This document shows positions 1-64,000 of a DNA stretch of 64,000 nt, in pieces. The position numbers and the translations under genes were made by a program. Source of the DNA: Siphonodentalium dalli (taxonomy: Eukaryota > Mollusca > Scaphopoda > Gadilida > Siphonodentaliidae); contig CP136064.1 of assembly GCA_032622095.1 (NCBI GenBank), positions 264,473,863 through 264,537,862 on the forward strand. Reading direction: 5' to 3'. The notes beneath the pieces were generated by a model. The model saw only the letters and a list, made by a program, of their open reading frames with translations, ran no database searches and had not been told where the DNA came from. The first letter of the stretch is position 1; each line of letters begins with the position of its first letter.

Positions 1-2073
1 GTGCATCGGGGGCACATGACAATATAAATGCATAGTAGTTCACCTTGACTATTCACGGATTGAAAGCGCAGAAGTATGTCGGTATCAGTGAAAATTTACG
101 CCATATTGATATAGTCAGTTCGTATGTCATTGAGCCTTTGAGGCACTGATACCCTTGTACTAGTATGGAACAATTATGGCTGGCCATACATGTTTTTAAG
201 CTCACCATTTTGTATCATTTAAATTCGTAATTTGAATGTATCTACAAACACCAATATCTGAGGATAACAGTTCAGATGTTGTCTATTTGTTACAGTGAAC
301 ACGTGGAAATGTCAAACATCAAAATCATCAAAAGTATAAACATTGTTGACTGAAAATTTATTGAGACACTGGCTAGCCAATGAATCATGTCAACACTGCG
401 ACCATGCTAGGTCACACGGATATGGTGACATGCCACAAGTACTGTCAAGTAGGCCAGCCAAAGGCTCGCATCCCCAAATTTCTCCAAAGAGATCTGACCA
501 CGGACGGAAGTATCCTTGGATATTTAAGCAAACTATAGCTGAAGGTTCAGGCTACTGCATTTGCATATCTGTGCAGTCATCGAACAGGGAAGTCCATTCT
601 GCAAAATACATTGAGTGATTGCAAAGAAACAGACACAATTGTCGCCGAAATAACGACAGTACCGATATGAAGTGATGGAGATCGCCATTCGACAATGGGA
701 ACTCAGGCTTCAAGATTCGACGAGAATCACCGAATCGATTCCCGTAATGATTCTCACAAAACTTTACAATTTTAAGTGCCTCATGACTGACATGATTCAG
801 CATTTGATTCTCGCAAAATGAAATGTATTTTGAGCCCTGGAACTTGAAATGAAAATCCTTAGTGCCCAATCTTGTGTCAGATAATCCTAGTCCCCAATCA
901 AACCAGTTGCACGATTAGTAGCAAGCGGACACTGTCAGTAATACTGGACAGACATGTAAAGAAAGAGACTATTCAAGAGACACAGCATTATTTGAACACA
1001 GGCCATATAATACTATATGTTATAACAAACATAATCTCATTGTTTCTAACGATTGTTCCGATAATACAATGAGGGAAAGGAAATGGAATCGCAAGAACAG
1101 AGTCAGAGTTTCAAATAAATATCTTGAAGTCGATGTAACGTTTGCGACGATCCAAGTATCCAAATAAGAGCCATCATGTTAATAGTAATACATTCGGGCT
1201 AGCTAAGATATGCAAAAATTAATCGGTAAGCACAATTAATTATAACGACATGTTGTATATGTACAATGATGTTCTGTGATAATCATTTACCAAATGTCGG
1301 TTAAGTTCCAGTCGCTCAACTTCAACTTACAATTGAAGTAGTTGAGGCAAAAGAAATTTCATTGGATTACAAGTTCTATCTTGTTTATTAATACATGTAA
1401 ATTATCGCCAAAGGAGACATTTCTGTCCTGGCCAACTTTCTGCGCAATAACAGAGCTGTTGCAGATACGATTATGTAGTGTACATGAAATGAACGTAGCA
1501 AGAAGTCGGCATCATGAAATATAGTTAGCACGAAATTAGGAGACTTCGCATACCGTACCACGTGGACTCAGAAATCGGACGATTCATGCCACCGTATATG
1601 TTGCACAATAATGCAAAATAGGTTCGCTACAAGTAAACGATGTGCGTCTGTAGTCATTGTCAAAATGGCCATCAATGGCGAAGTTCACAACGTGATTTTG
1701 TCGATTCCAATTCCAAATTTTTTGAGATAAAATGGGTCGATAAAAACACGGAATATTTATAAATAGCATTGCGCATACTATGAAACGAAGAGTTTCTGCG
1801 CGAACTTATAAATATGAAACGACCGGGTAAGCAACGGATAAATTGCAAGTTTGTGATCAACAATAAATATTGAGTTGATAAACTCGCAATAGAGAAATAC
1901 TTCCTTTAGTTAAAACCACGTCTGATAGGTCCAAGGAGAGAAATAAAACTGGCTAGATGAATTGTTAAGAGAGCGAGATTTGCACGGGACGCATCCATGC
2001 GTGAGCTAATCCGAGCACTGATTGACCGGAGTCGCTGATTGACCGGAGTAGGCTAATAAACGGACAATAAATT
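1..2073. other. Intronic stretch, nothing recognised
   Basis: No perlecan-type exon, ORF or family repeat seen on either strand; a 15-bp direct repeat 'ctgattgaccggagt' near 2015-2050. Presumably the intron following E28. Confidence 0.5.
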
Positions 2074-2507
2074 TTAACCCTCCTGATAACACAAGGCCGA
2101 GGATAATAATCCATATAGTTCAGTTGAAGGGCTTCTCCTTGGCGGAAAACATTTTCATCATTTGTTATTATTTTTTACAATTTTTTACAATTTTAATAAT
2201 TTTGTCTTATATTCTTCAACAGACTTATTTTATAGGTTTAGTGCCAGGGAATCTCACGTTTTTCATGGGCATCAAAATTATTACTATGAATACTTGGTGA
2301 TAGTTTTGAGTTATAACATGCCCCTAAGGTTTTATCCAGTTTGTTTTTAAATTCGCTATAGCATGCTTAAGCATACCCAAACAAAATTCAACCAAAAAAT
2401 CTAAAAAATAATCTAAAAAAAATATTATATTTTATTATTTTTAGCGCCGATTTTACAGACCGTAATTTAGGGCCGATGAGATCGGCCCCTGGCACTGAAA
2501 GGGTTAA
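2074..2507. mobile_element. Possible decayed TTAA element, CCCTTTCAGTGCCAG type
   Basis: Right end 'ggcactgaaaggg' plus TTAA (2504-2507); left TTAA-ccctcctgataac (2074) matches poorly. The interior is AT-rich with no coding signal. Confidence 0.4.
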
Positions 2508-2556
2508 CTCAATTTTGGTTTGTAGTATACTGAAATTCAGGTAGATATTAAGTCAT

Positions 2557-2759
2557 TTAACCCTTTCATGACCGGACCTTGGGAGCCTCGCATACATAAG
2601 AGAATACATTGGCCTAACAATATTTACCTTGACCTTGTAAGTTAGTGAATTCTCTTATATATGCGAGGCTCCATAAGGGAGACTCGCATATGTAAGAGAA
2701 TGCACTGGCACATGATCTTTAATGCTGCACCAGCGCAGCTCCTGTCATGAAAGAGTTAA
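2557..2759. mobile_element. TTAA element, CCCTTTCATGAC family
   Basis: TTAA at 2557-2560 and 2756-2759, ends 'ccctttcatgac' and its complement, with inner 'tgcgaggctcc' hairpins. Shares the inner hairpin core with the CCCTTTACCCAAC family but has different ends. Confidence 0.82.
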
Positions 2760-3461
2760 CAAGAGATGGACTGTCGTCCGGTGCATACCCCCTCGTGGCA
2801 TACCGCCTAGTATGGGCATATCTATAACTTATGAGGGCTATACTCAGACAGATGGACCCAAACACCAGCATTTTCATATAAACAAAGATGAGTAACTATA
2901 GAACAATAAAAACAAAACAAACATTTGAATGTGCCATTAAATGTCCTCATAATGGTGAACATCCAAACAAAATTTTTCATTGAGATCCGAGCATTACTGT
3001 TCAAGTTATGAGCTGAACAGACATCGGATGGACCAAACAACCAACATTTCCAGATAAACAAAGATGAATAACTCTAGAATGGAAAAGCAGAACAGAACAA
3101 TGGAACCCTCTATTGAATGTCCTCATAGTAGTGATCATCCATACCAAATTTCATTGAGTTCCCAGCACAACTGTTGAAGTTACGACATGAACAGACACCA
3201 GACAGACCAAAAATCCAACATTTCAAGATAAACAAAGATGAATAACTCTAGAATGGAAAATCCGAACAAAACGATGTAACCCTCTATTGAATGCCCTCAT
3301 AGTAATGCACAGCCATACAAAATTTCATTGAGATCCGAGCACTACTGTTCAAGTTATGACATGAACAGACATCGGACGGACGCACGGACAGGTGCAAAAC
3401 AGTATACCCCCTTTTTTTTTAAAGGGGACCCCCCCTTTTTTTTAAAAGGGGGTATAATGAA
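2760..3461 (+). repeat. Repeat element with ~175-bp units (AACAAGAGATGGACTG family)
   Basis: Begins 'aacaagagatggactgtcg', contains about three units each with 'gaacatccatac' type words, ends 'ggacggacgcacggac' and a hairpin of C/T and A/G runs before 'gggggtataat'. Class unknown; ends not those of an LTR or a simple MITE. Confidence 0.82.
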
Positions 3462-3521
3462 TTAGCAATTGACACAGATAGAGTAATTCATTTTTTAGAA
3501 ACAACTAGGCGAGATACTTAC

Positions 3522-3641
3522 GTAGCATTCCCCGCTGTTGGGATCACAGGTCTGTGAGTGGCCATTACATCTGCATGGTCGGCATTCACCTAGATACCTG
3601 GAATTTGTGTCCTTCACTCTGTAGTAATTTTCTTCACAGTT
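3522..3641 (-). CDS. E28: laminin-type EGF repeat
   Basis: Phase 0-0, 40 codons. [24 protein letters not shown] then NSGECY gives the cysteine pattern of a laminin EGF-like repeat. Last exon I can find; the next acceptor must lie beyond position 1, or in the 3.5 kb below without a recognisable domain. Confidence 0.94.
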
Positions 3642-6600
3642 CTGCAAATAATCGTTGAATTATATAGAAATTTATTATATGCTCACCAACGGATGATTAT
3701 AGAAAAAGCATCAGTAAGATCATTAATTATCATTATCCCCTGGCCAGAATAGGCTACAAAAAATTTCACATTCATACTTTCCCCATGTGAGAGTGACATA
3801 TTCATTTACTGTATACACTCATCTGTAAGCCCATCCCTGAGTATAAGCCCAGTCTATGTTTTTGCTCCAAATAAAATCATGGGGTGGTCCACAAAGAAAT
3901 GCCCACCTTCATTTTTGGAACTTAGAGGGAATCATGTATGTTCGATGTCATGTTTGTATAATGTACGGAAAATTATTTAGTACCGATTATAATTTTTTCC
4001 GACATATAAAACACAAATAAAAAAGTCGTGGTTTTGAGACTATGCGCGCGGGCCTGGGAAAGGGGAAATTGACTTTACGTGGCATTATAATCATAAACAA
4101 ATAAATAATTTACCTGGCAAGACGCTCCTGAGTAACCAGGAGGACAGATACACATCTCCGCTTCATAGGTACGTCCACGCTGTGTGTCAGTTGGTATCGA
4201 TGTTCCCATGGAAATATCACGGATCCTGGAAGGTTCACACAATTTAGTTTTGGAAACATATAATTTTTTTTAATTTTTATTTATAATAATTACATGTAGA
4301 ATGGTGTAACCAGGAAACATCATATATACACATAGTACTATGAGTTGGGGGAGGCCCAATAGCTCCCCAACTTTCTCTCACACTCACACAAAAATATATA
4401 TATCTATATTTCTACTAATTATTTGGTGCTGGTGGTTTTATATTAATTTCTAAATCAAATAGTTTAATAAATATAAAATTAAAAATATTAAATGCTCATC
4501 AGAAAAAAGACTGTCCCGGGAGACTCTTCACTTGTTTAGAGGATATTTGATATCATTTTGATTATACAAATTTCTCTTTTCTTAGCAAGCAGCGATTAAA
4601 GGTATAATGTGTTTCCATCATCTCCGATTCATAGGTACGTCCATGCTGTGTGTCAGATGATATCGATGTTCCCATGGAAATATCATGGATTCTGGAAAGT
4701 TCACACAATTTACATATATGGAAAATTGTCCAGAGGGACATGTTGATACAGGATAAAACAAGACTATTATGTTGGTAATTTTCGGCCTCATGGACTTCTT
4801 CAGCCAGACAATAAGATTAACAGTTTATAATTTACAGATACAATATAATAGATTGCTGAGTTCACAATTTCATTTCCTTTACTTCAATACAAATAAAGTT
4901 ATCATTCGGAAACTAAAAATGAACCGACAGATAAAAAAAAGACATTTTATGGACTTGTTCAGTTGCATGAAATTGATCAATTAGTACTCGCCCGCTATGT
5001 CAACCTGGGGAATGTAGCATTCTACTAACATATCCGAAAAATTCATAGAAATCAACCGTACCACTCCATAGAAAACATTGTCTGATCTACGCTCAATTGT
5101 AAATCTTGATTTGGGAAGCAACTATCGGCGATAAACTAACTCAAGTGATTTTGTCATCGAGAGTCATTGCATTTAATTAATATATAAGAATGACGGCATG
5201 TGTTGTCAATTTGGATTAATATTCGTAAACAATAACTACTTTGAGCAAGATTATTCTCAATTTATTTTGATCACCCTACCGGAGTGTTTCATATCACATT
5301 AAGTCACTATGTCCCATTTTAAAAAACAGGCATATATAAATGGCAATGATAGAGGCTGGTTCCTATAATTTAGATCTTGTGTCTCCTGAGCGACAAACAG
5401 AACATACTTAACAGAAGTCTGTGAATCATCGTATTTTGCTCGGATGAGAATCTCTTCAACATTCTGCAACACCATCATAATATCCTCTCTGCTGGCGTAG
5501 TTCTCCCTTCCTCTCTCATCAAGTTTAGACCATGATCTCTGAAATATAAATCCACAAATCCTTAATGGAACCAAGGAACGTGCAGTGGGTAAATGTGCAA
5601 AAAATAGAACGTATGTAAAAACATCACCACCAAGAAGAACATGGATAAATAGATACCCTTTGTTCTTATATTAATTATTGATAGATGACCAATAATGAAA
5701 TTTCATGACCAAGTGTAGTATTAAACACAGTTTCTTTAAAAAGCCAACAAAAATTTTACAATATTTATGTCTCTGGATATCTCAATCATAATCAGTTACT
5801 GAATTGATGGAATTCGCTCTATTTCATTGGAGAGTGGCGAAGCATGCGCGTGATTTCATTGGTTTATGGCATAACAGATCAATTCACAGATCAGAGGTCA
5901 ATGACGTGTTGACAAGTTTCCCATGCATTGTCAAACTCAACTAATGTTGGAAATTTGAATACAGGCAATATATCCATAACTCATTTTACTCATCGCAATA
6001 TAGGAGACATCATCTTCAAGTTTTTATCAGTCAACAATATTCTTTCGCATCTTGTTGTATTTATAACTATTTCTAAATACTATGATTCTCACAAACATTT
6101 ACTGTGCCAGGAATGCACTCAATATTTGGAAATGGTTTTTACGTCATGTTGGGAATGCCGCGTCGCTGTAGAAATGAAATATAATGGACAAATCTGGAGA
6201 TGTACATCCATTAGGATTGTCGTCAGCTTTTCAAAGAGACTGTATAAAACACTGAAAATTAGGCCAAATAAATAAAAATTCTGTGTTCTCAACCAATCCA
6301 TAGTCACTAAAATTTTCTATTTAAAAGCCTCGGCAAACATTTTTTTCAATATTTTCGGTTAGAAATAGAGTAGTGCCCTAAATAATCGACGCATTAACCA
6401 CAGCAGAATTATGGGTAATTTTTCAGGATTTATTCAGAAATATGTCTTGTTGCCATTCATCGGAAAGCTCTCACTAAGAGCTTTCCAATGAATGGCAACA
6501 AGCCATATTTCCGACTAAATCTTCAAAAATTACCCATAATTCTGCTGTGGTTAAGGAGTCGATTATTTAGGGCATTACTCTATTGGATTTGACCAACAAA

Positions 6601-9600
6601 AATGAATTTGTATGTTTTCCAGATTTTGAGAAAAAAATAAAAATAAATAGCACCCCTCCCTCCCTCATCTCAAAATTGAGAACTAATTGCCTGAGAAGAC
6701 AGATATTTTAATTTAACCCTTCCATGACTGGAGCTTCCCTGTAGGGAGCCCCATACAGGTGGCAGCTTGTATTGCCGAGTGTCGTCTGCTCACGCCTGTG
6801 AGGGGCTCCATAAGGGTAGTTTAACCCTTCCATGACTGGAGCTTCCTGAAATTTTGTGAAAACCTTGTGCCAATGCATTCTCTTATATATGCGAGTTTCC
6901 ATAGGGAGTCTCACATATATAATAGAATACATTGGCCAAACATTATTTACCTGGACCTTGAAAGCAAGTGCATTCTGTAATATATGGAGGCTTCCTATGG
7001 GAGACTTACATATATAAGAGAATGCACTGGCACAGGATCTTCATTGCTGCACCAGCGCAGCTCCCGTCATGAAGCGGATAATGGTCTTATTTTTACTCAC
7101 TGGAGTGATTGTGGCCACGATGTCTGTCTGCTCAGATGGATCTGGTTGTGTCTGACTTTTGTGCACCAATGTTATTCCGTTACCCTGTGAATATATTAGT
7201 CAGATATATAAATGTTAATGTTAACAAGAGATGTATTGTCATCTGGTGCATACCCACCATGTGGCATACCACCTAGTGTGGGCATACTTATATATGATTG
7301 AGATACTCAGGCATATGGACCCAAAAATCAGCATTTTCAGATAAATATTTTGAATATGTTATGGATTCATATTTCAGATAACATTAGCAGTCCAATTGAT
7401 CAGTCTCAGATACACATAAAAACACTCGAAACTCATCAGAACTCCTTAAGTGCTATGCATATTTACTGCACAGAAGATCGGCGTTTGGTGACATCTTCAT
7501 CTGCGACGTTCACATCTTTCTGGGACGGAAGTGGTCCCTCCATATCGCGCGGATATTGAGAAAGACACTGATTTTTTAAATTCTGTTCAATCCTATGCTT
7601 CATTGACAGATTCAACTATATACCGGCATTTGTTTTGGCAGCGTGGAAGTCCAGGAACTATACTAGTGGGTGGATGTTCTCGAAAATTTGAGTGAGCAAA
7701 AGCAAAAACACTATTGAAAAAATTCGCCAAAAAATATTAAATGGTTTGATCTGGGAAAACTGATTGACAGCGGGTGGATAAATACTTCTGCTTCATGTGG
7801 ACATACACATACGTTGTTCATTGTCTGTTTTACGATGAGAAACAAACATATCCCCATATCATATACGTGAAAATGACTTTCCCATTTTCTCGGGTTTGGT
7901 GATACCCTCGGGTTTGGCGATACCACGTACACGGGGGTGGTTATTAGATATCGATTTTTGAAATCTATCATTTTTCACATCTAGACTTATTAGTGGCCCA
8001 GTAAAAATTGTATGAGCCGACCAAATTACCCCAGATGAATAATAATTATTTTAAATGACTTGAAGGATCACTAATAAATTATGCCTTTTTCACCCGAGCA
8101 ACATCAGTACCCCTGCTAGTAAATAATAACATAGAAATACGAACGTGTGCTTTCCAAACTTTTTCAGCCTGAGAAATGGGAAATTGACTCAGCCTGGTCT
8201 ATTATTGTTAATTTACTGATTTGTGAAGTTCAAACCTTCATCCTAATTATGTCCTATACCAATTTATGTAGAATAATTTTTAAATTCATAAATATCACAC
8301 TCACCGAGATGATAACATCGGGATCACTTGTAGGATTAGGGAATCCGGAAATGTCATAATACACTGAGTATTTGAAGACTCTTCCATAACTGGTGAGCTG
8401 AAAGCAAGATCATTGGTTGAAAATTTAAACATAAGTGCATTGGAGTCTAACTGAGAATGAATTATCAAGTAAAGATGTCTCTTAACTCTTTCTTTACCAG
8501 GCAAAGCCATCTTGAATTCAACTATTATAGTTATATTGAACTGTTATAGTTGAATTTGACAGTGCTAAATCCACAATTTCCCTGTTTATATTGAAACTAT
8601 GATCCCAGTGCACAGCCAAATTGCACTCGTAGCAATATTACAGCAAATTTTCAGCCTCTCGATAAGATGTGTTTTGCAACCTTTTGCGCTTATTTTAGTT
8701 AATAGTGACACAAGGATGTCATGCTAAATGACATTAACATGATCACTCAATCGCTCCTTCATACCAATATATAGACCAATAGAATGCTAGTTGACTTCCT
8801 TATCATATGTCATCATGATTAATATATCACACGGATTGAAACATGTTATTTCATCATATAAACAAACATGGTACCGATTTAGTATGACACTGTTTTTGAA
8901 TAATTTTTGGGAAATATGATGTTGGGTTATGCCTCTTATATCAAATTCACAAAACGACAATATCCATATTTACCTACCGTAAATTTCGGTGTATAAGTCG
9001 CATCTTTTTGACCTGAATATATAGCCCAGAATATTGGTGCGCCTTATACAACGGTAACTCAAAATCGGGGTGAAATCTTGACTCATTTTCGGAGAGTTTG
9101 AGCCACGAGCGGTAAGTACACAAGTGTCGGGAGACAAGGAGATATTCACAGCAAATATCGGCGGAGATTCAGCCACAAAACGCTTCATAAAGACAGATAA
9201 TATTCATTGAATTAAAATATTGAACAGTTATCTTACTCTTCACTATTATTAACTTTTATTCCCAAAATCCCGGAAAGAAATATTAGCAAACAGCAGCAAA
9301 TTCACAAACAGTTGGCGTCCTTGACCTTACTGTGTAACAATTCTGGACACGTGCAAAATTGACCCACATTCAATGACGGCGGTGTCATCGCTTTGATGTC
9401 TGCAGTGTTAATTGCGACAGAGTAAACTGTTTGGAAGCTGCACATGGCTCTAAACTGCTACCATATTACGTCACATCGGAATGTTTATTTAAAGCCCGGG
9501 AAGGAATGAGCATAATAAAACCCTGACTCCAAATATTTTAACGAGGCTTCAGTGCGAATTAGCCGCGAACTCCTGTTAAATTGATATTACATAAACATTA

Positions 9601-12600
9601 TTTTATGCTGTACGCTTCAGGTGCAAACATTTAATCCCCACATTGAGTATATTTGACACTTAATACTGAGGAGTGCATTGCATCACTATTAGCCCAAAGC
9701 GTTTGCATTCATGATCCGTGACAATTAGGCGACAACTAAATTAACGAGGCCATTATCCTAAAACAACAGTAAGCCGAGTCTCAATTTTATATTCCTATAA
9801 ATAAATGATAGGATATTTTGTGTCTTTCCTCATACCGTGAATTTCTATATATATTCACATACTTCGATCATTATGGATAAACGTGGGATTAAGCGCAAAC
9901 GTCAGAGTTACGAAACCAGATTTAAGTCGGTATTATAGTTGAATATAACAATAATAGTTGAACTCAGGATGTGCCTGACCTGTTCACTAAATGGATTCTC
10001 CTGTCAGTTATAAAAGTATACATTGGACATCAAGCATGATAACAGTTTGTAAACAAGCCTTGAAATAGTGTCTGTCATTTGCAGAATGAGGTCCCCAGAG
10101 GGTGAATTTAGTGATGCTACCCCGCATAGCGGGCTAGCATCACCAAATTCACCCTCTGGGAACCTCATTCTGCTTACACCTCAGCAGAATGAGGTTCCCA
10201 GAGGGTGAATTTGGTGATGCTAGCCCGCTATGCGGGGTAGCATCACTAAATTCACCCTCTGGGGACCTCATTCTGCAAATGACAGACACACTATTTCAAG
10301 GCTTGTTTGTAAATGACCGGTTCAAATCCCAAAATATGCATCAAAACAGGCTACATTTATCTCCATTGTAATTCAATTGACCATATTAAATTTAAACAAA
10401 ATTACAAGAAAATAATTTTATTGGCATTATCATACATGTCATGAGGTGATAACTACCTTTGTAGTGAATCAAATCAATGTGTGCTTTCCGTGGAGTTACT
10501 CAGAACAGCACCAGAATAATTCCTGTTGATCGATGCTGGCTGTTTTTATAGTAAACAAATTGCGGTTGCACTCAGTAACGTGATTTTGAGGTGAGTGATT
10601 ATGTATTTGACACGTTTTGTCAATCGCAACATACTACATTCAAAATTTGCTCACCCATCAGCAAGTGATGATGGTGAATGCAGAATTAAAACCAGCATTT
10701 CCCAACCAATCAGAATGCAAGTTTTTTGCGACTAATATTCAACTTGAATTACAAATAAACTTCTTCATTGCTGAATGACGTCATGACGTCATGTGTGGGG
10801 GCCGTTAAAGTTCTGACCATATTCTAGTGGAAAAATATAATGGAAATATAAAAAAAACCTTAACATGATTATCATTTACAATCCTGGAATGTCATAAACT
10901 GTTTCAAATGTCGAGATACAGTGGTTCTGATGTACTAATTTATGAGTTCCGGTAAAATAAATAATGAGCAAACGCTAGTATGCAGAAGTACAGTAATGCT
11001 CGAATTAATCAACTCCTTAACCACAGCAGAATTATGAGTAACTTTTCAGGATTTAGTCGGAAATATGGCTTGTTGTTATTCATCGGAAAGCTCTCGGCGA
11101 GAGCTTTCCAATGAATGCGAACAAGCCATATTTCCGACTAAATCCTGAAAAGTTACCCATAATTCTGCTGTGGTTAAGGAGTCGATTAATTAGAGCATTA
11201 CTGTAGGTCCATACTGCGTATGGGGAGTACGGACCTATAGCAGCCAAGAGGTTGATATAACATACCCGTTCTCCATAGAAATGACTTGGAAGCTTCCAGT
11301 AATGGCTGCCACTTGGAATGTCGTTGTAGTTCCTGACACTGAATTCTCTATCTCTAGAGTTCAAAAGTTCGGGGTCAATTTGGTCTGGTCTATTTCTGTC
11401 AACCAATGCAAGCGTTCTGCCAATTGGAATCTGTGGACAGACAATAAGTAATAAATATTAAAGGTGGTAATATTTCCAGATATTTTGGCCAACAAGGGGC
11501 GGGTACTATACTTCAAATCAATGGCGAGTCATTCATGTTGGCAATATCGTCATCAGTCCTTGTTTTTATTAGTCAGAATGGTGAGAGCAATTATCTATCT
11601 GTGCTTTCATTGTTTCTGTTGCTACACATACTGAGAAATACTCCTAATATGATTTTATCACATAATTTGGCCATAAAAGCAGTTTCATAATTATCGGTAA
11701 TAGACACGTTTAATATCAGCGCGTGCGATGACGTCACGGCGTTCTTCACATAACTTGCGATCGCTGTAGTTTATGATTGTTGTTTTCGATGAATATTGCG
11801 CGTTGCTTCGGGTTTATTTTATCATGTGATAAAAAGTATCTCACACTCGTCCTATTTTATACGTAATTTATCAACCTCGTCCTCTAAATTCTATTTGAGC
11901 CTCGGTAAACCTCGGCTCAAGTCGAATTTAGTGAACTCGGTTGATAAATTTCGTATAAACTAGAAACTCATGTGAGATCCTCTATTTCTCAAATGGCCAA
12001 ATGTTTTACTATTTGTCAAAAAATTTAAAAGTAAACCATGTTTCAGTAAATTCTTCTTCAGGCTCTTCTTGACAAAAGGAAAATGTTAGAAATAGAAAAT
12101 ATTTTAAACAAAAGATGTTTAACCCTTTACCCAACAGAAGGGCCCTGTGCCAATGCATTCTCTTATATATGCGAGTCGACCATAGGTCGCCTCGCATATA
12201 TAAGAGAATGCATTGGCTTAACACATTAAAAATTATAAAATTGTTAGGCCAATGCATTCTCTTATATATGCGAGGTGACCTATGGTCGACTCGCATATAT
12301 AAGAGAATGCATTGGCACAGGGCATAACTGTAACTATCACAATGTGGTCAAGGAGCCGGTTCCAATGATATCCATATTTGTATGGTTTTATTGAAACAGA
12401 CCGACGATATTTTAGGCTGTTGAAGCTTTATTTGGCCGGTTTTGGCCGGTTTGTTGGGTAAAGGGTTAACAAGAAGGGAATAGTAGGAAATTCTATGTGA
12501 ACAACACTTTTCCTCAAATTCTTTGTCATAAATATGAATAAATAAAATCATTTTAAACCAAGGGCATTATGGAGGCAATGTCAAAATACCGTGATTTGTT

Positions 12601-15600
12601 TCAAATGAGTGAAATTGGGGTATTTCCCACACAAAAAATATACAAAAATAATTTTCGGTATCACAATATTGAAACACAGTGAAATAATATGAAATAAATC
12701 CATAGAAATTCAATATAAAACAAAATAGCATCTTTCTTTTGGCACTTCTCGTTGAAAACATTTTATACCAAACTCCATGCAGGGTTTACCTAGCTCCCTT
12801 GATGACTCAGTAAGACCACTGCTACCGGTGACATTTTACCAACATTTGGTGGACTTCCGAGATATTACTGTATACACCAGTAAGTAAGCCCATCCTCAAA
12901 GATAAGCCTAGTCTGGGATTTTTTACCCTAAATAAAACATGGGGGGTCTTCAAAGATAAGCCCACCCCAATTTTTGAGCATTTTGAAGGTGAATACAATC
13001 TAAATTACAAACTAAACAAGAGATGGACTGTCGTCCGGTGCATACCCCCTCATGGCATACCGCCTAGTGTGGGCACATCTATAACTTATGATGGCTATAC
13101 TCAGACATATGGACCCAGAATAACTATAGAACAAAAAACCAAAACAAACATTTGAATGTGCCATTAACTGTCCTCATAGTGGTGAACATCCATACAAAAT
13201 TTCATTGAGATCCGAGCATTACTGTTCAAGTTATGAGCTGAACAGACATCGGATGGATCAAACAGCCAACATTTCCAGATAAACAAAGATGAATTACTCT
13301 AGAATGGAAAAGCAGAACAGAACAATGGAACCCCCTATTGAATGTCCTCATAGCAGTGAACATCTATACCAAATTCCATTGAGATCCCAGCACAACTGTT
13401 GAAGTTACGACATGAAGACACCAGACGGACCAAAAAGCCAACATTTATTTCCAGATGAACAAAGATGAGTAACTCTAGAATGGAAAAGCGGAACAAAACG
13501 ATGGAACCCTCTTTTTAATGTCCTCATAGTAGTGAACATCCATACCAAATCCCATTGAGATCCCAGTACAACTGTCAAAGTTACAATATGAACAGACACC
13601 AGACGAACCAAAAAGCCAACATTTCCAGATGAACAAAGATGTATAACTCTAGAATGGAAAATCCGAACAAAACGATGGAACCCTCTATTGAATCCCCTCA
13701 TAGTAGTGAACATCCATACAAAATTTCATTGAGATCCGAGCACTACTGTTCAGGTTATGACATGAACAGACACCAGATGGACCAAAACTCCAACATTTCA
13801 AGATAAACAAAGATGAATAACTCTAGAATGGAAAATCAGAACAAAACGATGGAACCCTCTATTTAATGTCCTCATAGTTGTGAACATCCACACCAAATTT
13901 GGTTGAGATCCCAGCACAACTGTTGAAGTTACGACATGAACAGACACCAGACGTACCAAAAAGGTACTATTTCCAGATAAACAAAGATGAATAACTCTAG
14001 AATGGAAAATCCAAACAAAACGATGAAACCCTCTATTAAATGTCCTCATAATAGTGAACATCCATACCTAATTTCATTGAGATCCGAGCACTACTGTTCA
14101 AGTTATGACACGAACAGACATCGGACGGACGTACGCACGCACGGACGGACGGACAGGTGCAAAACAGTATACCCCCCTTTTTTTTTAAAAAGGGGGTATA
14201 ATTAACTTGTGAACTCATCATACAACCCTATTCAGTCCTCCTCACGAAGCGGGCGCTATTGCGCTCGCGCCCGGCAGCGCCCGCAATTTCAATTTCCCTG
14301 GCGCAAAGTATCGCTCCCGTCTTCTGACCGGAATGTATTCTCACCGGAAACTCCGGGAAATCGTATCAAACACACCACATTTTGAAAATAAAAAAAATAA
14401 TCATGGGTTTCCTGTCACTGTTCCTATCATGGATGTTTAAACAATATTTTGGTTATGAGACCGAGAACAGGGATGGCAAAACAATCATCACGAAAGATTA
14501 TTGTAAAGCATGCGCCAAGCATTCGGACCGTGTTCGGAATAATACTTACCGGTAAAGTACGAAAGTACGAAACGGCAGCCGGTTCGTCTTTTATTTCCAA
14601 ATGGACTCTGGAGCGGCACTTAAACACCAAAAGCCACCTGAGTGCTGTGTATTTCAAGCAACTTGATGCCGAAAATAGTGCAACAACTAGACCAAGTTGA
14701 ATTATTTATTAATAAAATTTCATGGACCTTACATGTAATTGACTTGGCATTCATTGTAATAAGACCCCAGGGAATAATACTTTAAGTCAACACAAAATCA
14801 AAGTAGAAACAACAACATGTACTTGTACATTGTAAATTTTAATATGTTGCTACTGTAACCTAATTTATTACTCCCGCGAGGAATTCTTCGTGAGGAGGAC
14901 TGCCTATTATGTTTACAAATTAATCCCAAAACTTACAATCTTATTCAAATTGATCCCAAATGTATGTCTATTACTGTTTCTGGTTATTATCATATGATTT
15001 TATCTTCTTAATAATATAAATAAAACACATTATTATCTTTATTCAATACAAAAATATGGTATTGGTATAAAACATGATGGTAGGTTGGCACCTGAAGGCT
15101 AACTGACTTTTTGCACAGAAGGGTCCTCATGAGTAAGCCCAGTACCCACTTTTTGAGCAAAAACATGCATGAGCCCCCTGGGCTTACTGACGGGTGTAAT
15201 AAATATACTATGCGAACTGAGCAACATGTTGCCCTTATTAAGCACACAAAATATCGAGTTTGGAAAGTCCCTCTAGAACCAAAGAACTATATTGTGAAAT
15301 GGTGTAATTTGGTTCTCCAATTATTTTATCAACACCAAAGTCTTAACACACATGGCGACAACATGCAAACACAAGAGTTATAATTTGCTGCCATTTGCTA
15401 AGGATTGTGCAAAAATAGTCAACAAAACTACAACTCTAATTCTCCATTATGTGAGTGAGTTTTTAGTGTGGGAATTGTTCTCAAAGAACATAGGAAATTT
15501 GACTTTGGGACGATCAATATCGCCATTTTGGCTGGAAAAACCTGCGCTAAATACAGAAAAACCAGACTAGTAACCAGCCAGTGACAGAGTCAGAAAGGAT

Positions 15601-18600
15601 TGTGCAAAAATCATCAACAAAACTACAACTCTTAATTCTCCATTAATTGAGTGAGTTTTTAGTGCGGGAATTGTTCTCAAAGAACATAGGAAATTTGACT
15701 TTGGGGCAATCAATATCGCCATTTTGACTAGAAAAACCTGCGCTAAATACAAAAAAAACAGACTAGTAACCAGCCAGTGACAGTCAGAAAGGAAGTATGA
15801 CTGGTGCGCTCTGGTCAAGATTGATTCTATACATTAGAATATAAATTAAATGAAAATAGGATTTGTAAAAAAATAGTCTGGAAGTCTGTAATATATGTAA
15901 TAGCATTGATCTAAACTACTCTTGAACTAACAACTTTCAAATCAGTTCAATAGATAAACCTTAGATGAGATAATGCCACCATTGGTAACCAACTAATTAT
16001 TGTTCCAATAAAACTGTGTGGATCTAAAAGATGAGATAATCTCACTAACTAATTATTATATCAATAAAACTGGGTGGATCTATCAGCAATCACAAGAATC
16101 TACTCAAGTTGAGCTAACCATCTCTATAATGAATTAATCCGACTATCTAGATCATGCCATGAATATCTACTATGTCTATGCCTGTAAGGATCATATTTCA
16201 ACAGTACAAAACCTGGGAACTTTTTGATGTTCTGATGGGAACTTTATGACATTGAAAAAATAACAGAGTGAATATATTTTTCACTTCATATCTGTTTCTT
16301 AACCCTTTCGTGACTGGAGCTTCCTGAGATTTTGCAAAACCCTGTGCCAATGCATTCTCTTATATATGCGAGTCTCCCAGAATGCATTGGCCTAACAATA
16401 TTTACCTTGACCTTGTAAGCCAGTGCATTCTCTTATAAATGTGAGGCTCCATATGGGAGACTCACATATATATGAGAATGCACTGGCACAGGGTCTTTAA
16501 TGCTGCACCAGCATGGGGTCTCATCATGAAAGGGTTAATTATGCATCTCACGGTTGGTGAAGGTCCCATCTTGAGATTGCGTGATATAGACGTTTGTGAG
16601 CCAATTACGCTTTGCGTCGCTTACAATCATAGCATTTCGCCTGGGTAATCAATTCATGCTTAACCCTTTACCCAACAAACCGGCCAAAACCGGCCAAATA
16701 AAGCTTCAACAGCCTAAAATATCTTCGGTCTGTCTCAATAGAACCATACAAATATGGATATCATTGGAACCGGTTCATTGACCCCATTGAGATGGTTACA
16801 GTTATGCCCTGTGCCAATGCATTCTCTTATATATGCGAGTCGACCATAGGTCGCCTCGCATATATAAGAGAATGCATTGGCCTAAAAAAATCTTTTTTTA
16901 ACACTTTTTACCATTTTTTCTTACATTCTTTAACAATTTTATAATTTTTAATGTGTTAAGCCAATGCATTCTCTTATATATGCGAGTCGACCTATGGTCG
17001 ACTCGCATATATAAGAGAATGCATTGGCACAGGGCCATTCTGTTGGGTAAAGGGTTAACTAAGATATATATTACAAACATTATTTTTTCAATGTTATAAA
17101 GTTCCCAGTCTAAACTTCAAAAAGTTTCCAGGTTTTTAACTGGTGGAAAATGATCTCTACGGGAGTAGCCAGAGTAGCCATGATCTGCCGACTATACTGA
17201 ATTACCCCAATAACTTACCGTGTCAGAAGGTCTGATCTAAAATAATCATGAACATTCCAGAATGGTGAAGGTGATTAGAAGCAATTTGAGAAAATTCCTG
17301 TCTGAGGTAGGCTCCTAAAAATCTCATAATTTTTCATCAAATCAAATTTCTGTGGTCCAATGAGGTCACATAACAGCTGTGATCTAGGAGTGCCCACTGA
17401 GTGATAGAGATTCCCAGATTCAAACACAAGACTTCACCCCTTATTTACCCAAAATGCATCAAAATTCAAAACTAGGAGATCAAGTTAATCCCCCAGCATT
17501 GAGATTAATAGACTAGCAGTACAGTCCAGATAATAATTAAGCACAGAACCACTCAGAACACACGTCAGTACCTCATCAAGAACAATGTGTTTAACTGGAT
17601 AAGTTGATAATACAATTTATTACATGATCCTACCCTTATTCCATTCAATAAACCTATCTATAAATTGTGATATTAAACGTTCGTTTAATAACATGAAATA
17701 GTGCCAGGTGACATTTCATTTCCGGTTTGACGTCTGTTTGCATTCCGTATGCTACGTCTCAAAATACTATGGCTTCCAATAGTTTTCCAACAAACTGTAA
17801 TGAATGAAGAGTTTGAAAAGTTGTCATTACATATATGCCATTAAATACACCAAAGATTCTTTATTTATCTGGGACTATTTCTTTACACTGGCAAACAATG
17901 CATAGAAACGCGAAACGTCATCGCATGCCTTATAGAAACCGTTTCGCGTCCCATTTGTTGATTTAAGTATGTTTTGGATCATATAATAAATAGAATCTAC
18001 AGCTCGTCCCCAGTTTATAGCGGAATTTACAAAACTCGTCCCAGTAAATTAGATCTGGACCTCGCCAAAGGCTTGGCCCAGACCTAATTTACTGGACGAG
18101 TTTTGTAAATTCCCCTATAAACTGGGGACTCTTTGTAGATCCTCTATGTTTTGGAGCTTCCTCTTTCACATGGTATAAAATATAATATATGAATATAAGT
18201 ATAATATCACAATGTGATCTGGGTATTTGACATTAACCCTTTACCCAACAGAAGGGCACTGTGCCAATGCATTCTCTTATATATGCGAGTCGACCATAGG
18301 TCGCCTCGCATATATAAGAGAATGCATTGGCTTAACACATTAAAAATATATAAAATTGTTAAAGAATGTAAGAAAAAATGGTAAAAAGTGTTAAAAAAAG
18401 ATTTTTTTTAGGCCAATGCATTCTCTTATATATGCGAGGCGACCTATGGTCGACTCGCATATATAAGAGAATGCATTGGCACAGGGCATAACTGTAACTA
18501 TCACAATGTGGTCAAGGAGCCGGTTCCAATGATATCCATATTTGTATGGTTCTATTGAGACAGACCGAAGATAATTTAGGCTGTTGAAGCTTTATTTGGC

Positions 18601-21600
18601 CGGTTTTGGCCGTTTTGTTGGGTAAAGAAAGGGTTAAGTGTGCCTTCAATTTTTTATGGCTAAAAATGCCTTACCTCAGACTGGAAATACGGACTGCTCC
18701 TACAGGATGTTGTCTGACCGAAACAGAAGCATCGAATACACTCTCGACTTGTTCTTGCATTATCGTTGAAGAAACCTGGATCACATTTCGTTGTTATGCC
18801 TGGAAAAGTTCATACAGATCAGTGAAGACACTAGTTAACCAGGGCCAAATGTAATTTATGTATTAAAACTGGGAAGCCTGCGAATTGTTTTGATTTTATG
18901 CGATTATGGAATCGTTTGTCTGATTCGATTCAAAATAGACTATCCTGATTTGAAAATCTTTTCGAATCGTATCTGTCAGTTGCATTCCCTTGGTTTTTAC
19001 AGACACCAATGTGTTTTGTGAAAAGTCACTTCATGATATACTAATAAACTACACAAAAGTTAGATACTATATCCGTGAACTATTAAACTATACCGGAACA
19101 CCTATTGTCATCAACACACTCACGAGTCGATATAAATTCCGAAGTGTTGTTCCCGACTCCCAACTGAATTTGCAGTCTCCGATGACTAACTCAAAATGTA
19201 AACAAAAGCCATAATTGTCACATTTAATGCTCTCGTGATCAATGTCATGTGATATTAGATTGGTATGAAGCTGAAGAAATGTTAAAAGGGGAATAGTCAT
19301 ATATAACACTCCTTTAGCTGAAACTAAATTAACGCATTTCACGGTTCAGTAGGGGTGGGAAGATACGCTAGTGCCACGATACGATACGTATCTCGATACA
19401 CCGTTCGCGATACGAGTGCGTATCTAGATACATATATACATACTACATAGATACACTCCAGACATTGTTTCAGAATTTAATCAAATCAAACATGACAACT
19501 CAAACACAAGCTTATTAGGGCAAATAGCATTACTGTGCCAACTTGCAACTGAAACAACTTTCAAACAAGTCAATAGTTATTATGAGTCTGATCTACTCTA
19601 AACAGTAAATACAAGATCGACTATTTATTGGTAAGTTAATGGTAACGCAGGTTCTTTCTCAAAAAAATTAAAGTGTCAACATTTTCTGAGTTCAGCATTG
19701 AGCGCTGAGCATTTATAATATCGCCAGCAGTCGAAAACACTCTTTATCCCATTTACTAGGGTAGCTAACAAACCGAAGTGCTGCCAAACTTTAGACTTGT
19801 ATTTGTCTGCGGGTTTGGGTTTTATAATGAATTTTTCCTGCGATTGCTGAGGAATCTCAACTGCTGGCTCCGTAGACGCCATTACATTTACAAAGCTTAT
19901 TTAAAAAAAACGGATGTTGAAACTCAAGAGTTCAAGGACGATGACCACAAAATCGGGTAATCAAGACTTGCACAAAGAAAGTCCGTAAGTGATCATGCTT
20001 GAAATCACTTGTTAACAGAGATGCTGTGTCTCGTTTTCGGTGGCTTACCGCCGGTGGCTACCGCCAATTGGTGTGCATCAGTATCGGTAGACTAATTAAT
20101 AGGTAAAATCGAAAAATGATTAATTAAGGGCCATAACTCCATCAAATTTTATCGGGCCAGGCTGGTTTTCGAACTCGTCCGAAATATTCTTGGCAAGTAT
20201 GTCTATTCCAAATTTTAAACAAATCGGAGGACGTTTGTTGAAGTTATCGCGCTAACGAGCTAAAAATTCACGAAAAATGACTAATTATGGGCCATAACTC
20301 TATCAAATTTTATTGGGCCAGGCTGGTTTTCGAACTCGTCCAGGATATTATTGGAAGACACTTATATACCAAATTTTAGTTGAATCGGATGACGTTTGTT
20401 GAAGTTATCGCGCTAACGAGCTCAATATTCGTACAAAATAACTACTTAAGGACCATAACTCTATCAAATTTTATCGGACCGGGCCGGTTTTCTAACTCGT
20501 CCGAGGTATTCTTGGGAGACACCTATATATCAAAATTTCAATCCAATAGGATGATGTTTGTTAAATTATCGCGCTAACGAGCTGAAAATTTGTGAAAAAA
20601 TGACTAATTAAGGGCCATAACTGTATCAAATTTTATCGGACCTGGCCGGTTTTCGAACTCGACCGAGATATTCTTGGGAGACACCTATATACCAAATTTC
20701 AATCAAATCGGATAACGTTTGTTGAAGTTATCGCGCTAACAAGCTGAAAATTCGTGAAAAATGACTAATTAAGGGCCATAACTCTATCAAATTTTATCGG
20801 ACCAGGCCGGTTTTCGAACTCATCCGAGATATTCTTGGGAGACACCTATATACCAAATTACAATCAAATCGGATAACGTTTGTTGAAGTTATCGCGCTAA
20901 CGAGCTGAAAATTCGTGAAAAATGACTAATTAAGGACCATAACTCTATCAAATTTTATTGGATGAGGCCGGTTTTCGAACTCATCCGAGATATTCTTGGG
21001 AGACACCTATATACCGAATTTCAATCAAATCGGATAACGTTTGTTGAAGTTATCGCGCTAACGAGCTGAAAGTTCGTGAAAAATGACTAATTAAGGGCCA
21101 TAACTCTATCAAATTTTATCGGACCAGGCCGGTTTTCGAACTCATCCGAGATATTTTTGGGAGACACCTATATACCAAATTTCAATCAAATCGGATAACG
21201 TTTGTTGAAGTTATCGCGCTAACGAGCTGAAAATTCAAAGGGCCATAACTCTGTAATAAATGTGCGGACGAACCCGATTTTTTGTCTGCAGCTTACGTGC
21301 ATGGATATGTACTCACACACCAATTTTTTTTAAATCCGTCAATAAACGGTTGAGTTATAAGCAAAACACGTCGCCCGCCCGCCGCCCGCCCGCCCGCCGT
21401 CCCCCATCAAACTATAAGTCGAGTTTTGGAAAAAAACTCGACTAATAAATCACAAAACGCGGAGCTGCCAATGTAAGAGGAGTAACTCTAAATACAATGT
21501 ACTAGATTCAGACCACTGGACTCGTAACTATACGAATTGAGTTCGAGTGACACGCGATTACGCAGTCAAAATGAAGGGTACCGCGGAAAGTACCGGTATA

Positions 21601-24600
21601 TTTAGAAGGCAGTTGTGCGTCAGCTGCGAGCGCACGTGACATGTGCTTCCGAAAACGAAACGGGAAGTTATATATCAATTGTGCCATGTGGCGTAAATAT
21701 GCACCGGCTCTAATCAAACACGCGATGCACGTGCAGCACGGACACATTATAGTACGTTTCATCACTTTCGCGCGAAGCTATATATGCACATGCGAAGTCT
21801 TGTTTTAACTTTGTTTTAGGACTGAAACTCTCGATATATCTTAATAGCCGATCAAGTGACTATGCTTTTCGAAGTTTTCGTACAGTAAACATTTATTATG
21901 AATTATACGTGTATCGCAATACGACGATATTTAAGGATTTGTATCGGTGCATGCATCGTATGTTACCGTATCGCGATACACCGGTGCATCGGTGTATCTT
22001 CCCACCCCTACGGTTCAGTCTTATTAATTAATTTTGTTTTTGCGGTATTGTATCTATGGACGTGTTTACAAAATGACACCATGATGTGGGGCAACATTTG
22101 TAGTCGCCTAATTTCTTAACGTATCACTATGCGAAATGACACTTCCCTCAGCTAATAGAGATTGATGCTACCAAGAGTATCTAAGCGCATTGACCAATCA
22201 GATGCACGCATTTGATCATAAGCAAAAGTAGGTGGAATTATTTTTCCATAATGGCATAATAGATCAAACATGAAAACTCACGCTTCACAACCACAATGGC
22301 ATCAGGAATGGCGAATATGGTTCCCTTGTTGTTAAGAGCTTCACATGTGTACGCTCCAGCATCCTCTGGAACGATGTTCCTGATGGTGAGATGTCCACGG
22401 CCATCGTTGCTTGCGGACTCGACCCTGGTACCAGTGGGGATGTTACCCCAGTTCAAACGCCAGATGATCAGAGGAGGTGGGACACCGACAGCCTCACACT
22501 TTATGGTGAACGAACCACCCTCATCAACCTCAACATTTGGTCGTGGGGGAATTGTAACCACAGGTGGTGCTGAAAACAAGATGGTAATAAATTATGTATT
22601 TGAATTATTGAGAAGCAGGCCTACAAATTAGAGGCAAAAGACTGTTCAGTTCGCCTGGAGGTTATCTACAATGAAAATGACGCAAAAACAGGTCATGGGA
22701 AAGTGTTCTGTATGTCTCGCAATCACTGATTCTCACCTTAATTATTGCTCAATTAAGTCCCAAAATGGACACTTCAAATTATTACTTCAATCAGGTACTC
22801 ATTGCTAAGTAATAATACTAGTAGTAGTGATATCAAGCCTTGACATAGGGTGTCTGTCATATGCAGAATAAGGTCCCCAGAGGGTGAATTTGGTGATGCT
22901 AGCCCGCTATGCGGGGTAGCATCACTAAATTCACCCTCTGGGGACCTCATTCTGCAAATGACAGACACACTATTTCAAGGCTTGAGTGATATAATAGTTT
23001 GTGTAACCCTTCTTGTAACCTATGGGTAACAAACGCACAAATTAGGCGAATGAAAAATAGGTTACGCAAAATTATGAAATTTGCAGCCTTGAAGAAGTGT
23101 TTTTACTACTATCTACATTCGAATGTAGGCCTTCAATTTTGAATTTGGTACCATAACTAAAATCAACTCAATGATGGCACAGATCAATTTTGAAGAGAAT
23201 AATCGATATTCAATTTGACTCAATTTGCATAGGACGCCAATTACCTGCCTGTAACAATTGGGTATTATAGGTCTATGGCATAGCAATCCAAATGAGATCA
23301 GTCGTCAATTGATCATTGATTCTTAACATTTCTTGTTTTTACGTTAATGTCATTCTTCTGATGTCCCAATGCAGGTCTTTGAATGACCTGTATGGATCAA
23401 AGAGATTGAGTCAACATGGATTAAATACATTTTCCGAGCATTACTAGTCAATGTTTGATACAATCATAAATAAAATATTTACCACTGTTTATATTGCTGT
23501 CCTTGTATTTATTTTACTTGACCCTCAAAGAAATCAATATATTTAAGATCTAATTACACTGCGCCATCAGCGTGTATAGTAGAATTTGATCACAAAGAAA
23601 CTCTCTGTGGTCCCTGTGGTCAAATTGTAGTGACAGATGTGCAGATATTGGTTACCGTAAGCCACTATATAATACCCCAGTTTGATGGGAACACAGGTTA
23701 CTGACCATATCAGGACGAGCCTTGTATGCAGATTTAGACAAGGTCATATTACAAATAGAATTAAACTATGATAAGTGTTATACATACTGCATCCTCTCTC
23801 ATCAGAATTATCAACACAGTCGGTATCAACATCACATTGGTAGCTGAGTGGCACACACTGATCGTTACTGGCACATTGGAATTCCAGGTTGGTGCAAAGG
23901 CCAGGTGGACCGGGTGCTAAAAATATAACACAACTCAGTAAGTATATCAAATCAGATCAAAGAGTTTCTCAAACACATTCATGCTCTGGAAGATTGATTT
24001 TAAAAAATCCACCCTGATAATAATTATCTCAAGCTTTTCTTTTCTACTGAAATTTTTCTAAAAAGAATAATAAACTATTATGTCAATGTATGTACATGGA
24101 GTATATATCAGGGTTTCTGCTATAGCGGCAGGGGATCCCTTTTTGGGCCCCATCCCCCCAGCCAATTTTTCCCCTTCTGTCATACCACAGGACATATTCC
24201 ATATGTATACAGGTATAAAGATGTTTACTTCTCAATTTCGTTGGGACAGTACTACGAAATTTAAATAGTTGACAACTTTATTTGATTTCTAGCGAGAATG
24301 AGGTCCCCAGAGGGTGAATACACACTCGGACCGATCTAACACGAAGTGATCAAACCGGAGTTCGCTAAAACACATGCTTTGGAGTATGCTGGTTACGTTG
24401 TTGCGGTTAGGTTACGAAAAAAGACCGGCATAATTTAATCATGTTATATTCCGGTATGTTATGCATCCGAACTTTTTGACGAGTCTTGAATAGTGGTCGT
24501 TTAACTTCAACGGGCGTGTTTCCATATACAGCAATTAATTTTTATCTGATAAATTTTCTATGTTCTAAAGTTATTGCGGTTGATAGCATAGTAACTTAGG

Positions 24601-27600
24601 TAGAAAATGGATGCAAAACGATCAGCAAATCTACTCTCTGTTTCTTCTATTGGCCGATACAACAAAAGTAGGTCCACTAGTGTTTCCACGACATTGAAAA
24701 CATTGACTGCATTTTCCCCTCGACAGATACAGGACCCGTTCCCCAAAACCTAGCGGAAACCCTGTATATATGAACTGAAGTGACAAAATATTACCTCCAT
24801 AACTTTTAGGTCAATGGTTTACAACTCAAAAACCATTTTTTTTCACCTTATATGGCATTTGAGTTGTAGAAAATAAATATATTAATAAAAACCCCGTAGC
24901 TGAAGAAATAGAAATTTGGGGGTGTCCAATCGGACCAGGCATCTTAAAGCTGTCCATGATTTATACAGTAATGCCCTAAGTAATCGACCCCTTAACCACA
25001 GCAGAATTATTGGTAACTTTTCAGGATTTAGTCAGAAATATGGCTTGTTGCCATTCATCGGAAAGCTTTCGCTGATAATTCTGCTGTGGTTAAGGGGTCG
25101 ATTACTTAGGGCATTACTATAATACTAAAATTGTGCCACTCCAAACTTTCAAACCTAGACCTCCTCTTACAAGAAATCTTTGGAGAAACCACCTCTTTTC
25201 TTTCGCAAATTTGTCCCTATAGTTTAACAAATTCTGAGAGATGTAGAAAGTAGATCATATGAGCTCATAAACAGTTTGGAGTATGATGCATAGAAGATAA
25301 CGTTGCGCATACATGTACTTACTGCAAAAATAAATCAGAAAATAATTTACAAACTGAACAACTTACGGCAGAAGGCTTCATCAGAACCATCAGCACAATC
25401 ACGTTCTCCGTCACACTGCCAGATCTTCATTTTACATGCACCGTCGTTACAGCGGAACTCATTCGGCTCACATGGGCCTGGGTCTAGAAATCATGAAAAA
25501 AATATTTAAAATGTGACACTGAGTTGTTTTTACTACTTCTTCATTCTAATAAAGGTCTTCAATTATCAATTTTGTACCGTAACCAATTGATATTCAATTG
25601 ACTATGGGAAATATTTTTACCCAATTTGCATATGATGCCAATGAGACATTAATAAATTTTGTCACCAAATGCCAATTTAGCATCCTGCAACACTCGGGCA
25701 TTATAGGCCTACGGCATAGAAATCCAAATGAGATCAGATCAGTGGTCAATTTATAGTTAATTCTTAATAGTTCTTGTTATAGGGAGCCTCGCATATATAA
25801 GAGAATGCAATCACTTACAAGGTCAAGGTAAATATTGTTAGGCTCCCTATAAGAGAATGCATTGGCACAGGAGTTTTCACAAAATTTCATGAAGCTCAAG
25901 TCTTCTCAGGCAATTACCGTACTGACCCGCTCAAGGCCCTTGCCCGTGTTTATACCCACCCATATTAGCTTTTAGATAGTTTGTTGAGAACGTGGTAAAC
26001 ATGAGTCGCTTCAAATAGCCATGCGCGTGCATAGCGCACCTGTCAAACAACGGTACTGTAAAAACATTTTTTTTCTTCAGTCGGGTATGTTCCTACATGT
26101 GGCCAAACACAAAGAGCTGGCTTCCTGGTTGTGTAAGCACACAGTGGGTATAATAATGGGACAGAAGGAGAACTTGTCATTCAACAACCATGTCTTCAAA
26201 ACTATGTCAACTTTAAACACTCAAAACCAAAATAAAGGTTATCGACTAGCATTTTTTTCACGTTTTACAGTGCAGACTATAGTATAAACATAATCTGTGT
26301 CAACAGTTTAGGAGCGATAACACTAAATATTCAAACACGTGCTTTTTCATAAGTTTTAGCAGAAATACATAGTCATGTCTTTTGTCAGTACTGTTAATTA
26401 ATTACACTCACTGGCTTTTATTAAACATGCAATTAGTCACTATTGTAACATCCTCTATGTAGACAACGGATCAAGAATAAAGCGCTTTTGAACATTGTGA
26501 CTTCAACAGAAACCTATCTATATTTCTAATTGTGGATAAAATGAGATTTGAACTCTTTAAAAATTCTGGATAAAATTGCAAATAAATTTTTTTGATGAGG
26601 CCCTTTTTGGGTGATGGGTGAGGTTCCTGTGAACACAGTATTTTTTATTTATTTAGTCTTAACTATGACATACCATCACAAGCAGTTCCCTCATCTGAAC
26701 CATCTGTGCAGTCTGGCTCTCCATCACACAGATAGTCTCGTGGAATACACTGTCCATTACTGCATGTTGCTTGATCGCGGCCACATGGACCCTCTGAAAC
26801 AAATACACAGCATATCAACAATCCTATAAGCATTATGTGATGTCTGAAATACAGTAATGCCCTAAATAATCGACTCCTTAACCACAGCAAAATTATGGGT
26901 AATTTTTCAGGATTTAGTCGAAAATGTGGCTTGTTGCCATTCATCGGAAAGCTCTCAGTGAGAGCATTCTGATGAATGGCAACAAGCCACATTTCCAACT
27001 AAATCCTGAAAAGTTACCCATAATTCTGCTGTCAAGGAGACGATTATTTAGGTCATTACTGTACCTGGAGGTGAGACTGTCCCAATAGAACTAACTGCAG
27101 TGCAATTGGGCTACATTAAGGTTAGCCATATTAACATATTTTTTTGAAGAAAAAAACAAATACTAATACCAGCTCTGACAAAATTAAGCATGTTGTGAAC
27201 AATTCCTAAGAGGAAAAAAGGAGATAACTGCACTAAATAATTTCAGATCGAGCTTATAATCACTGATGCACAGTTTACCACGGTACTAAATATCGTTGCA
27301 AAGTTTCATAGAAATTGACTGGAACATGTAGGACAGATAAGCTGATTCCTATATACCCCTTACATAACTTTGTTATGGGGGGGGGGGGTTATCATAAAAT
27401 AAAGTTTGGTTGAAAACAACTCACATGATTAAGAAAACGAAAGTATTTAGAGTGCAAAACGTGCTTTATACCCGAAAGACTATGCAGTGTAAAAAGAAAT
27501 AAATATCTCATAGGCACTCGCATTATCTGTTTGTCTGCCTTTATTTCCTGAACATCCCTCCAGATAATATAGACCATTCCAATGTATATGTTTATAACTG

Positions 27601-30600
27601 AATGGGAGAATCCATTCAGTAAAGAAAGGGATAACATACTCAGAAAATAAAATATGCAAAGCCTAGTTAGCCTACGGACTTGAGGGGTTCGTTCAGATTA
27701 AAGAGATGTGAAAAGCTCCTGTAGGGTGATCAAATAGAAATGGAGAATAATCTTGCTCAAATCAGTTATTTTTCCAAATATTACATCCAAATTGACAATA
27801 CACACCATCATTCTTATATATTAGTTAAAAGCAGTGACTCTCGATAGCAAAATCGTTTTTCGTTACTTTATCGCAGATAGTTGCGTCCCAATTTGAGATA
27901 ATTACTATGTAGTGGTGCAGTCGATTTGCTTAAGATTTTTGGCGATGTAAGTAGAATGACATTCCTCCATTTGGCATAACCCCTGAATACTAACTTATCA
28001 GTGTCATGCAAGCAAACAAGTCCATAATACAGTAATGCCCTAAATAATTGACTCCTTAACCATTTATTATTCGGAAATATGGCTTGTTGCCATTCATCTG
28101 AAAGCACTCATTGAGAGCTTTCCGATGAATGGCAACAAGCCATATTTCCGAATAAATCCTGAAAAATTACCCATAATCCTGCTGTGGTTAAGGAATCGAT
28201 TATTTAGGGCATTACTGTATGTCTTTAAGTTACACTAACCTGGATCAACCCTCAGTTTACCATAATCTGAGAATCTACCACCAAATTCAACTAGAGTACA
28301 CACATAGTCGCCAGAGTCAACTGGATCTACGTTGTTAATTGTCAGTCTGTCATTGACAATCTGTGATCTGAATGGCAGAGGGCGCTGTAAAACAAAGGTT
28401 TGCAAGTTTTTAATGAACGATGAAAACATAGTTTAGGTAATCAGAATTTTAACTTCATATGCTCAATTACCTTTTTGGTTAATAGAATTTCATTAACCAA
28501 AAAGGTTTCGCATATGAAGTTAAAATTCTGATAGTTGATATTGTAAAATTAAATTAAAAAAAATTCATGTCAATTTCAAGGTTATCATCAACCTCAAACT
28601 GTAACAAGAGCATTGCTGGGGCATAGCATAAGACACCTTTGTTACTTTCAACAAAGGGCCATTATTACTCTGGTGATAATTGCCAGGCGGAACCAAAATT
28701 CGCACTTTACCTGTATCTTTGGCTAGTAAACCCACATACAAAATTTAATTTCTTTTAGTTTAAACTTACTAAAGTTATCATCTGTAAAGGAAAAACGCGA
28801 ATTTACGGAGACAGACAGTAATGGACAATAAAAAATATGTCCCATTTTTACAAAACAGGCATATAATGAGACTGTCGCCATAATGGATCCTTTTATTGGT
28901 TGGACTTCTTTGTGTTTTCGAACTATCTTTAAAATTTGTGAACTTTCATTTAATCAGTGTTTTACAGTCAACGTGTTGTTTTATTGTACAAATATTTTAT
29001 CACAAGCATCTATAGTAATGCCCTAAATAATCGACTCCTTAACCACAGCAGAATTATGGGTAACTTTTCAGGATTTAGTCGGAAATATGGCTTGTTGCCA
29101 TTCATCGGAAAGCTCTCCGACTAAATCCTGAAAAGTTACCCATAATTCTGCTGTGGTTAAGGAGTCGATTATTTGGGCATTACTGTATGAATACAAATTG
29201 TTAAGAAATATACGCTCTACAAATGTAAGTAAATAAATAAGTACATAATAATAGCCTTACCCCATCAGATCGCGCCCATCTAACTTCACCAGTCTGACTG
29301 CCAGTCACTTGACAATAGAATGTTGCTGTCCTGGTCTCCAAAACTCTCAAATCCTTAGGCGTAACTCTCAGTGTTGCTGTAAAATTAACACATGGTTGAA
29401 GTCTTAACCCTTTACCCAACAAACCGGCCAAAAACGCCCAAATAAAGCTGCAACAGCCTAAATTATCTTGGGTCTGTCTCAATAACACCATACAAATATG
29501 GATAGCATTGGAACCGGTTCATTGACCACATTGTGATGGTTACAGTTATGCCCTGTGCCAATGCATTCTCTTATATATGCGAGTCGACCATAGGTCGCCT
29601 CGCATATATAAGAGAATACATTGGCCTAAAACAAAATCTTTTTTTAACACTTTTTACCATTTTTTCTTACATTCTTTAACAATTTTATAATTTTTAATGT
29701 GTTAAGCCAATGCATTCTCTTATATATGCGAGGCGACCTATGGTCGACTCGCATATATAAGAGAATGCATTGGCACAGGGCCGTTCTGTTGGGTAAAGGG
29801 TTAATCAGAAATTATGCAGACTTGAACATATCTGTCAAGAGTTATTATTATTTTGACAGGAATGCTATAAGGATGATAATGTTTATGCAATGTGTTAAAT
29901 GGCCCGAGTTATCATTGCAAAGTGATTGACAAAACCTATGAGTAAAGAAACATACGAAATGGTGCAGAATTACAATTATTTTTCTATTTATGTGATCTGG
30001 AATCATTTCATTTATACGGAGAAATCATAAGCCAGACAAACAAAATAGTTCATGTCTCAGGGAATATTTTGTTTAAAGTGTTGAGGACAAAATGTTAATA
30101 CCTGTTCGATTTCTACGATAATGTATTTCGCAGCAGGTGAAAGTCCCAGATCGAGATTTCTTGATTTAGAACCTTTTGAGAGCTGAGTGTGAGTAGTTCA
30201 AATTGACCGGAAAATGTAGGAATACAAGCTCGGACAAAATTATGAATGTCACGTAATATTTTTAACAAAATGAAAGTGTCAATGACACTGTAGCTCAACT
30301 TAGGTAGGGGAATAATTTAATGGTTGACAGTAAATGGAGGAATAGGAAAGGTGCTAATTGAAATGTCTAAGTAAGACTAGATGTACATGTCAATATCAAC
30401 ATTCATGACAGGTTTCATAATGATCGGATCAGGGATGTGGTGATTATGGTGTGCCAAAGGATTTATTGATGCAAAGAGTAAATTCTAAAATGACCACCGC
30501 AGCAATTTTTTTTTCTGAATTACCCCAAAATGACCTGTTCCCATCTACAGCCTTTACAAATCTCATAATGATCTGATCAAAGGTACGACCTGTAGCCTGT

Positions 30601-33600
30601 GCCAATTGATTTAGTCATGCAAAGAGTAAAATCCAATATGGCTGCTGGCGGACATGATTTTTAGCCAAACGACCCCAAAATCACTCGTTCCCATCTACAT
30701 GTTAATATTAACATCCATGATAAATATCATGATGATCAGACGAACAGTACGACCTGTAGCCCGTGCCAATGGATTGAATTTTGAAATCCAAGATGTCCAC
30801 CAGCGGCCATGTTTTTTGGCCGTATGACCCCAAAATGACTCGTTCACATCTACATGTTAATATCAACATTCATGACAAATTTCATAAAGATCAGACCAAA
30901 GGTACGACCTGTAGCCCGCGCCAAAGGATTTAGTCATGCAAAGAGTAAAATCCAAGATGGCTGCTGGCGGCCATGTTTTTTGGCCGAACGACCCCAAAAT
31001 CACTCGTTCCCATCTACATGTCAATATTAACATCCATGACAAATTTCATGATGATCAGACGAACAGCACGACCTGTAGCCCGTGCCAATGGATTGAATTT
31101 TGAAATCCAAGATGGCCACCAGCGGCCATGTTTTTTGGCCAGATATCCCCAAAATGACTCGTTCCCATCTACATGTCAATGTCAACATTCATGACAAAGT
31201 TCATAAAGATCAGATCAAAGGTATGACCTGTATCCCGCGTCAAAGGATTTAGTCATGCAAAGAGTAAAATCCAAGATGGCTGCTGGCGGCCATGTTTTTT
31301 AGACGAATGACCCCAAAATGACTCGTTCCCATCTACATGTCATTTGTTAACATCCATGACAAATTTCATGAAGATCCGACCAAAACTACGACCTGTAGAC
31401 GGCGCCAAAGGATTTAGTCATGCAAAGAGTAAAATCCAAGATGGCTGCAGACGGCCATGTTTTTTGGCCAAACGACCCCAAAATGACTCGTTCCCATCTA
31501 CATGTCAATATTAACATCCATGACAAATTTCATGATGATCAGACAAACAGTACGACCTGTAGCCCGCGCCAATGGATTGAATTTTGAAATCCAAGATGGC
31601 CACCAGCGGCCATTTTTTTTGGCCGAATGACCCCAAAATGAGTCGTTCCCATCTACATGTCAATGTCAACATTCATGACAAATTTCATAAAGATCAGACC
31701 AAAGGTACGACCTGTAGCCCACGCCAAAGGAAATTGTTGACGGACACACGGACGACGGACGCAAAACCATGGCAATAGCTCAAACTTACAAAGTAAAAAG
31801 GGAGATAACTCCACAAAGTCAGACCAACCTCATAATTGCAGGTACACAGGTTACCATGGTACTAATTATCTGTGCCAAGCTTAAATAATATTGACTGAAA
31901 AATGTAGGAATAAAAGTTGGGACCAAGCTGCGTCTATAGACGGACATGCTGATTCCTCTATACCCCCCATAACTAGTTAAGGGGGTGTATAATGTTGATA
32001 GTAGTGCCCATGCTAGCAACATGTTGGTTCCTGGGTAACAATTGCTTTGAAACTATGTACTGTAGAATGCCTGTAATAAATAGATCAATTAATGTTATAA
32101 CTGTCAACAGACATAATAAAATACATACGACAGTTCTCTTCATCACTGCCATCTCTACAGTCACTCCTCTGATCACAAACTGAGGATGTTGAGATGCACT
32201 GTTCTTCGCGGGCACATTTAAATTCTCCCTCTCGGCATTCAAAGGCTTCTGTGAATAAAGAGACCCAGTAAGTTTACTTGAACCACAATAAATATTTATT
32301 ATAGAATTTCATCTTCCAGCTACAACAACATATTTCATTCAGGGTTCTTACGAGATTCTGGGGATCATATCTAAATACTTTTTATTTACTTATCATTTAT
32401 CGTTTCCCTCATTTAAGGAATGACTCTTTGAAATGCTTCGGACGAAATAGCCAAAACTAAAACACAGATGACTGCTTCCCTATGATCTGTTACGGTTTGT
32501 GGCATTGGTGACCAGTGATCTGAAATAAAATTCACAGTCGTACCTGTACAAAATAACTCTTTTTGTATTGATTTAATTTTCCCGCTTCTTTTTTCTGGCA
32601 CCAAAACCGAGTCCATTTTAGGGACCCCCCCCACTAGCCTGGCGGAGACCCTGGTATATGTCAATATGGCATGCAAACATTTTGCCATCTCAGCAACCAT
32701 GATTGCTTCAGAATGAAAAATGAAAAAAACTTACTGCAGTCACTCTCGTCAGTGCCATCATGGCAATCATGTCGTCTGTCACACACTTTCTCCTTAGGCA
32801 CACATTGCTCCACTGACAAACAACGGAACTGATCTATGTCACATCGGAATGCTACAAAGAGGAGAACAATTAATGAATTTTACATGTGATTGTAAATAGT
32901 TAATTTCAGGATACATATTTGAAGCTCATTGATTTTATTTTATACTGCCAGCATTTTGGACTATAGCTTAAACACACATGTCCAGAGGCAAATATAAATC
33001 CCTTCTGTGATATACAGTAATGCCCTAATTAATCGACTCCTTAACCACAGCATAATTATGGGTAATTCTGCTGTGGTTAAGGAGTCGATTATTTAGAGCA
33101 TTACTGTACTCGAACGTTTATTCAGAATACTGTCACGCACAGGCCTGAAAATATGGTGCCGGACATTTGCAGAATGAGGTCCCTAGAGGGTAATGATTCT
33201 GCCCTACACAGTGGGCTAGCATCACTAAATTCACCCTCTGGGGAGCTCATTCTGAGGCCTGTTCTTTTCTGGAAAGTATCTTTATTATCAATTTAAAAAA
33301 AAAAAATTCTTTGGAAACTTCTTCACAAAGATTCTTTTTCTATTTCTCTATATCCCTATCTGGGAACTTAAATCTGATTCTGGGTCTCCCATAGCAGATG
33401 AGGCCATGGAGAATAAGGTCCCCAGAGGATGAATTTGATGATGCTAGTCAGCAGTGTGAGATAGCGTCACTAAATTCACCCTCTGGGGACCTCATTCTGC
33501 AATTGTCCGGCACCAAATTCAATAGTAATAAAAGGTCGCAGACCACATGTCCCCCGACTCGAGTGGTAAACTTCATGATTGGATTTGAGTGAAAAGGCAA

Positions 33601-36600
33601 AAATGTTCCAAATTTTCTAAGTCGAAAACCCCCCAAAAATATGGAAAAAATTATATTTTTTATTAGCTATATAGATGTTGCAAATCACCAACATGTTGGG
33701 AACAATATCCCAGAGTTTAAAATCTCTACATTTAAAACTGTAGGAGGAGTTGATTACACCTTGAAGGTACCCAATCTCATCTAAAAGGCAAAAATGTTCC
33801 AAATTTTCTAAGTCGAAAACCCCCTGAAATATATGGAAAAAATTATATTTTTGATTAGCTATATAGATGTTGCAAATCACCAACATGTTAGGAACAATAT
33901 CCCAGAGTTTCAAATCTCTACGTTTAAAACTGTAGGAGGAGTTGATTACACCATGAAGGTACCCAATCTCGGACGCACGGACACACGGACGCACGGACGG
34001 ACGAGGGTCATTTCTATAGTCCTCCGACGGAAACGTCGGGGGACAATTACGATTTTACAAAATCACTCAAGTGAATGAGTTAACCCTTTGCCGGGTTAGA
34101 ACGACATTTATGTTGCCGTATGGTTGGCGGGTGGAACGACATTTATATTGTTACGGTAGTTCTGTACTAATATCATGTTACTGTGTAAATAACTTCGAAA
34201 AAAAGTCTCCTAAATGAGAACTTTTAATATCTATCATACAAACGGATATAATTTGTATTATTTATATTGATTCATGATTTTAATAATGTTATAAGTATGA
34301 TTTTTTTCTAACAAAATGCCAATGTTACAATATAACTCAGTTAAATTGCAAAATTATATTCACCCATAAATACGTATTCATATAATTATGACATACTCAC
34401 TCCCCCCAAAGAGTTAATAGTAACTATTACATACGGCATCCTTCCTCGTCACTTCCGTCACGACATTCATTGACACCGTTACATTTGATGGCTTCTGGGA
34501 AGCACTGGTCATAGCTTCGACATTTGAATTGTCCAACATCGCAAGTGAAGGCTGAAAGAAAATAAGAGATGCTCTATCACAAGGAGACCTTCTACATCTC
34601 GACAAACTACTACACGCAGGGAGGATTAGCTCTGGTTTTAAAAAAATGGTGTGGCACCATCACGGTGATGTATATATAGCCATGGCACTTAAATCTATAG
34701 CGTGAAGTCATTCCCCGTAAGTTGATGACGTCAGACACAAGTTAACACTTCTATTAACCCATTCATGACAGGAGAATTAAAGATCCTGTGCCAGTGCATT
34801 CTCTTATATATGCGAGTCTCCAATAGGAAGCCTTGCATATATAAGAGAATACATTGGCCAATCAGTATTTACCTTGACCGTGTGAGCCAGTGCATTCTCT
34901 TATATATGCGAGTCTCCAACAGAGAGCATTGCATATATAGGAGAATGCACTGGCTTACAATGTCAATGTAAATATATTTAGGCAAATGTATTAACTTATA
35001 TATGTAAGGCTCCCTATGGGAGACTCACATATATAAGAACATGCATTGGCACAGGGGTTTCGCAAAATTTTAGGAAGCTCCAGTCATGGAATGGCTAAAT
35101 CTATGGCATGAAGTCATTCCCCGTAAGTTGATGACGTTAGACACAAGTGGACAGTTCTATTATTATAACGTAATTCTTTCTGTATATAGGCCTTCAGTTA
35201 TGAAGTGAATTAAAATTGAATTTGATATACTTTGATATTCACTTTATTTGAGCAGATTATTAAATACAAACTCAACTCAAACTCCAAACTACCCATAACA
35301 TGCACGCACCTCCTTATTTAATTATTTGGAGTGTGAAATTAAACTAAATAAGACAAATGAATTAACCCTTTCAGGATGGGAGCTTCCTGAGTTTTTGCAA
35401 AAACCTGTGCCAATGCATTCTCTTATATATGTGAGTCGACCATAGGTCGCCTCGCATATATATGAGATTGCATTGGCCTGACAAATTTTATAATATTTTT
35501 TATAATTATTAAAGAACGTAAGAAAAAATGAAAAAAATTATAAAAGATTGTTAAAGAATGTAAAAAAATATGATAAAAATTGATAAAGAATGTAAGAAAA
35601 AATGATCAAAAATTATCAATAATGATAAAATTGTTAAATAATGTAAGAAAAAATAATCAAAAATGATAAAATTGTTAAAGAATATAAGAAAAAACGATAA
35701 AAATTGATATAGAATGTAAGAAAAAATTATAAAATATGATAATAATTATTAAAGAATGTAAGAAAAAATTATAACAAATAATAAAAATTGTTAAAGAATG
35801 TAAGAAAAATTGATAATAAATGATAAAAAATTGTCTTTAATGTCTTTAATGTTGCGCCAGCACAGCTCCCGTCATGAAATGGCTAAAAGGCAGCATGCCG
35901 CTATTGTAATCAAATCAAAACTGCAGACGTCAAAGCGCTATGTGTATGATAACGTCACGTCATAGATTTAAGTCTCAGGGCTATATTTACATCGCTGTAG
36001 ATGGAGACACTTCGTTCTAAAAATCATCAGTAGACTTCAGAACAGGACATGCTAAATTTAGGTGTATTTAGAGGATATATAGAGTTTTGCGTGGACACCT
36101 AAAATTATCAAATAAGCTAAATGAGTGTAAGCGAGAGTGTAGCTCGAGCAAATTGTAACTATGCGCCGTCTACAACAGGTTCGATAAAAGATTAGAGATT
36201 ATGATGCAAGTTAAGTTCTGCATTTATTCTACACCATTGTGTCCGATAAGTTCAATCCATGACTGCCACCTTCATTGATACTTTAGCTACATTATTGTGA
36301 TTTTAAGTCTGATAAATACCCAGTAATGATCCGGGCATCACCCAATGTGGATCATTGACGTAATGTACGTCATATTTCTTGGCGATGTCAACAAAAATAG
36401 TTCCACAAGAGGACTACAATAGTATGTATTCAATGGCTGGGATTCCACTGAATAGATGTGAACTACATTAGTGGGTGTGGAATAAAAATAAAGATTTCCG
36501 TTGATTTACAGTTAAATCAGTAATGTCTCCATTCAGAAGCCCACTGATGACAAGCAAGAGGAAATAAGAACTGATTGAGATAAAAAAAAGATGGGGCACT

Positions 36601-39600
36601 CACGACAATCAGATTCGTCAGAACTATCGCGACACTCTCTGACTCCATTGCATACTGCTGATTGAGGTACACACTGATCGTGTGTAAGACATTTGAATTC
36701 TCTTGGTCCGCAGGTGAAAGCTGTGAAAGAAGACCATTGCTATATATCGACTCATTCATGGTTATTATTGTTATATTGACTCATTCATGGTTATTATTGT
36801 TATATATCGACTCATTCATGGTTATTATTGTTATATATCGACTCATTCATGGTTATTATTGTTATATTGACTCATTCATGGTTATTATTGTTATATATCG
36901 ACTCATTCATGGTTATATATTGACTCATTCATTGTTATATATTGACTCATTCATGGTTATTATTGTTATATATCGACTCATTCATGGTTATATATTGACT
37001 CATTCATTGTTATATTGACTCATTCATGGTTATTATTGTTATATATCGACTCATTCATGGTTATATATCGTCTCATTCATGGTTATTATTGTTATATATT
37101 GACTCATTCATGGTTATTATTGTTATATATTGACTCATTCATGGTTATTATTGTTATATTGACTCATTCATGGTTATTATTGTTATATATCGACTCATTC
37201 ATGGTTATATATTGACTCATTCATTGTTATATATTGACTCATTCATGGTTATTATTGTTATATATCGACTCATTCATGGTTATATATTGACTCATTCATT
37301 GTTATATTGACTCATTCATGGTTATTATTGTTATATATCGACTCATTCATGGTTATATATTGACTCATTCATTGTTATATTGACTCATTCATGGTTATTA
37401 TTGTTATATATCGTCTCATTCATGGTTATTATTGTTATATATTGACTCATTCATGGTTATTATTGTTATATATTGACTCATTCATGGTTATTATTGTTAT
37501 ATATCGACTCATTCATGGTTATTATTGTTATATTGACTCATTCATGGTTATTATTGTTATATATCGACTCATTCATGGTTATTATTGTTATATATCGACT
37601 CATTCATGGTTATTATTGTTATATATCGACTCATTCATGGTTATTATTGTTATATTGACTCATTCATGGTTATTATTGTTATATATCGACTCATTCATGG
37701 TTATATATTGACTCATTCATTGTTATATATTGACTCATTCATGGTTATTATTGTTATATATCGACTCATTCATGGTTATATATTGACTCATTCATTGTTA
37801 TATTGACTCATTCATGGTTATTATTGTTATATATCGACTCATTCATGGTTATATATTGACTCATTCATTGTTATATTGACTCATTCATGGTTATTATTGT
37901 TATATATCGACTCATTCATGGTTATATATCGTCTCATTCATGGTTATTATTGTTATATATTGACTCATTCATGGTTATTATTGTTATATATTGACTCATT
38001 CATGGTTATTATTGTTATATATCGACTCATTCATGGTTATTATTGTTATATTGACTCATTCATGGTTATTATTGTTATATATCGACTCATTCATGGTTAT
38101 ATATTGACTCATTCATTGTTATATATTGACTCATTCATGGTTATTATTGTTATATATTGACTCATTCATGGTTATTATTGTTATATATTGACTCATTCAT
38201 GGTTATTATTGTTATATATCGACTCATTCATGGTTATTATTGTTATATATCGACTCATTCATGGTTATTATTGTTATATATCGACTCATTCATGGTTATT
38301 ATTGTTATATATCGACTCATTCATGGTTATTATTGTTATATATCGACTCATTCATGGTTATTATTGTTATATATCGACTCATTCATGGTTATTATTGTTA
38401 TATATCGACTCATTCATTGCTATATATCGACTCATTCATTGTTATATATTGACTCATTCATGGTTATTATTGTTATATATCGACTCATTCATGGTTATTA
38501 TTGAATAAGAAATAATTCCTTTCATCACTCTGGGCGGGAATGGTATAATAACTAAGCCTGCAAATAGGGTGTCTGTCATTTGCAGAATGAGGTCACCAGA
38601 GGGTGAATTTAGAGACACTATCCTGCAAGGCGGTCTGGCGTCACCAAATTCACCCTCTGGGAACCTCATTCTGCTTAGGCATCAGGCTCAACTATGGGAG
38701 AACCATAATCAGATTGAATTTCCCCAGTTGCAGTTGGTGATTTACACCCATTAGTCACCAAAATTATGCATTTAATCTTCTGCAAATTAGGGGATATAGA
38801 AACTTCCCAGAAGGGAAAAAGTAACTAAAAACAATGTTAATTTGAGACTATAGATACTTCCCAGAAAATGAGGCCTAAGCAGAATAAGGTCCACAGAGGG
38901 TGAATTTGGTGATACACGACTAAGTCAACCCTGTGGGGACCTCATTCTGCACATGACAGTCTATTTGCAGGCTTACATATAAACCAGGGTAGAAATAAAT
39001 GGAATGAGTTTTATCTGAATGGAGAAATCTAAAAATAAAACAGCAATGGCCACAAGACAAAAGTGCATTTTAAAGACATAATATGGGCTTGTTTGGGTGC
39101 GTGAAACTGATAAGTTAGTACTCAGGCGTTATGCCAACCTGGGGACAGTAGAATTCTACTACTATCGCCGAAAATTCCAAATAAATCGATCATACCACTC
39201 TATAGAAAATGTCTTCTGAACTACGCTCAATTCACAATTGGATTCGGGACCCAACTATTGGCAATAAACAAACACAAATAAATTTGTTATCGATAGTCAA
39301 TGCATTTATATAAAGGGGTACTGTACACCATTTTCAATAAATTCCCGGTGATAACAACGATCTTATATCGATAGTGATTTGAGTTGAAGATGTATTCTGT
39401 AAACGTTCAGGTTAATAGGTTATCTTAATATCAAACTTAATAATTTGATATAAATTAAATTTATGGCTGGAGCCATAAATTAAATTACGAATTTCCGTGT
39501 GCAAGACGTAATCAAAATAATTCACGGATAGTGGATTGGGTAACGCATGGCACACGTGATCGTGTAAATATTATGTTGATACGGGGCGTAAACTCAAGCC

Positions 39601-42600
39601 ACTCACTGACTAGTGACTATACAATGATTTAAATGAGTATATGGGACCAGTATGCATATAATATAACATTTATTTGATACATTTGCTTGAAAACTGTCAA
39701 AAAAATACTTGATAACGACAATTGGTAATTTTGCATTACGGCTAATCGACCATCCGTAACATTACTTTGTACTCAACATACTTTAAAATAAAGGAAATCA
39801 GGTTACCTTATTCTACGACTCAGAGACTATAGAAACCAAACAACAACATTAGAGTACAGTATCCCTTTAATATATCAGAATGATTGACTTTGTTGTCAAT
39901 TTGGATTAATATTCTTTCAAAAATAACTACTTATCTAGAGTAAGATTATTCTCCATGTCTATTTGATCACCCAACCTGAGTGTTTCACATCAGCTTAAAT
40001 ATTGAAACCCAATTCGAGTGAGTTGACAAAATCACGATTTAGACTATCTGTGAACATTATTGATATTCATAATAAAACAAATACGATTCTTGCCTCTTTA
40101 ATAATAAATGGACAAAAAGCTACCCCAACAATTCATCTCGGATACAAGAAATTAATAAATATAAAGATAAAAAATGGGGGACTCACGACAATCGGATTCG
40201 TCAGAGCTGTCACGACATTCTCTGACTCCATTGCATACTGCTGATTGAGGTACACACTGATCGTGTGTAAGACATTTGAATTCTCTTGGTCCGCAGGTGA
40301 AAGCTGTGAAAGCAGACCATTGCTATATATCGACTCATTCATAGTTATTATTGTTATATATCGACTCATTCATTGTTATATATCAACTCATTCATTGCTA
40401 TATATCGACTCATTCATTGTTATATATTGACTCATTCATGGTTATTATTGTTATATATCGACTCATTCATTGTTATATATCAACTCATTCATTGCTATAT
40501 ATCGACTCATTCATTGTTATATATTGACTCATTCATGGTTATTATTGTTATATATCGACTCATTCATTGTTATTATTGTTATATATCGACTCATTCATTG
40601 TTATATATTGACTCATTCATGGTTATTATTGTTATATATCGTCTCATTCACGGTTATATATCGACTCATTCATTGTTATTATTGAATAAGGGACAATTCC
40701 AATCATTACTCTGGACTGGAATGGTCAAATAACCCAGGGCAGAAAACAATGGAATGAGTTTGACCTGAATGGAGAAATCTAAACATAAAACAGCAATGGC
40801 CACAAGACTAAAGTGCATTTTAAATATTGAAACCCAATTCGAGTGTGTTGATAAAGTCATGATTTAGTCCATGTGTGAAAGTTATTGATATTCATACTAA
40901 AACCAATGAGATTCTTGCTTCTTTCATAATAACAAAAATACCTTAATTTAGAACAACTTGACATTGAGCACCAAAAACTTAGTGCCACCGCACACGCTGC
41001 GATTAAAATCGTAAGTGGGGAAAATCGCAAGAGGAAGCATCCAATGCGCATGCCCACGACAATATCGTAGCCAAATCGTAGCAATCAAGCACTGTTTGAT
41101 TTTACCAGGAAAATCGTGGCGTGACCTTGGCAACGCGCGCGATCGTAGCTGTCACATGACAACTGTCGCACTTGTCATGTTGTAAATACCACGAAAAGAA
41201 AACATTCAAAAATGGCGCAAAGTTTACAAACTTCTTGCACTTACAAAAACGAGGCCACATTGGTGGAGATGTGGCACGGCAGGCAGTGCAGGCCTATACC
41301 ATATATCAGACAAGGAGTAGAGGGCTGCCGCAATTGTTGAAATTCAATTGGGGCAGCTGAGCCTGGAGTTGACAGGTACACAAATGTCAAAATATTCAAT
41401 TTCACTTGAACTTTCAACATCAACTTGTTAGTTTAGAAAATTGAGATACATGCCATGCATATGTATTTAGTTGCATAATGCGGAGAATGTGGTCTAACGT
41501 TTTGCTATCATGTGATCGATCACGTGGATAAAATCGTAGCTGCAAACATCGCACCACCGTAGCGTCTGCGGGCAAGCTACGATTTCTCCACCTACGATTT
41601 TCCCCACTTACGATTTTAATCGTAGCGTCTGCGGTGGCACTTAAGATATAAATAATTGTAACTTTCTTTCAATTACTCTTCATCATTCCATTAATTTGCA
41701 CTCAACAATGCAATGTCGTACTGAGTCCAGTTTACTGAATGGAGTGGTTTACAAGGAACAGGGTTCAGCAAAATGGTTTATAGTAGAACCACAGTCATCA
41801 TGGGAACCTATGTCATAATTTTAACAAAAATAATAATAACGCCTAGCAATTTCAACATTTTAGTTTTTTTCTATATTAATATCCAAAGATATCAGCAAAA
41901 GGCTATCCCAGCAATTCATCTCGGATACAAGAAATTAATAAAAATAAAGATAAAAAATGGGGGACTCACGACAATCGGATTCGTCAGAGCTATCACGACA
42001 TTCTCTGACTCCATTGCATACTGCTGATTGAGGGACGCACTGATCGTGTGTAAGACATTTGAATTCTCTTGGTCCGCAGGTGAAAGCTGTGAAAGAATAC
42101 CTTTGTTATATATCGACTCATTCATGGTTATTATTGTTATATTGACTCATTCATGGTTATTATTGTTATATATCGTCTCATTCACGGTTATTATTGTTAT
42201 ATATCAACTCATTCATTGTTATATATTGTTATATATCGACTCATTCATGGTTATTATTGTTATATATCGACTCATTCATGGTTATTATTGTTATATATCG
42301 ACTCATTCACGGTTATTATTGTTATATATCGTCTCATTCACGGTTATATATTGTTATATATCGACTCATTCATGGTTATTATTGTTATATATCGACTCAT
42401 TCATGGTTATTATTGTTATATATCGACTCATTCATAGTTATTATTGTTATATATCGACTCATTCACGGTTATTATTGTTATATTGACTCATTCATGGTTA
42501 TTATTGTTATATTGACTCATTCATGGTTATTATTGTTATATATCGTCTCATTCATGGTTATTATTGTTATATATCGTCTCATTCACGGTTATTATTGTTA

Positions 42601-45600
42601 TATATCGTCTCATTCACGGTTATATATCGTCTCATTCACGGTTATTATTGTTATATATCGTCTCATTCACGGTTATATATCGACTCATTCATGGTTATTA
42701 TTGTTATATATCGACTCATTCATGGTTATTATTGTTATATATCGTCTCATTCACGGTTATTATTGTTATATATCGTCTCATTCACGGTTATATATTGTTA
42801 TATATCGTCTCATTCACGGTTATTATTGTTATATATCGTCTCATTCACGGTTATTATTGTTATATATCGTCTCATTCACGGTTATTATTGTTATATATCG
42901 TCTCATTCACGGTTATTATTGTTATATATCGACTCATTCATTGTTATATATTGACTCATTCATGGTTATTATTGTTATATATCGTCTCATTCACGGTTAT
43001 ATATCGACTCATTCATTGTTATTATTGAATAAGGGACAATTCCATTCATTACGTTGGACTGGAATAGTCAAATAACCCAGGGCAGAAAACAATGGAATGA
43101 GTTTTACCTGAATGGAGAAATCTAAACATAAAACAGCAATGGCCACAAGACTAAAGTGCATTTTAAATATTGAAACCCAATTCGAGTGTGTTGATAAAGT
43201 CACGATTTAGAACATCTGTGAACGTTATTGATACTCATAATAAAACCAATCAGATTCTTGCTTCTTTCATAATAACGTTAAGCAAAAATACCTTAATTTA
43301 GAACAACTTGACACTGAGCACCAAAAACTTAGATATAAATAATTGTAACTTTCTTTCAATTACTCTTCATCATTCCATTAATTTGCCCTCGACAATGCAA
43401 TGTCGTACTGAGTCCAGTGTTCTGAATGGAATTGTCCCCAAGTGGTTTACAAGGAACAGGTTGCAGCGAAATGGTTTATAGTAGAACCACAGTCGTCATG
43501 GGAACCTATGTCATAATTTTAACAAAAATAATAATAACGCCTAGCAATTTCAACATTTTAGTTTTTTCTATATTATCCAAAGATATCAGCAAAAAGCTAT
43601 CCCAAAAATTCATCTCGGATACAAGAAAATAATAAATATAAAGATAAAAAATGGGGGACTCACGACAATCGGATTCGTCAGAGCTATCACGACATTCTCT
43701 GACTCCATTGCATACTGCTGATTGAGGGACGCACTGATCGTATGCAAGACATTTAAATTCTCTTGGTCCGCAGGTGAAAGCTGTGAAAGAATACCTTTGT
43801 TATTTATCGACTCATTCACGGTTATTATTATATATCGACTCATTCACAGTTTTATTATATATCGACTCATTCACAGTTATTATTATATATCGACTCAGTT
43901 ATTGTTGAATAAGGACAATTCCATTCATTACTCTGGACTGGAATGGTCAAATAACACTCCATGACTGGAGCTACCAGAAATTTTGCGAAAACCCTATGCC
44001 AATGCATTCTCTTATATATGAAAGTCTCACATAGGGAGCCTCCCATATATAAGTGAATGCATTCGCCTAACAATAATTACCTTGACCTTGTAAGCCAGTG
44101 CATTCTCTTATGTATATGAGGCTCCCTATGGGAGGCTCGCATAAATAAGAGAATGCACTGGCACATGATCTTTAATGCTGCACCAGCGCAGCTCCCTTCA
44201 AGAAAGGGTGAAATATTAAAACCCTATTCGAGTGTGTTGATAAAGTCATGATTTAGTCCATGTGTGAACATTATTGATATTCATAATAAAACCAATGAGA
44301 TTCTTGCTTCTTTCATAATAACAAAAATACCTTAATTTAGAACAACTTGACACTGAGCACCAAAATAATTTTAACTTTCTTTCAATAGCGCTTCATTATT
44401 CCATTAATTTGCCTTAAGCAATGCAATGCTACACTGAGTCCAGAATACTGAATGGAATTGTCCCCAAGTGGTTTACAAGGAACAGAGTTCAGAGAAAAAG
44501 TTTAGAGTAGAACCACAGTCGTCATTTGGAATCACAGGGCTAGGAACCTACGTCAACATTTTCAAGAAAATGGCGGCAAGATATAACGCCTGGCAATTTC
44601 AATATATTAGTTTTTTCTATATTTTCGACAGATATCAGCAAGCTATTGGACAAAAATCTATTCCAACAACTTATCTTGGATACTGTAGCAACTGAATATC
44701 TATAAAAATTTGTATGTAAGGAGTTTTTTGTTTTAAAATTGCGACCGAAGTCATTTGAACCCTTACATCTTTTCAATAAAAGCATCTCTAGTAAGTGGTA
44801 AAATACACCCTTTAGCCATTTTGAATTGTACTATCGCAAATTACAATAACAATTTGAGCTTACAAAGAATATCTGATATACCCCTAATAAATTATGTCCA
44901 GTGTTATTAGAATCAGGCCTGAGAATGTCATCTGTGCGGGGTAGCGTCACTTAATTCACCCTCTGGGGACCTCATTCTGCAAATGTCCGGCACATATTGT
45001 CAGGTTAGATTAGAATCGTTATTCTGCTATTAGTATTTTTCCTGTTAAGTAAGATGGTGAAAATCTAACAGTAAAATTAAATGCTAAAATTATTTCCAGA
45101 ATGACACAAAGAAAAAAAGACAGGAAAGGATTAAATCATCAAATAGAAGAGAAAAATAGACAAAAGTCTGCAAAAGTAAGAAGAAATTAGTGGATTTGAA
45201 GAAGAGACAATAGAAGATAAGAGGCTCTCATGTGGCACAATCAACCAAACTAGGTCATCACTTACACACTCGTGTTTCTTCAGCTATAAGAGGATCAAAC
45301 GTAAGACATCATCAACAGGTCTGCCATTTTGAAATTGTCGAAGGGCCATAAGGCCAAAGCAATTTTACTACTTTGTTTACAATCATCAAGGATAAAAACT
45401 CAAGAGGTACATCTATGAGAGCTGTGTATGAGTCGTGGCATAAAGAAATGTGTGCTTGAGTTGAACCCACGAACAGAAATTGAATTATGTCTGTTAATGT
45501 TAATGCACTTGCGTCGCGAAATAGCCACATAGTAAACATTCCAGGATGCATTAAATATTTGAGACGTGTGCTTGAGTTGAACCCATAAACTGAATTTGGC

Positions 45601-48600
45601 CAAAATCAAATTATGTTTGTTAATATCTCTTATCACCTCTCATAACCCTCCCCTTCTGTTTCTCTCTCTCTCGCAACCAAATACAATGATATATACACTA
45701 ATTGGATTATGTTTGTTAACCCTTTACCCAACAGAAGGGCCCTGTGCCAATGCATTCTCTTATATATGCGAGTCGACCATAGGTCGCCTCGCATATATAA
45801 GAGAATGCATTGGCTTAACACATTAACAATTATAAAATTGTTAAAGAATATAAGAAAAAATGGTAAAAAGTGTTAAAAAAAGATTTTTTTTAGGCCAATG
45901 CATTCTCTTATATATGCGAGGCGACCTATGGTCGACTCGCATATATAAGAGAATGCATTGGCACAGGGCATAACTGTAACCATCACAATGTGGTCAATGA
46001 GCCGGTTCCAATGATATCCATATTTGTATGGTTCTATTGAGACAGACCGAAGATATTTTAGGCTGTTGAAGCTTTATTTGGCCGGTTTTGGCCGGTTTGT
46101 TGGGTAAAGGGTTAATGTAATTACAATTACGTCGTGAAAAGACACACAGTAAACATTCCAGTAGGCATAAATCCTGGAAATTAATTGAGCAGGATTGGTT
46201 TACGAACTCATCCAAGAGACTCATTAGTAAAAGTCACTATCCAAATTTGATCAAGTCGGATTACGTTTGTAAAGAGCTATCGCGTTTATTTCACGAAATA
46301 GACAACTGATAAACAATCCAGGAGGCGTAACTCCTAGAAAAACATCTGGGCAAAAATGGTTGTCAAACCAAGGGAGTCATGAGTAAAAGCCAATTTCCAA
46401 ATTTTGATCAAAATCAGACTATGTTTTTTAGAGATACCCTGCTTACATCATGACATGGACGGACAGATGGACACCCTAAATATTGAAACTTACGACAATC
46501 GCTCTCATCTGTTCCATCTTCGCAATCGCTAAAACCGTTACATACGGAAGAACCAGGAACACACTGCTCATACTGAAGACATTTAAACTCTCCAGCCCTG
46601 CATCGTACGGCTGAAGAAAACATTGAAATAATACATCACTGACAAGGGAAATGAATCACAAGTTATACAAATTACCAAGAAATGCATAGGCCATTAAAAA
46701 TAAAAGGCTACTAAGCCACATGTACTTTATTTGGTGGCTTTTTTAGAAATGAAAATTTTTATTCTGGGAACAATCATTGAATCAGACTTTGCTTCCAGCT
46801 GTCTATGTTGTTAAGACACCAAGTTTTATTTGATTAGACACCAGAATATAAGTTAATTTGGAGTTTCAGCAAGTATATATGCAATGCAATTGATTCAAAT
46901 TTGAAATTCAAGATGGCTACTGGTGCTCAGGTTTTTTTTTACGAATTTAAATAAATCTTAGTGAGTACTTACGGCAACCACGTTCATCACTTCCATCATT
47001 GCAGTCTCGTCGTCCATCGCATTGGCGGTTAGATTCAATACAACGATCCTCTCGTGAGCATTTGAACTGGTTATCATTACAGCTGAATGCTGGAGTGAAA
47101 AAATTTAGCAGAATTAAGATTTATTGTAATTGAACATAGTACTATCTTCAAGCCTTGAAATAATGTGTCTGTCATTTTCAGAATGAGGTACCAAGAGGGT
47201 GAATTTAGTGACGCTACCCTGCACAGTGGGCTAGCATCACTAAATTCACCCTCTGGGGACCTCATTCTGCTTAGGCCTCATCTTCTGGTATCTAGTCTCA
47301 AATTAACATTGTTTTAAGTTACTTATTCCCTTCTGTTCAGTTTCTATATCCCTTAATTTGCAGAAGATAAAATGCATAATTGAGGTGACTAATGGGTGAA
47401 CACCACCAACTTCAACTGGGAATCTTCAATCTTATCCTAGGCCTCCCACAGCAGTTGAGTCCTCAGCAGAATTATGTTCCCAGAGGGTGAAATTGGTGAC
47501 GCTACCCCGCAATATGAGATAGGGTCACTAAATTCACCCTCTGGGGACCTCATTCTGCAAATGACAGGCACACTATATCAAGGCTTGACTATCTTTAGCA
47601 CACATAATTTTCCATGATACTATCTAAGCAGTTGAATAAGTACAGATTATGTATGAGAATTCACCATATGGGAACCTCATTCTGCTTAGGCTTCATCATC
47701 TCTGGAAAGTTTCTTTATTATCAAATATCTATAGAAACTTCTTCACATAGATTTTATTTCTTTTTAAGTTTAGTTTCTCTATATCCCCAAATTGGCAGAT
47801 GAAACTTTGCATAATTTAGGTTCCCAATGGGTGTACATCACAACATTCACCATTTGGGAACTTCAATCAGAGTCTATGTCTCCCATAGCAGATGAGACAA
47901 TGCAGAATGAGGTCCCCAGAGGGTGAATTTGGTGAAGCTAGCCTGCTACTCGGAACTGCGAGTAAGAATTATGTTATTTTCTCGCAAACACCCAAAAATA
48001 TAACCAGCAAAATAAAAAGATGCTTTCCTCATGGTACGTTAAGCTCTATTTCTATGTTCTATTCCAAATCTGTCCTGGAAACAGGTAAGTACTGTGAACA
48101 GTCCGATGATAAGCATCCTAATTTTGCACAAACAAGTAGCAAGATTTTTTTTTTCAAACACCTATTCGTCGGTGTCTCGGCATAAAATCTCACCGAACAT
48201 GGGTTCTATATTAAATACCTTTAGTTATCAACAGTTATGCATAGATGTTGAAATAAAAAATTGCTTATCAACCATAGATTTCACCATGATTTTTTTAAAT
48301 CAAAATAAACCACTTTTTATTCCTTTATAGACAATTAATATATGCAATCTATAAAATACAGTTTTTTTCTGTATTTTATAGCTATTTGTAGTCTTAAAAT
48401 TGGGATTTTTAAATTTCTGTTGTAGTTGTTGGAATTGTGACACTGAAGAGAATTAAATGCAGCTGAAATTATAAACTAAAATTAATACAATAGGCCAAAC
48501 AAAAAAAGATATTTGATTCTCAGGCAATTTTAAAAAAAAATCAATGCAGGATCGAGTTTTATTTTTATTTTTTATTTTTTTCTGCCCATAGTAAGCATGG

Positions 48601-51600
48601 GTAATTATACCTTCCCAGTTCCAGAAAATATAGGGATAACTTTGTAATGGATATAAACTAATTTAATCTGATATAAAGAATGACAAATTATGACATTGTA
48701 CTACCTGTACATCATATAGGGATTATCTAGAATGATATATATTTTAATTTTGGCACAATAATTTTTAACACTACATATCCGATTCATATAAAAATACGGA
48801 ACGTAAATACAGTTGAAACGAAAATATAAAGTGATCTTCCAATCTATCATAGAAAGTTTTGATTCACTTATTACACTGACTATTTAGAGACTGTATACAG
48901 TAATGCTCTAATTAATCGACCTCTTAACCAAAGCAGAATTATGGGTAACTTTTCAGGATTTAGTCGGAAATATGGCTTGTTGCCATTCATCGGAAAGCTC
49001 TCGGGGAGATTAATTAGAGCATTACTGTATGTACCGCAATGGATGATAGACAAATAACCATCATAAACATGGCTAATATACATGTACATCACTTGTAAAC
49101 TGCTCCCGTTTTCAATTGCAATAGCATAGCAAGTGGAAAAACTCTATCTTGCAGGGTTACTTACTTGCTGTGCAAAGGTTGCAAAGGTCAGGTTGATGGA
49201 CGACTCATTCAATATCCAACTTCCTGCTTTTATCGGAATATATCAACACATTTGACCAATAAACATGGGGGTTTGGACAGCCTGTGGTGACAATATACCT
49301 GATAGTTATCGTTGCCTATGGTCTTTTGTTGAAGACACAGTTGTATTTAGCTCCTATTCAATATTTCAAACATAATTAATTTCCGTGTGACAGTTTCCTA
49401 TGTTGTGTTACCAGTCTTCAACTATGGTTGAAATCCAAAATCAGAATAAAACGGTCCAACCCGGGCCATTTTTTTCGATGCGGCAATGCCTGAGAATCAA
49501 AACCCATTTTTGTTTGGCCTTATTTGAGTGTCTCATAGATTGGCTACATACCTTCGTAATTCATAATGGCTCTGATAGCAAATGTTCTGCGTCCAGTTTT
49601 GTGTATTTCTGTCCTCATGTCAATTGGAACATTGATCCTGATGGTGGCATTGTAAATTCCAGCGTATATCGTATCAAAATACTCATGGTCTTGCACCTTA
49701 CCATCTTCCTCGCGCGAGAAATCAATTACTCCCTCCTCGAACCTGTTAGGGTAGTAGATGCCGATGAAGTCACCTTCCTGGACGGGCACTTGGTAGGGTA
49801 GGTCAACACGTTGGCCACCTACTTCAGCCTCTGGTAGCTCAGTCCTGTGTATTAAGACATACTGTTCACCGATCTTCCTCCAGACGCTGGCGTAAGCGAT
49901 TCCGTATGGAATGACTCTGTAATACTCCCAGGCAGTCAGCCAGCCGTCACACGGGAAGACGTTTCCGTACATAATATTTGCCCACGTATCACCTCCAGTT
50001 CCTTGGATTCTTGCTGGGATTCGTCCGACAAACTTATCACACTCCTTGGCTAAAATGGTTACAGATTAGGATTAAATTTTACATGTAAATAGAAAGATGT
50101 TGACCATAAACTGTCTGTAATCATTTGATCAGAATAGTAGCTGGAATGGAATATCAATTTCCTAGATATTTAGATTTATCCGATAGTTAGCCCCTAAAAA
50201 ACCCGGCCAGAATTTTTTTATGAATGATACAAACAACATGGTAATTATAATGAAAATGAATTTATGGCCGGATTTAGTGTACATTACCGCTTTAACATCA
50301 TCTACTAAATTCAATTCGAGTCTCGCTAAAGCTCGGGTCGAATCAAATTCAGTGCACTTGGTTAACAAATTTCGTATAGAATTGCAACTCATTAGAGATC
50401 CTCTGTTTGTTGCACTAACATTTCTATATATTTTACAGTGATACATTTAAAGAGATGGCACTTTGTTCTTATGTTCATTATTGATAGTTCGATAATAATT
50501 TTTTTTCGCATATTGACCCATTGTTATGTAAACAAAATTGTTACAGTGATTTTCAACAAACAATACTAATTGATTAGTAAGTTCAAATATTTCAGTCTGA
50601 TTTTCAGAATATTTTTCAATGCTTTGACTTTTCGAATGTTTTGAATTTTATTCACAGTGAGGGAATCACGTGGTTTCGAGTTGATGAGTATCACGCATTC
50701 AAAATGGCCGAGGCAATCGCAAACGCGACCATAAATGAGAAAAAAGGTAAAAAAAAACTATGATATTGAATTATTACATAGTATTTTGGCAGCTATGAGC
50801 ATATGCTATACTATTTTTCAAACAAGTTGATACCTCATTTGTGTCCAAAGTTGTGCCCAAAGTTGTTTGCTCTAACAATCTGACCAAAGTTGTCAGTTGA
50901 AGGATTCTCCCAGATGTATCAACTTGTGTATTCCACAAACCTCCAACTGTCGTGTGACAGCCACGCTTCATTGAAAACACACTTCCCATTATTATTTGGA
51001 GAAAGGTATATAACTCGTGTGCAAAATAATTCTATGAATGGGCAATGCCATGTTTTCCAAGAAAGCCTATAAAATCGTGGATTGCCAGTAGCGAAACAAA
51101 CTGTCGGCCTGTGACTCGTGATTGTGTGTACCCCCCCCCCCCCCCACATCCCCCTGTACTCATCGATTATCAGTCACTGCTTGGTGATTTATGCAGAAAA
51201 CAACAAGATTGCTTCAGTGAGTAAACCTTTGGTTATTACATTCAAGCACTTTCAAGCATCTTATTTTGTATTTCAGGGAAAATTCAATGACTTTCAAAGA
51301 CTTGAAAAATCTGAAATAAAAATCAATCACTTTCAAGAAATTCAAATACGAACCCTGAGATAGTTCAGCACTTAGACAATATATGCCCACATGAATAATA
51401 AAAACTCAACTATAAATGCAAAAGACCCATAACTTACACCAGCCCAGAAAACACGTAAACAAGTAAAATATATATATATGTTCATTAAATCAAATTGAAA
51501 TAATCCTTGATAAAATTACAGATATTATTAAGTCGAGAGGAACTGAAAAATAATATAAAGAATGATGATATATGTTGCCCAACAATGGTGAAAGCAAAAT

Positions 51601-54600
51601 TATTCACGATTAATCATTATTCATCTGAAGATCGTTTTTATCAACCAACTCTCTAATACGTCCAATCAAAGGACACTAATGGAAATAAAGTTGCTGAAAG
51701 TACAACAATGCTTTCTTGTTACTGTTGGCACTATCACAATATCCAAATTGTCGTAAGTATCTTCAAAATTAATTTTATACCTGGAAACTATCTAAAAAGA
51801 ATTGAGAAACCTTAGTATATAGTAACAATTGAATAATGAATAAATAGCATCAAATGGAAATTCTTAAGAAAAAAATATAATAGTTGTATGACCTATTTTT
51901 AAAGAAAGATCTGCATAGCTTATATCTGAATTTTTAGCCTATTCTTCCAACTTCAAATTAATTTTTTACCCACCTTGTTCAATGAAACGCGTCAAAAATT
52001 GTGCAAAGGATGAATTCGGCTGTGCAAACAAAAGTCTGAACAAAAAACTCAAACAGCATTGTCACAATTAATCTAGCATCGTCAATGATATCTATCTAGC
52101 GAAGTGTTGATAAAAAGAAGAAAGTTGAGTGCACTTTGATGGAAATCAACAGTGAGTGAATTGCAGGGAGTGCAAAAAAGATGGCAGAAATAATAAGCAG
52201 AGTATGTGATTCTGGCCATGTGATCATTTCCAATAAAATATTTATAACCCAAAGTAAATACAAACTGTTTGAGGTCAGTTTTTACTGAGCTTTCATGTTA
52301 CCCAATAATTTGTGCATCTGTAATTACCAACTGTATTATGATGTATTGTCTTAACTCACGCTGATGCTCAGGCACTTTTCCACTGAAAAAATGTAGCATT
52401 CAACTAGTATTGTCAAAAATTCCAGCCGCGGAGATAATACAATTTCATAACCCATAATGCTTGAACTACGCACAATTGTAAACTAATACTCATCGATTTG
52501 GGATGAATTTTCACCAGTAAACAAACGATAACTATTCCTCAAAAAGATTCCTCATCGCATATAATTTATACATAAGAATGAAGTTGCGTGCATGCAGCCA
52601 ATTTGGATATAAAATTATGACAATAACTAATTTATTCTGTATTCTATTCAGTCACCCCAGCGGAGTGTTCTATATCATTGTATTACATGATCTGACCCGT
52701 ATTTCATTAAACCCATTTTATAATAATGATATACAATGGTCAATGTATAACAGGAAATAGTGCCAGGTGTACCCAAATGCATTATTTTTGCGCTAATGTG
52801 ACCTTTGACTTCCTGCTTGTCGTCTGTTTACATTTCGTACACTAAATCAATGTGTGTGACTATTGTTGACTTAGTTTGAACAAATATTTCTTTAAATTTA
52901 AGCCATTAAATCATCAAAGAGTCCTATTTATCTGGGTCTATTTCTTTAGTTTACACATGCATAGTTACATGAAACGCCTTATAGAAGCCGCTGTTAGTTT
53001 CATGTCCCAATTATTGATTTAAGTATATTTTATGGAGGTTTTGGATCGTGAAATAAATAGAATCTACAACTCATCCATAGTTTATAGCGAAATTTACAAA
53101 ACTCTTCCAGTAAATTAGGTCTGGACTCATTTTGTAAATTTCGCTATGAACCTGAGACTAGTTAGATCCTCTATTTAATGACAGCTTTGAAAATAAAGAA
53201 TGCAGTGCAGCAAAAGAAATAAACAATACATAACCCTGAATTTCATGATGGGAGCCACGCTGGTGCAGCATTAAAGGTCCTGTGTCAGTGCATTCTCGTA
53301 TATATGCGAGTCTCCCAAATATAAGAGAATGCACTGGCTTACAAGGTAAATATTGTTAGGCCAATGTATTCTTGTATATATGCGAGGCTCCCAATGGGAG
53401 ACTCGCATATATAAGAAAATGCATTGGCACAGGGTTTTCAAAAAATTGAATAAAACTCCAGTCATGAAAGGGTTAAACGGTTGAATTGAAGTTGAAAGAT
53501 TGAAAGATTAAAAGCATCGGAAGAATGGAAGGGCAAACGACTTGAATTGATTACCATACAAAGTCATTGTTTCTCTATCTTGTCCATACCGATTATGAGC
53601 GACACACTCATAATCCCCAAAATCTCGATCACTGAGGTTTCGTATCCTCAAATTAAGAGTGATTTCCTTCGCACCCTGTCGTACACGGACTTCAAACTTT
53701 CCCCGTCTTTCACGAATCTCAACCCCATTTTTCCTCCAAGATGCTACACCAATTGGATCAGCATGGACTATACATGTTAGAGTCACATCGTTTCCTCTGA
53801 ACTCGCCCAATCTTAGGTTGGGGAGTGTTACTTTTGGTGGCAGATTTGAGTCTAAAAATTGTTTCAAAATTAAAGATGTATTCTGGGTTCCAGATCTCTA
53901 GTTATAACAACATAAAAATATAAATTAAAGGTACTCAATCCGATTCGATGGTCCCCATATAATCAGATTCCAACAACAACACATTTATAGATATGCAGCT
54001 TCAGTGGTCAGAATCATTTAATAGCTCAAAAATAATGCTAACTGGGCCGCTAAGTCTTGATGATGAAAATTAATAGATTTGAAAAATCGATATCTGATAA
54101 CTCTGAGCTTTGTTAAGGTGTGTTCCTCAACACAAATCAAATATTTTTTTACCCCTGAATCCAAATAAATAGTAATTGACGGGCGCTTAACCCTTTCAGT
54201 GCCAGATCCGATTTTTGTATCAACCCATATTTCCTTGATCATTTTTCAAATTTGATCATTTTTCAAATTTATTGATTATAATAATGTGATACATTGATGG
54301 AAAGAGCTCTTAGAGCTCTTTCCATCAATGTATCACTTTATTATAATCAATAAATTTGAAAAATTATCAAGGAAATATGGGTCGATACAAAAATCGGACT
54401 TGGCACTTAAAGGGTTAATCGGATTATGCATCTTTAATATTGTTTTCTGCTTTGTTCTGTAGAAAAAATGCTGAAAACTAAATATGATGAACAAACTAGA
54501 CCTATAAATACCAAAAGAATATCATGTTGTTATTGAAAAATTAATCCATATTTTGTTTGGTGTCCACCTAAAACATAGAAAGGATATGAAATATCTATTC

Positions 54601-57600
54601 CTCCATTGAAAGAGGACTAAAATATAATCAGTACATGTACTTGTACAATAAGATCAAGTGGGTTTTTTCATTCAATAACCCCATACAAAACTTCAAACAG
54701 CAAATAAAAACAACACAGAAATTGAATAAAATATTAAGATAGAAACTTGCCTGCCTGCAGTCTTATTAAAACTAGACCTAATTTTCATTACTTTCAACTT
54801 ACGGTCTTGAGACATTCATGGAATAACTTATTTCAAACAGGAGAAATCCAACCAATACGCACAAGGCAATGCGTTGCTCGGCCAATCAATAACTGCCTGC
54901 AAATCCCATTACCTATTCACATTCTGCACTCAATAGTAATTATTCATACAAGCACTGCCCAATAGTTCTAAAATAAGTATTACCGAAGGTGGAAATGCTA
55001 GATGAAAGCGAGGCTACGCTAAAACAATGGCAGACTTTGACGAAATACAAATTCTCAAAATTGTAATTAAGAACGTTTTGAAGAAAATTGGTATTGATTC
55101 GCTGAAGCAAGAACAGGAGAATATTCTGAGGAGTTTATTGATAACCAGAAAAGATGTGTTAGCTATTCTTCCTACCGGTTACGGGAAAAGTCTGCCGCAT
55201 CAAATAACTCCAATGATTGTTGCCAATTTGAAAAGTAAACATTCAGATGTTGGTTTTGTGAAAAAGCTCCCAGAGAACTGTTCTGTTATCGTAGTAACAC
55301 CACTGATTTCGTTGATGAAAGACTAGGTCGAGCGAATGAGAAATATTTAAACGCCCAACTGGCTTTACGAGTTTACTGGGGTTGAAGCGACAGCCATTCT
55401 TTTTAACGCATGTTGGAATTGTCGCATGTCAATCAAAACAGTAAACAGGGCTATATTTGGATGAATATTAACGAGCTGTCACCAGAAGGGAATTCCCCAT
55501 TCATCGCGGAAATGAATTTAAGTACAGGTGTCCCAAGACTGAGAGTTAACTGTAAGGAAACCTTGGTCTAGTTATTACTAGACTTGCCTGCCTGCTGCAT
55601 TTGAAAATACAATTGTCTGAGAAATGTTAGACCAAGTCTTCTCATTTTTCTTGGGAAAAAGGTTGGAATGATGGTGTTTTGGACCGAGTCCTGCCCCGTT
55701 GCTCTTCTAAAATGGACTACACATGCAGCCTGGGCATTCAAGTAAACCCCTGAACCGCGATTAAACTGTCTTCAAAATGATATATCATTTACTGTGATAG
55801 AAAAAGGTAAAGTGATGATACGATCATTTAATGTATAGTTAACATGCATTATTCTGATAGTACGACAAATCAAAATTCTCTGGAAAACAAAGCTATGTTT
55901 ACTTATAAATCTCATTGCTTTGACATTTAACGGACCTCTGATATATGCATGTTTGATATCATTATGCTTGGTAAAGGCAACTCTCCATGTTCATATAAGC
56001 AAAGCGTCCATTTGACCTAATCAGAAGACATACAAGCAAGATAACTCCCGCCCATGATTCTGGGCGTAAAGTCTGTTATAACAGACTTTTAACGGACCTC
56101 TGATATATGCATGTTTGATATCATCATGCTTGGTAAAGGCAACTCTCCACGTTCATATAAGCAAAGCTTCCATTTGACCTAATCAAAAGACATACAAGCC
56201 AGATATCGTAATGCTTGGGAAGGGCTGCTCTCTATGTTCATATATGCAAAGCTTCCATTTGACCTAATCTGAAGACATACAAGAAAGATAACTCCCGCCC
56301 ATGATTCTGGGCGTAAAGTCCGTTATAAAAGAGTAACAGGATGGGAATTGTTCCGAAACATCATCAACCCAACCGATATCCCAAGCTGTTGTGGACCGAG
56401 AAGACTTGGTATAGAGAAACATAAGACTTATTTTTTTAGACCTAAGTAAGATCAATGAAAGAAAAATAGTGATAACGTAAGAGAACTTACGGCAGTTAGC
56501 CTCGTCAGATCTGTCAGAACAGTCAGGAGCTCCATTGCACCTCAAACTTCCAAGAATGCATGTACCGTCTCGGCACAAGAAGTTATTATTTCTACATGCT
56601 ACAAGTGGAAAGATCATTATGCACACAGCAACCATGCAAAGTACTAAAGGAGAAATCATGTCTAATGATAGAGAGAAGTTAAAGATATATTACAGTAATG
56701 CTCTAATTAATCGACTCCTTAACCACAGCAGAATTATGGGTAACTTTTCAGGTTTTAGTCGGAAATATGGCAACAAGCCATATTTCCGACTAAATCCTGA
56801 AAAGTTACCCATAATTCAGCTGTGGTTAAGGAGTCGATTAATTAGATCATTACTGTATGTACTATTCGGGTGCGTGAAACTAGTAAGTTTGTATTGAGGC
56901 ACTATGCCAACTGGAGGAATATAGCTTTCTAGTATAATTTCAAACAAAACGACTTTACCACTCATTGAAAACATCGTCTGAATTACGCGCAATTGTAAAT
57001 ATTTACTTCTCGATTCGGGACGCAACTATCTGCGATAAGCTATAAACGAAACCGATTTCGCCAGTCACTGTATTTAATTAATATATAAGAATGGCAGTGT
57101 ATGTTGTGAATTTGGATATAATATTTGTAAAAATTACGTGTTTGAGCAAGATTATTCTCCATTTCTATTTGATCACCCTACCGGAGTGTTTCACATCACT
57201 CTAATGATGCGACTTATCATTGGTTAACCCTTCCATGACTGGAGCTTCCTGAAATTTTGCAAAAACCCTGTGCCAAGCATTTTCATATATATGCGAGTCT
57301 CCATAGGGAGCCTCGCATATATAAGAGAATACATCGGCCTAACAATTTTTACCTTGACCTTGTAAACCAGTATGTTCTCTCATATATGCGAGGCTCCCTA
57401 TGGGAGACTTGCATACATAAGAGAATACACTGGCACCAGATTTTTAATATTGCGACAGCACAGCTCCCGTCATCAAAGGATTAAGTGCAAGCATCACGTC
57501 TCTTATTTTCAATCTATAAAATATGGCGGTCACATGCGAAGCGAAAGAAGTTTGACTTGTAGATATGTCAATAAAGATTTTGTTTTTTTGTCCGAATTTG

Positions 57601-60600
57601 ACAGGTTTGTCCTTATCGTAGAATTCATTGATAACAGATAGGTTGATTTGGAATATATCATTCATTACAACATAAAACTTATCAGTTGCAATCAGAAGCT
57701 CTGCGTTAACCCTTTCATGACTGGAGCTTCCAGAAATTTTGAAAACCCTGTGCCAATGCATTCTCTTATATATGGGAGTCTCCCATAGGGAGCCTCCCAT
57801 ATATAGGAGAATGCTTTGGCCTAACAATATTTACTTTGAAATTGTAAGCCAGTGCATTATCTTATATATGTGAGGCTACCTATGGGAGACTCCCATATAT
57901 AAGAGAATGCATTGACCCAGGATATTTAATGCTGCACCAGCGCAGCTTCCGCCATGAAAGGGTTAATGTAAGACACCAGTGTGAACAGTTTAACGCAGAC
58001 AAAGGATCGTCATCACAACTGACCAATGCAACACAGTTGTCTCAATGCCATTTCAGAATGAGCGCTTTTCATTTGGCAACTGAGTCGGCTAGAAAATATG
58101 GTAATTAAAAAAAGGTCATCTGAAATCATACTGGAGAGATATGGCATCATGGCAACCGATAATTGTCACGGTCATGACTTTTCTGTACGGAAAGGTGCCT
58201 TCATGCCGAAAAAGCAGATTATGAATTTAGGACTAATCGGCCAATATCACGATTATATGAAGTTTGCTTAGCTGCTGGCAAAACTGATATTGTTCATGAT
58301 GCAGTTTAACCCTTTCATGACTGGAGCTTCCTGAAATTTTTTGAAAACCCTGTGCCAGTACATTCTCTTATATATGCGAGTCTCCCATAGGGCGCCTCGC
58401 ATATATAAGAGAATGCATAGGCCTAAAAATATTTACATTGACTTTTTAAGCCAGTGCATTCTCTTATATATGCGAGGTTCCATATGGGAGACTCACATAT
58501 ATAAGAGAATGCACTGGCATTGGGTTTTTAATGCTGCACCAGCACAGCTCCCGTCATGAAAGGATTAATTTGACCTGCAGCTAAATAAAAGGCGAATATG
58601 TGATGTCTGCTTAGCTTCAGGCACAAACTGCTGCAGTTTATATATAATGCGTGTAAAATTAAAGCGAAGTAAGGCATTTGCAGTGGGTAGATGTAACAAT
58701 GATAAAAGTCTGTAAATCCATCGTTACAAAGAACAATGTGATAAAATAGATCTACTTTTTTCTCATATTGAATATAAATAATTCTCCTATTAAATAATAT
58801 TATCATGTTAAAACATCGTTTAATATGTAAACAATACTGTTACAGTTATTTGTCAACAAACATTGCTGATCGCGGAGGTGATTAAAATATTTAAGTCTAA
58901 ATTTATTTTTCGGAATATTTTTCAACACTTAATACAGCTTTTAACCCGCTTTAAACAAAGATATTAACCTGTTCCCAGGTCTATCTTCACAATTCGATTG
59001 GACTTTGATATTTTATTGGACTAATTGGACTTGATTGGTAATGTAGCTGTAACATTAATGTTTACATATAAACAATGGTTTTGACATGGAAAATCTCATT
59101 ATTGGAGAATTACTGACAATGACAATAAGAACATAGTAGTGATGTGCGGTTTTGAAAATTAATTTCGGTTTTGGTTTGTGTATGGTTTTTGTAGAAAAAC
59201 CAGGTTTTGGTTTCGGTTATGGTTTTACTCAATACACCAACAACAATATGCATAAAGCAGATGGTATAATATATGACATAAAATTTCCAGCCATTTTACA
59301 GTGATTTCCATAGTCGATGTGGCTGTATGTGCTATTATCGCCCATATGACATCCAAATGTTCCAAAATTGAAACTGCTAGTGGGGCCAAATAGCAGCTGA
59401 CAAATGTGTGCACTATAACCACACGTCTTGGAAAAGGTGACATTCAGCAACCAGAGGTGTCGGTTAATTGAAACCAGAATGGTTTTATAGAATATATCAA
59501 TTGTGGTTTGGTTTCTGAAATAAAACTGAAAGAAAACCAAGAAACCATAAAATGCTTGTTGATGATAGTTGTTTTACAGACATTGATGACTATTCACATG
59601 TACCCACGGCGAGTGCCTTCAGTCCCTTTAATGTTTCTTAAAAATGAAATACGCTTATAAAATATAGTATAATTTTTGTTCTGATTTAAGATCCCACATT
59701 TAATTATCACTTTATTCTGACATCCGTATAAACCTCTGGTAAAAGTTACCCGTAAATTAATAATTAAAATACATTAGATAAGATAGAGGGGATGAGAAGA
59801 AATTGAATGAATAAATGAGGAAAGCAGAACACAGAAGAAAAGAAGAGATTCATAAAAACACACCAAGTTGAAATAACCAGAAAGGTTCTAAAACAGAAAT
59901 CTATCTTTGTGTTTCAGTATGGCCATTAACCCTTCCGTAACTAGATCTTCCTGAAATGAGGTCCCCAGAGGGTGAATTTGGTGATGCCAGCCTGCTTTGT
60001 GGGATAGAGTCACCAAATTCACCATCGTGGACCTCATTCTGCTCAAGCCTAAATTCACCCCCTGGGGACCTTATTCTTAAAATGTCAGACACACTATATC
60101 CAGGCTCAATTGTGAAGGAGGGGGGGGGGGGGGGGGGGGGAGTGGAATATGATTCTAGTTGTACTAACTGTTTACACTTAGCTGTTTGCCAAATGTCTAT
60201 CAAAATTCTTAAAGGACTACTTGAGAAATTTGAAACAGAGTGAACATGCACTATTCCATGAGAGGAATCACTTCACGCAGTTCAACATCTCATCAGAACA
60301 AGCAGAGGTGCAAACAAAGAAACACTTACATGTACAGCCGCGTTCGTCAGCATTGTCAGCACAGTCTCTGTTTCCATCGCAACGCTGAATTCCAGATATG
60401 CAAGATTTATCGGGACACTGCCATTGGTCACTTCTGCAAGCTGTGTAGATAAGAACAAAACTATGTAAAGCATAAGTCTAATTTAGCACATGATTATTGG
60501 GAAAACTGTACCTCAAAACTCTTGAAGGAGACTGTTAACCCTTTGATGAAAGCCACGCTGGTACAGCATTAAAGATTATGTGCCAGTGCATTCTCTTATA

Positions 60601-63227: not shown

Positions 63228-63306
63228 CTGTCAAAAGAAGTAACCAAGGTGTCAAAATAAATCAGGCAAGTTAACCCGTTCTATACTTAATACTCATTGA
63301 CAAGTA

Positions 63307-63482
63307 CAGTAATGCCCTAAACATTGACTCCTTAACCACAGCAGAATTATGGGTAATTTTTCAGGATTTAGTTGGAAATATGGCTTGTTGCCATTCATCG
63401 GAAAGCTCTCACTGAGAGCTTTCCGATGAATGGCAACAAGCCATATTTCCGACTAAATCCTGAAAAATTACCCGTAATTCTC
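63307..63482. mobile_element. TA-flanked palindromic MITE, copy 10 (right end lost)
   Basis: Left TA and arm intact; the right arm breaks off after 'ttacccgtaattctcc', where a hAT-like end begins. Confidence 0.8.
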
Positions 63483-63486
63483 CTTA

Positions 63487-64000
63487 GGCTTGCCACGATT
63501 ATTCAATTAATCGACTAACCTTCGACAGGTGCGGTAGTCGACGGTTATTTACTTTCGTCGACTAATTGCCCAAGGGGGTGGATATGTTGTGTATAAGCAG
63601 TACTATGCACAAATGCCATGCCTGGAAGTAATAGTTAACAGTGTATGTAGCACAATTGACCACCCGACAGCCTGTTCTCTCGCCACTTCTGATGGGTTTC
63701 GTTTGTCTTTGATGTCGCAACAGACGTTTGGCGGTCATCTTCAAAGAATTCGGTGTGGGACATGTTCTCACAGTCATGGCGGACCAGCGGCTTCATTTGA
63801 TGTCGTGTTACGGCCTTGCCATTGTTTATAAATTATGTTTAACTGTGAATTTATGTTCCTATGGATCGTTAATTAGTGATCATTATAGCCAAAATGGACG
63901 ATGTGCATCTGACTGCGTCTATGTTTTATTTTTCAAATTCCATACAGTTAAACGGTCACACTTATTCACAAAATTCGCGGGACATAGAATGTGCAACTTT
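63487..64000 (+). mobile_element. Possible hAT-type element end, cut by the window edge
   Basis: Begins 'taggcttgccacgattattc', followed by 'aattaatcgactaa' and 'tcgtcgactaat' subterminal motifs that resemble hAT ends as I know them. No transposase motif is readable before the window stops. Confidence 0.45.

Follow-up and report, generated by a model that had tools for sequence, protein, structure and literature searches.

A candidate uncatalogued module repeated within the perlecan gene of a scaphopod mollusc

The N-terminal half of a perlecan gene in Siphonodentalium dalli encodes three copies of a module, here called X, which sequence comparison leads us to regard as an uncatalogued repeated module in a lophotrochozoan perlecan. 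Perlecan is usually described as built from a few long-known modules. The third copy, X3, lies on the minus strand of the window, by which we mean the whole 64,000-nucleotide stretch of DNA that was analysed; X1 and X2 lie upstream of the window, and each is likewise a single, intact phase 1-1 exon. The initial annotation had described X3 as an unnamed domain spliced into perlecan domain II. We agree that the domain is uncatalogued, that its exon is symmetric and that it has no Pfam match. The description of one spliced-in domain has to be given up, as the same gene holds three copies.

We mapped the gene over the window plus 70 kb upstream by three means: a profile search based on LDLa exons of the same gene, a scan that scores splice sites and codons, and visual inspection. 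The map covers the N-terminal half, and the domain IV Ig array and the domain V LamG and EGF modules would lie below window coordinate 1. The scan missed X1 and the first halves of two Ig domains, all of which were read by eye, so further exons may be absent from the map. The features within the window, in the order of transcription, are as follows.

62348-63227, minus strand: split Ig domain, whose first exon, 63103-63227, was identified by eye and joins 62348-62489 in phase 0; Pfam Ig_3 at 4.3e-11 for the joined exons
56491-60440, minus strand: two LDLa exons upstream of the next Ig exon, cores 60438-60334 and 56596-56492; the second matches Pfam at 1e-13
53555-53851, minus strand: Ig (I-set) exon directly upstream of X3, phase 1-1; Pfam I-set at 1.7e-13
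49552-50049, minus strand: X3 exon (copy of module X), 498 nt, phase 1-1, about 165 residues, with two conserved cysteines (C3, C33)
46973-47089, minus strand: LDLa exon directly downstream of X3, phase 1-1; Pfam Ldl_recept_a at 1.2e-10
32129-46610, minus strand: eight LDLa exons that follow exon 46973-47089, starting at 46610, 43780, 42086, 40303, 36720, 34551, 32851 and 32245, phase 1-1; found with the gene's own LDLa profile
28240-29376, minus strand: split Ig domain, whose first exon, 29261-29376, was identified by eye and whose second is 28240-28384; Pfam I-set at 2.6e-11
23788-26793, minus strand: three LDLa exons starting at 26793, 25483 and 23916, from the profile search and the scan
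22282-22569, minus strand: Ig exon, the last before the laminin region, phase 1-1; Pfam Ig_3 at 1.1e-18
4114-8389, minus strand: laminin B (IV-A) exons, the start of perlecan domain III; Pfam Laminin_B at 3.2e-8 and 6.1e-10, both over the cut-off

From its 5' end, the gene begins with a SEA domain on two exons, followed by X1, nine LDLa modules, X2 and six further LDLa modules. Next come a two-exon Ig domain, two LDLa modules, a single-exon Ig domain and X3. After X3 there are nine LDLa modules, another Ig domain split over two exons, three LDLa modules, one more Ig domain, an EGF-like-looking exon and the laminin B exons. The joined SEA exons, upstream of the window, match Pfam SEA at 6.2e-10, over the cut-off, and all four Ig domains of the N-terminal half are confirmed by Pfam. 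There are at least 29 LDLa modules, counted as matches at E up to 1e-5 to the profile made from the gene's own LDLa exons; two of the 29 were scanned against Pfam, and both were over the cut-off. The EGF-like exon at 4114-4225 matches EGF_2 at 0.0012, below the Pfam cut-off, and the EGF-like-looking exon at 18675-18799 has no Pfam hit. From the SEA, LDLa, Ig and Laminin_B domains, in perlecan order, we identify the gene as perlecan.

This order of SEA, LDLa, Ig and laminin B is common to the gene described here and to known perlecans (vertebrate HSPG2, trol of the fly, unc-52 of the worm, and perl of Nematostella and Trichoplax), and a domain II made of LDLa and Ig modules is likewise shared. 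The numbers differ: the N-terminal half of this gene has at least 29 LDLa, four Ig and three X modules, whereas human domain II consists of four LDLa and one Ig (PMC6266596). Domain I is missing in the fly and worm perlecans (PMC6266596). For Trichoplax, one Ig and three LDLa modules are described besides SEA, and SEA was not found in Nematostella (PMC4398486). We found no description of an X-like module in the accessible portions of the open-licence literature, mainly on perlecan (including PMC4398486, PMC6266596, PMC6453901 and PMC5431905). With its three X modules and at least 29 LDLa, this gene shows an N-terminal half of perlecan far more plastic than model animals suggest.

Four of the LDLa exons, those starting at 43780, 42086, 40303 and 36720 (window 36604-43780), are near-identical, with 108-114 of 117 bases the same in pairwise comparison, and their sequences identify them as the product of recent tandem exon duplication. 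A minisatellite adjoins three of the four and is common to them. The longest open reading frame of the window, 309 codons on the plus strand (42028-43072), is a minisatellite read through, and we rejected it as a gene. An inverted mirror of the gene lies at C4:265139912-265220999, 0.55-0.69 Mb away. The comparison was confined to about 8.8 kb around X3, where the mirror differs from the window by 65 substitutions plus indels; a duplicated assembly haplotype or a very recent inverted duplication would be expected to show this. The X3 exon and its mirror copy differ at a single base of 498.

The X3 exon has an acceptor (...accattttag|CC) and a donor (G|gtatgt) in phase 1 at both ends, and its reading frame is free of stops across all 498 nt. 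It is in frame with the Ig exon (53555-53851) before it and the LDLa exon (46973-47089) after it. Acceptor, donor, phases and Pfam-identified neighbours thus agree with the earlier reading of a 498-nt phase 1-1 exon with consensus splice sites in frame with Ig and LDLa. So does the translation with the description of a low-cysteine module: it has two cysteines and contains RRTFAIRAI together with the second motif named in that description. The length of the open frame (173 codons) is by itself within chance for 64 kb of such composition; in 40 Markov-1 windows the longest open reading frame averaged 148 codons, with a maximum of 185. The exon obtained the highest score (72.2) in the splice-site and codon scan written for this analysis; there is some circularity in this score, as the 19 training exons of the scan included X2 and X3. 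What places the X3 exon beyond chance is the presence of two more intact copies in the same gene, which are 47% and 42% identical to it.

Module X occurs at six places in the 2.23-Gb genome, three in the perlecan gene and three in its inverted mirror. X1 follows SEA, X2 lies within the LDLa array and X3 sits between Ig and LDLa. Identity is 47% between X2 and X3, 42% between X1 and X3, and 48% between X1 and X2, and 54 columns are invariant across the three copies, both cysteines included. In particular, the invariant charged and glycine residues comprise G18, G19 and D20, E104, E105 and G106, D109, and D115. In all three pairs pN/pS is 0.43-0.46, and synonymous sites are saturated. The divergence and pN/pS argue for copies that are old and have been maintained under constraint. 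A recent insertion is at odds with copies that differ at 52-58% of their amino acids and are saturated at synonymous sites.

BLAST of the genome with X1, X2 and a consensus that includes X3 found no further copy at E < 1 outside the gene and its mirror. For X3 alone the threshold of the genome search was 0.001, and such searches score the best candidates only. One match on another contig (C1, E 2.5) was rejected as a copy of X; it contains three stops and sits in a tandem repeat.

A clear match of X to a known Pfam family was looked for, and Pfam-A returned 0 families for each of X1, X2 and X3 at E up to 10. NCBIfam and PHROGs gave nothing credible, the best being PHROG 26747 at 0.01 and AmpD at 0.13, each with one of the three copies. 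Sequence searches of the PDB remained at chance level (an F5/8 type C protein at 0.26 with X3; a viral VP3 at 0.11 with the three copies). Bacterial and viral collections yielded 41, 31, 36 and 9 pattern matches, none of them confirmed. The mollusc haemocyanin beta domain (PF14830) gave no match; control genomes gave none either, so nothing follows from this result.

Relatives of X are indicated within the same genome. A query modelled on similar animal modules, and composed after X had been read, reached at E 9.8 an exon on contig C9 with the pattern CCG...W...IWRPEGGNNYLLVGE; the E-values of this composed query against X1, X3 and X2 (5.5e-7, 6.9e-5 and 0.005) are not independent and were not used as evidence. 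As its own query, the C9 exon gave 19 genomic matches with E-values of 10 or less, nine of them, itself counted, at E up to 0.001, and none of the 19 is an X exon. Eighteen of these places were read (L036-L053; C1:253501812 was left out). Fourteen (L036-L047, L049, L051) show C-C-G or P-C-G and then W, and four (L048, L050, L052, L053) lie outside this pattern; since only sites with CCG or PCG passed the filter, relatives with neither could be missed. For a profile, 11 of the 14 were aligned and trimmed to about 60-75 residues, with L037, L046 and L049 omitted as near copies.

Comparison of the X profile with this profile by hhalign gave a probability of 80.3% and an E-value of 1.4e-5, collinear over 48 columns. 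The score was 33.7; none of 200 column shuffles did as well (mean 11.0, maximum 17.8), the reversed profile reached 15.9, and control profiles from the same gene reached 17.0 (Ig) and 12.4 (LDLa). Over the 48 columns the relatives and X have in common C-x-G, a conserved W and a hydrophobic pattern running to L-[VI], in the same order. In two relatives (L038, L041) a second half of the module is encoded by a downstream exon ending GDK[LI]GL. This second half was sought in three extended loci, in one of which it is missing, and in the other loci at their original extent. At the corresponding place, X reads GD-F-I-[GA]-[IL] against GD-K-[IL]-G-L in the two relatives. No continuation of the module beyond GDxIGL was found in the relatives. 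When the two second halves are added to the alignment, the match to X extends over 71 columns at 96.6% and E 5.2e-10, with none of 100 shuffles as good, although the probability and E-value are biased upward by the selection of the two halves for their GD motif.

Searches with single profiles or sequences gave a fainter signal. With the relatives' profile, HMMER ranked X3 first among the eight matches listed at E 0.019 (4,446 open reading frames searched), followed by a chance open reading frame at 0.041, X2 at 0.79 and X1 at 2.1. BLAST with X1, X2 and the consensus found no CCG relative at E up to 10. Taken together, the comparisons suggest that X is probably kin to the CCG...W...VWRP family, and the module is probably not an orphan, since the profile comparison relates it to a family scattered over the same genome. 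Several differences are apparent. The two followed relatives have an intron between the halves of the module, whereas X has none. Among the copies of X, the VWR motif is retained in X3 alone. The CC doublet is present in 11 of 11 aligned relatives, a count in which the filter favoured CC, whereas X has C-[DN] or L/G-C-[DN]; X lacks the doublet and we therefore call it a related branch rather than a member.

The relatives point to a wider module family, represented at 14 other genome sites that were read, and Pfam searches turned up no credible model of it. DUF1148 matched 1 of the 11 aligned relatives at 0.0025, which we judged to be chance, and the PDB returned a zinc finger at 0.31, also chance level. 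Pfam searches of the flanks of two of the loci (L039 with L056, L041 with L055; one strand, three frames) found no domain. One locus, L039, may hold a tandem pair of CCG modules.

A fold for X was sought with AlphaFold2, run on X3 as a single sequence without an alignment. The resulting model is of low confidence (pLDDT 44.5, pTM 0.45) and has strands at residues 24-33, 36-43, 51-59, 62-71, 79-88 and 94-98. The earlier description of the module as beta-rich is retained as probable. Structure matches to the X3 model, itself of low confidence, were weak and for the most part to mixed beta folds, with a best Foldseek E of 0.067 and a best VIA-align Z of 5.8. We discarded the Foldseek and VIA-align matches as evidence of fold, as they ranged over TNF-like proteins, carbohydrate-binding modules, Brr2, Asf1 and the SPOP MATH domain. 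A beta-sandwich fold is plausible.

We consider it fairly probable, as a joint reading, that X1, X2 and X3 are copies of an extracellular module with a beta-sandwich fold that entered the gene once by shuffling, was duplicated there and serves as a binding knob. X would have entered perlecan through phase 1 exon shuffling and would then have duplicated inside the gene while the LDLa array grew. Its predicted beta sandwich would carry one disulfide, C3-C33. Each copy may be a globular knob, spaced along the LDLa rod, with a putative affinity for proteins or glycans, and in the basement membrane the copies together would contribute multivalent contacts.

The main rival to binding is a mechanical role, in which X would be a spacer or stabiliser that separates LDLa segments and sets the length of the rod or its resistance to proteases, with no ligand of its own. 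The positions of the copies, between other modules (after SEA, in the LDLa array and at an Ig/LDLa junction), would suit such a role. However, the 54 columns kept invariant at 42-48% identity include charged and glycine residues that need not belong to the core and so hint at more than a spacer, which is suggestive only. We prefer binding because the conserved residues are not just core-like, and regard a pure spacer as unlikely, though still a serious competitor.

A more specific form of binding, in which X would be a carbohydrate-binding module for glycosaminoglycans or other matrix glycans, seems to us a good deal less likely than the spacer. The host protein is a heparan sulfate proteoglycan, and several of the weak Foldseek matches are carbohydrate-binding modules of families 16 and 32. 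However, these matches have E-values of 0.13 or more and TM-scores of about 0.16-0.25, come from the low-confidence model, and appear side by side with TNF-like and antibody folds. The copies of X are also net acidic (13-18 K+R, 21-24 D+E), which speaks against heparin binding. Very improbable is a third alternative, in which the exon would be part of a different transcript, or a relic in decay, and absent from mature perlecan: X1 did not appear above threshold in the exon scan and had its splice sites assigned by eye, but frame, both splice sites and phase are intact in three diverged copies, amino-acid changes have been held back relative to synonymous ones, and the mirror X3 exon is changed at a single base in 498.

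Returning to the binding module, we put forward a broader version tentatively and with considerable doubt: X may be a conserved module that defines the perlecans of lophotrochozoans, recruited once and multiplied, which would provide multivalent binding absent from the perlecans of vertebrates, fly and worm. If true, X would be a previously unrecognised extracellular domain and would give the lophotrochozoan clade a new binding activity in the basement membrane.

Some further observations concern other parts of the genome. Contig C7 carries a cluster of Hox-type homeodomains, in which one homeodomain is followed by NNLAKLTGPD; the Hox query itself contained KLTGP, and NNLAKLTGPD was read from the genome's own letters. 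KLTGP behind a homeodomain is a signature of Lox5 in lophotrochozoans and platyhelminths (PMC5431905). By this sign the genome is of lophotrochozoan or platyhelminth type, and lophotrochozoan is meant here in that broad sense. Two homeodomain exons within the cluster, at C7:77673392 (L063) and 77720570 (L062), have identical translations and lie 47 kb apart, and the pair is perhaps another duplicated haplotype. Near-identical open reading frames also occur on two different contigs, at C8:29490343-29493594 (L030) and C3:146753547-146756798 (L031). We take them to resemble a deoxynucleoside kinase from the motif EGNIGAGKTT, and they are possibly carried by a mobile element.
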